64,000 bases of DNA from Antitrichia curtipendula (taxonomy: Eukaryota; Streptophyta; Bryopsida; Hypnales; Leucodontaceae): positions 36,828,001 through 36,892,000 of the forward strand of contig OX579635.1 of NCBI GenBank assembly GCA_951230915.1. Direction: 5' to 3'. Positions 1 through 64,000 of this stretch are shown piece by piece. Position 1 is the first letter of the stretch. Each line of letters starts with the position of its first letter. The translations under genes were made by a program, and so were the position numbers. The notes beneath the pieces were generated by a model. The model searched no databases. It was not told the DNA's origin and saw nothing but the letters and a program-made list of their open reading frames with translations.

Positions 1-370
1 TAACGTCGGAGTGGATGTCATGACGGACTTAAAAGCCTAAACAAAGTAGCCATTTTCAGGCCCGAAAACAGTGCCACGTCACATCCCAAAAACATGCCAT
101 GTCGACATGCCACGTCGGTGACGGAAAATGGATGAAAAAAATCCGACATGGCTTCCCGCGCTCACGTGGCATGACAAATGGCGGATCTTCAGAACCCCGT
201 TGACTAATGTTTTTTTGGACATCACGAAGTTGACATGGCATGTCCGTCCAGATTTTCGATGTTTTTTGCATGTCAACCGCAACGCAAAAAAATGGATGTC
301 TGATCAGACATAACCAGACATCAATTCAGACATCAGCATACAAAATTCCAGGATAAAAAAAAACACGAGT
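1..370. other. Non-coding block rich in TGCCACGT / CATGTCGACATG words
   Basis: No gene is seen. ACGT-core words occur in both orientations (TGCCACGTC near 72 and 108, CACGTGGCATG near 164, GACATGGCATGTCC near 230), together with the palindrome CATGTCGACATG near 97. This could be an end of an unidentified element or the distal promoter of the gene that follows. I see no complete terminal repeat. Confidence 0.35.
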
Positions 371-391
371 TTCTTATAGTGAGATCCGCAG

Positions 392-1369
392 ATGTCAACT
401 AGGATTGTGAATCCCGAAGCATCACAAGCGGCAGGCATACTTCTGACATGTGCTTGCCAACCGTCAACCTTGGAGACTGTTGATGTAGGCGTTCTCGACG
501 AGGAGGTGGCGCAGACAGCTAGTGCTGATGGAGTTATTAGGAATTTGCTCGATGGGACAGAACCTGCCAGAGGGATGAATCAGACGGAGGTCAGAAGAGT
601 TCCAGGTCCATCAGGGGATCACACGATGAACACAAGGACTGTGTTGGACATAATGAAGGGTCTGGAAAACTCAGATGAAAGCACAGGCCGCCAATCAGCT
701 GAAGGGTGCCCAGAGCTTACTTTTGGTGGAGACCTCACGGGGATTGACGCCAACAGACTTGAGTTTGGGGTTCCCGCGACAGATGCCCCTGCACCAGGAT
801 CTGGAAACCGTAATAAGGGGGTTGGGGCGGGCACAGAGGCATCGTGGGATCCCCTGATCGTCCAGGAATCGGAGGTCGTCATGGCGCAGGTTGATCAGGC
901 AGCAGGCGAGGATATTGACAGACATCTGGTAGGGTTAGCAACTTCTACATCAGGGGATATCACGACGGTCGCTTTGCAAGGTGTCTTGCTCACGGGAATT
1001 ATAGTAGACAAACAGAAGGACACCCTCGTTGACTTGATACCCATGAGTCCGAGATTCAGAGGGAGGGTGGCTGTGGATATTGCTTCTGTCGTCTCCACTG
1101 TTGCATTGGAGGTGTCAAGCAAAGTGGCTCCTGGAAACGGTGAGGGAATTAACAAAGAAGTGCTGGAGGCCTTACCATATGAGGCCCCAAACATAATGAA
1201 ATTGTGTGTTGTGGATGCGGTCAAATCAATTGCTGAATCTCCGAGTAATGATTTAATTGCGTTCGGAATCATTGATCCTTCGGATTCTACTGCACTTCAA
1301 ATTAAAGAAGAAACAGCATACGCAAGCCGTAAGGCGAGCGCTTCGATTCGTGTACAAACCCTTCTTTAA
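392..1369 (+). CDS. Hypothetical low-complexity ORF, possible N-terminal part of the FCP1-like gene
   Basis: An open frame of 325 codons begins with ATG at 392. The product is acidic and rich in Ser, Gly, Ala and Val, and I see no recognisable domain. It contains the words SGDHT and SGDIT, both encoded by copies of the near-palindromic TCAGGGGAT motif described separately. The next coding block starts in another frame around 1383, just after a good acceptor (TTTAACTGGGCATTTCAG). A GTAAGG donor at 1329 would give a 54-bp intron but the wrong phase, so either a frameshift separates the parts or they are independent. It may be the disordered N-terminus of the downstream phosphatase-like gene. 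It could also be non-functional. Confidence 0.35.
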   Translation: MSTRIVNPEASQAAGILLTCACQPSTLETVDVGVLDEEVAQTASADGVIRNLLDGTEPARGMNQTEVRRVPGPSGDHTMNTRTVLDIMKGLENSDESTGRQSAEGCPELTFGGDLTGIDANRLEFGVPATDAPAPGSGNRNKGVGAGTEASWDPLIVQESEVVMAQVDQAAGEDIDRHLVGLATSTSGDITTVALQGVLLTGIIVDKQKDTLVDLIPMSPRFRGRVAVDIASVVSTVALEVSSKVAPGNGEGINKEVLEALPYEAPNIMKLCVVDAVKSIAESPSNDLIAFGIIDPSDSTALQIKEETAYASRKASASIRVQTLL

Positions 1370-1382
1370 CTGGGCATTTCAG

Positions 1383-2422
1383 AATGGGCCGCATGCAGGA
1401 CTGGAAGGAGGGGATCCAATGGATCAACTATTCTACGAGGAAGGCGATGAGGAAGAGCAAGTGAGCGACGACGACAAGGGGAGGGGGCCAATTACTGATG
1501 ACAAATGGTGGGAAGAGTGAAATCACAGCGACGAGAGGGGGAAAGGGCCAACTTTTCAGGACGAGATAGGAAATCGGCAACGGGACGGTGATGAGGGCAA
1601 GAAAGCACTTCAGGGTGTCGACAGGAGCAGAGAAAGGTCTCCCCGAAAATACCTCCGACCCCGGATTCCCGGTAAGAAGCTAATCGTTTTTTAGAATGCT
1701 TATACTTGAGAACGGATTCTTAACTGGACTCTAATGCGTTGTTTGTCGGATTTTCAGCAGATTGTTGAGTCATTGAAGTCTCTCGTGAAGAGGTGGCGAA
1801 GCCGTTGAATAAGGTAGAACCGCGGCCGTATTTTGTGATCTTTGACCTGAATGGAGTTCTGGTTCACAAGACTTTCGATGATCGTAATAGACGTCGCTAT
1901 GCTGTGCGACCGAGTTGCACACACTTCCTGGACTGGGTGCATAGGACTGTTAAGCTCGCATTCTGAAGCAGTATGACAAAACAGAATGCGACATTCGCTT
2001 TGAACCAGATGCTGTCCGGGGCGGTTGTGAAGCCGAAGGATGTGCATGTTCTCACGCAGGAGGACTGCACACTCTCGTCTTACAGAAACCGTCGTCGTCC
2101 GGACAGGCCTTACTTTCTAAAGGATCTGTCACACTTCGCCTGTAAGCTGAATTTGCGGACACAGGAAAATATTCTACTCATCGATGACGACCCATTAAAG
2201 AACCTCCAGAACGACTGTCATAGCGCCATCTTCCCCACCACTTGGGATGGTGACATGAGAGATGATTACTTAATGGGGAAGTTGTTTCTTTATCTCAACC
2301 AACTTTTCAAGTCACAGGAAGCTGTCCCAGCGTATGTTAGAGCCCACCCGCTTCCTCATGGTCAGCATCCGGAGATCCCATTGACCAGACCGGGGTGTGA
2401 CATATTGAAGGGTGTAACTTAG
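1383..2422 (+). pseudogene. FCP1/NIF-type HAD phosphatase homologue, interrupted by three TGA codons
   Basis: The C-terminal part (about 1780-2422) is recognisable as an FCP1-homology (NIF, HAD superfamily) domain. It has a catalytic loop FDLNGVLVH (family DxDx(T/V), here with Asn at the second position), then KLAF-stop-SSM, where FCP1 relatives have Trp, and the motif-III-like stretch ILLIDDDPLKN. Upstream is an acidic, charged stretch (EEGDEEEQVSDDDKG) in the same frame, joined across a short intron at about 1672-1757 (donor GTAAGA, acceptor TTTTCAG). In-frame TGA codons lie at 1518, 1766 and 1964. The last replaces the expected Trp codon TGG, so it is probably a G-to-A change. The final stop is TAG at 2420. 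Family members dephosphorylate phospho-Ser/Thr proteins such as the RNA polymerase II CTD. With three stops this copy is most likely dead. Confidence 0.6.
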
Positions 2423-3844
2423 ATGTGGTTATTCTTCTGCGTGGGACTGGATCCGGAGATATCACGATCTCATTCTATCATACTTCATAACTTACTGTTT
2501 AATACTCTTGAACTCACTGTAAATTTTGTAAATGCATTTTTTAAATACTTGACATTCCCATTTCATATGAGTCATTTTAAAGTTTACTCATTTTGTAAGG
2601 CACATTGTAAATGTTATTGTATGGTTATATGTGAAATCCATTTGTAAGATAGAGGTATGATTTCAATTGGATATTTTTGACCTCCATAATTATCGTCGTG
2701 CGTGAATATACTAAGATGTGTTTGTATAGTATGCAAGTTCATTTCCTGTCGTGAGATCTCACGATGGACTGTAGGGGCGATTTTAACTGACATGTATTGT
2801 CGTACTCATTGTGCACAGTGTCAGTCTCTCTTCTTTTTTTTGTTAAATCGCATATCATGTTGCTGGGGATAATGAAATTGTATTTAACTCTGAAGTATTT
2901 TATTTTTGTTTCTCCGAAACAACTGATGGATCATTGCATTTAGAATGGTAAGCAAGATTGAAGCCATGACATATGGCATTAAGAAATTAGAGCAAAGTAA
3001 AGAGAAAAATGAAGAGAATGGAGCAAAGGGAAACATGAAGACTAAGTGAAGGAGCAGAGTGGGGGACCTACACTCCAGCAATCCCCATCACGTCTGATGA
3101 CAATGGTAAGGTGTCCCATCACGTCTCGCGAAGATGGGGGAATGCTGGGAAGCGGTATCTTCAGTAGATTTTATTAGTATGGGCCTCATAATGTTTAGCT
3201 GCTTAGTTCAATCAGGAGATCGCACGATCTTTCCTCTTGCCGTCCAAGGAATTTAATGGATTACCATGTACTTGTCCGATAGTACAAACAGTTGTGCGTC
3301 TTTCGTCCCCGTAATATCCTCCATTTTGGTTTATGTAGTAGGGGATGATAGTTGTAGTTGTGCTTCTGCAATTTGTTGGGCGTGTTCTTCCTATTGTCAG
3401 CAAGACTTCACCCTAAAACCGCTGAAGTCTTGATTTGAATTTGTTTACGTAATCTTGTCTCTATGGCTTGATCGGGAGATCTCATGGTCGTGTGACTTTG
3501 CCTCTAATGGATACTCTGAACTTTGCAATTCTTTCGCTGCAATGTAATGCAGATCCTTCTTTTCTTTTGTATTTTGGATCTTTTATTATTTATGCCTAAT
3601 TTCACTTTCTGTGTTTAAAAGAATCATTTATTTGCATGCCTCACTAGTCTTGCATTTTTGGACTATAGTCACATTCTACACATAATGTTAACTTTCCTAA
3701 GCTCATCTGCAAATGAGATTTTCACTTGATGTTCTCTTTTCTAATCCGCCAATTCTATTCGATACGCGGTTCTATAGTAATGCATAGTGATCGTGATATC
3801 TCACGATCATTCGACATCCTCTTCTGTCTTTACATCATTTCTGT
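2423..3844. other. Intergenic or former intron sequence
   Basis: AT-rich sequence without a supportable gene. It contains four copies of the near-palindromic motif (2451, 2749, 3211, 3471). There are also two CCATCACGTCT repeats near 3087 and 3115, about 28 bp apart. Confidence 0.5.
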
Positions 3845-4348
3845 GTGCTGAGATGTACTTGGTCTTTGCAGAAGGCGATGCTCCTTGTACTGACTGGGGA
3901 TCTCTGCGTTAAGGGCGGTGTGGAGGATCTTCCACAGAATATACAAATACGGGCTGGCTTCCACGATCTTCTGCGATATCTTGTTGAAGAAACTCACTGT
4001 GGCTTGTGGGCGGCAGTGCAACCTTCGACATTAGCTGTTCTCCTTCGACGTATTCTATCGCTGGAGATTCTTTCAAGGTTCCTTTTCTTTTCTGGATCCG
4101 ACAATCCATGCAAGAACCAACTGTATCCGCGGCGTCATGCACTACTGAGGACTCTTTCAAGTAATCCTCGGACGCGCAGGGTACTCTTGAATGACACTGT
4201 CGTAATGCTTGTTCTCGATCCTCTGAATTGGGCACGTCCGCATTTACTTCAACCGGCGTTGCATGTGAGGGATGATGTAGATACTTCAGATTGGCAATGT
4301 GCACACGTTATAGGACCGCGCTTTGATTGGTCGTGGGCCCAGAAATAA
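3845..4348 (+). pseudogene. Second FCP1/HAD-like phosphatase fragment
   Basis: A 167-codon open frame resembles the same family as the 1383-2422 copy. MLLVLTGDLCVKG takes the place of the HAD motif I, followed by IRAGFHDLLRYLVEETHCGLW (family: RPG..eFL..l......vgiWSS). Near the C-terminus RTRRVLLNDTVVM takes the place of the LIDD motif III. The catalytic aspartates of motif I and the DD of motif III are not preserved, so catalysis is unlikely. It lies 1.4 kb downstream of the first copy on the same strand, which suggests an old tandem duplication or remains of one long gene. The reading frame is open but no splice context was established. Confidence 0.45.
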
Positions 4349-5494
4349 GCATAGGTTCACATGGAACTAGTGGCACTTATTTGATTGGCACCCATTTGAT
4401 TTGAATGGCACGTATTTGTTGCATCCAAATGATTATAAAGTCCTTTTCGCTCGTTATCACTTGGGTTGTGCAGAGTCATTGCTTTGGCTGTTTTGTATTG
4501 TGTTTTCAAGTAGTGGGTTCGCCCTATTCGTTTCACCAAAAAGTAAAAGATGATTATGAATTGGTGAATCCACCTTCTGTATTTCACTGTTATTACAACT
4601 TATCAAATGTCCGTAACTGCATGATTGTTTTGCCTCATCACATCTTTCTTCTTGGATAATGCTCTGCGAAATATGTCGTAACATCTCCCGGTCTGTAATG
4701 TCGCATATTAAAAGCCAACCCTAAATACGAAGGCACTCCTTACAGTAAATATGGGAGTTGACATCATCCAAAATGCATCAATTTGTTCCTACACTTTAAA
4801 TCCAAAAGGGATACAATTCCACTGCATCAACAATCTCCCGATGACTCCACATCCTAAGGCGGTTTAAGCCTCCATCGAAAGGCATTGCGGCCTCAGTTTA
4901 CATAAGATCAGGATATCCTACGATGCCCTAAACCTTCACAAAGTCCAGAATTCCCGCTAAAGTCCAGAAGTAGTTAAATGTGGCATATGTAAAACTTTGA
5001 TTCATTCTATTTGGACTACTAGTGAAAAAGTTGTGGACATGCTTGGTTCTTGGACAAACTAAGCATCTTCTTCAAAAATTAATTTGTGCAAATTTGGGGT
5101 CTGTTAGGAGTGGAATAGTGACTCAACATTTTTTTGAAAAATCAGAGCTGCTGAAGATGATAAAACCACAAAAATCCCACAAGTAAGGGAGGTGCGTAAT
5201 TAATTTCTGGAAATTATAGTATACCTAAGTATTCCCAGCACTCAAAACTATATCCGCAAGTCTGCTAGGATCGACGTGCAAGGTAACGGACAAGTGCCTG
5301 TCCGCGTTGTGGCGTTCTCTGTTATCTTCTACAGGTCTCCTGTGCTACGAACTGCCGGTGGAGAGGTCAATAAACAAAGGGCTACAACAGTCGTTTGATC
5401 CAAGTACTGACAAGACAACTCCTTCAATGAACAAGTGGTCCAATGTGGGACGCCAAAATTTTGGTCCAATTTTTGGAACACCTCAGTCTGCAGG
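4349..5494. other. AT-rich intergenic, with a fragment of MITE family A near 4985-5110
   Basis: No gene is seen. About 4985-5110 matches the middle of family A (AACTTTGATTCATTCTATTT followed by the AAAAAGTT..TGGACA word). A short open frame at 5307-5561 has no recognisable family and runs into the minisatellite, so I do not call it a gene. Confidence 0.5.
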
Positions 5495-5664
5495 TGCTGC
5501 ACTTGGGGCCCTAGTTGAGACACTCGGGGCCCTTAGATGTAGCACTTGGGGCCCCAGTTGAGACCCTTGGGACCCCAGGTGTAGTACTTGGGGCCCCAAT
5601 TGAGACCCTTGGGACCCCCAAGTGTAGTGCTTGGGACCCCAATTGAGACACTAGGGACCCCAGG
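5495..5664. repeat. GC-rich minisatellite, about 4 copies of a 42-bp unit
   Basis: The unit reads TGTAGCACTTGGGGCCCCAG followed by TTGAGACCCTTGGGACCCC with small changes per copy. Units begin near 5495, 5537, 5579 and 5622. It is embedded in AT-rich DNA. The minus-strand reading gives a low-complexity peptide (repeated GPKGLNWGPK), not a credible protein. Confidence 0.85.
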
Positions 5665-7284
5665 TATTTTTTTGTAAATAAGTATGAATTTTAAGACTTT
5701 GTCATTGTAACAAATGGTATTATTGAGTACCACTCTAGTCATTCTGAAATTTTTCTTAAAGCAAAGTATATTTGGATATTGAAAAATAGAACTCCCAAAA
5801 ACTGAACTTGCAATGTTTCTAAAATAGGAAATGACATTGTTATAGGATTTTATTAGGTAGATCACTTTTTGTAATTTATGGTATACACCTAAGTGAAGAA
5901 GGTATTTAATTTGGAGCTATTTACCTTATTTTTTGTATATAAGGTGATTGTATTTTTACAGAAATGATACAAGGGGCATATTTCTAGTACTCTATATTTT
6001 ATGAGAATTCATTCATTTTAGTTTGTAAATGGAGCTTCCTTATATTTAAATTTAGTGTCCAAATTTTTGTAAAACCCACACTGCTTTACAAATTTTTTTT
6101 CCTTCACAACATATAAATATGGAGTGTATACAGTGGAACCAACAGCAGTCAATTGAATTCAAGTGACATTGACGAAGTGGTATTTTGAAACCCGTAAAGG
6201 CCAATAATTCATGAAATGGACAATTGAAAATTTAAATAGATTCATATGAAGTCAATATTGGTTGGATGTTCACAAAATTTTGATGGAAGGTGTAAACATG
6301 TATTCCCTTAGTAGTTTGATTATACTTTTATTTTTCTAATTGGATCCCCAAATGAAAAGTAAAGCTTCTAAAATTGTTTTAGCAAACTGGGCAATTTGGG
6401 CATCTTCTGGAGCATCTTTTGTGAAACTGCTCATAAGCATTTGAGATTTGACATTTATGTAACCATAAAATATGGCATACAATTTTTTAATAAAATTTGG
6501 TTCACAAGTCACATTCTAAGAGGAGTCAAAATTTATTAGCTAGATGAGTGCGACTTCAAGAAAAAACATTGTCTTTTAATTTTGAGCCCTATTATATTGC
6601 AATTAATAATGTCGAAGTTTCTTAAAAAATTTGTACATATTCCATTTTTTTTTCTAATTTTTTTACCATTTGGATTTCAAATAAAAAATGCCCTCATCGA
6701 ATAAGAAATCATAAAAGAAATGACTTGTATATGGCTAATGCACTATTCCTCCTCTCATTGCGAAATGATTTAAAGTACATCAGTCTCCATATTTGCTTTT
6801 GAATTTTTTGGTGAGTAAACCTAATAACATATTCCTATAAATACTCAAAGTCAACATTTTGTGCAGAGAATTAAATTGTAGTCCAAAATGTTTCAAAGTT
6901 TGCTTACCTTACTTTCTATGTTTTAAAGAAAATTGCACTTCAAAATTTATAATCTTATAACCCATATAATGAAATGGGCTAAAATTTTTCCATGCATTGC
7001 TAATATAAATGGTTCATTGTTATCCAATTGAGGGGTCTTTTTTAAATTAATTTTTTCTTTGAGACAATGCATGAAAAATTGACAATTTTGGATATTCTCT
7101 CTTCCAATATAATTTCTTCTCTTTATGGGTTAATAACAAATTAACCATTAAATACTTCAGAATCCCTATTGAAGCTATTATATGAACATTCCATCTAATC
7201 GTAGTTATTGAATAGATATGGCTTTGAATATTGAATGTAAATGGACTATAAAATGTATCTTCATGTTGTATAATTCTCAGTTTT
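5665..7284. other. AT-rich non-coding sequence
   Basis: I see no gene, RNA or clear repeat boundary in this 1.6-kb stretch. Confidence 0.5.
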
Positions 7285-8196
7285 ATGAACACGCTAAGGT
7301 ATACCCAAAACAAAGAAAATTACTATTTCTACGACGTTTGTAAAAATAAAATAAATTAAAATTTTGGAACTTAACCACAGGATCTTGTACTTTCCTTGTT
7401 TGAGATCATGTGATGAAAATTTCATGAAGTTTGACCGTCCAGATTGAGAGATATGTGCATTCAAAGTTGAAAAAACAAGTTTTTTTAACACTAGCCTGCA
7501 ATTTCAAATGACTTTGACTGTCCCTTGTGGAAAATATTTGCACTGTGGAATTTGAATTAAAAATTTATTGTATTGGAGAATTGAGTTGGAAGTCTAGGAA
7601 ATAAATTTCGAAAAAGAAAAATATAGTCTTCATACTTAAAAAAATTGTTAAGTAGAAGTAGGTCCAAGATTGAAAAAAAAATAGATTGTTAGTAGCTCTT
7701 AGATGGGATTGAAATACAATAATCCCAACGGTGAGATTGTTCTAACAAGCAAACTTAAATTTTTTCAAACAATTTTTATTGAAAAATTGTGAAAATTGCA
7801 TTCGGAATTGAATCCTATGAATTTTTTTTTTTAAGTAATGCTCCAATTGTCCAAAAAATAAGTTTATTCATAACTTTCACATTACTAATCCAAATGGAAT
7901 GACTACAAAGCTTCACATGTAGACAAAAATATGATCTGCAAGCAAAAATAAATAAAAATTTAATTTCAAGTTTTATGTGGATTTAGTTTTTTGCCCACCG
8001 AGCAAAAATTTAAGCTTTTTGTAGTATAACTTTTGCATTGAAGCACTGATTGAAATTTAAATTACATTCCAACAAAGCTTTAAGTATCCTTATCTTATGT
8101 GAAAGTTTCAAAAAGTTTCACTGAAAATTGAGATCATAGGAACTTGCCGAAATTCCAAATTGTCCCCCGAGGGGACAATGGGCCATTGGGGGTTAG
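7285..8196 (-). mobile_element. MITE family A copy (A7), old, reverse orientation
   Basis: This aligns along its length with the reverse complement of the copy at 13297-14221. Landmarks are GATCTTGTACTTTC / CATGAAGTTTGACC near 7381-7435, CTCCAATTGTCC..ATAACTTTCACATTACTAATCC near 7841-7890, and TGTCCCCCGAGGGGACAATGG at 8161-8181. The right terminus reads GGGGGTTAG (8189-8196), a decayed form of the family end GGGGTTAA. The left terminus is too decayed to place exactly. Confidence 0.6.
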
Positions 8197-8379
8197 GTCT
8201 ATGTGAAGATTAATTTTCTTGGAAAAATTATTGCAATACTGAAAGTCTAAAACTATACAATAATAACACAGTAATCATTTAGAAACTTAAATTACAACAG
8301 TACCCACCTATGTCAAATTCAAAGTTAATACATACAAAAAACAAGCACTACTTGCAATTCAGCTTGTACACTAAAATAA

Positions 8380-8770
8380 TTTAATAAATATATAAATATA
8401 TTTATTAACAAATTGATATGCAACAGTATTGCAACGAACATGAATCATTAAAAATTGTTGCAATACTACAGCAATAACGATTCTATATTGTTTCAATTAC
8501 AATGCAAAATTGAAAAACGACCCTAAGCAATACAATTTCAAGAATGAATCAATATTGAAAAATCTGGTCCCAATTTCAATATTGCAACATGTTTGCTAAT
8601 ATAAATGGCTACATTCTATTCAATTGCAATATATCTGCAATAACTCCTTAAAAGCAGTATTGCAACAACAGGTATTGTTTCAATGATGTTTCAATATTGA
8701 AACTATTCACTTTCTGTATTGCAAACAAAAGTGATTGCAACAGTACTGTTTCAGTACTGTTTCAATTGTT
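8380..8770. repeat. TTGCAA / TGCAACA-rich degenerate simple block
   Basis: Variants of TTGCAACAGTATTG, ATTGCAATA and TTTCAATATTG recur more than fifteen times in about 400 bp on both strands. The block ends in GTACTGTTTCA repeated twice near 8750. It looks like a degenerate satellite and carries no ORF. Confidence 0.55.
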
Positions 8771-8774
8771 ATGA

Positions 8775-9130
8775 TGTAAATATATGTTCGAGGCCCGCTT
8801 ATCCGAGTCCCAAGCCGACAGGTTGAAGTGGGACTTCGGAAGGAGCCATGAAGGATCCTTAGCAAGCGCAAGGGAACTGAAGTCTGGGAGACTTTCACCT
8901 GCTGCGGATCCTTCACAGCTCCTTCCTAAGTCCCTCTTCCGCTCCCCCGGGCGGATCCTTCACTTTCAGGAATCTACAGCGTATCTACAGCGTATTTCAG
9001 GAATCTATCGCATTGTAGGCTACTTTCGCGGTTTCAGACTTTCGTCGGATACTCGGATGTGTGGCACCGACTGAACGCGGGTGTCACAATCGCGGCACTG
9101 CCGTATGGGTTGGGACGGAATCTGCAGAGG
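8775..9130. other. GC-rich fragment sharing a segment with 17265-17325
   Basis: Base composition rises sharply here. The stretch AAATATATGTTCGAGGCCCG..GAGTCCCAAGCCGA (8777-8818) resembles AAATATATGTTGAAGGCCAG..AAGTCCAAAGCCGA (17263-17305). A short open frame (8784-9074, plus) has no recognisable domain. This may be a remnant of a duplicated gene end or a captured host fragment. Function unknown. Confidence 0.35.
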
Positions 9131-9331
9131 ATTCTCTCTGAAAGGACGGAGCCTATGACCACGAAGCTGAACCCCAGAATTTTTAAATTTTTCTTTAAAA
9201 AATGAGGCGGAATCACTCAACAAGGGAACTGGTCCCATTGGAAAGCAAAATTCTCAAGATTTTTTCCGGAGAGAATCAGGACACTTGGTAATCGCTGAAA
9301 GACACTTGTGTTATCCCAAGCAACTCTGCCA

Positions 9332-9607
9332 TAAGGTGGGTACACCCAAAACCGCCACTTTTTGCTATTGAGCCTAGTTACTACTATTAAACTGGTCAAA
9401 TTTTCATATATTCTTGTTGGAAAGTGAAAGGAGGTTCCAACGCACCAAAGAACGTGGCATTTGGACACCGTATGCAAAAGTTATTAAGGGTCAAAGTTTG
9501 TTTCTGAAAGCGCTCCATCCAAATAGGTACATAACTGATTTTGGAAATGTACAAAACCTGTAGATGGCACTTTAAGGTCAGGTGCCATTTTGGGGGTGCC
9601 TACCTTA
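9332..9607. mobile_element. MITE of the AAGGTRG group (276 bp)
   Basis: Termini are TAAGGTGGGTACACCCAAAA (9332-9351) and the inverse TTTTGGGGGTGCCTACCTTA (9588-9607), an imperfect inverted repeat of about 20 bp. There is no coding capacity. The interior includes CCGCCACTTTTTGCTATTG, resembling family A sequence. Confidence 0.65.
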
Positions 9608-9649
9608 ATCACTTCAAGCGGTCCTGCCAAATCAACTTTCGCTACTTGC

Positions 9650-9878
9650 TTAACCCATAAACACCACCAAGGACATTTTTTGGTCGATGAATGACAATGA
9701 ATCTCTCCCTCGACGATAGAAGTGCAACTATTCATCCTTCCAATTTTGTGTGAAAAGGGAAGATCATCTATAGTAGTTTGTCTTCCAATTAGTGCTTTTG
9801 CATTAGTTTAATCCAACAATTCACATTGTGACAAAACAGATGATTTTCACGGTTATGAGCTCGTCGTTTAAGGGTTAA
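9650..9878 (-). mobile_element. MITE family B copy (229 bp, TTAA ends)
   Basis: Bounded by TTAACCCATAAAC (9650) and GTCGTTTAAGGGTTAA (ending 9878). It is the same length as, and collinear with, the copy at 51882-52110: both contain GTGCAACTATTCATCC and AATCCAACAATTCACA in the same order. The right TTAA is shared with the next copy. Confidence 0.75.
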
Positions 9879-10074
9879 GCTTTATAAGATGGGTTGATGA
9901 TGATTGTGGAATCATGCCATTGGCTTAAAAAATGCGAAAGCACTCATTGGAAGTCAAACCACTATAGAAGACCTCTCCTTTTAATACAAAATTCTGAGGA
10001 TGAATAGTTGCATTCTGTCTTATATGGAGAGATTCATCAACCGAAAAACGGCCGCAACGTTATTTAAGGGTTAA
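9875..10074 (+). mobile_element. MITE family B copy (200 bp), inverted next to the previous one
   Basis: It begins with the TTAA at 9875 and ends at CGTTATTTAAGGGTTAA (10074). The interior (GGCTTAAAAAATGCGAAAGC, GATGAATAGTTGCA, GGAGAGATTCATC) is the reverse complement of its neighbour, so two copies sit head to head and share one TTAA. Confidence 0.7.
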
Positions 10075-10149
10075 AATTCCATAAGCTCGTGTAGAAAAGG
10101 ACTTGATTTTGAGCAATCCAACTAAGTATGCCTAAGTGTAAGGTCTCAA

Positions 10150-10365
10150 ATGAAGATCCGCATCCTTCACCCCAAAAGGACGGGCACCGAGGAAATCAAC
10201 CTTTGGTACCATGTGAATCATTTGCTTAAAAAAAATAGAGTACTCAGTAGAAGTCAAACGATTGTGCAAGACCTTCCCTTTTATACAACAAATGTTTCAA
10301 GGATGAACATCTTTACTTTATCCTACATAGAAAGATACTTTCATTCATCAAACACTTAGTGTCCT
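10150..10365 (+). mobile_element. Diverged MITE family B copy
   Basis: GTGAATCATTTGCTTAAAAA, GAAGTCAAACGATTGTGCAA, AAGGATGAACA and CATTCATCAAACA follow the order seen in the other plus-orientation B copies. Both termini are decayed, so the boundaries are approximate. Confidence 0.55.
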
Positions 10366-13296
10366 TGGTATCTTTTTTGGATTAAATTTGGAAAAATGTG
10401 GCCCTAATGACCAAGGTACTATAGTCACCAAAATACTCCGATTATTGGACCAAATGACCAATAGGTGCATTCTTATTTCTGCAATTAACAATGAAGTCAT
10501 CCATCAAATCTTTTAGGTCCTTACATGGTTGACTTACATGAACAAGGGACTAGTCAATCCAAAATTTATCAAATTTTTAGATGAATGGATGCATTCTATT
10601 GTTCCTTTGAAAGTCATTCATTAGAATATTCTCAAAATTGAATCAAATTTATAGACTAAACCACTTCAAAATCTTTTATTTTTAATTTCCTTGTTTTTTC
10701 ATTTTGTGGCTATTTATGAAGGAAATTTATTATTTTTATTTATGATAGAAGTCAAAAGAATTCTTAAGATGTTTTTGTGAAATTGTGAAGAGATTGTTGG
10801 ATTCAAATTCTAAAGAGAAAGTGAAGAAAATTTAGATTAAATTTAAAATGCAAGTAAGAGAAATCAATCTGAGATTTTGTCCATATATGTATATAATTGT
10901 GTAGAACATCATAATTATTGTAAAAACAAAATTTATTTTCTATTATTAGACAATCAATAGACCAATTATAGGTCCAAAGCTCAAATTAAAACATTATATT
11001 TAAAGATAGTTTTAAAAACCAAATTGGAAGAGAAAATAAATTATTAAAACTTCTTTTTATTAGTGGAGCTCAAATTCGAAAAAGACCATCTTTAAGGATA
11101 AAGTTCAAAATAATTGAATTGAAAGAATAAAATGTGGTTGTATTCACTTAATGGATCTACAGATAATTAAACATGTCTTTTTGTAGGATTCTTGAAAATA
11201 TCAAAATGAAGTGATGTCCAAGACAATCTATTGCAAGTGCTCTACCTTTTCAATCAACTCCTCTCCAAAAATTTAGATGAATTTTCTTTTATCCTACAAC
11301 ATTTATTAAAGTCATCCAAAGGACATAAATAGGCCGTGGCATCATTTCCAAAGCTAACCTACATGCTGTCTATTACGGAAAATTTCCTAACAGATGATGA
11401 GAGCCCCTCAACCCCTCGACATTTACTTTTTCTTGGTCTTAGAATCTTTGTGGTCCATTACCCTTTTTTTAATAAAAATACTTGCAACTTTGAAAGGAAC
11501 CTACTCCAAGTTGTTTTGTAATTTTTTAATCCTCACATAAAATTCTATGAATTTTCAAAGTTCATAGCCTAAATAACTTAATATGACACTAATTTAAACT
11601 CCCCTAATACGAACATCCTCAAAGCATATCAAATGCTCCACTAATTTACTATGAATGGTTGCTCAAAGATATCTTCAACTCTAGCTAGTTGTTCTTCAAA
11701 ACTTGTGGAGGTTTTGAGTGACTAGACCATAAAGCTATTCAAGTAACAAATGTAGAAGGGAGAAAATAGAAGGTATTGGCACAATATTCACTTGATGTTA
11801 GTAATAATTAATAGTAGTGATTCCAATGATGACCTTTAGTTTGGAATTGATTTAGTTGATAGTTTTTATACATTGATTAAAAAAAATTTCTTTTGATGAT
11901 TATAGGGTCCAATTTTGATGTGTAATTTTGATGTGTAATTTTGATGTGTCATGACTAAATTGTCATAATTTTGAAGTTAAACGTCTAAATGTCTAATTGA
12001 TTACAATTGAAGCCTTGACTTTGTTGGAAGTCATTTTTTCATTAGCAAAAGAATTGGGTCTCAAAGAGGCTACCAAAGCTAAACCAATAGTGTACAACAT
12101 GGCAAATATATAAAATTGGAAAAAAAATTCCAACTTAAAAAAAAATAGCTTTCCAAAGTGACACTTGATATTTTTCACGTCAACGTTGGTGGTCCAACTC
12201 TAGCGGCCCTCTTGAGGCCCCATTCTTTCTCTAATGCTATCCTTTCATTTACATTTGGATTTTGAATATATAGACACTTACACCACATAGAACAACTCCA
12301 AATTTTCCAAAGTGTAGCTAATCTCAGAGTTACAGAAGTTATGTGATTACATCTCTCAAAAGTAAATATAATATTTTTGTTCAAGTATAGTTGCAAAATA
12401 GAAGCATACAAAGAAACTTTGAAGTTTGTACAAGTGGTTATACGCCTATTCTTTTGAGGTTAACTTTGAAAGGATAAATCCACGACAATTGATTTCAAGC
12501 CTCATTGTGTATCATATTGTTTGCTCCCATTTTGCAACTACTCAACTAAATATGAATAAAGAATTATATTTATTTCTCAGTTATGAAATCATATATCTAC
12601 TACAAGTCATAAAAGTTTCAAATTTGTTTGGAAAAAACTGAGATTATTGTGAATTTTTTTTTTTAAATATGAAAAAAATTCATATCAAATATCAAATATA
12701 GTCGAAAAATCTAAAATTTCCACAATAAATGTATATTATAGTGTATACCATCATTGTATAAATCAAAGTTATCTTGTTATTCTGAATTAAAAAATCAACA
12801 AACCATGGATATAGGCTCAAAGTTCATATTGCTATATAGGTAAAAGCACACTATGGTTGTCCAAAATCGTAGTCATGGCAAAATTTCTATACAAGATGAA
12901 AGTTTGAAGTCAATTTTTCTATAGATTTTGTGACTTAAAAAATAAATAAAAAATGGATCAAAGTCTTATATTTTGCATACATTGATAATTGTCTAGCAAA
13001 AAGTGAATTTCATCTATTATTGAACATATGGAATAAAAGCATTAAATGTTTGTATTGTCACAGATTCATGTTTAGCACTGTTGTATTTTTTTTGACTAGT
13101 TTGGAATTTCATTCTTACAATTCAAAGAGCTAAATCCAACGTCCTAATGCTTGAGTACTTAGACTAGGCACTAAATTAGTGTTTTAGGACCTATATAAGA
13201 AAATATCCCAGCAAATGTGTGATTTTATGGCTAAAATTCAAATCAAGAGTTTATAGCAAGAAAAGGCCAAAATACACGACAAAGATGATATGTGGT
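10366..13296. other. AT-rich non-coding sequence
   Basis: No gene is supported across 2.9 kb. The only structure noted is a triplicated TTTTGATGTGTAA word at about 11910-11950. Two short stretches (about 11285-11330 and 14330-14380) share the words ATCCTACAA and GAAGTCATCC, probably pieces of another dispersed repeat. Confidence 0.5.
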
Positions 13297-14221
13297 TTAA
13301 CCCCTAAAGGCCCATTTGTTCCCTCGGGGGACAATTTGGGTTTGGGTAGGTTCCTGTGACCTCAATTTTTAGAGAATTTTTTTGGGATTTTTTGAGGTTG
13401 TGCGGTTTTGCAAAAGCTTTGTGGATATATAATTATTATTTCAATTGGTGCTCGAGAGAAAAAGTTATGCCAAAAATAGAGTTTGGCGGGCAGCAGAAAA
13501 AAATCACAGAAAGTCAAAATAAATTTCTTAAATATTTTTTTCAAAATCTATGTCTTTTTGTCTACATTTGAAGCTTTGATTCATTCTATTTGGACTAATA
13601 ATGAAAAAGTTATGGACAATCTTAGTTTTTTGGGCAATCTAAGCATCTTCTTGAAAAAATAACATTTAGGATTCATTTTTGAATGCAATTTTTACAATTT
13701 TCAGAAAAAAATTGTTAGACAAGGTTGAGTTTGCTTGCTAGAACAATCTCACCATTGGGATTATGGTATTTCAATTTTGTCTTAGAGCTATTAAAGATTT
13801 AGTTATTCCTTCAATCTTCAACCTACTTCTACTTAACAATTTTTTAATGAATAAAAATTTAGTGTTTTTTTCTTGAATTTTTTTCCCTAGATTCTCAACT
13901 GAAGTATTCAACATGTAAACTTAGAAAATCAAAATCAACAATACAAAAAATTTAAGTTAAATAGGTTCAAAGCCCAAAAATCTAGTCAAGCAAGGTGCAA
14001 AAAAACTTGTTTTCTTCACTTTGAATGCAAATTTCTTGCAATCTATTTGGTCAAAGTTTCTGAAATTTCTTGCATACATTCTCATACTAGTCTAGTATAA
14101 GATCCTATGGTTAGATATGCAAAAAAACAAACAATTTTTATAGTTTTTTGGTCTTTGCAATAGAAGTGGCAGTTTTGAGTGTGTTTTGATGGAGAAAAGG
14201 CCTCGGGGCTTCAGGGGTTAA
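13297..14221 (+). mobile_element. MITE family A, best-preserved copy (925 bp, TTAA ends)
   Basis: The left end TTAACCCCTAAAGGCCCATT and the right end GGGGCTTCAGGGGTTAA form a terminal inverted repeat (TTAACCCCTRAAGSCCC), with TTAA at each outer edge. The interior is AT-rich and has no coding capacity. TTAA plus CCC(C/T) is the terminus signature of piggyBac-type transposons, so this is probably a non-autonomous member. Related copies are noted at 7.3, 26.2, 32.4, 48.3, 49.8, 57.5 and 62.8 kb. Confidence 0.8.
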
Positions 14222-14517
14222 GCATCTTCCTCTTTAGAAAAGTCAACAGTACTATAATGAGGGAATTTGCAATACTATTCATTGAAATGTACTCAAACAA
14301 CTTCCAAAAAAAATTGGATGAAAAAAAATATTTTTTTATCATCCTACAATCTTAAGTGAAGTCATCCGAAGGATGTTTTGCATCCTCAACAATGTTTCAG
14401 GATTAAGGATGAAATTAATGAATGGCAACTAATGCCTCATTTCATTATGAGAATTACCTAAGGCTTGATTGCATGTTTAAACTTTGAAGACAGTACTTAG
14501 CATTACTTGCAGGCGTT

Positions 14518-14687
14518 AAGGTAAACCATCTCATTGCGGTTAGAATTTTGAGACCATCCCATTGTGGTCAAAATAATAATGATGGTGTACATTTGAGAAC
14601 TCAAATGTACACCACCATCAACATTTTGACCACAATGGGGCCTACTCAAATTTTGACCACAAATTCCGCAATGGGATGGTTCACCTT
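14518..14687. mobile_element. 170-bp foldback MITE of the AAGGTRG group
   Basis: Left arm AAGGTAAACCATCTCATTGC and right arm GCAATGGGATGGTTCACCTT are inverted. The pairing continues almost to the centre, where GGTGTACATTTGAG / CTCAAATGTACACC flank a 2-4 nt loop (about 14589-14622). Transcription would give a near-complete hairpin. Confidence 0.75.
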
Positions 14688-15296
14688 AGTTGAAGAATAG
14701 GGAATTTTGTTAAGATGGAAATATTCCATATGCCATTTCCAGACAGGACAATCTGAACCGCAAAAGTGACATCTAGGACTGGTACAGATTTCAGACCATG
14801 CACTCTAAACTGTAAAAGTGCCAAAGTTTGTGAATTGGCACCATTTCAAACGAAATTCCCTATAGGAGGACCTCATTCACACCAAAATTGCATAGACCTT
14901 GCTTCAGTCCAATTTCACATACCATAACATTCCTCAGCATTTGTGCAAACTTCGACCCTTCTGCCACAAACAGGTGAGAGCCACAAAGGTCGAGAGCATC
15001 CATGGCACTCAGTGAATGCGCAGCACCGCAACACTGCCTCTCTCCCTCCTGCGACTCTCGATCTGTACCTCCACCTAATGGTTAAGGTGAGCTTCAGATT
15101 GTGCATAAAACACGTTTAGATTTCCTTTTCAAAGATGATGGGGGCAGCTCCTCAAGAATGTAAAATTTGAAAAGCAAAAATTGCATACCGACAACTGCAG
15201 TCTAAGTTTGCGCACAAAACGAATCCAGCCACATACATTTAGTCACTAGATCCAATCCTGAAACGACCTGTTCACATAAGCTAAGTTGACAACTTC

Positions 15297-15616
15297 AAGG
15301 TAGGAGGTCCATAAAGTGCTCAGGTTCTAGAAGCATTCTCTAACACAAAGGTACATTTTGCTTTTTTTATTGCACCAGAAATGTACAAATAGTGTACATT
15401 TCAGGAGGTGAAAGCTTTTAGAGCCATTGTGTCTCAATTTCAACAAATTCACAACTAATTTCACAAAGCTCCAAAATGATATAGAACAACTTGGGTTACA
15501 TGCCAATTCTAGTTGTCTTTCTAGGAAAATTCAATGAAAATTATTTTTCAAGAAGTTTAACCTCCTCCAAATTAATTCTCTGGCCTTAAATGGATGCTTT
15601 ATGGACCTCCTACCTT
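15297..15616. mobile_element. MITE of the AAGGTRG group (320 bp) with 20-bp perfect inverted repeats
   Basis: AAGGTAGGAGGTCCATAAAG at 15297-15316 is matched exactly in inverse at 15597-15616. The interior holds GTACAAATAGTGTACATTTC and a block (ACAACTAATTTCACAAAGCT) also found in diverged form in the copy at 27897-28189. No coding capacity. Confidence 0.8.
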
Positions 15617-16420
15617 AGTTCCTGCATAGATGTACCACAAGTTCAACCCAACTCATAATTGGTTGTTGACTTTTCAATGCTAACGTGGTACCATCCCATT
15701 CGCAACCCATCAACATTGCCATCACAAGTTGCAACCCATAACCTTCTTTCCTTCCAACTTGCTTCCTACACCTTTGGATCATGAAGATTGAAGATTGTGA
15801 TTGAAAAATGTAGAACCGATTATTCGCTGCTAAATGCACGTCACCACGTTTCCCACTGTGAGACTCTGCCTACACTGTACAGAGTCTAGATCGAACTAGT
15901 CATACTTCAAAACAATTGTGCGTTCCAAACCCGTGACCAGCACAAATGCATGCAGCATTGCAGCGCAACTTCTGCCCAGCCCGAAAATCTGTCGAGCATA
16001 AGCCATGTATAAATGTGATGAGCATGTGCCAGATGAGCATTTGCTAGGTATAATATACATGTACGCCACTGGTTACATATCTGGGTCATTTCTATTACGC
16101 TAATTTTCAAAAAGGAAGGAAAAAAACACACCCGGGAGAGCACCCCGTTCAATCAGTGTAAGCGCACAGCAGAGTACACTGCTTACGATGCACTTCCCAA
16201 ATTAAGTTCCCCATCAATTGTGAGATTCTGCCTACACAAAGAGTCATACTTGAAAAACAGTTGTTTGTTTCAAACCCGTGACATGCATTCCAGTGCAACA
16301 GAGCTTCAAAAACATGCTCTGAAAAAGTGCCAGTTCGTTCCAATTTCGCCATTCTCACGACTTTGGGTGGCTGGCTGGCTCCTGATTACTAGAGCCCGCG
16401 TGATGTGCAGGCGCGGGATG
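15617..16420. other. Non-coding, with a tandem duplication of about 130 bp
   Basis: 15855-15990 and 16215-16320 share GTGAGA(C/T)TCTGCCTACAC, AGTCATACTT, a Phe-rich AACA(A/G)TTGT word and CAAACCCGTGAC in the same order, about 360 bp apart. If the gene at 16.4-16.9 kb is real, this lies downstream of its first exon and may be intronic. Nothing else was recognised. Confidence 0.5.
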
Positions 16421-16864
16421 CTACTTCCCGAGGTGCTCCTTCCCCGAATGAATGGCGTGCCGGACTAAACCAGCCAGCAAACGTACCGGTCCACCAACAA
16501 GCAAAAGTACCGGTTTAGGCCTGCGTCTACCGCCCCCGTGCGCTCCTCCCGCCATTCTCTTCGCCTGCCTCCTCGCGGGCTTTCTGTCTCTCCTCCCCAG
16601 GGGATCCTCCACACCCATCCCTACTGGCCCCGCCATCCCGCCCGCCATAGACGGTGTCATGACTGGGTACCCCGTTACAGGTGCGCCTGCATAGGCCGGG
16701 GCTGGGTACGCCATGGGCGACACTCCCGCAGCTCCGCTGCTACTGCTCGCTTTGTCTGTTTGATGTGATCCACCCGCCTGTGGAAGCCGGGCCGCAAACC
16801 CATAGTCTTCACCATCGGGAGCATATTCAGTACTGAGCTGCTGATAGCGCTGCTGCTTCGACAT
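16421..16864 (-). CDS. Hypothetical gene, probable first exon (Pro/Ala/Gly/Tyr-rich N-terminus)
   Basis: An ATG at 16864 opens a GC-rich frame of 147 codons. Its N-terminal half (MSKQQRYQQL, then YPAPAYAGAPVTGYPV, and a Met/Gly-rich stretch) looks like the flexible N-terminus of a plant protein. The Arg-rich second half is less convincing and may be intron read-through: a possible donor GTAGGG occurs within the Met/Gly-rich part. The base composition contrasts strongly with the flanks, as for the other host exons here. I do not recognise the family and found no downstream exon. The upstream 100 bp (minus-strand promoter side) is pyrimidine-rich. Confidence 0.4.
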   Translation of the reverse strand: MSKQQRYQQLSTEYAPDGEDYGFAARLPQAGGSHQTDKASSSSGAAGVSPMAYPAPAYAGAPVTGYPVMTPSMAGGMAGPVGMGVEDPLGRRDRKPARRQAKRMAGGAHGGGRRRPKPVLLLVGGPVRLLAGLVRHAIHSGKEHLGK

Positions 16865-17935
16865 GGTGAGTCCTCTCTCTCTGCCTCTCTCCGCTGTGGA
16901 AGTATCCTCAACCAGAAACTTCCAAGATGAATTTGCACCAGGAACTAGGGGTATCAGCGAAACCCTATTGCGAAATTAATCTAGTGTATCCGTCGCGAGA
17001 AGGGAAAATCCGCGGCGCGAATTGTTTCTCTATTGGCAACAACCGTAATTAATACGGGAATGGCAATCCGGGAAGCAAGTCTTCTAAGTAGCAGAATGAA
17101 CTCTCTTAAGTACTCTCTACTACCTCCGAGAATTCGAAACGCAACCCTGCAATTGATCGAGCAAAGTGAAAGGTACGTGGAGATTTCGAACTGTCTGGTC
17201 CACTCAGGCAATGAATCTGCAGGCGGGTGAAGAGTGGAATGTGATGAGTTCAGTTTGTTTGCAAATATATGTTGAAGGCCAGAGTTTCCACTCAAGTCCA
17301 AAGCCGAGTTGCAGGAGGAATTGGTGAAGGAGCTGTGAACGTTCCGCGGTACCTCCGGGGAAGCTTTGTGAGGGCATCGTGATTGACTTGCGGAAGAGCG
17401 CGGCAGGAGGAAGCCATACAATGGGTGCATTGAAGGCTACTTCCAGCGGTGATTGGCTCGGGAGTCGGGACCGACAAAAGCCGTGGCCTTGAGAAGCTAC
17501 CTGGTACTAGAAAAGCGCTGAATAGTCCCACGCACATGCATGGAGGTGCGGACTGCGGACGGAGCTGCCTGCAGGGGATGGGAATCGTTGATCGGACCCG
17601 GCCACAGCGGAACTGAACCTCTGCAGAACTTCAGATGCACAGCCATTCTGCATAAGGTAGTATGCTCTAAGCGCCACTTCACACTATGGCCAAAGGTCGA
17701 GAGGTCGTGGGTATCCACCAATCAAATTTTAAGAAACTAAAAGTTCAGCCTCTCAACCCTTCACACCAGAAGGCACAAGTCCAAAGATCATCGCCCTCCA
17801 ACTACCTCCGTGGCAATAAATTGCCTACATGGTGACGGACTCTCAAAGAAAGTTTGGGTCGACTAAAAATGGAGACCAAAACTATTGTTAAGAGGCTATC
17901 AACTTATGATAGGATCTCAACTGTTAATTGGTAGG
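16865..17935. other. Possible promoter side of the 16.9-kb gene, then unassigned moderately GC-rich sequence
   Basis: Antisense open frames (for example 16981-17430) have no recognisable domain. 17263-17325 matches the segment at 8775-8820. 17668-17710 carries a diverged copy of the tandem unit found at 17936-18095 (CTTCACACTATGGCCAAAGG). Confidence 0.4.
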
Positions 17936-18095
17936 TGGGAGTTCATTGCTAAGAGTTTGGGCTTTGGGCTTGGCCTTTGGAAGCTTCACACTTTGGCCAT
18001 CAAAGTTGAGAGGCCGTGGGAATTCATTGCCAAGGGTTTGGACTTTGGACTTGGCCTTTGGAGGCTTCACACTATGGCTGGCCAAAGGCTCCAAT
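17936..18095 (+). repeat. Tandem duplication, 2 copies of an 80-bp unit
   Basis: GTGGGAGTTCATTGCTAAGA (17936) and GTGGGAATTCATTGCCAAGG (18016) start two adjacent units, each continuing through GGCCTTTGGA(A/G)GCTTCACAC to TGGCC. The frame stays open across both, but no protein family is recognisable. Confidence 0.75.
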
Positions 18096-18739
18096 TCCTA
18101 TATTTTATTGCCTATTTATTGCTCATTTCTTTGGACTCTCAACAAAGTTTAGCCACTCAATCCCACAGCCTCTTGACTTGGTCGGCCATAGTGTGAAGCA
18201 ACCCTAAAAGCGAGCATGTTCTAAACACAGACCCTATTTAGAAATGAGTGACATATTGCTTGAAATATCTATTACTGTCAATAATACGTTAGATAGGCTT
18301 AAGTGGTCACTTTAAGAGCAGACTACCTTAGAAGCACCTAAATGTAACACTTATTCAAGATTTGCAGATTTTGAGGGTAGCTACAAAATAAAATGATGTG
18401 CATTTGTTAGGAAATGGTTTAGGAAGCTAACAAATTGGTTTTGTATTTTTTTGAGCTTGTATGAATATAATACAAATTTGTGAAAACAAGTGTGTAGACG
18501 CACCTATGAGTGGAGAGTAGCCACTAACACAAAAGTCGATACGAAATCACCCAAAAGCAACGAACCATAAGCTTGTATCATGCTTGTTTTATTGGTCAAC
18601 ACAAAACCCACCCCCATCACAATGACACATTCATGTAAACTCACCTATCATCATTAAGTCCACCTATGCATTACTTAAAAGCTTATTTTAGGTGTTATAA
18701 AACAGCTTCTATTACACTTGGGTATTCCTACCGGCTTAT
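18096..18739. other. Non-coding, with an isolated MITE end
   Basis: AGAGCAGACTACCTTA at 18315-18331 is an isolated copy of a terminus used by the element at 18740-19053. No matching partner end was found for it. No gene is seen. Confidence 0.45.
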
Positions 18740-19053
18740 AAGGTAGTCTGCTCTGACAACAACCATTTAAGAGTTGATTGCCTTTGGGGGGAAGCTAAAT
18801 TCCTTAAAACAATTTTCACTAAATTTTTGTAGAAAGAAAGTGGAATTGGCATCTAATCACAGCTATTTCATTTTTTTTTTACCTTCATGGAATTAGTTAC
18901 ATTTTTTTGAAGTTGAAATGCAGTGGTCACTAAAAGCGACCACCTCTTGAAATGTACATTGTTGATAGCTTGGTATATTGAAAAAAGCAAAATGTACCTC
19001 TCTATCTTGATTGCTTTTCGAGCACAATCACTTCAATTAGAGCAAACTACCTT
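18740..19053. mobile_element. MITE of the AAGGTRG group (314 bp)
   Basis: AAGGTAGTCTGCTCT at 18740-18754 is inverted relative to AGAGCAAACTACCTT at 19039-19053, with one mismatch. The interior has short inverted words (GTGGTCACTAAAAGCGACCAC) and no coding capacity. Confidence 0.7.
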
Positions 19054-21234
19054 AACCACATGGACAATGGTTATCCCTAGTGGATTTTTTTCCATGCAAA
19101 CAATACACCATGTAGTAAATGGAGGATGTTCCCTCTAGATTTAGACCATTGTGACTGTGCCACAACATTGAAGTCTAACCCTGTGAGGCCCAAAAAATAA
19201 CATTGGTCCTCTCCATACTGGAAAGATATTGTATTTTGCTAAATGCCTACAAAGAACTTATTAGTTAATTCAAGGATTAGAGGTGGTTGGAGAGCCATAT
19301 ATGACAATTTTGTTTACATAGTAGGGGGGCCTCTATTAAGGATGCAATAGGAATCCATGCCTCATTGGTAAATAGTTATGATGGTTTTGGATCCAAGATG
19401 GCTCGGTAAAGGTTTGACCTTTTCAAATAGGGTTTCAACATGTGGGGGGGAAACTACAATGTTGTAGTTTAAATGAAGTGACATTTTGTAAAAACGGTCA
19501 AAATGTATGGCTTGAATTAGAAAGACATTTGAAACTATACAGATGCAAATTATTTTTCCTATGAGTACTTTTCCCTTAGTCCCATAATACTAGTCCCTTT
19601 TGTTTCTTTCAAAGGGGCCTCAAGGATGGAAATAAAGTTTTTTCATTTGATTCTTTTAGGAAAATTTCTTAAATCAAATTTTAGCCATAATAATGATTTT
19701 TTTTAAATTTGAGATTTTCTAATGGAATGAAGCTTATCAAGTCTAGTTTTTCTTCTAGTATGAAATTTTGAAAAATTCCTAAAATTCAACATTTTATTGC
19801 AAAAAATAATTTTAATTTAAAAATATACCACATGTATACATTATAGTGTAGATCATCTACAATTATGTTTTGAAGCCTAAAATTGCTTCAAAATACTCGT
19901 ACATAGAGCATTAGAACAAGCCAAAAAATTTCATCTACATTGGACTTTTGTACAATCCAATGGGTGGAATATATATTAAATTAACTTTTTCAAGTACATC
20001 TTCCTCAATTTCAGAGTGAAAATCTCCATCCAATGCAAGTTCAATGTGCCTACACTTCAATAAGTAGGCTTTTAGCCCTTCCTACAAGAACTGATTTTTT
20101 TGCCTTTCAAAACTAATGGTGCGTTAGTAAGTATTCTGGATGAGTTGAGCTAGAATATAGCTTGAAAAAATTTAACCAAAAGAACTTTCATATTCATCAT
20201 AAAAAATAATAAAGTGGAAGGTAGTATTAGATGAAGAAATACTTAAACCACTAATTACTTTGACAGGAAATTGGGAATTGGGAACTCAGATGGTGAGATT
20301 GTTCCAGTAAGCATTACATCATGTTCTTTGTTTTGGGTATTTTATTTGGAAACTTCCATACTTGAGTTAAGGAATGACTTTATATGTTTTTTCCACCATC
20401 ATTGCCACAAAATTAAAGTCCTCATAACTTCATCTCAATATTTGAAATGGAATGATTCAAATGTTCTTGTTAAGTATCAATCTAAACAATCAAATAGAAT
20501 TAGTCAATCTTTTTTAGAATGCATTCATAGCTCTTGGATTTGACATTGAAATATTGGTAAAACTTATAACTTTTGTAATATTTATTGGAATAACTTGAAA
20601 CAAAACTTTACATGTAGATTATTTTGATTAGCATCCATAATAAATGTTTCATTCAAAAATTTCAAATCAGAAAGTCAATAGATTTTGTTCAAGTTTTCAA
20701 AATCCTTAAATGGGCTCCCTAATCATGTAGGGGTTAAAAATTTAAAATTGAATCCTAAACGTATATTGTGAGTGTATTACTTGCAATATAGTTTGATTTT
20801 ATATATGTGAGACATGCAAGAGGCAATTAGAGGTTAGTATTTTCTAAAGATTAATATTTTATAATAATATAATAATATGTGCAGGATGGTATTTCAAATT
20901 TCCTCATTCAAATATTCCTACATAGGAAGCTTAATCCACAAACCAGTTTGTACTATATTTTGACAACTTCTAGCTCTTTGCTCTTATTAGAATTTTGCCA
21001 TCAAAATGTTCTTAGGTATATTTAAGCTTGATTAATACAGTGAAGTTTATCAAATCTAGCTTGTTCACCACTTTGAAAATTTGAATAATTCCTAAAATTA
21101 ACTATTTTATTGCAATAACCTCATCATATGTATTTTCCAATTTTCCAATGACACAAACATTTGATTCATACAAAATGTGTGCATTGTACCGTACATTTGT
21201 GGTGAAAACTTCCAAATTTTTAAATCCTACTATT
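19054..21234. other. AT-rich non-coding sequence left of the giant element
   Basis: I see no gene. A short open frame at 20271-20543 has no recognisable domain. The last bases, TATT at 21231-21234, form the left copy of the putative target duplication. Confidence 0.5.
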
Positions 21235-21300
21235 AACACCGAATTAGACATTCTTGCACTTGGGGGGTGCGACATTGCACTTGGCTAGTACGGCATCTAA
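21235..21300 (+). repeat. Left terminal inverted repeat and subterminal motifs
   Basis: The perfect 28-bp repeat ends in TTGCACTTG (21254-21262). A second TTGCACTTGG follows in direct orientation at about 21275-21284, then TAGTACGG. These repeated nonamers are candidate transposase binding sites. Confidence 0.8.
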
Positions 21301-21542
21301 AATGGACAATCTCAAATGTTGAGGGGGGGAGGGATTAATGAAAAAAACATTTGCTCTTAGTAGGAGAAATTGCTTGGCGAAAAGTTATCAAACACTCCAT
21401 TTTTTATAATTACTTCATAAAAATCTTTCACACTTTTCACTCCACACTACTTTTAAGACATATTACTCTGCACTTCACACTAATGTACTTCTACATACCT
21501 ACAACTACAAGGTCAAAGATTACTGCATAATACCATACTTCA

Positions 21543-24500
21543 CTAGTACATATTCAAATCATTCTGCAGACGTTCGTCATCTAGGTTCTCCATCTGCATT
21601 GCCATGTATTCGAGAAGATGTACTTTAGCCTCTGCTGGAATGATCACTGTCTCCTCTGTATGCACGCCATACATTGTAATCTTGGAACCTATTACATGAC
21701 CACTTCTCCCTCGACGAGGGACATCCGTCCATGAATATATAGCGGCTTCCTTCTCGGTCCAACCCAACATCTCACCAGACGGTTCCCACGTTGACTCCAT
21801 ATAGTTCGTGTACCTCACTCGGTTACTACCTGCTTCATCATGTGCTCCAGGTCTCATAGTAGGCCAATACCATAGAACCTTCATCTTTGAGGCCCACGTC
21901 CCCTGACCGAATTCGAGCACCTTCCCTAAAAAAAAAGGTACTCCTCCTCTTACTTCCGCTTGTTCTACGGTAAGGGCTACGTACTGCCCTACAACAACGT
22001 CATTCTCTGGATTGAATGGAGGAAACGGATCTTCCTCTGCATCTTGTCGTACCTCTGGGACAACTGCATTCTTTCTGCCTCGAATCCTTCCCCCAGTCAC
22101 TCTTCGTGATGTTGCTTGTACAGGTCTATCTCTGCGAGGTCCGAAATACCCCCTCCTCTCTGGATTTGGCATTGTCGCCATAATCCTGTCAACGACTGTA
22201 CTCTCCGTCGTATTTTCATCCTCATCAGCAACTGCACTTGGAATTGTACCTCCTTCCACGTCAGGAACAATTCCATCATTCCTGTTCTGGTTCAAAACAT
22301 TGCTGGGCCAAAACGGTAAATCACGGACGCCTTCTCTATTTCGTTGTGGAAATTCCTCCTAATACTCTTTGAACTGTTCTATTTCGTCCACCACTTCCAT
22401 GTTCCTGATCGGGTTCAAGCCTCTATCTATCATCTTCTTCTTGTATGCAATGAACTCGTCCAATGCTTTCAATTCCCTTTGATCAGCTGCAAACACCTCC
22501 GCGAGGTCCGGTTTCTGTGCTACGCTAGGCAATGAGTTCAGACACAAATGCCCTCTCGCTGGGCCCCACTCATCTGTGCAAAAATGCTTGTGTTGCACAC
22601 GGACCAACCCATTCTCCACGTAAAACCTCATATGGTGTGGAAATGTGATACCTGTCAGTGATTCCACCCCTCGTAGTAAATGCGGTGTGATAAATGCCTT
22701 CCAGTCGCGAACGTGCTCAAGCTTGCGAGCACTCACAAAGGCCTCCGTGTACGATGTTCCCTTTTCCACCAGCTGCAAGATCTCTGTCGAAGTGTCTATG
22801 TCTCTCTTCTTCAGTACGTTGGAAATTACACTGAACCTTTGATCGATGTCTTCATGTGTGTGGCCCACTATCAAAAAGCAAAGATGCACTTCCTTGAAGA
22901 AATCAAGCCCCACTAGTGCAGCACACATGCCAAACATGTAAGCGTTCTTGTTCTCCCTCGTGGTGTTATCCACTTGAATCCTCAACGTCGGTGGCAAAGA
23001 CCCCTTCCTTCGCTTCACGTCGCATATGACGTTCATCACCGACGTTACGACTTGATTGCTATCATGCTTGTGGTGAGCATCTATCCATACGTCCGCATAC
23101 AGACCGATATCATGTACAAGTACATCACACAAATGAGTCTTCACAAATCGAGATTTGATGTTCTTCACAGTTTGCCTCATCTTCAGTACCATGGTTGTAT
23201 TCTGATCCATACCGTCAACAATCAAACACATAAAAAAGTTTGGAGTGATCATCGCGGACCTCTTGAACAACCAATAATCTCGCCTCTCTTCCATTTGAAA
23301 TTGAATGTGCAGCACGTACAACTCTTTTATCTTCACCTTTGCGACTGCATTTGTTGTGGATTCCATCCCACATTTATACTCCCAACAATGATAACACTTT
23401 GAAAACCTCGAGAAAGGTGGAATTTGCACATGCGGAAATTCCTTCCGCCAAAGCCGACGAAACGAAGACAGGGACAACTTCGACCCGTCCACTATTTTCT
23501 TCACTTCTTCGTTCATATACATAAAAACATCCAACTTGCTAGTATTCATTGGCAACAGAATCAACGGAAGAATCGCACTGTCCATTTTCCTGCGAATCGA
23601 TCGATGCGGCTGTTGACAACCGGCTTCACTGAAAAAAATGTTGAGGCTTTCCCTAGCTGCTGACATTTTTGCACTTTCCCTCTGCTGACACCTGTTTCCA
23701 TGAACGGCTGCCACTCTATCATATACAGCATGTGCTGTCTTCAATTACTTCAAACACCTCTGAGAATAACCCAACGCTGCGGCGTAGCATGCATTGCATA
23801 CGACCCTGCCATCCAATTTTGTCACATACTTGTCTCTTGTCGGACCCTCCGTGCGAGTGTAAAAGGCATTCAACATTTGCATTATCCAAGTAGCACGTGC
23901 TTCGTACTTCTGTCCCCAAGCCATATATCGTTGGTCCAATACATATTTTGCATCTACATCACGTAGGCAATTGCGTTTACATGCTCCCTTTTCCTTCGCA
24001 CACAGAACACTGTCCAGAGTAACTTTTTGACTAGCAGACTCTCCCCTCTCCCGAGGACTTCTCACCCTTGCCCTTCGATTTGCCATTGAATACCTCCTCC
24101 TCGGTGTAAGCTCAGGTAGTCCTTCCACCCTTCTGAAATCCGCATTGCTACTTTCAGAGCCTTGCGTCATAGGAGAACTTCTTTCTTGTGTGCTTCTTCC
24201 ACTTTGACTTGGTGGCGTGCATTCAGAAGTGCTAGGGTTCTCTTCTACGTCATGAAAATCAAATTGTGGTGCTGAAATAGGAGGAAAAGAGAAATTCTGC
24301 TCCTCCCTCGCATTTGTTGCCGTTGTTCTCACCTCGTAGGGACGTGTGGAACGAAGTGAAGCACGACGCCATCGTATAATTTTATCCACACAATCTCCCA
24401 TAGTCTTCCCTACCAACTCACCAACCCATTATGTTTCATGTAGAGCATGTGTGACACGAACCGCAATCTCAGAAGGACGTAATTTCTCTTGGTGAAGTTC

Positions 24501-24746
24501 ATCACCGCATGTAAAATTTGTATCGACTATGCCCGCCCCCACAACTTGACCTTCGTCTCCATGAAGTTGAACCATACTATTGGTAGTTTGGAATTGTCCA
24601 TCCACAGGTGCACGATCTTCTTCTTCGAATAGTCTTCCTCGTACCACACGCGCTAATCTTTCCCCTACGCTCCTTCGCTCTGTAGCAACCAATGTTGTCG
24701 CTACCGCATTGAATACCCCAGGACTTCCAAATGCTTGTGCTGCCAT
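21543..24746 (-). pseudogene. DUF7869-type DDE transposase-like gene, three in-frame stops
   Basis: One frame runs from ATG at 24746 to the TAA at 21543 (1,067 residue positions) with no frameshift, but it is cut by TAA at 24429-24431, TAA at 23745-23747 and TAG at 22359-22361. The order is: variable acidic N-terminus; Cys-rich segment (CAKEKGACKRNC, then VCNACY); CYHCWEYKC; then a catalytic-type core with VDGMDQ, QVDNTTRENKN and VGHTHEDIDQRFS, typical of DUF7869 proteins and consistent with an RNase-H-fold acid triad. The C-terminal 250 residues contain VVVGQYVAL and FFLGKVLEFG, like a small beta-barrel chromatin-type domain. The stops may derive from CAA/CAG. It is probably the (now dead or silenced) mobility protein of the giant element; introns masking the stops cannot be excluded. 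Confidence 0.75.
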
Positions 24747-24921
24747 TTTTCAGCTTCACGAGTGATATAAAATAGTCATGTATTTGGTGCAGAGCTTTTG
24801 TAATTCAATGTCTTCGTAAATCACTACCCTCTCTGTATTTTTATTCACACAGTACACAATTAAAAAGTGATCCTACATAATTATAAAAGAACAATGAACA
24901 CCCCCTGACAATGACTAATGC

Positions 24922-25160
24922 TTAACCCTTTATGTACTAAGAATTCATGATTTTCAGTTGCAGATTTTGATTAATTATATTATAGAAAATATAATAGAAA
25001 TAGAAAATTTTATTATATCATTAGCTTAAATAAAGAACATTGTATGCATTGGTTCAAATACACAATTATTTAAGTTTAAAGAAATCTCCATATAAACTCT
25101 TCAACATTGCTTAAAAAAACGTGAGACCTAATTTGGGCTTCTTAGACATTAAAGGGTTAA
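24922..25160. mobile_element. MITE family C (239 bp, TTAA ends) inside the giant element
   Basis: TTAACCCTTTATGTACTAAGAA at the left is mirrored by TTCTTAGACATTAAAGGGTTAA at the right, with one single-base gap. TTAA lies at both outer edges, as in families A and B. It is inserted 176 bp upstream of the DUF7869 start codon and may therefore disturb that promoter. Confidence 0.75.
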
Positions 25161-26149
25161 GCCCTCATCAAAAGTGCTACAAAAACAAATCCAATATTTT
25201 TGTTCATTTTTTTCCTTCGTTTGCTTCAGCAAAGTTTTGCAAATACACTTGTGCATCATATTGAAGCAACCATTGCTTGCTCACACAACTTGCACATCAT
25301 GAATTGTTATCAACCTAACTATTTTAAATGTCCATTTCTTTCAATTGCATAACACAAACACTCTACAGATAGAGGGCTACATTACTTTTTTTCTCTATCA
25401 ATTATTAATGATGTATTATAAATGCACACTTTCTATACTAATACACTTGTATTTTTAACTACAAAGTTTGTAGTTAAAAATCTAATGGGCATTTTCTGAA
25501 CAAGAATTAATGATGCCACTTTTTCTATACCTACTTCATTCCACACTTCTTTGTAATGCTTTCTAAGAACAACAAAAATTGAAATTATGAGCGTTCCACG
25601 AACACACTAACATTCAAATACAGAAAAGGTAAAAAAACCCATCCAAACACGATCTCCAATTTCCCTGGAAATTTTGTTTAAGCGTAAACTTAATAACTTC
25701 AGGCAATCCACTAAACTTAAGTGCTTGAGAAATCAATATGTCCTCTGCTAGCTCCACAGTGAAATGGACTTCTAAGTGTTTTTTAACAATTACAATGGCT
25801 TGTTGACAGACAAATTGAAATAACATGAACTTGTTTTCTTTATGTCCACCCATTCCCTATTGCATTGTTACTTTACAAACGACAAATACAACGAAGTTCT
25901 GAAAATTGATTTGAACAAACTACACTCGAATTGTAGTTTTAGTTCAAACAAAATTTTCTTTCGTACCTTACATGATTACATTCTATAACTTACAAACAAA
26001 TGATCGACATTTTGTGCATTGCAAAATTTGTTGGACATTACCTTCCGAACTATAAGTCCAAATTATGAACAATCAATAAATGAGAACACATCAATAACTC
26101 GTTCAATTGCGTTTCTAAATTAATTTCTACCTTCAAAGCCCAATAATTT
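25161..26149. other. AT-rich interior of the giant element
   Basis: No gene is supported. Antisense open frames are short and have no recognisable family. Confidence 0.45.
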
Positions 26150-26950
26150 TCATAAATTTTGACTCCATGGTTAAAAAATTATTGCATGATATGTGATTTT
26201 CAGTCCTTGGCTGGGCAGCATGGGCAACATAAAAAAATTCTTCAAAAATCACTTTTTAAGAAAATCAAAATTTGAAATTGGTTCTTTAGATTTAAATGTA
26301 CACGGGAAGTTTTGAATCATTCCATTTAGATCTATGAGTCAAAAGTTATGAAGATTCGTAGTTGAAGGGTAGTTATCGAATCTTAACTTTGAAATAAACT
26401 TTGAAGTCCTTTATTTAAATCAATTTTCAATATTTTGAAAAAACAAACAAACATTGGGTGTACATTGTTTATTACAACATTACAACCATTGGGATTGGCA
26501 TTTTCCAATTCCATAAATAAATTCTTTTCAATTTAGTGTTTTGAATCATTCTTTACCTCTTTCTACTTACTATTTTTTTCCTATATGTTGTACAATTCCA
26601 AATGATCTGAAATTTTTCAAGCATGTAGCCAACTTGCCTTAAAGAAAAAATCCAAATAGTAACCACCGTTTTGGACATTCTTTCATACAAATGTGACCTT
26701 GTGAAGGGCAGCTGCCCATTTTTTTTCTGGGACAAAAAAAGGATTTTTGTCAATTCGAACGCTATTATCTTGCAATCCACATGGTGGAAAATTCTAAATT
26801 TTTTTCCACATCTTCTTAAACAAGTTTACTACAAGATCCTATGGTTGAATGTGCCCAAAATTCTTTTTTTCTAAAATTTGGCACTAGTATTAGAAATGGC
26901 AGTTCTGGATCGTTTTGGGTGAAAACATACTCAAAAACATTTAGGGTTCA
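26150..26950 (+). mobile_element. Diverged MITE family A copy (A8)
   Basis: The landmarks follow the order of the copy at 13297: AATCATTCCATTTAGATCTATG, AAAAGTTATG, then TACTACAAGATCCTATGGTTG (26828-26848) and AGAAATGGCAGTT with a decayed right end TTTAGGGTT. The left edge is approximate. Confidence 0.55.
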
Positions 26951-27896
26951 GAATGAAAAATTAAATCACATTGATTTTTAAAGACGGTTACTTCATTATT
27001 CATGCAATTACTTTTTGATGTAATACTTTCAGAATAGGCACTTGTTCAATACAGAAACATACCTTTTCAATTTAGACCTATAAATAATGTTGAAATTATA
27101 CAAAATTTAATTTAAGTCTATCTCATACAAATTAATTTAAGTCTATCTCATACAAATGTTAAAGAACTAAGTGAAGAAACTCATAAAAACAATGTAGATA
27201 AAAAGCCACTTCTTTGTATGAAAACATTTCTAAAACTAATGTAACTCAAGTTCACTATATGCTTCAAAATTTTTAAATAATTTAGATTTGCACAACATAC
27301 AAGCAAAAAATAGTGAGCACAAAGAAGTAGAGAATCTTTCAAAACACTAAATTGTTTAGAGCTCCATTATGAACAATGGAAGAACACCAATACTAACGGT
27401 TCAAATGTAGTTAAAATATCTACATCATATGATTCTATTTTTAAGCCTTCATATTAAAATTTTAATTTTTAATATGGACTCAAAGTCCATTGTAGAGTAT
27501 GGAAACCATAATTGCGCACTAACTAAAACTCCTCATTACTTTCAACTCCTAAATCTACTTATGTATTTATCACTAACTTCCCATGTACAAATGAATTTCT
27601 ATAAACAATTTCAAATTTTTTAGGTACTACTTGACCAATATAAACTTTAAATCTGACAATAACTTTTTGAATTTGAAGTCAAAAATCATGAAAATTCAAA
27701 ATACAATAAATTTTGATGCAAATTTAATGGGCTTGCAGATGAAATCTAAATTTTTATGACTTCGCAAAGCCCGATCAAACAACAGTGCCGATGCAATCGC
27801 GTGCTCCTCTCTGACCAACCCTAAATGGACCGTCTCTCTAACCGTAGAACGAAGTTCAAATTTTCTCAACCCCCAATGCCTCTAATCATTCGATTT
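26951..27896. other. AT-rich non-coding sequence
   Basis: Contains a short direct duplication, AATTTAAGTCTATCTCATAC, at about 27112-27152. Composition becomes more GC-rich from about 27770. No gene recognised. Confidence 0.45.
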
Positions 27897-28189
27897 AAGG
27901 TAGGGGGCTGTAAAACCGATCTATCTCTAAAAGCGATCTGGTAGATTTTGTCTCTAACATGTACCAGAAGTGTACATTCCAGGAAAGGATCGCTTTTAGA
28001 AAGAACTTTATTTTTAACTTTAAAAATTCAAAACTAATTCCATAAAGGTCCAAAAAATATGAAACGACTTGGATTAGATGTCGATTCCATTTTTCTTACC
28101 ACGTAAATTTACTGAAAATTGTTCTAAAGAATTTAGATTCCCCCCAAATGTAAATCAGCTGGTAAAGGGTCGCTAAAACAGCCCTCTAC
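27897..28189. mobile_element. MITE of the AAGGTRG group (about 293 bp)
   Basis: AAGGTAGGGGGCTGTAAAAC at the left pairs imperfectly with GCTAAAACAGCCCTCTAC at the right. An internal GCGAT..ATCGC pair lies around GTACCAGAAGTGTAC. Parts of the interior resemble the element at 15297-15616. Confidence 0.65.
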
Positions 28190-28880
28190 AATACATGATA
28201 AAACATGTACACCAACTCCACCTATCATCAGGAGAAAATTAGAGGGAACCAAATACTTCGGACGGAACCACTTGAAGTTCGGAGGGAACCAGATGGTTTG
28301 ATTAGTCTTTCGTCTCTATACCTAGTTCGTACGAACGATTTGCATGTCACTATCGCTACAGCAACCCTGCCGATGAACTCGTTTAGGTCTCTTTACTAAC
28401 CCTAAATGCACCGCCTCAATAGGTTCACAACTGTCTACGAGCAAGTGCCGGTGGTTTCGGACAACCGGGACAGGAGGGTTTACGAGTTGTGAAGATAGAA
28501 TTTGCGCGGGTTTCTCACTAGAAGACCTTCACTGCTGCCTGGATGCAGGTGCGCGATATCGCAGATGCCCAAGGACGTCAGAGCAGCAACGACGTGGTCA
28601 TCCACTCCTACGTCACTCCGGTGACAACGTCGGACCAACAAGCTTGGCTTACGTCCAAAACATCATCAAAAACTGCAGATGAGCGTCCGCAGAGTTTTTG
28701 AGATCAAGCTGCTCGATACTGCCTGTCAGTGCAGGTGCACGGTCATGTTGGAGGAGGTGAGGAAATTTCCCATCGGAGGAGGAGCGAGCGGACGACTACT
28801 TGCGGGTTCATCGGCAGCGTTGTTCAGTGCGGGTAATTTCAAAGGAAATTTAATGTCCTGTTCTTCTTCTGCTTTTGCAA

Positions 28881-28942
28881 TGAACAGTATTTGCAATCAG
28901 ACCCTCCACGCGTGCGGAGGGTCTGATCGCAAATACTGTTCA
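28881..28942. repeat. 62-bp near-perfect palindrome
   Basis: It starts TGAACAGTATTTGC and ends GCAAATACTGTTCA, with a GC-rich centre (CCTCCACGCGTGCGGAGG). There is a single mismatch per arm (A opposite G), apart from the centre. The copy 111 bp downstream is perfect. Confidence 0.85.
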
Positions 28943-28991
28943 CATTTTTCATTTACAAAGAAATCATTTTCACATTCTTCTGCTTTTGCAA

Positions 28992-29053
28992 TGAACAGTA
29001 TTTGCGATCAGACCCTCCGCGCGCGCGGAGGGTCTGATCGCAAATACTGTTCA
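28992..29053. repeat. 62-bp perfect palindrome
   Basis: All 31 bases of each arm pair. The centre is CCTCCGCGCGCGCGGAGG. It lies in a direct repeat of about 111 bp with the previous palindrome, the flank TTCTTCTGCTTTTGCAA preceding both. Confidence 0.9.
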
Positions 29054-30016
29054 CTTTTTTCATTTTCAAAGAAATTGTTTTTCAAAAAAGGAGTCCGCAA
29101 TTGACGCGCGACAGGCCACTTGTTCGTTTACCATTTTCTCAGAACGTCTCCTGCATTATTGACGAGGTGGGGCGGAATGTTACCTCTTTCGACGTCTCTT
29201 CCAAGCCTTGAAGAAGCGGTGTAGCTGAAGAAGCTCCTTCCCGCCGCACCTGCGCGCAGACTGCTCCCCGAAGGTCCTCTCCGCCGCACCTCTTGCTTGC
29301 TCGTTAGGTTTGCTCCCCATCCGTGAAGGTCCTCTCCGCCGCACGTCCGGTGAATTGTGCTGGTCGTTCGTTCGATTTGCTCCCCGTCGTGACTCCTTGC
29401 TGCGTCGCTCTGCTGCGTACCCCTGCTGTACTCCCTGCTGCGTACCCCCCAATTGTACTCCCTGCTGCGTCGCTCCTGCCACCAAATTGTATCTCATACA
29501 GTTGGCAGCATTGTCGAGTGCATTATCTGCAATCCTAGCAATCCAGGAGTGTCTTTACGGAAACAAAAAAAAACAAAACGTGACGCACCTGCGTGAAGAC
29601 AGCACCCCGGTGACCGACTACTTGCTGCGCTCCCCGTCGTGCTCCCGCTGCGTGAGGACAGCACCTCGGCGGTCGTGTTTCAGCTGTGCTCCCTGACGTG
29701 CTCCCGCTGCGCTTCCTGATGTGCTCCCGCTGCGTGCCTGCGTGAAGACAGGACTTCGGTGCTAGTTCTTTAGCTCCTCTCTTCCGCTCTTCCGCTCCTG
29801 CGAGTGGTGGAGCCGCTCCAAAACTTCAGCAGCAGCACAGTAAGGTCTGCATCATCAGCACATTTCGTTTAAGGATACGTCAGAAGCTCTAGATTGTGTC
29901 CCCATGGAATCTAGATTTTTTTCAGTGAATAGTTCATGAATAAATCAATGACGACGGTGTTGAGGACTGCTCACGACTATTTTCTTTTCTGCTTGTTCGG
30001 TGGGTTATGTTGTCAG

Positions 30017-30197
30017 GGTGCCGACGATAACTTCAACAAGCAAAATCAGCTCTTCCTTGAATTTTGAAGCAGCCTGGAAGAGCACAGTGATACCCATTGA
30101 GGTGCGCGTGCAGCCTGGCTATGACCACTTGTGTTTCTTAATTTCCACTTTTTCGGAGGACCACATCCACGAAATTGCCAAGGCGCTGGGAGTGTAG
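30017..30197 (+). pseudogene. Captured last exon of S-formylglutathione hydrolase (esterase D)
   Basis: A consensus acceptor (GGGTTATGTTGTCAG, ending at 30016) precedes coding sequence whose C-terminus reads PIEVRVQPGYDHLCFLIS, then TFSEDHIHEIAKALGV and TAG. S-formylglutathione hydrolase ends in a closely similar (R)LQxGYDHSYYFIATFIxDHI..HA motif, including the catalytic His of GYDH. The 5' part of the exon (GADDNFNKQNQLF) is one base out of frame with the rest (shift near 30056), and no upstream exons are visible. It sits within the giant element, so I infer capture of a genomic host fragment. The parent enzyme hydrolyses S-formylglutathione in formaldehyde detoxification; this fragment cannot. 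Confidence 0.75.
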
Positions 30198-32428
30198 ACA
30201 GTGGTACTGAACACCTGCCACTCACCCATTTGTGTAGCTTTTTTCTAAAGGGCATGTGCAATTTGAAGAAAAACATAGGTGTTTACAAAGTGTACTTATG
30301 GAGGCTTTGCCTTCATTGTTTGAGAGCTTGTAAGAATTGTGTTTGGACAATGCCTTGCTGGATTATCACACACTTTGATTGTATGGAAAATGTGGAAGTG
30401 TATGATAAGGTTGGTGGCTCGAAAATCACTCATTTAGGTCTTGTTGCTTTTTTGGTGCATCCGATGTTGGGGATAGGATTCAGTTTCAGTCGTGGAGTTT
30501 TCTTCGCAGTTCCAATGCTGGGGTTTCGGATTCAGTTTCAGCGCACTGAGTTCCCTTCGCTTCTGATAAATTTGCTGTACACATTGAGGTCTCGAAGGTG
30601 AACAGCTTGTACTGCATAGAGGTTCCACGGTGAGTGATATTCGAATTGTACTCCTGCACCCGGGAGTCCAGGGGAATTTGTGGAAAAGATTAAGCTTTCC
30701 AAGTTAAACATCCTGTAGTGCATAGAACAGTATCATTTGTTTGAAATTAGAACTTCACTCTTGTGGCTGTAAATCTTGTTGATTTCGCTGTAAAGATTGA
30801 TCTATCCGTTGGCTACAACCTCATTGACAATAGGGTTAGGACTACCGAGTCTCATTGGCTGAGAGAGAATTGCAGAGAATGACGGATGAGCGCACTGTGC
30901 ACGTGTTTAGTGAAGTGCTACTACTGCAATGCCTAATTGCCTTTTTTGAATGCTGCCAGGTTGGCGAGGTTTGCAGGTTGGCTACTGTATCTACTACTCT
31001 TATACTCCTGGTTGCAATAGTCTTCGAAAGTGACAAAGCAGCTACTTGAAGTCACCCTTACAATTGTGGACTAATATAACGAGTATTTAGTTTCGCAAAT
31101 ACTCTTAAACCGTCTTGAGAGTAGAATTGGAGTTTGTAAGATGAAGTACTACTGCATCATCTTGTTTTCATAAAGTGAGCACTAACACAATTTTCATATA
31201 AATTGAACTATTTTATGAACTGAAAGACTATAAAGTCATGGGAATTGATTCCGAAATTTTGGGTACAGTTCTTTTGTGGTGACATTCATTGTGTACAAGC
31301 TTCACCGTGATCCAAAAAAGGGCTTCCATAAAACCGTTTTGACCACATGTAGACGTCCCAGTACATCATGTTTAAACTATTTTATTGTGGTTTAATGAAA
31401 TAGTTATGTCTCCAAGTGTAATTTCATAAAAAGACAAAGAGCAAAAAGATATTGTCCACTTGAAACTAAAACCAACGCTTGCACTTTCATGGCACAAAAA
31501 TTCAAAATAAAATAATTGGGAGTGTCTATGATTCATTAGATTTTGCAGAATATAATTGAACTGGGTTGCAAATTTAAATCATTACAGTCAGTTAAGACTC
31601 CAAAGTACATACTACGAACTCAAAGTATATGTAGTATTCTGGACGTGTATAGTGTAGTTCATGTTGTGTGTTGTGCACTTGTTCTGTTAGATCTTGAAAT
31701 TGCAAATGTAGTTTCTGACAATTTCTTTGCTATTGAATAAATTGAAACCAATTAATTTCACTTTTAGACTGTTAAAGATTAATTATTAAATTTGAAATTA
31801 GTGGGTAGAAAATGAAGTGTATCACAAAATCATCTCTAATGATACTATGTAATTGCAGGTTCTCTATAAATATTTAGAATTTATCATATTGTCGACAACA
31901 AAGGAGTGGACATCATACTACTGTCAAGTTGGAAACACGTGTCAGAAGAACTCATGTGTATTTGAAGGCACTGCAGCTAAGATAATGTGATCAAAAACCG
32001 TCCTGTTAAGAGTTGATTGGCCTTGTTTATGGATATTTTATTCTTGAAAGTATTATGTTTGATTTTTAACTTGATTGAAAATCGATGCCACATTTAGCAG
32101 AAGTGGTTTCATATTTTGCAAAACTATTTTCAATTAGTAACAAATTTTTAAAGAATTTTGCCGTAGGCACCTATTTATGAGTTAAAGACTCGCAGAACCC
32201 ACATATGTGTAGTCTGAGAATAAATATGGCTTGACCAAGAACAAAAATAGTTGCATGACGCAGGTAATACGTAAGTTTCTTGAATGCAATTCTTTATAAA
32301 CTTATGCAAACTCTAAAGTTTCTAGCATTTGTAAAAATGTATTTGGATGACATTTTTTTCATCTAAAAAAAATTAGTGGACGCACTATCATGTTTTAAAT
32401 AGATCCAGCATGGCTCTTATTCTCGTCA
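30198..32428. other. Non-coding interior of the giant element
   Basis: 30198 onward may be 3' flank carried along with the captured exon. Small open frames at 30131-30601 and 30855-31049 have no recognisable family. Confidence 0.4.
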
Positions 32429-33335
32429 TTAATCCCTAAAGGCCCGTTAGTCCCCTCGAGGTGCAATTTGGGTCCGGATAGGTTCCTTTGACCTCAATTT
32501 GTAGAGAATTTTTGGGGGATTTGTAGAGGTTGTGCGGCTCTGGAAGAACTTTGTGCATAAATATTTTTTATTTCAATTGGGGACCAATAAAAAAAGTTAT
32601 GCCAAATAGAATTTGACGGGTAGCAACAAAAAATCTAAGATAGTTTCCTAAATTTTTTAAATATTTTTTTAAAAATCTATGTCTTGTTGTCTACATTTGA
32701 AGCTTTGATTCATTATATTTGGACTAATAATGAAAAAGTTATGGACAATTGTTGTTTTTTGGGCTAGCGGAGCATTGTTTTGAACAGATAAATTTTCGAA
32801 TTCTTTTTGTAATGCAATTTTTACAATTTTCAGAATTTCAATTTCAGAGAAGGTGGAATTTGCTTGCTAGAACAATCTTACCGTTAGGATTTTGTTATTT
32901 CATTTTGTCTTTGAGCTATTAATGATTTAGTTAATAGCGTCGATCTTGAATGTTCTTCTATTTAACAAATTTTTAATGATTAAAAATTTAGTGTTTTTTT
33001 CTTAAATTTTATTTTCTATTTTCTCAATTGAAGCATTCAACTGAAACCCTAAATCGAAATGAACAAAAAAATTAAGTTAAATAGGTTCAAAGCCCAACAA
33101 TCTAGTCACGCAATGTGCAAAAAATCGTTTTTTATTCACTTTGAATGCAAATATCTTGCAATCTATTTGGTAAAAAACTCTGAAATTTCTTGCACACACT
33201 CTCATACTACTCTAGTATAAGATTCTATGGTTGGATATGCCAAAAAAAAAAAATTTAGTTCTCAGATCTTTGCAATAGAAGTGGCAATTTCGAGTGTGTT
33301 GTGATGGAGAAAAGGCATCGGGGCTTTAGGGTTAA
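32429..33335 (+). mobile_element. MITE family A copy (907 bp) inside the giant element
   Basis: The left end TTAATCCCTAAAGGCCC and right end GGGGCTTTAGGGTTAA keep the family termini with TTAA at both edges. It is collinear with the copy at 13297-14221 over its whole length. Confidence 0.75.
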
Positions 33336-35609
33336 AAGAAATATGAATAAATCTCATTATGCTCGAACATAGTGAACAATCTCGTGAGTGCTCTATGTTG
33401 TTTTGAAACCAGTTATAGGGGCGATTTGAATAAGAGGGTTGGATTTCTAGCATCTTCTTGTATAGGTGTTTCGGTTTGTTGAAAATAATACAAATTTTTA
33501 AAACCAAATTGACGTTATGAAGTTATTATAAGATCAGGAAGGTGGTTGATGAACGTCAAACTAAATACTAAATTTAGTGACATAAAGTAATTTCCTAAGT
33601 TTCTTAGGAAACTTAGAAACAAAAGTTCTAATAGTTAAATTTTTAGTGTTATTAAACCGAATCATAGAAAGGAGTGTGTACATGCTACGTTTCAGTTTTT
33701 AACAATTCTGTTGTAAGTGTTAATAGAACTTTAATGTCATTATGTGTTTAAAAATTTGCAGAAAAAGGTCTTGAAAGTCTGATACCTTTTAGAATTGATT
33801 ATTAATCAATGAACTTGATTGTTCTTGCAATGAACTCTCCTACTCTATTTTTGTTCACCACTACTGAACTTTGTCTCTTTTTAGTGAAGGCCTATATTTG
33901 AAAATGAATGAACTAAAAGATTTTGAAAGTTCTTATGGACACAATAGTGCAAGTGAAGTGCGTGGTGTTTACATATAGGTGTGTTGAACAAACGCATACG
34001 GACATTGTTGGTTGCCTAGGTGGATTGTGAATTTGTAATTAATACTACTTTGAAGCATTTGAAGTATCTCAGAGTTTGTAGTGATTTTAGGTATGTTACG
34101 TAATTGAAATTCAATAATGTGGATTGAGACATTTTCAAAAGAATTGAATAACATTATATGGTAAATATTATCATAAGAGATTGTGGAAATTTTATTGTGA
34201 AGTGACTCTTGCAGCAATAGTCATCAAGCATACTTGTAATTCTTTTAATTTCAATGACATTTGTAGCATGTACTTTGGAAAACATGAATGACCGAGTGGA
34301 ATGTTTGTTTTCCATTTCACTGTTGCAGCGTTGCTAGAAGTTGGATACGTGAGGCAAAATATTGACGTGGAACGCAAGCATCACCTTCCTATAATCGATT
34401 TCTTTTCCATTGAAAGGTGCAAATATTTATTCATTTCAATTAGTTTTTAAAAAAAGAATTACACAATTGAACTGAAAAAAAGTACAAGAAATTTGTTGAT
34501 GATGTTCTAGAACTTTGACACTTAACATTTGAAGAGAGAAGGCTTTAACTGTCATTGCAAGGAAAATGGGTCATACTTACTAGTGACATTGCAAGTGATT
34601 CTCTTGTCATCTGGTATAGCTTTTTAAGCAGAAGTCGGATAAGTAAAATATTTTTATTGGAGATGTTTAAGTACATGGTAGTGAAGTATTTTATTTTGTA
34701 GTCATTAAATAGAAGCTATTCATATTGAAATTTTATTCCTGCTTGTTGTGATGGAATGGAGTCCATAAAGGACACAATCGTTATGGGTAATTTAACAGTT
34801 GCAGCATTTCATACCAATGCATTCCGGATGTAGAAAAGGCTTTAGAATCACAATGTTTTGGTTTAATATAAGAATGTGTAGTATGTTGTTCAATGTGATG
34901 TTCATCATATGCACTTGGTGTAGCTGCCACTAACGAAGTGCAAATGCAATGCTATTGTCTATTAATTTGTTTATGTACTTATATTCAACTGAAACACGGT
35001 GTTGCATTAGTGGCCATATAGTCCTTCAAATTGAACATGTACAAGTTTTAATATAAGTTATGTAATAGGAGTCTAGTTTTTGAAACATTAGTAGGTGATT
35101 ATTTTGAAGTAAACTTTGCCTTTAGCTTGTTCCTTCTCTGAATTTAATTTACTGTACATGGTAAACAAAAAATAGAATTCTAAGAGAATAGTGAGAAAAA
35201 TTATGTTTTGTTTCATTGAGAAGAGATATATATTTTTTTCAAATACATATGAGGTTGAGAATAGAAGGTGTACTGGATTTGCTCTAGTACTAGTTGTACA
35301 TATTTTTGTATACATGTATATAACATTAGTTGTTTAAAATAGAGTTGCATGTACTTGTTTAAATTGAGTTGGTGTGTAAATTAAATATTTTGTGAAAATA
35401 ATTATCACCCGTCTTTCAAAAACATTTAGTTTAGTCTTTTTCCTCCAGTTTTTGTAGGACAACTTCGAACTTCACTGAAACGGCATTGTGTCTTCTTTGT
35501 ATTTAGTATGTTGAAAGAGACAATCTTGAACTTTTGTATAGAACTTTGAGAACGTTGGAAAACATCCTCAAATATTGAACTATTTTTGTTTTATTTTTTG
35601 TAGGTTATC
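33336..35609. other. AT-rich region upstream of the DGQH gene, probable 5' intron end
   Basis: No gene is seen. The last bases before the start codon read TTTTGTTTTATTTTTTGTAG then GTTATCATGG, an excellent plant 3' splice site 6 bp before the ATG. A 5'-untranslated exon upstream is therefore likely; its position is unknown. Confidence 0.45.
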
Positions 35610-38600
35610 ATGGCACCAAAGATTCACGCAAAGTGGTTAGAGCATGGATGGTGGATCGTAGCAGAGGGTGTGGAGAAATCTTTTTTGTGGGTCACGGATT
35701 TTCCAATTGAAGAAGGGCGTTACTGGGCTGCATTGAGTACTTCTTTCGGAGTTGTTGAGGGCCTTACAGGCACTGCAGATGGAGGGCTGACTATATTAGT
35801 GAGTAATACTGAAATGGCATTGGAAAAATACAAACTGAAGAAGTCGCTCATGATGGCTACAATTCCACCTGAGCTACTTTTAGTATTGTCACCAATCCAT
35901 GACTTGAAGACTTTGGCAAAGTCTTGGAAGAATGTGCCTGAAGAACTACGGGTACGCAGAGAAGCATCAGTTCAAAAGTTCAAGGATATGACCCCTCAGC
36001 AGTTGCATACCGCACGCACTCGATATAGAGAGATTCGGAGTCATGAAGAACTATCGAGAGAGAATCCTGACGTTGCCAATGAGTGTCCTATTTCTAGAGA
36101 TCCAGAAGACACGAATGAAGTTTATCGAAATGCAGCTGTTCCAGTGAATGAGAGTTGGGTTTCTTCGAACGAACGAAACCGGAAGCGAGCTGCTGTTGAG
36201 GAGGGAATAGCAAGCCTTGCAGAGGAGGAGGAAGTTCATGCAAGGCAAAGAACTCAACGTCAGCGTTTGTAGTCTGCACCATCCAATGCTGTAGTTGAGA
36301 CCACAGGAGATAATGAAGTTGAGAGGCATGAGGAGGTAGCTGTACAAGGGAACGCCCCAATTATGCCAGCGTCAGTGGAGGTGGAAGTTGGAGGGGAATC
36401 GGTGGAACCTGTGGAGGCTACATCTGGACCCTCCGTACTAGATCCGGCAGTAGTGTTTCCAGAGCTAGAAAATGAAGGTGAAGTTGGAACTCCTATAACA
36501 GTCACAGAGGTTGGATCAGGTTCAAGACATCCAATAGTGGGCTCAGGTAAACAAATATATAGGTCACGTGTTGTAATGGCCAATATGGAGGCTCAAGGAT
36601 CAGGCGTTGCAAGAAGACGGGGTGCTGGTAGAGGACGTGGGAGAACTCGAGTGCAATGTCATCTGGAACAGGAAGTGGCCTTAGAAGGACAAGAAGACCA
36701 TCACACTCTTGACAGGGGTCCAACAGAGGAGAGAAGTGTTCCACGGCGAAGTGCAGCTCAAACACGTCGTCAAATAGCAGCTAGACAAGACCGTCCTCCA
36801 CAAGGAAATGATGGGCACGAAGAAGTTTCCGAAGATGATTCATCAGAGGGGGAGCCTGAGCACATACCTACCCGGCGATTGTTACAAAATGTTCCCAAAG
36901 CACCTGTGGTATTTCCAACGGAGAGTGAATACAAAGCAGGATACATATGGGGGCACAATCAGTTCTTCGATGCAGACATCAATAGTATTCGAGATGTGAA
37001 AAATGCTGAGACGAATCATAGAGTGCTAATGGAGTGGCGAGTGAATGAAATGTATGAGCGCCTCAGGGGATCAGAAGCTCACGAAGTTAGTGCAATAACA
37101 CTTCGTCCAGTTGCGTATTTCTATAGAAATCCGGATGAACAGGGCGAGACAGAGATGGTGGAGGTTCCTTTCAGTCAAGAGGGTGCGGCAAGAGAATTTG
37201 AAGCTGCTTTTTTGAAGCATTGTCAAGCTGATCCATCTATATCGAATGCTGCGGTTAGGAAGCGATGGCTGGAGGACAATATTGTGTGGGAGCTAGTAGA
37301 TGGACAACACATTGTTGGTGCATGTAAACGAGCACAACGGGAAAGAAGAGAGGGTAACATGTCCGACACGGAGTATTATGCGCAATTTCAAAGACGAAGA
37401 GCGAAGTTCGTAGTGTACAACAACCCACAGTTTTACATTGAAGCATCTGTCAGAATAAACGCGAGGGAGTTTGATCGCAAGTTCTTCACAACGCATTACG
37501 AGAATTTAATCAAGCTGCGTGACATTTGGAAGGCATGTGGAAGCCCAAGTGTAACAACTCGATCTGATGATGTTCTCAGAGCAAAGGCATTGACAATGGC
37601 AGCGAATGCGTTACATTGGAGCCAAGATCTGCCAAAGCTCATGTCGCTAGGAAGTTTGTCCAAAAAAATGATTGACTTCACACGCCATGCTTGGAACGAA
37701 GATGAAGAATCGTACAAGGCTATTTTGCAGGTGTGCAAAGATTATGAGGAAGGCAAATTATTTTTCAGCAAGAAGGCGGAGGTGAGGTGGAAGAAGATGG
37801 CAAGGGAGCGAAATCTTGATGTCACAATGGATGGAAGCTCGAAGAGGAAGAGGATGGAGAAAACTTGGTTCAGGCCTTTGAGCAGGATTTCAATGGAGAA
37901 TTATTTACGTGTGGTTAAGCAAATGGCTGCCAAAGATGTGGTGGGAGGGAAGCGACAATCACAGCGTTATTATTTCGATAGTGTTGCTTCTCCAAATCCA
38001 CCGAAAGGCACGATAGCATATGCGGTAGATCGATTACAACGGAAGGATGCTGTTAGAAATCAAGTCCGTTTCTTGATGGTGCAAGCAGGAGATGAGAAAC
38101 CAACATTCGTACATGAGTTCTTTGCCATAAATGCGAGCAAATACGGAGATTCGCGTGGGAGGCAATTCATTCTAATGGGAAAGACATTGGATTATGACGC
38201 AAAGACTTTGTGGTGCTCGCCTGCAGTGAAGACGATACAAATGTTGAACAGTTTTGAGAAACTCATTCCAGCATTTGTTCGGCAACACTTTGTGGATATC
38301 CGAGCGGGTCGCAAAGGATATGTGGGCTATGGTCGAGACGTGGAGGACGTATGCAATGCTCGATGGAATTGGCAAGTTTCCCTCTCTGGAGTTCAACACG
38401 GAAATGACGAAGTGTTACTGCACGTCAAGTGTCGTGAAGGGTTCTTCAAGGATGAGTACATTGAACTTGGGAAACTGTGTTTATGGATTTTCGATTGTAG
38501 ACGGGGAGGTTCGGGAGGGGAGGAAGTGGAATGGTCAGATAAAGACTACAGCAAGGTTATACAACATCTTCAGTGGATGTCTTTAATTTTACGGTGGAAT

Positions 38601-39974
38601 GCTGTGTTCCTTTTTCCTGCAGGCGTGTACTTTGATGAAGAAATGCAATCTAGGATGGCAGTGCCACAGGGTTGTCACGTATTAGAGGATTCTTGGATAT
38701 TTAAGCGACAAACTGTGTCTTCATATGTGCATGATCTCCGTCATGGTGAAGAACGAAAGCGTGGAGTTCAACCTGTAGGCGATGTTGTCATCATCATGCA
38801 ATATCCCGAAGAGAGTGGGCCCATGGAGAACCTTCCAAGCAGTGCAGAGGATTTGGATGTGGTATTTCAAGATTCTTGGAGTGCAGAAATCATGCCTCGA
38901 GCGGAGGATAAGTTGGAGAGGACCCCATCAGAGTTGAAGAAGATGGTGCAGATGTACCTGCCACAAAATTGGGGATTGGTGACATTGGGCATCACCATGG
39001 CAGTGCCGGGCATTCTGGAGACTGGATTCGTGGGCAATGACATTATAATTATGGAAGGAGCAACGGCTCGAACGCAATTTGTGTACAACACATTGCAGTT
39101 GGTGTATGGGGATAAAATGTCGATGGTGAATACAGTGAATACAGCAGCCGAACGCAAGATTTCGCAAGTGTTGAATACCACAAACGAATCACCTAATCAA
39201 AGTGCTTCCCAAGCGAATGTAAGACAGCCACGTGGTAGTTCAAGAAGGGTCCTGCGACCATTGAGGGAGTCATCAGAGGAACGAGCGAGATTTCAAGTGT
39301 CTGTACGGGACAAGCGAAAGGGCAAGCAGACTGCAATTGATTCGGAAGCCTCATCTGGTGATACAGAGTCCGAGAGAACGCACTCAGACGATTTACCTAG
39401 TCGTGGCCGAAGTCTAGGTTCTGCAGACACCAATGCCATGGGTGAAGTGCGCGGGAATGAAGCAGACTCGATGGAAGTGGAAGAAGATCCTGATTATGTT
39501 CCAACAAGAAATACTGGGAATGTGGAGAATGTAGGAGCGGAAGATGTTGGAGTTGACGTGAGAGAAATTGAAGGGACACCAGCAACAGTGGAACCCGTAT
39601 CAGCGTTATCTGCATTCAGCATGTTCGACTCCATGAATTTGGTATCCGGAGAAGACGGATTTTTCTATGATAGAGAACACGTACAATATACTCGGACCGG
39701 TGAAGAAGGACAGTACATGTTCCATCGCCAAGTTTCTATCTTAGAAGGCCCTACCTTATCGCCAACTTTATCGGAAGGAGTGACAACGCCTATTGCGAGT
39801 GCTATGGTGGATAGGGCGCTGCAGTACACAACTTCGGTCTTAGTGAGTGAAGTTGGTGGACCAAGTTTGGTTGAAGAAGCAGAGGCATGTGATGGAAGGG
39901 AAGGAGAAGAATTGACACAATCATGTGCGCAAGTATTGGAGACACCGGATGAAGTAGTACCAGAACAAGCGTAG
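35610..39974 (+). pseudogene. Giant-element companion gene with DGQH motif (ParB/DGQHR-like), one in-frame TAG
   Basis: The frame runs from ATG 35610 to TAG 39972-39974 (1,454 residue positions), cut only by TAG at 36270-36272. An internal ATG at 36363 would still give 1,203 codons. It has an N-terminal globular part (WLEHGWWIVAEG), a long charged linker with an Arg/Gly stretch (RRRGAGRGRGRTR), and a conserved-looking core (about residues 181-900 of the 1,203). There WELVDGQHIVGAC (D313, GQH 314-316) is followed by RRRAKFVVYNNPQFYIEASV, reminiscent of ParB/Srx-fold and DGQHR domains (DGQHR..A, then a strand and an Asn-containing helix). The tail is acidic and disordered. I do not recognise the full protein. 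Placement opposite the transposase-like gene suggests a role in transposition or in protecting the element's DNA; that is inference. Confidence 0.6.
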
Positions 39975-40450
39975 TGTAGTTCTTGCAATGGTAGTGTAGG
40001 GTGTGTACGAATGCAGGTACTGTGTGTGCTAGTTTATAAAGTGATTGTGAATATTGGAGTGAACGTTGTTTGTTTGGTGTGAACCTGTATTTTGGGAATG
40101 TGAAGGTAGTTGTGAAACCTTCAATGTCGAATTTGATTTTCTAAATAAATCTTTCATCACTTGTAGTGATTAATGGTGTATATGTGATGTTGCTATGAAA
40201 ATGATATAATAATAATGTAATTGTAGGATACATTATTGGGAGACTGGAACATGAAAGATAAAAAAAGTAATTGAGATGACATAAGCATGTGTTTGCAATT
40301 GATTTAACCCAAAAAAAAATTGAAGTGTACCTTTGTAGAAAATTTCTATACTAAATTGAAATATTGCATGATGTAACATGAAAAAGGTATTCTTGAAAAT
40401 ATGGGGGATACCCAATTTTTTGAAAATCACTTTTCAGTGAATAGTTTTGC
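39975..40450. other. 3' flank of the DGQH gene and right subterminal region
   Basis: AT-rich sequence containing a probable 3' untranslated region (AATAAA-like TAAATAAA near 40141). No other gene. Confidence 0.45.
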
Positions 40451-40498
40451 GTACGGTCATTGCACTTGGTCAAGTGCAAGAATGTCTAATTCGGTGTT
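40451..40498 (-). repeat. Right terminal inverted repeat and subterminal motifs
   Basis: 40471-40498 is the reverse complement of the left 28-bp repeat. Immediately inside lies TTGCACTTGGTCAAGTGCAA (40460-40479), so the nonamer is inverted here rather than direct, followed inward by GTACGG (40451-40456), matching TAGTACGG on the left. Confidence 0.8.
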
Positions 40499-41939
40499 TA
40501 TTATTTTATCTCAATTTTTTTACTTTTATTTCAAAGATTTATTGTAACTTCATTTTTTCACAAAAATACATAAGGCTTTGATGACTAATAGAAGGTACAG
40601 TAAAGGATTTCCTCTCTCTTAATCGCAGAATCATAGAAGGACCAAGCAACATTCTTTGGCAACATAGCAAATTGGGACAATTCATTACTAAAAAGACTTC
40701 ACCATATTTTTTGAATTTTTTTTGGATATAGGGAACTAGGGACAAGGAGAACCTTGCCACTCCACCAAAAAAGTTATAATTGGATACATGTGCCCAAGAT
40801 TAGTTATAAAGAAAAAATGTCATTTCTCTTTGACAAAAGGTAGCATGGGCACGGTTAGTTATAATAGAGCAAAATTTGTATTGCAATGCTTGAAGGAGCT
40901 TGAGCAGGGCCTTCGGCAATCTCTCATCCTAGGTTCAAACCGGGCTATTTCTTTGACATTTTTCTAAACTTATAAATTTATTATAGAGCACAAGGACGTG
41001 GTAGCATGAAGGCATTTGCTCTATGGCTTCTTTTGGTCTAACGGACCAATTACACCTAATTGCTACATTTAAACTTAAGAAATCCAAATGCCCAAAGAAT
41101 TCATTGACTCAATTACCAGTTTGTCATTTGACAAACTACCATCTAAAAAATGAAGCAATTGTTTCATTGACATTCATGGGAATGAAGGGGAGATGTCATT
41201 TTTATAATTAAATCCATTGTCCATCATGAATCCTCAAAAGGTATAAAATAACGTTTCCCCCCATATGTGCTATACTTGCACAGCAATATAGGACTATGAA
41301 ATTAGAGAATCACTCAGATCTCATATCTCTCTTACTTCTTACTGAAAAACAAAACGAACTCTTCTTGCGCAATGCAGAGGCACGTCTAGTTGAAACTATG
41401 GTCCTTGAGTCCCATACTGTCAAGGTTTCTAGTGTTAGATCTAAGGCACAAAAATATAGGAAAAATCGTTTTAAACACTTGGGTAGCTATAGTCGTGATA
41501 GCCAACATGCACAAAGGAAGACTAACACTTCATCTACTAACAACCATGGTAGGAAGAAAGATGGTTTTCTGGTGATCAAAGCGAGATTTGAGCTTGTGCC
41601 ATAGCTCATTTGGATTTTCAAGTTCCAAATATTGATGTTGCAAAGAAGGAACAAGATGGCGACGGAGCAAAAGCAATGCTTTATAAAAAGTAGTAGTGAA
41701 AATTAAGATATCTACAATAGAAAGTTGATCAAATGTAATACATTGCGATAGGTATTCTGCAAATATATGTGCCTTTGCAGTCTTTGCCTAAAGTAGGTAA
41801 TTCCTCGCATCAACTGCTAACTATAGGAAAAGAAGTGGTTAAAGTCTAGGTGTCTCAAATATTATTAGTAGCCATTGGGATTGCCATAGATGTGGCAACG
41901 AAAGATGTTGAAGTGCTCATGATGGACAAAAAAATGATT
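40499..41939. other. Right flank of the giant element, possible copia gag remnant
   Basis: TATT at 40499-40502 is the right copy of the putative target duplication. An open frame at 41296-41604 (LLLLTEKQNELFLRNAEARL, then a basic stretch) resembles the region before the zinc knuckle of copia gag proteins, but no CCHC motif remains. It lies about 0.8 kb from the copia composite. Confidence 0.35.
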
Positions 41940-42145
41940 TTTAAAGAAGGAAAATAAATAAATAAATAAAGGTTTGAAATGAAATGAAAGATAAAGATTA
42001 AGTTGTAAAAAAGATAAAAATAAAGAGATAATTAAAGATAAAGGTAAAAATAAAATAAAAATAAATATTAAAAAGAAGATGAAGATCAAAATAAAAATAA
42101 ATAAAAAATAAAAAGTGAATAAAAATAAAATAAAATAAAAATAAT
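41940..42145 (+). repeat. A/T simple-sequence tract (AAATA/AAAATA units)
   Basis: Repeated AATA, AAATA and AAAATA words with occasional G dominate about 200 bp. On the minus strand this gives a long open frame of Phe/Leu/Ile only, an artefact of composition. Confidence 0.85.
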
Positions 42146-42369
42146 TGGAGTTTGGAAAGGCAACTAAGACGGAGGTGGAGGCCAAGGGGTAGAAGAGAGG
42201 AAGAAAAAGGAGGGAATGGAAACAAGAGTGGTTAGAGCAAACTTGGAGAGTAGGGCTAGTGGATGCTTCTGAGAGCGAGAGCACTAAGAGAAAAAGACAG
42301 AAGGTGGGGGTTTACAAAACACCCTCTAAAAAATATCAAGACAAAAGTATAGAGAGCGTGCTGATAACA

Positions 42370-42584
42370 TGTTGAGAATAGGAAACAAAAGAATACTATA
42401 CAAGGTTGTCAAACCAAAGTACACAAGAGAAAAGTAATATATTCACCAAAAAAGTATCAAATATATATATTAGGGAGAGAAGGTGAAATTCTTCTCTCCT
42501 ATTGGTCTAAAGGATTCTAATATAATCTCTAGGTAACTTTAAAACTACAGTGGAGAGCGTATTATTAAAAAATATTTCTTAACA
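42370..42584 (-). repeat. Copia LTR (minus orientation)
   Basis: 215 bp, TG...CA ends on the minus strand, next to the polypurine tract that lies at 42585-42597. Confidence 0.8.
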
Positions 42585-42879
42585 CTCCTCCTCGCTTGAC
42601 ATGACATTTATAAATAAAATTCTACGCAATGTCCTATATGATATTGTTCGTAATCTTGCAAGATATACAATTGTTGCCTCATTAAAATCTTATCCGAGAA
42701 AACCTTGATTATAATCAAGGATAAAACTACAAATTAAGGAAAAAGAATACAACATCTTTATTAATTCATTTTCATGATAAAACTCAGTGAGAAAAATCCA
42801 TGGAAGAATATCAAAGGTTTCCACAATAATAAAAGAGTCTATTTAATTTCTTATCACAAAGTATTAAGCCGTTGCATTC

Positions 42880-44480
42880 CAATGCCATGAATAAGTCAAC
42901 GATGAGTACATAATGGAAGAGCCTTAGTGAAGAGATCCACAAGATTCTCTGTTGATATAAATTTCTTGATTTCAAGTGCTCGCTCTGTAATCAAGTCATG
43001 GGTATAATTGAAATATATTGGATCAATATATTTAGTTCAATCACCCTTAACAAAACCCACTTACATTTGTGCAACACAAGCATTGTTGTCTTCATATAAG
43101 ATAGTTGGAAAATCGTCATATGGTAATCCACAATTTGTTCAAATAAATTTATACATTATATAAATTTGTTCAAATAAATTGATTTCAACCAGATGCATTC
43201 CCGAGATGCTTCATACAAAGCAATAATTTCTGCATGATTAGATGATGTTGCAGTTATTGTTTGCTTTATCGACTTCTAAAATATTGTAGCTCCATGTCGT
43301 AAGAAAATATAACTTGTTTGAGACTTGGCTGTGACAAGATTATATTTGTAACCAACATCAGCATATCCAATTAATTTGGGATCTACTGATCAAGAATAAT
43401 GTAATCCCAAGTCTTCGGATAACAAAGAAGGTGTTTAATGCCATTCCAATGTCGTAGTGTAGGACAAGCACTATGCCTTGCAAAGACACTAATTGCAAAT
43501 GCAATATTATGCCTTGTACATGTAGTCAAATATAGAAGAGCTCTAACTACATCGAGGTATGGATATTGTTCACTAAATGGTTCCTCCTCCTCCTCACAAG
43601 GGCAATAAAGATCATCACCTTGGTTGCTACAACCAACCACAAGTATGGAAAGTAGATAGGGATCTATCATATTGAATCTTTTCAAAATTTGGTTAATATA
43701 AGTCATTTGTGAAAGCTACCATCTTTCAAGTGAAGAACTTGTGGGCCAATGCAAAAGGTAGTTTTTCCAAGCAATTTCATCTCAAACTCACAAGTAAGTA
43801 ATTGAGTAGCTGCAATACATGTAGATTTAGTGCCCACAAGATTCAAATCATCAACATATACTACAATGATCACAAATTCATATTTGTCTCGTTTGATAAA
43901 GAGACATGGGAGCAATGGATCATTTATAAAATGATGTTCAATGAGATAGTTCCGCAGTCGTTGATACCATATGAGTCTAGATTGTTTAAGACCATATAAT
44001 GCCCGTTGTAATTTAACGCCATGATGTTTGCTTGGAATGGAAGCAACTTGACTAGTAGTTTCAAGATCATGGGGGACTTTTATATAAATTTTAACATGAA
44101 AGGAACCATATAGGTAAGCTGTGACTACATCCATAAGATACATCTCAAGGTAGGTATATACTGCCATTTCAACAAGATATCGGAAAGTAATAGAATCCAT
44201 AATAGGTGAATATATAGAATCAAAATCAATACTAAATTTTTGAGTGAAACCTTGAGCAACTAGACGGACTTTGTAATGGATAATTTGACTGTTGTCATCG
44301 TGTTTGCGTACAATTACCTGCTTATATCCAAGAGGTCGAGAAGAAATATTATTCAAGATAGGTCCAAAGACTTGTCTTTTATACAAAGAAGCATACTCCT
44401 CTTCAATAGCAACTTTTCACTTTAACCAATTAGAACGATGCATCGCTTCTTCAATAGTATTTGGTTTGGGATCATCTTTC
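42880..44480 (-). pseudogene. Copia polyprotein 3' part: reverse transcriptase and RNase H, decayed
   Basis: Reading from about 44480 down: the RT entry region, FSIDFDSIYSPIM, LMDVVTAYLYGSFHVKIYI (family MDVKTAFLxGxL), KLQRALYGLKQSRLIWY, and the catalytic VIIVVYVDDLNLVG. A frame change follows at about 43705 (TYINQILKRFNM onward), then the RNase H part (LIGYADVGYKYN, SSNHAEIIALYEA) and the Leu-rich C-terminus. At least one frameshift and several stops are present, so it is inactive. Confidence 0.8.
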
Positions 44481-44902
44481 TAGCAATAAAGATTTTCAGC
44501 AATCATACAAATGAATGATTCATCTATTTCAATTGTTGCTCTATCTCAAATATCACATGTACTACAATACATCACAAATAATTCTGTATTCAACTTGGAC
44601 TTTTTTTGCTCATGAATAATAGTTCTTCCCTCATGAGTTGCAGTTATATTAGATGTGGATGGATAGTTTGATATAAGTGATCCCGTAAAATTGACAGTGG
44701 TTATTGTAGGTAGAGAAGGATTAATAGTATTAGTCATTGCCTTGCATGGTTGTTTATTTGATTCGCGAGCTTGTTTGTTAATTGGTTGAAAAGTTGAAGT
44801 TGTAATAGTCTCCGGTATTGAAACTCGAGAAGGAACATTTTGAGCTTCATTCAACAGAATCTTGGTGCTTCTTGGTTCATAGACTAGCATTTGATTGAGA
44901 TC

Positions 44903-45475
44903 AATGTATAAATTTATTTGAACAAATTGTGGATTACCATATGACGATTTTCCAACTATCTTATATGAAGACAACAATGCTTGTGTTGCACAAATGTAAG
45001 TGGGTTTTGTTAAGGGTGATTGAACTAAATATATTGATCCAATATATTTCAATTATACCCATGACTTGATTACAGAGCGAGCACTTGAAATCAAGAAATT
45101 TATATCAACAGAGAATCTTGTGGATCTCTTCACTAAGGCTCTTCCATTATGTACTCATCGTTGACTTATTCATGGCATTGGAATGCAACGGCTTAATACT
45201 TTGTAATAAGAGATTAAATAGACTCTTTTATTATTGTGGAAACCTTTGATATTCTTCCATGGATTTTTCTCACTGAGTTTTATCATGAAAATGAATTAAT
45301 AAAGATGTTGTATTCTTTTTCCTTAATTTGTAGTTTTATCCTTGATTATAATCAAGGTTTTCTCGGATAAGATTTTAATGAGGCAACAATTGTATATCTT
45401 GCAAGATTACAAACAATACCATATAGGACATTGCGTAGAATTTTATTTATAAATGTCATGTCGAGCGAGGAGGAG
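44903..45475 (+). pseudogene. Inverted copy of the copia RNase H C-terminus
   Basis: The plus strand encodes FPTILYEDNNACVAQM, then TKYIDPIYFNYTHDLI and NLVDLFTKALP, the usual C-terminal end of copia RNase H, interrupted by stops. It mirrors the minus-strand sequence at 42600-43156. Confidence 0.75.
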
Positions 45476-45690
45476 TGTTAAGAAATATTTTTTAATAATA
45501 CGCTCTCCACTGTAGTTTTAAAGTTACCTAGAGATTATATTAGAATCCTTTAGACCAATAGGAGAGAAGAATTTCACCTTCTCTCCCTAATATATATATT
45601 TGATACTTTTTTGGTGAATATATTACTTTTCTCTTGTGTACTTTAATTTGACAACCTTGTGTAGTATTCTTTCATTTCCTATTCTCAACA
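45476..45690 (+). repeat. Copia LTR (plus orientation)
   Basis: 215 bp, starts TGTTAAG just after GAGCGAGGAGGAG and ends CTCAACA. Same length as the inverted partner at 42370-42584. Confidence 0.8.
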
Positions 45691-46335
45691 AATACTTGAC
45701 ATCCTTAACTTTTTTATTTACTTGAACTTTTGCTTTGTCATTGTAGATTTTACTAATTTGGATGGCAAGGCTTTTACTTTATCTCTTACTTTGTGTCTTC
45801 TTCTTTTACTTGATCTTTTGCTTTAGCTTCAGTTCAGTGACTCTTTTACTTTACTTTGAAGGGCACTATTATAAATTAGATGTGCATTTTACGTATGTTC
45901 ATTTTTTTTTTGAAACACGAGGACAATTATATTGTATCTTCATCGTTTTCATTCCACTGTATGCAGGAGAAAATTACCTGAGTCTAACCCTCATATCTTC
46001 ATTCTGATTGATGTTGATATCCGTGTTTGCGCAAACCATATCCACCCATTTTCCACTGAAAGATACCCGTTAGACACCCGTTAGATTCCAGTTAGGCACC
46101 AGTATACCCATATAACTCGTCGTTGTCGTCTCTCCCTTCGTTTGCTCCTTCCGGAATCAGAGACAAGCTTCCGGCGCAAGTGCCACAATCCGCTCTCAAA
46201 AGAACAATTGCCGTGCGATTTGCAACTTGGCCTTCTTCTTCTTCCCGCGAATTTGTCGAAATTGATAGAGTCCCCTTAGAAAGAACTCTGCTTCTCGGAT
46301 TTGCAAGGAGCAGCAGCATTGTAGTGGCTGAATCA
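45691..46335 (+). promoter_or_regulatory. Upstream region and 5' leader of the phosphoglycerate-mutase-like gene
   Basis: The AT-rich part to about 46080 holds no gene. From about 46110 the sequence becomes GC-richer and stays open in the frame of the gene (from a non-ATG codon at 46123), but contains no in-frame ATG before 46336. It is read here as 5' leader. Confidence 0.4.
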
Positions 46336-47310
46336 ATGGCGCCGGCAGAGGCAGTGGCCGATCAAGCATCACCATCTTCCCAGGAATCTTTCGCGGTCTC
46401 CTTGTTCCCTTTGCACCGTAGCAAGGTGATTCACATCGTTCGCCATGGGCAAGGTTTCCACAACGTCGCTGGCGAGATCGACTACAAGAATTACTTGTCC
46501 CCAGAATATCTCGACGCATCCCTGACCGACCTCGGCTGGCAGCAATCTGAAGCGCTCCACGCGCACCTGGGCGCGACGGGAATCAAGGCGCAAGTGGAGC
46601 TCGTCGTGGTGTCGCCCTTGTTGCGCACATTGCAAACCGCGGCCGGAGTATGGGGCGGGGGTGGATTGCCGGAAGGAGGTGAGGAGCCTCTGATGGTGGA
46701 CGGATTGGGGAAAGCGCCGCACGCGGCCGTCGCGGCGCCCAAGGGTTTGAAATTCATCGCGAACGAGTGGTGCCGGGAGCAGAGCGGCATGCACCCGTGC
46801 GACCGCCGCTCCAGCATCACTCTTTACAAGGACCAGTTCCCGATGGTGGATTTCAGCGAAGTCGCGACCGACGAGGATACTTGGTGGAAAGAAACAGAGC
46901 GCGAGAGTGCACCAGAGCTTTTCTTTCGCGCCAGGAGATTCGTGCGGTGGTTGCTCGACCGCCCCGAGTCGCGAATTGCTGTCGTCTCCCACAGCAGCTT
47001 CATTTTCCACTTGTGCCATTTGTTTGGGTCCGACTGCTCCAATGTCGTGCGCAATGAGATTCAGCAAGGGTTCCGGAACTGCGAGATGCGGTCGGTGGTG
47101 ATTTCCGATCGCGTGGCTTCGGGGCCCCGTCCTGCGGGGAGCACGGACTTCGCAGGAGGATTGCATTGGACTGACCATTCGAAGGATGTGCCTGTGAAAC
47201 AAATCGAGGCGGAGCAAGACAAGAACGTGCCGCACGCGGACAGCCTCCAAACGGAAGCGCATGACGCGACAGGAGGGAAACCACCCCACCTTCGAAATGG
47301 AAAGCTCTAG
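46336..47310 (+). CDS. Phosphoglycerate-mutase-like protein (histidine phosphatase superfamily), intronless
   Basis: A 324-residue protein starts at the first in-frame ATG (46336) and ends with TAG at 47308. VIHIVRHGQGFHNVAGE (residues 31-47) carries the RHG signature with the phospho-accepting His37. SPLLRTLQTA (93-102) and NEWCREQ..HPCDRR (143-158) are typical of the plant phosphoglycerate-mutase-like (AT74-type) family. IAVVSHSSFIFHL supplies the second His (H219). The final 70 or so residues (from PAGSTDFAGG) are a hydrophilic extension beyond the family core. No N-terminal targeting signal is evident. The gene has no introns and very GC-rich coding sequence, unlike its surroundings. The substrate is unknown: such plant proteins are histidine phosphatases rather than proven glycolytic mutases. 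Confidence 0.9.
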   Translation: MAPAEAVADQASPSSQESFAVSLFPLHRSKVIHIVRHGQGFHNVAGEIDYKNYLSPEYLDASLTDLGWQQSEALHAHLGATGIKAQVELVVVSPLLRTLQTAAGVWGGGGLPEGGEEPLMVDGLGKAPHAAVAAPKGLKFIANEWCREQSGMHPCDRRSSITLYKDQFPMVDFSEVATDEDTWWKETERESAPELFFRARRFVRWLLDRPESRIAVVSHSSFIFHLCHLFGSDCSNVVRNEIQQGFRNCEMRSVVISDRVASGPRPAGSTDFAGGLHWTDHSKDVPVKQIEAEQDKNVPHADSLQTEAHDATGGKPPHLRNGKL

Positions 47311-48310
47311 ACGGACACTGGCTTCGAAATGGAAGCCCTTTTTTCTTTCTTTACTAGAAGGTTAGGCTCACATGAAATCTAGTCAATAGCTTATTCATGT
47401 ACTCTGTTATTGAAAAAACCTGATCAACAGATTCAGCTTAGTGCTGCATTGATTACCCTAAACCTAAATTTGCCTCAAGTTGTGCTCTTGTTTCACCTTC
47501 TGCTGCTTGATTTCAGAGATTACTTCGGGTTTCAGAGATCGTTTCTTACATAACTTTGTTTAGCTAATGCCTTCAAGCCTTGAATGAACGAGAGTCAGTT
47601 TGAATTCTTGAGATGATATGCTTGTGAAGATGATACTCGAGACAATTAGATTTGGTTCATGAGGATTGATCCAATTTTCTTAATTGGGTGCAAGATGTGC
47701 TGTGGTCCCACTGCTTATCCATGAAATTAGTTCCTTAGAATTATTTAGACCACGGATCTGTGTATACTTCGCAACATATGTCCCTGTGTGCTGCATTTGC
47801 TCTCGGGACAGTGCAACGGTCTCTATGCTCAGGAATTCAGAACTTGACATGTGGACACTGTCCAATTAAACGTGTCAATTCAGTGTCAATTGTAGCAGAG
47901 ATTCTTAGGATATTTAGAATATGCATGCCCAGTGCAGTAACGGAGAGGGTGTAAACCCTAAACCCTAAAAAAATCACGAAAGATTTTCAAACGCAATTCT
48001 GCTTTAAGACTTGTCTGATTTGAGAAATTGAAGTCAGAGCCTACCCTCAACTCTTGTGATGGACCTAGTGCACATTGAGTTGAAATTTGTACCATGATTT
48101 GCTACAAGAACATAACTTAGTGGCACAACTGATTGACAAAATTGTACTCTGAAGTTCCTGCAAACAACATTTTTTTCTGTTGTAATTTTTGATGATTTCA
48201 TATTCCTATCAGTGTCATTTTGATGATTGATGTCTTTCCATGCTGCACAAAAGAAGCCATAGCTCACCTCATGATTCAAAGTAATGAGTTTGTAAGACAA
48301 GCAACTGAAC
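47311..48310. other. 3' flank and intergenic sequence
   Basis: A second GGCTTCGAAATGGAA at about 47311-47326 resembles the end of the coding sequence (CTTCGAAATGGAA), a small tandem duplication across the stop codon. AAACCCTAAACCCTAAA at 47954-47970 is a short telomere-like word. No gene is seen. Confidence 0.45.
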
Positions 48311-49090
48311 ATCCCATTTCTACAGCCAAGTGCAAAAAACTTTACAAGTTATGTTTTTTTTCACGTCAAAAGTATGTAGGATCTTGCACTGGACTAGTAT
48401 AAGAATGTGTGGAAGAAATTTTAGAAACTTTGACCGGGTAGATTGCAAAATAGGTGCATTTGAAGTGAAGAAAATGCTTTTTTTTGTATCTTGCTTGTCT
48501 ACATTTTAAGACTTTGAATCTTCTTAGCTTAAAACTTTTGTTCTACACTTGTTGAATTAGAAAATAAAATAAATCTTGGAGAATATAATTGAAAGTCTAG
48601 GAAAAAATTCTAAACTCTAAAATGGAATTGAAATACAATAACCTAATAGTGAGAATATTCCAGCAAGCAAACTTGACCATGTCAAACAATTCTTTTTGAA
48701 AAATTGTGAAAATTGCATTTAAGAAGATGTTTAGATTGCCCCCAAAACAAAAACGTTCCATAACTTTCTCATCACTAGTCCAAGTAGAATGAAGCAAATC
48801 TTTCCATATAGACAAAAATATTCTCTATGAGAAACAAAATTTTGAAAATTTAATTTTGACCTTTTGTGATTTTCTTGTGCTGCCTGACATATGCCAGTAT
48901 AGACTTAGGATGGTATAGTTTTTGCTTTTGGGCATTGATTTAGATTAAAAAAAATTATATTTCTAGAAAGTTGATTTGTTTTTCTAACTTCAAAAAAAGT
49001 TTCAAAAGCTCACTATAAAAATTGAGCTTGTAGGAATCTACCTCAAATCTATTTTGTCCCTTGAGGGAACCTTGGGACTTTAGGAGTTAA
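48311..49090 (-). mobile_element. MITE family A copy (A5), reverse orientation
   Basis: The right end GGGACTTTAGGAGTTAA (49074-49090) is the inverse of the family left terminus. Inside are TTGTCCCTTGAGGGA, ATAACTTTCTCATCACTAGT and GGATCTTGCACTGGACTAGT in the expected reversed order. The left end is decayed, so 48311 is approximate. Confidence 0.6.
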
Positions 49091-49826
49091 GTATCTTGAC
49101 CCTAGGTGAACCCCTCAAGGACAAAATGTGCTCTCTTTAAAGTTTCAATGGCAAATTCTTGGTAGGACAAAACAAATCTCAATATTTTGTAAAGTAACAA
49201 GTTCACACACTTGTTACATTTTGATTTTCAAAATTTCAATGTGAGAAATATTTAAAAATTTATTTTATTTAATGTAGTTTTGTACAAAAGGGGAGCAAAT
49301 ATAATTTTTTTGCTCTGAAAGGAATAGAGGAGATAGAAAAAAACATTTATTTGGACATTTCTACACTTTGGTATGCAAAACTACATATTGGGTCTAGGGG
49401 AAAATCTTTTCAAAAAACATTTTAGCAATTTAAAAAATACAAGGTTCAATCTAAGATCAAGAACACAAACTAATTAGAACGATTCTGATTTTCTTGAAAA
49501 AATTAAAAGTTGATATTATTAAAAGAATTATTCATCTTATAGTTTTTCTTCCTTCAAAGCAACATTTTTTGCCTATAAGTTGACCATCCAAAATTGTTAA
49601 TTTAAAAATCCAATGGCAAATATTTTTCCACAACTAATTATGTGCATACTAGACAAAGTGGTCTTTACTTTTGTAAAGTTAAAATTAAAATTCTCAAGCA
49701 CATCCATTTACAAAAAAGTATTAAAGTGGGACAATTCTTTTGAAAACCTCTATTGTCAAGAAGTTTTTAGGCCGTGAGGAATTACTTACGGTAGAGTATT
49801 GAGAATCATGAGAAGTTCATGAAAAT
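49091..49826. other. AT-rich intergenic
   Basis: No gene or clear repeat recognised. Confidence 0.45.
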
Positions 49827-50270
49827 TTAAACCCTAAAGTCTCAAAGTTCCATTAGATGGGATTCCAGGGGGCTGGAGGGCCGTTTCAGCGTCGTTCCCA
49901 GCCCTGTTCCCCGGGACCCCCATCGAACGCGCCGGCATTTTTTATTTTTTTTCGAAAAAAAAAAAAAAAAATTTAAATCCTTAACATAACATTCAAGAGC
50001 CTTCAGAGAGGCTGCCTTTGCCTCTCTGAAGTCTTCATCCACGAAATGCATCCACATATTATTAATGTATGCTTCAGGACGGAGACAATGGCAGTACATT
50101 TATGGTGCGATCTATTTATTTGGCTAATTCTAGGACAAAATATACAAACAAATAATTATAAAGATAGATGGTCTGTCAAAAACCAAAGAATTCGTTGAAC
50201 ATTGTACCAATGAAATCTAACCATTTGCCATCAACAACTTAATTTGATTTTTTTGTCAACAAGAGAAGCT

Positions 50271-50845
50271 CTTTATGTACACTTGGGGTGGTAGGAGATA
50301 GAACAACCCATGTGGGATATGTAATTTAGAGTTTGTAATTTTTCAACCGCTCATAATTAAGTCTAAAGTAGGAATTGTGTTAAAATTATAATTTCAGACC
50401 TCATTTAGGCATAGTGGAGTACCTTTTTTTTAAAACATTTGAACTAAAAAAAGTTGTGGAATCAAGCTAAGTTTCATCTCCAAAAATCCGTTTTAGATTT
50501 AGATCTTCCAATCAAAAAGTTATGGACAAATTTCAGAGAGGATGTATGAAAATGTCAAAAAAATATCCTGTCAAACCCCTCTGTGAAATTTGTCTATAAC
50601 TTTTGAGTGGAAGATTAAAATCTCAAACGGATTTTTGGAGATGAAATTTAACTTGATTCTACAACTTATTTTAGTTCAAAGTATTTTGTAAAAAGTTATT
50701 TTACTATACCTAAATGAGGTCTGAAATTATAGTTTTAACACAATTCCTACTTTAGACTTAACTATGAGTGGTTGAGAAATTACAAACTCTAAATTAGATA
50801 TCCCACATGGGTTGTTCTACCTCCTACCACCCCATATGTTCATAA
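50271..50845. repeat. 575-bp foldback with arms of about 270 bp
   Basis: 50271-50541 and 50576-50845 are inverted copies separated by about 34 bp. Matching words include GGTAGGAGATAGAACAACCC (left) against GGGTTGTTCTACCTCCTACC (right), and AATTGTGTTAAAATTATAAT against its inverse. Divergence is low for this window. Transcription would give a long double-stranded RNA. Confidence 0.8.
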
Positions 50846-51067
50846 ATAATTGTCTTCTAATTCCAAATCACAGAACATGAATGGCTTGCAAAGCAATGTG
50901 GCGGAATTCAAATAGTTAGATTTCTGACCTGAATGAATTGAGTGTAATATGTTTAAAGCTATATTTTGTGCTCAATTTCCCAGTAACCCGATTGTGCAGT
51001 CATGACCTTGGCACTGAGCAGAAATCTGACATTATTGACGCGTGGCTTATTAGCTAATGTTGGGTGT

Positions 51068-51118
51068 GGAATATTCCACATCATTTCATCCTTTCGATGA
51101 AATGATGTGGAATATACC
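51068..51118. repeat. Short hairpin, 23-bp stem
   Basis: GGAATATTCCACATCATTTC.. (51068-51090) and its inverse (51096-51118) flank a 5-nt loop, with one mismatch. Confidence 0.75.
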
Positions 51119-51881
51119 ACATCATTCCGTCAGAGGGAAGGCAGCTGCTCTCACAGCTCTTGAATGTTATGAAATTTTTTTATTTATTTTTATTTTTTCC
51201 CAAAAACTCTAAATTGGCAGTCGCTTGGCCAGGTCAGGAACGGCGGGTATTGGCGGATTTCGACTGGAGAACTCACAGCCCTCCCCGATGGTTGAATCCC
51301 ATCTAATGCTATGGCGGAGTCTTGGAATTTCGGGTAGGCTTGTTTAATTTCAATTTTGACATGATTTTTTGAAACTTTTTTTGGAGACAGGAAATTAAAT
51401 TAGCTTTATGGGTGTATAATTTTTTTATTTCAATCGATGCCTAGGAGAAAAATTATGGCACCCTAAGTCCAAAAAGTTGTTCAAGGGACAGCTCCCCCCC
51501 CCCTTCTCCAATCACAAAAATTTGATCTTTTTTAATTTTAATTTTTTTTCTCAATTATTATATTTTGGTATTCATATGAAGCTTTGAATCATTCTAGTAG
51601 GACTAATTATGAGAAAGTTATGGACAATCTTGTTTTTCGGGCAATCTAAGCATCTTCTTGAGAAACAAACTTGTTTTCTTTACTTTATAAATGCAAATAT
51701 CTTGCAATTTGTGTTGTCAAAGTTTTTGAAATTTCTTCTATGCATTCTTATGCTAGTCTGCTACATGATTCTATGGTTACATATGCAAAAAAAAAACAAT
51801 TTTAAGTTTTTTTGCTCTTTACAATAGAAATGGCAGTTTTGAGTGGTCTTTGATGGAATAAAGGCCTTGGGACTTTAGGGG

Positions 51882-52110
51882 TTAACTTTTAAACGTCGAG
51901 GCGGACGTTTTGCAATTGATGAATAACAAGAGAATCTCCTGTGTAGGACAAAAGTGCAACTATTCATCCTCCAAATTTTGTGAAAAAAGAGAAGATAATC
52001 TAAAATAGTTTGACTTCCAGTGAGTGCTTTTGCATTATTTTAATCCAACAATTCACACGGTGTTAAAACAGATGATTTTCAAGGTTATAAGCCCGTCGTT
52101 CAAGGGTTAA
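51882..52110 (-). mobile_element. MITE family B copy (229 bp) sharing a TTAA with MITE A4
   Basis: TTAACTTTTAAACGTCGAGG at 51882 to GTCGTTCAAGGGTTAA ending 52110. Its left TTAA is also the right TTAA of the family A copy. Collinear and equal in length with 9650-9878. Confidence 0.75.
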
Positions 52111-52502
52111 GGAACAATCTCGTAGTCTTCTCTTGAAGGCCCACTTGTGCACCACAGCATCAGAATCAATGAGCTACCAACACAACATGCGTGAGCAATA
52201 CGAAGTTTCCTTCCAAACCTTGAAACATTGCGAATAATCCTCTACTCATTACTAAACAGCTTGGACTTGGACTCTTAGCCGAATTCCTTGCCATTAGATG
52301 AAAGAAATCCCAAGGAAAAAAAAAGGAAATTACAAGAAGGGACCTTCCAGCGTTGATCAAGTGTTTCAACGACAGTTAGCAGCATCAGACTGAGGAGAGA
52401 AATCAATCTAGATGGATACCAAAAAAATTTAATAGCGATGATACAGACAGAGGTCATGACAATTTCACCTCACAATAGTCTACAAGCTACAGAGCTCTCA
52501 GT
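52111..52502 (-). other. 3' flank of TLP18.3
   Basis: Probable 3' untranslated region on the minus strand. No separate gene. Confidence 0.5.
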
Positions 52503-55500
52503 CTACTTCCTGGAGACGTAAGCATAGTACTGCGCCATGGGCACAACAAAAGCAATGACAAGCAAGCCTCCCACCACGAGACTGAACTGGCCTCGCTTCG
52601 ACTCCGTCTCTTCTTTGCTCTTGAAGTTGGACTCCCGCTTGTTCTCCTTGAACGTGGGACCGCCGGGATCCTCCAGGCCGTCAATGGCGGCCACCAGACG
52701 CTTGGCCGTGCTGTAGATGGCTTCGTTGTACTTCTCGTCTGTGGCCAGCACAGGCAGATTCTCGGCTGTCACGGCTTCCAGGATCGGGTCGCCTACGGCT
52801 TTGGTGAAGGCTGGCCCTCCAGTGACAGCGCCTTCCTTCTGGGTGGTCACCAGGAGGACGACGCCCTTGGTGTTCCCTTCCTCCAGCGTTGGGTACCATT
52901 TCTCAAGGATCTGTGCACAAGACACGCATCAAATCAGAGCACGCACTGCATTGTAATGCCAAGACTCATGCAATGCAACATGAAACCAAGTCTAATAATG
53001 CCAAGTCTCAAGCACTGTAACATGAAACCAAGTCTCATGCAATGCACTCTAATGCCAAGTCTCAAGCAATGCAACATGAAACCAAGTCTAATGCAATGCA
53101 CTCTGATGCTAAGTCTCAAGCACTGTTAACATGAAACCAAGTCTCATGCAATGCACTCTGATGCCAAGTCTCAAGCACTGTTAACATGAAACCAAGTCTC
53201 ATGCAATGCACTGTAATGCCAAATCTCAAGCAATGCAACATGAAACCAAGTCTCATGCAATGCACTCTGATGCCAAGTCTCAAGCACTGTTAACATGAAA
53301 CCAAGTCTCATGCAATGCACTCTAATGCCAAGTCTCAAGCAATGCAACATGAAACCAAATCTCATGCAATGCACTCTGATGCCAAGTCTCAAGCACTGTT
53401 AACATGAAACCAAGTCTCATGCAATGCACTCTAATGCCAAGTCTCAAGCAATGCAACATGAAACCAAATCTCATGCAATGCACTCTGATGCCAAGTCTCA
53501 AGCACTGTTAACATGAAACCAAGTCTCATGCAATGCACTCTAATGCCAAGTCTGAGTATCAAGGCAATTGTGTCACTCTCTTTTGGGTTGGCTAGTTCGT
53601 TAGAAGGTGGAAGTAGGTCAGAAACTCAATTGAGTCCTGCGATCAACCAAGATTTCTTATCTAGATGTTCGCGTCTGAATGAAACAATTTGGAATTGTGC
53701 TCGATAACCTTCTGAAGCCACTTGGCCGTCACAGGTAATCCAATCCACAATGGTAGGTCTCAAGGTACTCACTCGTTGGTTGGTCCGAAGTAGGACAAAA
53801 AGCATATGCTAAATGAATCCCATTTCTACAGAGCTGAAAAAACACTCTACACGATCACATCTCATAATCCCATTTCTACAGAGGTGAAAAAACACTCTAC
53901 ACGATCACATCTCATAATCCCATTTCCTTCAGTGTTATGGATTATAATATCTTCAATAATCAGGAGGTGCAGGCTCAAGAAGGTCATAGGACATAATGCT
54001 CAGTTGTAATCAAGAATGCCTAAGATAGAACTTTTTGGTTCATCACAAGGCTCACATTAACCACGAAGTTAAAGGTTATAAAACTCTCCTTCTCAACCAA
54101 AGAAAACTTGATTACGGTGTCCTTATGAGATCCTGGTTTGAGTATGATTGAACAAGATTTAACCATTGAGGTTATGTTCGGTGACATGACAATACAACCT
54201 CATTACGAAAATGACATTCCATAGCTCACAAGTTAATCCTCATAACGAAGCTCTACTTACACACAACCTAGACCATAACAAGGCTCTACTTTCGTGTTAC
54301 CTAGATCATGATCCTTCTACAATGTGAGTTCTACGAATCTCAACCTAAAAGTACATTATCTGGACGTTAAAAACCCAATGTAAAAAATCGGTATGAAGTC
54401 CGAAACCTTCTCAAGCCTGCCGGCTCTTGAACGTTGTGCACTGCATTGAATGGAACCCAAAGGAATTGATTTCAAGATAAAGGTATGGTTGTGAACCGCG
54501 TCGGCAAATTCGACCATAACCCTTCTTCAATGTGAGTCCTAAGAAGTCTACCTAAAAGCTCATATCTGGACCTTAAAGATTCAATGAAAAAACTTGGCAT
54601 CCTGTCCGGTAAGCTTCTCAAACCTGCCGGCTGTTGAACGTTATGCACTCCATTGAATGAAACCCAAAGGAATTGAATGCAAGATTAAGGAAAAGGTTGC
54701 GTACCGCGTCGGCAAATTCGAAGGAGTCCGCCTTGCTGGTGAGCTTCCTGACGGTGATGATGTTCACGTGGAATCCCTTGCGATCCTCGAGGTCGCGCAG
54801 CAAGCGCTTGAGGTCGGAGCGGGTCACGCGGTTGAGCACGCTGGCGTCGTCCACCACGTAGTTCTCGGTGGGCGGGCCTTCGTTCAGCACGTTGAACTCA
54901 CTGGCGTCTGACATGGCCACCCCAGGGCCCAAGTTCAGCACCGCAGACAGCGCCAGCGCTGTCAACCCGGTGCCCACCGTCACCTTGGCCTGGCTCAGCG
55001 CGTCGCTCAAGCTGGCCCTAGTGGTGCTCAAGCTACATTGGGGTGTTCTCTTGTGCGCTTTGATGGCCAGTGACGGTAACGAGGTTCCTGCTCTCCAGCC
55101 ATTGCACATCATCAGAATGTGCAACGTAGCATCAATGGAGGTAGCAAAGATTATGATTATGGTATTCTTCGTTAAGATTGTGGCGTCCTCTGTTTTAAAA
55201 CTTTGATAGAACAAGGTGCAACCGCCATTGGCCACCGTCAGAATGTGCAACGTAAACTCAATGGAGGTGGCAAACCAAGAACAGGACACGAAGAGTATGG
55301 ACACGTTTATTCTTCGTTAAGATTTTAGTGCTCTATATTTAAAAACTTTGATAGAACAAGGTACAACCACCGTTGCCCACAATCAGAATGTGCAACGTAA
55401 CCTCAAATGGAGGAAAACCAAGAATTGGAGATGAAGAGTATGGATACATCCTCATAATTTATCCTTTATTAAGGTTATGGTGGTCTCTTTTCTTGAACTT

Positions 55501-57123
55501 TGGTTGAACAAGGTACAACCGCCATTGCACACCATCAGAATATGCAACGTCACTTCAATGGACATGGAAAACCAAGATCTGGATAAAAAGAGTATGAATA
55601 CATTCTCATTAGTTTTATGACATTCTCCTTCGCTGACATTATGGTGTTTTCCTTTTGAAAACTTTGATTGAACAAGACACAACCATTGAGGTTGTGTCCT
55701 GTAGCTGGACACTAGAACTTTGTTATGGAAATAACTCCCGTGACTCGGTATGGCATGAGGCTCTACTTTTACGTTGCCTAAATCCCAAACTCTCAGCTCA
55801 AACTCTGCCGCTTCTAGTTTCTCTATTTTGCCACAAGACCTAAATGAGCATGCTGGTGACACAAGCTCATAGCACGTAGGAGATTCCATTTCCTATCTGA
55901 CCTAGCTTCCAATCCACATTGAATCCCAATCCACACTGCAATCAAACAGCAATAACCATCACTAGCGGTTACAGTGTAGTTCAGAGGGCAAGATTGAATG
56001 CTTCCAATATTGGAATGGGAGTACCAGTCCAAAGCGACAGGTCCTTTGTAACCCCATCTTCTCTCAATTTTCTAATCCAAGGGAGATGAGTTTCCACCAT
56101 TGGAAACATGAAGATGAGTTTTCAACATGGAAAACTGTCACTCACCTTCTACTCTTATAATTGAAGAAATGTGAGAGTTCTGACCTAGGAAATGAACCTC
56201 CAAAGATGGAAGTAGCTACTCTGAAACCCACGACTAGAAGAGCACACCACTACCACCACGGGCATATGAAAAATGAAGACATTCCAAAAGCTCTATTACC
56301 CCCGTGAAAATTACCGAACCAAAATTCAGGAAGAAAAACGGAACTTTAACGCAACACAGACCGCCGTAGACAGATATTGAAAATGAACCTCCCGAAATCG
56401 AGCTCGCAAAACACAAATTCTAATTCACATTGAGCACAATGCAATCCTGGAAAGAAAATCGAAAACCACCCATCCCTCTCAAAACCAAACACCCTCGACA
56501 ACAAAGCGTAAACCAAAACTCAAAATCCACCAAAATTCTCTGCGAAACCCGAAGCCAAATCTCAAATCGCTCGAACATACCAAGAAAAGGTGTGACCTTC
56601 TTGCAAGCTACAGAGGCGGGGAACCACAAGGAGGCTACTTCACATTGAGCACAATGCCATCCTCGAAAGCAATCGACTACCACCCAATTCCTCGCAAAAC
56701 CAACACCCTCGACAACAAAGCTCCAATTACTATATTCAAAATCCACACAGAACCCAAATTCTCTGCGAAACCCGAAGCCAAGTCGCTCAAACATATGAAG
56801 AAAAGGCTTGGTCTTCTTGCAAGCCACAGAGGCGAGGGAACCCGACAAAGGCTACTTCACATTTCGTATCATACTTCGCATTCAGTACTTCACATCGAGC
56901 CCAATGCAATCCTCGAAAGCAATCGAAACCAAACAACCTCGACTAAAAAGCGTAAAATAGAATCCCAATTCCACACAGAACCCAAAATTCTCTGCGAAAC
57001 CTGAATCCAAATTGCAAATCACTCCTACTTACCAAGAAAGGGCGTGGCCTTCTTGCAGGCCAGAGAGGCGGGTGACCCCATCAGTGTGGAGCTCCCTCGA
57101 GCCATCATCGCCTCCGCCATCAT
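52503..57123 (-). CDS. Thylakoid lumen protein TLP18.3 (TPM-domain, PSII repair), three exons
   Basis: Exons: 57123-57033 (donor GTAAGT), 55087-54705 (donor GTACGC) and 52910-52503 (acceptor GTGTCTTGTGCACAG). Phases agree and give 293 residues ending in TAG. Arabidopsis TLP18.3 is of similar length. The N-terminus (MARGSSTLMGSPASLACKKA) is a chloroplast transit-type sequence. A hydrophobic lumenal signal (GTGLTALALSAVLNLGPGVA) precedes the mature start near SEFNVLNEGPP. The TPM domain follows (NYVVDDASVLNRVTRSDLKR; ITVRKLTSKADSFEFADA; LEKWYPTLEEGNTKGVVLL; LPVLATDEKYNEAIYSTAKR; SKEETESKRGQFSL) and a C-terminal membrane helix (LVVGGLLVIAFVVPMAQYYA). The family acts in photosystem II repair and has acid phosphatase activity. 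The exon-2 acceptor (GGCTGGAGAGCAG) is weak and chosen by phase. Confidence 0.92.
52929..53556. repeat. Minisatellite in TLP18.3 intron 2 (about 11 copies, 53-57 bp)
   Basis: The unit is CAAGTCTCATGCAATGCACT followed by CT(A/G)ATGC and CAAGTCTCAAGCA(A/C)TG plus TTAACATGAAAC. Two sub-versions alternate (CAAGCAATGCAAC and CAAGCACTGTTAAC), so a higher-order unit of about 110 bp is also visible. It starts within 20 bp of the exon-3 acceptor. Confidence 0.9.
53557..54303. other. Remainder of TLP18.3 intron 2
   Basis: Contains a 52-bp direct duplication (CCCATTTCTACAGAG(C/G)TGAA) at about 53819 and 53871. Words such as GGCTCTACTT and CCTAGA recur near 54240-54310. No nested gene is seen. Confidence 0.5.
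54304..54721. repeat. Tandem duplication across the exon 2 / intron 2 donor (two units of about 208 bp)
   Basis: The unit ending 54511-54513 repeats the one ending at 54721. Each ends with CGCGTCGGCAAATTCGA, which on the minus strand is the last coding part of exon 2. In the downstream copy (54496-54513) the donor GT is replaced (CGCGGTTCAC), so it is a dead exon fragment inside the intron. Confidence 0.75.
55098..55680. repeat. Tandem array at the intron 1 / exon 2 acceptor (four units)
   Basis: GCCATTGCACATCATCAGAA-like units begin at about 55098, 55224, 55370 and 55521, each followed by TGCAACGTA..TCAATGGAGG, AGAGTATG and ACTTTGATAGAACAAG. The first unit overlaps the acceptor side of exon 2. 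The others are intronic. Confidence 0.75.
55681..56425. other. Middle of TLP18.3 intron 1
   Basis: Includes a near-duplicate ATGAGTTTCCACCATTGGAAA / ATGAGTTTTCAACATGGAAAA near 56087 and 56112. Nothing else recognised. Confidence 0.5.
56426..57085. repeat. Tandem triplication across the exon 1 / intron 1 donor (units of about 216 bp)
   Basis: Units start at 56426, 56641 and 56891 (CACAT(T/C)GAGC(A/C)CAATGC). Each carries a copy of the end of exon 1 (minus strand: GC(T/C)TGCAAGAAG..ACNCC(T/C)TT(T/C)CTT). Only the promoter-proximal copy keeps GGTAAGT. The middle one has lost the GT and the distal one reads GGTATG, a possible cryptic donor. Confidence 0.8.
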
Positions 57124-57477
57124 GGCCGCACACTCGAAGCTCCGATTGCAGCTCCAAATTCACACGCAATTGCTCGTCGGATATGGTGGGGAGCGGGGGC
57201 TTGCGCTTGGGCTTGGAATTCCGCTTGGGCTTGTGCCTGCGAGGAGAAGGGCCAGGGCTGTGTCGGGGTTGGGCGTTGTTCATGATAGTGGATAGAGGGG
57301 GAGCCAATGAGGGACGTACACGTGTGAGGTTCCCATCCTGGGCTTCTGTGGGCTTTGGGAAAAGACGGGGGCTTGGGAGTGGCCTATGCAAATTTTGAAT
57401 AGTTTGTTGCCTGAGTTTGTAACTGGTGACATGCTTGGGAGCGAGGGTGGCCTGAAGGAAAGGGAAGGAATTAACCC
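57124..57477 (-). promoter_or_regulatory. 5' leader and promoter side of TLP18.3
   Basis: GC-rich to about 57320, then mixed. A 158-codon minus-strand frame (57505-57029) overlaps exon 1 in a different frame and is taken as chance. TTAACCC at 57471 directly abuts the next MITE. Confidence 0.45.
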
Positions 57478-58458
57478 TTAACCCCTCAACGCCCAAGGGG
57501 CTCAAAAGTAGCCTCTCATAGTTTGGAAGTCCAATTCAAAGTGATGTAACTTTTGCATCCAATGTCCAAATTCAAAAAAACTTGTTGGGAAAGTTGCGCA
57601 TACTAGTCTAGTTTATGTGATAAAATTTTCAGACCAATTCAAGATGAATTGAGTTTGTGACAGCCGTTCAAAATTCACAGGTTCAATTTGATTTCAGCAC
57701 ATTGCATTGTCATGGCTGCAACTTCGGGGTCTTGTATCTCCTTCATCCAATGGTTGTTTTCAGTCAAATTTGTTGTATTTTTTTCCTCTAGACATTTAAT
57801 TAATGTGGTAAAATTTTCATTGCAAGCCAAGTTGTTTTGAATGTTTGGGAGCAATTCGAAGTTCAAAACCCTAACATTTTTTGGTTAGTGTGAACTTCGG
57901 CGGCTTGTTACTTTTTCATACTCTGTCCGTTTTCAATTTTGTTTTTTTGGAAAGTTGCGCATACTTGTCTAGTTTTTGTGGCTAAAATTTTGTATCAATC
58001 AAAGAAGTATCGAGTGACTGAGAAGCGTTTTAGTAGAAGTAGGTTCAGCTTTTGATGTGTTTTTTGCACCCTTTTTTGCTATTTTTTTTTACATTTCAAA
58101 GTCATATTACAAACACAATGATTTAATTTAATGAATTTTTTTTCACCAATGTGTTGATGTGTTGATTTCAAACGACTTTCTAGTGTAAAGTTTTTTCATT
58201 TGAGTAGGTTTAGAAATCAAATTTCACCTCCGAATGTGTTTTAAGGAAAATTTCAGCATCTTTTTTCAACACTAAAACATTAAAATCTTGCAATCTATGA
58301 GGTCAAATGCCTCCAAATTTGATCCACGTCATCTACAATATGCATACTACAAGATTGTACAGTTGAGATTTTGATACCTTCATGACATGTAGACTTATAA
58401 GGCTTGAAAATCAATGATGTTTTTAAGCCCAAAATGGCCGTGGGCCTTGAGGGGTTAA
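57478..58458 (+). mobile_element. MITE family A copy (A3, 981 bp, TTAA ends)
   Basis: TTAACCCCTCAACGCCCAAG at the left and GTGGGCCTTGAGGGGTTAA at the right form inverted ends flanked by TTAA. The interior has diverged more than in the 13297 copy (for example AGTAGAAGTAGGTTCAG and TCTACAATATGCATAC..ACAAGATTGTAC remain alignable in order). Confidence 0.7.
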
Positions 58459-58665
58459 AGGATGAGCCTGTCACCGTGGAAATCATTTGTTTGAGTACTG
58501 TGTGAATTGTTGGCTTAAAAAATGAAAAAGCATTCATTAGAAGAGAAAAGACCTTCCCTTTTCACATAAAATTTGGAGGATGAATAGTTGTACTTATGTC
58601 CTACATGGAGAGATTCTTTGTCATTCATCAACCAGAAAACGTCCTCCGCATTGTTTATAGGTTAA
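58455..58665 (+). mobile_element. MITE family B copy (211 bp) sharing a TTAA with MITE A3
   Basis: It begins at the TTAA that ends the A copy and ends at TTTATAGGTTAA (58665). GGCTTAAAAAATGAAAAAGC, GGATGAATAGTTGTA and GGAGAGATTCTTTGTCATTC match the other plus-orientation B copies. Confidence 0.7.
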
Positions 58666-61649
58666 AGTAGACAAGCCTATTACCACCCTGCTTCTCAATT
58701 TAAATATCTTGGGGCAAACTTCAAGAGGGGCACATATTTTACAAAGGTGTGCTTGTTTCACACACTAATCAAAGTGGAATTATACTTTTCCGGTTTAAAT
58801 TATAATTTCTATGAATTTCTAAAGTAGTTTGCTCTAAAATTACAAAATTGCTCATAGAGTGGAGTAATAAACGTCCAATAAACAACCCATAATCATCTTT
58901 CTATGTATCCAATAGTAATGTACTTAAGTGTTTATCATTAAAAGATTGGTACAATGTCCTTTGTTGGCATTAATGCAGTAATTTTGTTATAAAATGAACA
59001 AATTTGGATGATGGACTTGCTCTAGATTGTGGCCCAAATGAGCACCTCTATTTAACTCCTAAGGATTTTCAGTGCTTTGAAGCCTAAAACTTCTTCAAAA
59101 CACTCTGATATTCAAAAAAAGGCTAAAATGTCCACTTTTGTATATTCTTCAGTTAACTTATTAGAGTACATATCCCAAAATTTTAGAGTGAAAATCCCCA
59201 ACAATTGCTAGATAAAAATACATAAACTTCAAAACTAGTTTCTCAAATCTTTGATAAAGGTGAAGTATTTATATGCAAAGTATTAAATTTTTAAAAATTT
59301 TGTAGCTTACTTTGTATTTGTTATGAAAAGTTTGTTCTACTTCTTAAAAAAATCAAGATAAATTCAAATTTTTACAATAAAACATGAAGATTTCATAATA
59401 AATGAAAATTGTGTGATTAAATCTTTTAGAAATCATTTTAAAAAAAATCATTTTCTAATAGTGATAAAATAGAGCATACAAGGTGAAGAATTCTTGAAGT
59501 TGGAGTGCATGGTCATAGGTTACATCTGTTTAGAGTTAAAGAAGACATGTGATTTCATAAGCAAGAAATTAAATTAAAAATATCTTTTATAAATAGCGGT
59601 AAAGTAAAACATATAAAAGGAATTGTTTGGGCAACCCATACAACTTTGTACAACATGTGCAAAATTCCTCCTCTATATTTTTGGCACAAATATTACTAAC
59701 ATGATATAAAATGCAATTGTCAAAAAAAATTACCTTGTTTAGTGCGAAAAATTCTCTAGGAGGAGTTAAAGTTTGTTGAACTTCTTAGGCAAGGTTTGAA
59801 AAAAACTATTTCTTCTAACTTCAAATATAATCTTTCAATCTGTGCGATTAGAATTTCCAAAAAAATTCCACAAATTACCATAATAGTCAAGTACAAATTT
59901 GCATAGGTGAATATAATTTAAAACTTTTTCTTATTCACTGCCTTGAAAGGTGGTAGTTATTAAAAAAATTTGAGCAAAATTTGCTTTGGTACATTAAGGG
60001 TCAACCCCTACAATTTCAAGACCATTTGATCTAAAAAGTGCCATTTTTATTGCGTTGAGTGAAAAAAAACTAAAAGATAAATTTTTTGAATATTTGATGT
60101 AAGATCTTAAATTTTAACTTTTATGAAAATATATGGCAAATTTTGGTCTTACAAAAGATATTACAATTTGATGTCAAAGAAAAAGTAACAAAACAATTCT
60201 CCATGCATTTTGAATCTTAGAATTGACTCCATATTGAAGATCATATTACTGGTGTTAGTCATGTATCCACCAATTTTCAAAGCTAAAAAAGTCATGGGAT
60301 ACATCCTATAAATCTTATATTACATGGTTGTTCTCCAAATTGAAAATAGACTACACATTTTTGCAAAAAAATTTCAGTCACATACAGCCAATGATGAAAA
60401 AATTTCAACACTAGATTGCAATATGTATTATTTTATTCTTCACAAGTAAGAAAAAAATTGAAAAAAAAATAATCCTCTCTCTTCTAGAAGACTAATGTTG
60501 TGCCTAATTCATTCTCGAATTCATTGGGCAAACCTCTATCTTCCCCTTCTATTTCTTGACTAAGTTAGTTAGTCTAGTTCCATCATTGATGACTTTGATT
60601 TTCTTCTTCCCCAATTGTTCCTTCTATGATAAGAGGGATTGTCATTTGCAATTTCATTTGGCTATGGGCTTTATTCGGGACTAGTCTAGGGAACATAACT
60701 TAGTCAACATTCCAAAAATCACAACTAAATTTGAGATTAGATGAGCCAACCAAAAATCCATATTGTTCTCTAAGGGGATTTGGACACTTTGTTGTCCCTT
60801 TAAATCCCAAGACACCCAAAAGTAATTTTTGAGGTCTCTAAATCACAAAAAGTAGCAATCTAAGAAAATATTGACTTCAACTTGGTAACAAAGGTCAATG
60901 ATTTTATTGGTGGAGAATAATTTAGTGATATCAAATCTAGAATGTAAAATTTTCCATTGAAGATAAAGGTGTCTACACATGGCCATATCAAACTAGCACT
61001 CTAGAATATTTAGAAAGAAGTAGAAAAAAATGATAGAGGTGCGTGCCACCCTATTATGATGTGCAAGCATGTGGGAAGCTCTCAATGATTTACCTTAATT
61101 TTGGAGAAGGGGCACACATACAATAAAAAGAAGAGTGCTAAAAATAATTACTGCACCACCAACTAGACATCATAGATTCAAATTTGTATGGTCAATTTCC
61201 AAGCCCTTTTTGAAGCAATAAAAGTTGTAGCAAACCTACAATAGATTTACCTCTATAAACATTGCTTCTTGTGTGCTCCAATTGATGGAAAATGCAACAC
61301 CTACAATCCTCTACACAATAGAAGAAAAAGATTCTCTATATATACAAAATTATAGCCAGCTTGTCATGTATAAAGCTTGCATTTTGGTTATCAAACCTTG
61401 TATTTCCATGTTTTTTCCCAACAAACTAGTAACTTGAATTGTAGCTTCTATAAATCCGATTTAAAGCCTACTTAGCTCAAATTATCAATACCATTTGCAC
61501 TACCAACTTTATATTTCAACTTTATATCTCATACAATAGTGCAGACACTGCATTATACATTGACTTTCTTCTCTATTTTCTCCCAATTTCAAAGCCAGCC
61601 TATCTCCTGATAGAAGTTAGCTAAGCACATGAACGTTGGTTCTCTACAG
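58666..61649. other. AT-rich intergenic, 3' of the kinase/AP2-like gene
   Basis: I see no gene or complete repeat in 3 kb. The last few hundred bases may be the 3' untranslated region of the minus-strand gene that follows. Confidence 0.5.
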
Positions 61650-64000
61650 TTACATTCTTCTGTTACCGCCCAGAGTCTCCTCCCAATCCAAAGATTGTAA
61701 AGTTTTGAAATATTCTCGCGATGATCTATCCTCGGATCTCCTTTCACGAGTCGATACAGTCGAATCGAGATCAGCCGTAAAGAAAGGATCTTTAGCCGTC
61801 TCCAAATCGGCCTCAGCCTCAGAGAGCATCACTGAACTCTCGCTCAGCCAGTCTTTCTCAGAGTCAATAAAGTCTGTGAAGCTTTGCTCACGTACTACAA
61901 GTTCATTGTTGTCCTGTTCAGACGCTAAACGGTCAAGCCACTCTTGCTCACGTTCCAATTGATTAATTGAGGGAATGTGGATCAACTTTCGCTCAGGATT
62001 CAAATTGTCAGTTTCAAAGTGTACAATTTTCGAGGTTATGGAATCTTGCCCTTCTTCTGTAGTCGAGGAGATATTCCCATGTGATGATGGGCTTGGCGAA
62101 GTCTCTCGTGGGTGGCCGCCAAGGGAAACCGATTTTCTTTTGAGAGAAACAGATTTCTTGCGTTTGCCAGTGACAGAATGGATCGCCTCTCTCACTTGCC
62201 GTGCAAAAAACGAACTCGCGCGCATTGTCTTGTTGCCTACTTGGATAAACTGCTCGCAAGAAGGCTGCAAATCCTTGAACGGGATTCCCTTCAGCGGTAT
62301 CTCTGCAAAAATCAGCGGAGAGTCACTGTAATGATATGGCAGATTACCCCCCATATAATAGTTGATGGCATCCTTCGCTCGCTCAATTTCTTCTGCTTCG
62401 TAACTTCCGAACCAAAGTTTTTTCTTGAACTTTCGTGGTCGTACTTCAACGATCAGCCCCTTGAATCCTGAATGTATCCAGGGCTGTATCCGGGGCTGTA
62501 TCCGCAGAGGCTTCTCGGCAAGTGGAGGTGACCTATCTAAGGATTTCATTTTGTCTCGCACTTCCTTCAATGAAAGATGGCCCGGTACCTGCAAGTAAAG
62601 AGGGATGCAGATCAGACTGAGCAAAGCCCATACTCGAATTTTGGCCATTGTAAAAGTAGAAGTTTAGTGTCATTTATATTGGAAACTGCCATTTCTATTG
62701 GACTTCCAATTGAAGGATCAGATTGAAAGTAGGATTCAAACAGAATCTTCTGCTGTCAAAATTTAACCCATACAGGATTGAGGCCGTTTGTCCATCAAAA
62801 ACCACTCAAAACTGCCACTTCTATTGAAAAGAGCAAAACAATTTGAAAATTGTTTTTTCTTTGCATATCTATCCATAGGATCTAGTATATGAATGTGTTG
62901 AAGAAATTTCAGAAACTTTGACTGCATAGATTGCATTAGATTTGCATTGAAAGTGAACAAAATGGGGATTTTTAGCACCTTGTGTAACTAAATTATAAGA
63001 TTTTGAATCTTCTTAACATAAGTTTTGCACTACAAATGTTGATTTTATAATTTTTGGTGTTGAAAAATTGAGTTGAGAGTCTAGAAAAAAAAATTCTAAA
63101 AACACACTTGATTTTCATACTTTAAACACTTTGATAAGTAGAAGTAGGTATGAGATAGAAAGAAAACCTAAATTCTTAATAGCTCTAAAATGGACTTGAA
63201 ACACACTAATCCCACCAATGACAATGTTCTACCAAGCAAACTAAACCCTGTGGAACTTTCTTATTTAAAATTGTGAAAATTGAGTTAAAAAACAAATTCA
63301 ATAATTTATTTTCTCTATGATTTCTATGAGAAACAAATATTTTAAATAAATTTATTTCAAGTTTTTGTGATTTTTTGGCTGCCCGGTGAACTCAATTTTG
63401 CACTTAGGGTGGCATAACTTTTGCTCCCGGGCACCAATTGAAACCCTAAATAATATTCCCAAAAATCTATAGTAAACATTGCACTCACCAAGTTCTAACC
63501 CTTCATTGTGCACTAACTGATTTGTTACAAGAATTTGCAATTGAAGTGAACTTTGTTTGGTGCACAGTCCAAGATTGACATAGACATACTTACTATAATG
63601 TGTTTTTCTATCTTCAAAATAAGTTTAAGAAATCATGCCAAAAATTGAGATCATAGGAAACTACCAAAACTTTCATTTGTCCCCTGAGGGACAATGGATT
63701 TTATGGGCCAAATCAAAATCTCCAAAAAAAACTGAACAGTTAATAGTAACTGTAGACCACCCACTACGAACAAAACCCAATAAGCAGACGGGAAACTCAA
63801 AACCTGCAAAATGCATTCAACAAATATGTTCTGCCACCGCAACTCTATCTACTGTAGCTAAACGGACTCAGAATATGTAGCCCAGTACAACATAGACTTA
63901 CCTCAGGATCGACCAGCCAAAAGTCCAAAAGTTCCCGGATGAATGAGAAGGTAGGTCTTCGAGCAGGAGACTTCGTCCAGCATGATTCAAGTAAGCATTT
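61650..64000 (-). CDS. Protein kinase with C-terminal AP2/ERF-like domain (3' part; gene continues past the window edge)
   Basis: Two exons are visible. 64000-63902 (33 codons, donor GAG|GTAAGT) encodes LLESCWTKSPARRPTFSFIR, the C-lobe end of a protein kinase (subdomain XI, CW..SP..RPTF). The last exon, 62588-61650 (acceptor ATCCCTCTTTACTTGCAG), joins it in phase. The exon residues about 41-96 resemble an AP2/ERF domain: GFKGLIVEVRPRKFKKKLWF, GSYEAEEIERAKDAI, then LPYHYSDSPLIF (family: RGV..EIRpp....iWLGTfeTaEEAARAyD). Next come a basic nuclear-signal-like stretch (TGKRKKSVSLKRKS) and an acidic Ser/Glu-rich tail. I infer a kinase fused to a DNA-binding-like domain. The alternative is two genes merged by my splice choice, but both splice sites are consensus and no stop or start intervenes. 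Confidence 0.65.
62763..63712 (-). mobile_element. MITE family A copy (A6) inside the intron of the kinase/AP2-like gene
   Basis: The left end TTAACCCATACAGGATTGAG with AACTGCCACTTCTATTG is the inverse of the family right end. TTTGTCCCCTGAGGGACAATGG at about 63677-63698 is the inverse of its left part. The right TTAA has decayed. It occupies most of the 1.3-kb intron. Confidence 0.65.

Follow-up and report, generated by a model that had tools for sequence, protein, structure and literature searches.

A probable degenerate, chimeric copy of a giant transposon family with a DUF7869 gene and a ParB-like gene in a moss genome

The window analysed here, a stretch of 64,000 nucleotides from the moss Antitrichia curtipendula, contains an element of 19,264 bp (21235-40498, window coordinates), which is bounded by terminal inverted repeats (TIRs) and carries one long gene near each end. 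The left TIR (21235..21262, forward strand) has the 28-bp sequence AACACCGAATTAGACATTCTTGCACTTG, and the right TIR (40471..40498, reverse strand) is its perfect inverted copy; the identity between the two ends stops at base 29. Each TIR is adjoined by a 4-bp target site duplication (TSD), TATT, at 21231..21234 on the left and at 40499..40502 on the right. The original prediction, which had been made from this DNA alone, was accurate on the perfect repeat bounding this interval and on TATT at both flanks; of the two very long genes that it had placed near the ends, both are present, but neither is intact in the window copy. No further copy of the 28-bp repeat occurs in the window, even when up to 8 mismatches are allowed, and the longest inverted repeat in five first-order shuffles was 16-17 bp, compared with the 28 bp observed. 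Nevertheless, inverted repeats longer than 28 bp are present elsewhere in the window. The length alone therefore does not single out the TIR, and its genome-wide copies are the decisive evidence.

Shorter repeats at both ends are candidate protein-binding sites. Two direct copies of TTGCACTTG at the left end (21254..21283, starting at 21254 and 21275, forward strand) may act as half-sites, and a palindrome, TTGCACTTG-GT-CAAGTGCAA, overlaps the right TIR (40460..40479). The latter is parS-like in form and would likewise be a putative site of protein binding. The palindrome, as TGCACTTG-G(C or T)-CAAGTGCA, was found at all 14 right ends read (five of type A and nine of type B, the two subfamilies described below), and its 9-mer recurs as the direct repeat at the left end.

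The DUF7869 gene, which probably encodes the transposase, occupies 21543..24743 on the reverse strand as a single frame of 1,066 codons, which is interrupted prematurely by three stops, a TAG at 22359..22361 and two TAA codons at 23745..23747 and 24429..24431, all on the reverse strand. The DUF7869 domain (PF25273) is encoded at 22572..23156 (reverse strand; Pfam, E 5e-49). Conservation points to two aspartates (23214-23216 and 22968-22970) and a glutamate (22851-22853), all on the reverse strand, as candidate catalytic residues, of which the first lies just beyond the edge of the Pfam match. Thirteen relatives of this protein were found, eight of them 1,053-1,066 aa long. Those that reach each of the three stop sites align across it without a gap; therefore, the stops are read as nonsense codons, and introns at these positions are ruled out. 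Among 43 scored genome matches, nine are free of stops, one of these being partial. Pfam and NCBIfam scans of both proteins of the window copy returned no domain other than DUF7869 above cut-off. A sequence search against solved structures gave no significant match, its match to a BAH domain near the DUF7869 C-terminus being too weak (E 1.8) to be claimed. DUF7869 is mentioned in no paper within the literature searched. Going by the anatomy of the element, the protein is most likely a DDE/D transposase with a 4-bp stagger.

The second gene (DGQH or ParB-like gene; 35610..39974, forward strand) is a single frame of 1,454 codons, cut short by one stop, a TAG at 36270..36272 (forward strand) in a poorly conserved stretch. 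Relatives show small gaps around this codon. It is read as nonsense, since copy c6 of the same genome has an open frame of 1,386 aa and another copy one of 1,457 aa. By model, the N-terminal part of the protein is predicted to adopt a ParB fold of the CTPase type (36960..37478, forward strand), and the DGQH motif (37299-37310, forward strand) falls within this region. DGQH is the counterpart of the GERR-type motif of bacterial ParB. The modelled fold, of approximately 95 residues, resembles that of bacterial ParB, Noc and KorB and of archaeal-type ParB-N (PDB 7bnr, 7ng0, 8qa8, 5k5a), whereas sequence identity in the ParB comparisons is 11-17 percent and the moss protein belongs to a nuclear transposon.

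Relatives of the second protein include P0001-P0005 and, by profile search, P0019-P0022. Neither the window copy nor P0001-P0005 shows a Pfam or NCBIfam domain above cut-off, and a KDZ-associated CxC3 match on P0002 is far below it (E 0.12). A test for the amino-methyltransferase motif DPPY (motif IV, [DNS]PP[YFWH], N4/N6 type) was negative in all ten second-gene sequences. In the C-terminal half, where this motif might be expected, eight of the ten carry a conserved DCRR (38493..38504, forward strand, in the window copy), and the two that lack the region may be fragments; the C-terminal part of the protein model is of poor quality. The window copy is thus not filed as a carrier of a ParB-methyltransferase. 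Eight of 57 scored second-gene cores, including that of the window, are free of stops, and the remaining 49 contain one.

Between the two genes lie approximately 10.9 kb without a recognised gene (24744..35609), which vary strongly between copies and hold a dispersed repeat. None of the ten open reading frames (ORFs) scanned in this middle was recognised as a gene, and in five two-ended copies the middle contains no ORF of at least 180 aa. RING and kinase ORFs in copy c1a were considered as cargo and rejected; the RING gene is part of a different element that is highly abundant. The conserved modules are those at the ends (approximately 3.7 kb and 5 kb). In six copy-to-copy comparisons, the sister copies c6 and c2 align throughout and c10 and c4a also over the right part of the middle, whereas in the other four the middle aligns only in patches.

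Under the standard code, the window copy cannot encode either full-length protein. An alternative genetic code was considered, as all four stops are TAA or TAG and one of the frames continues under table 6. It is rejected because some copies in this genome can be read through without a stop using the standard code, and because TGA, TAG and TAA stops alike occur in other copies. Viral relatives were sought in IMG/VR, with no match for either protein.

In the genome of 400 Mb (303 contigs), the exact 28-bp TIR occurs at 105 sites, 51 forward and 54 reverse, compared with 0 for the control. TPM-domain stretches and Copia sequence in this genome make a plant host plausible. The 100 of these 105 sites that entered the pair analysis form 28 inward-facing neighbour pairs less than 120 kb apart, of which 24 are spaced at 14,448-26,272 bp, a further three at 35.0-35.6 kb and the last at 109,570 bp; 23 pairs lie below 25 kb, where random placement predicts 0.18, and the shortest measures 14.4 kb. 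Within the same 100 sites, the ends thus recur at the 10-25 kb spacing that the original prediction had proposed to look for, and no inward-facing neighbour pair is close enough for the short elements that would have refuted it. The 109-kb pair is false, as the right end of copy c4a itself, which has one mismatch, gives 19,287 bp. The 20 kb inward of ten A-type left ends reveal a matching right end in five cases, no right end in four, and only the end of another element in one. Seven copies with both ends measure 18.2-19.4 kb, a sample from 20-kb stretches that is blind to longer copies, although the list built from coordinates alone peaks alike.

The TSDs support these pairings. For 26 pairs, 40 bases were compared at either end; the same 4 bp adjoin both sides in 22 pairs, compared with 12 of 650 mismatched pairings; the window copy and c6 also carry a 4-bp TSD, which brings the count to 24 of 28. 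The same applies to four copies with a single TIR mismatch each (c4a, c10, c4b and b2), while copy c2, which has both ends but differs in the outer six TIR bases, was left out of the count. The duplicated sequences are T/A-rich without being fixed. Furthermore, copy b2 (19,437 bp) is embedded in sequence matching the middle of other members of the family. When its two flanks are joined with a single TACA, they align to c4b over 180 of 180 columns without gaps (91 percent identity) and, over 161-164 columns, to c3a, c4a, c2, c6, c3b and c10 (80-86 percent, 1-3 gap letters). These seven copies represent the b2 site before insertion. Together, TIR pairing, TSDs, co-linear gene pairs and this empty site strongly support the proposal that the repeats, flanks and two genes form one mobile unit.

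The co-linear gene pairs come from 43 scored of 1,435 first-look DUF7869 candidates and 57 scored of 263 second-gene candidates; as only part of the candidates were scored, unpaired genes are no evidence of solo genes. A scored second-gene match within 45 kb, in the divergent arrangement of the window, accompanies 22 of the 43 DUF7869 matches, and one pair was counted in another arrangement. An exact TIR lies within 3 kb downstream of 30 of the 57 second-gene matches, a count that covers unmutated ends. The 22 pairs fall into 13 A/A, six B/B and three with an A-type left and a B-type right gene, the window being among these three. Its left 3.7 kb is 91-94 percent identical to A copies and 79 percent to the B copy b2, whereas its right 4.9 kb is 92 percent identical to b2 and 70-71 percent to the five two-ended A copies. 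This mixture shows the window copy to be a recombinant; going by its TATT pair, the recombinant seems to have moved as a unit, or gene conversion altered the copy after insertion.

In simple Nei-Gojobori counts with stops skipped, one comparison of the DUF7869 gene between the subfamilies (dS 0.81) gives a dN/dS of 0.16, and six such comparisons of the second gene (dS 1.05-1.38) give 0.13-0.24; the values within subfamilies are 0.23-0.44. By these counts, both genes appear to be maintained for function in spreading lineages while individual copies decay. Since they adjoin both ends copy after copy and their dN/dS is well below 1, they resemble the element's own machinery, and the initial description of them as cargo fits poorly.

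Among DNA transposons, TSDs measure 8 bp in KDZ and hAT, 8-11 bp in MULE and 3 bp in CACTA and PIF/Harbinger, while Kolobok and piggyBac target TTAA. With its 4-bp TSD of no fixed sequence, the moss family matches none of these, and no Pfam domain of these groups reached its cut-off. The Sola superfamily, as Bao et al. reportedly described it in 2009, has a 4-bp TSD and a DDD/E transposase unlike those of other superfamilies; the moss family shares the 4-bp TSD and has perfect 28-bp TIRs, a generic feature. VANDAL elements, plant DNA transposons which likewise have an accessory gene beside the transposase, belong to a different transposase superfamily and are not known to have a ParB domain. 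Their anti-silencing protein VANC is described in Arabidopsis as acting on those noncoding regions of its own copies that diverge rapidly (PMC10398659; see also PMC5735166); for the moss second gene, an anti-silencing role is purely hypothetical. In the eukaryotic DNA transposon KolobokP, a DDD/E transposase is accompanied by a second protein, as here, which is reported to be a His-Me finger endonuclease (PMC9587614). A term search of the main text of one paper on giant transposons found neither ParB nor Sola named (PMC6431247).

The closest description is that of Sola1-1_Ec32, a giant Sola1 transposon of 21.5 kb in the brown alga Ectocarpus, whose second gene lies on the strand opposite the transposase and encodes 1,104 aa with a ParB-like domain and a second domain, said to be a DNA methyltransferase that produces N4-methylcytosine or N6-methyladenine (PMC12477816). 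As far as this description goes, the moss family is alike in its size of approximately 20 kb and in its opposite-strand ParB-like gene (approximately 1,450 aa), and probably works like the algal element, but it differs in the absence of DPPY from 10/10 second-gene sequences and the presence of DCRR in 8/10. The prediction that the pairing was undescribed thus holds only in part: a similar arrangement has recently been reported in the alga, whereas the moss second gene is distinguished by its lack of the DPPY motif. The family is set beside Sola1 by descriptions and is not filed as Sola1.

We consider it highly probable that the window contains a degenerate and chimeric member of a family of giant cut-and-paste transposons with a DUF7869 transposase and a ParB-type accessory protein. 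In this scheme, which we infer as regards DUF7869 catalysis and both the function of the ParB-like protein and its binding to DNA, the DUF7869 protein would recognise the 28-bp ends, excise the element and insert it at a 4-bp staggered cut, giving rise to 4-bp TSDs. The accessory protein would most likely bind the TTGCACTTG repeats of the ends, which form a palindrome on the right, and once bound might either aid end pairing or counter host silencing.

A length of 15-20 kb together with TIRs would also suit a virus-like or self-synthesising Maverick/Polinton element. These have 6-bp TSDs, in contrast to the 4 bp found here; the two genes and the ten ORFs scanned between them yielded no DNA polymerase B, integrase, capsid or protease domain, and the middle of five two-ended copies is devoid of ORFs of at least 180 aa, so that we give this origin next to no credence. 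It is also very improbable that two ends of different elements bracket the genes by chance, as might be read from the A-like left half, the B-like right half and the 3/22 A/B gene pairs: TATT stands at both outer edges, 19,264 bp is the middle of the family's length distribution, two other A/B combinations have normal gene spacing, and a recombinant that moved, or gene conversion, explains the mixture better.

The second gene might, on the other hand, be a passenger that was captured once and has no role in movement or silencing, in keeping with its lack of a Pfam or NCBIfam domain above cut-off and the stops in 49/57 cores. This seems unlikely in view of the dN/dS of 0.13-0.24 between subfamilies, the same placement and orientation next to the right end in 22 copies, the presence of the gene in both subfamilies, the existence of related proteins in other public data, and the comparable gene described in Ectocarpus (PMC12477816). 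By comparison, there is a reasonable probability that the family is a plant member of Sola1 like Sola1-1_Ec32, with DUF7869 as the Sola1 transposase and the second gene as a diverged ParB-methyltransferase; the mechanism would be unchanged and only the filing would differ. The 4-bp TSDs, the similar size, the opposite-strand ParB-like gene reported in PMC12477816 and the listing of Sola1 for the moss Physcomitrella (PMC9033089, Table 1) speak for it. Against it stand the absence of DPPY from all ten second-gene sequences and the average of 5.4 kb given for curated bivalve Sola1 elements, compared with approximately 19 kb here (PMC10294476); the likeness is one to descriptions of Sola1 elements.

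Within the favoured cut-and-paste family, we tentatively consider a ParB/parS-like clamp in a nuclear transposon, doubtful as it is. Such a clamp would load at the right-end TTGCACTTG-N2-CAAGTGCAA, spread over the 19 kb in a nucleotide-switched manner, e.g., with CTP, and pair the ends or shield the element from silencing, while the methyltransferase half described in algal relatives would here have lost its catalytic motif. If so, the roughly constant total length and the exchangeable 10-kb noncoding middle could reflect a requirement for clamp-covered DNA, and the question would become one of anti-silencing or end pairing by binding and not by DNA methylation. The two-gene ParB-like arrangement reported in a brown alga is now detailed in another genome, in a well-delimited, multi-copy family with two subfamilies, TSDs, an empty site, and some copies in which the DUF7869 gene or the second gene is free of stops. 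This family shows recombination of giant two-gene elements between subfamilies, and offers a setting for testing what ParB-like transposon proteins do.

In the host genome (G000), pairs of inward-facing 28-bp terminal inverted repeats (TIRs) form a further size class of 35.0-35.6 kb, which comprises three pairs, located at C2:26141602-26176633, C2:40225979-40261455 and C1:2790625-2826230. A 4-bp duplication is present at two of these three pairs, which are possibly nested insertions or, alternatively, a subfamily carrying additional DNA.

Another genomic copy of the element family, c1a (sequences L017 and L018), contains ORFs for a RING-finger protein (PF13639, below the cut-off; L018:3225-5519) and for a protein kinase (PF00069; L018:7882-9459), both on the minus strand. 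Since all 59 scored copies of this RING gene, out of 2,482 genome-wide candidates, share at least 97 percent identity, the gene looks like a separate large mobile element which was amplified recently.

Several other repeats were observed in the window. The middle of the element, between its two genes, includes a 111-bp tandem duplication built of inverted repeats (28864-29075). At 42416-45644, long perfect inverted repeats with arms of 302, 198 and 181 bp lie either side of a Copia reverse-transcriptase fragment (PF07727; 43706-44416, minus strand). A run of 20-29 bp inverted repeats sharing one centre forms a large imperfect hairpin at 50299-50819, and a tandem repeat of about five copies of a 109-bp unit (96 percent matches) occupies 52996-53553, near TPM_phosphatase domain stretches on the minus strand (52506-52928 and 54621-55316).

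Genome-wide, the first-look candidates numbered 1,435 for DUF7869 versus 263 for the second gene, and these counts hint at possible further families of transposons that would carry DUF7869 but lack the ParB-like gene.
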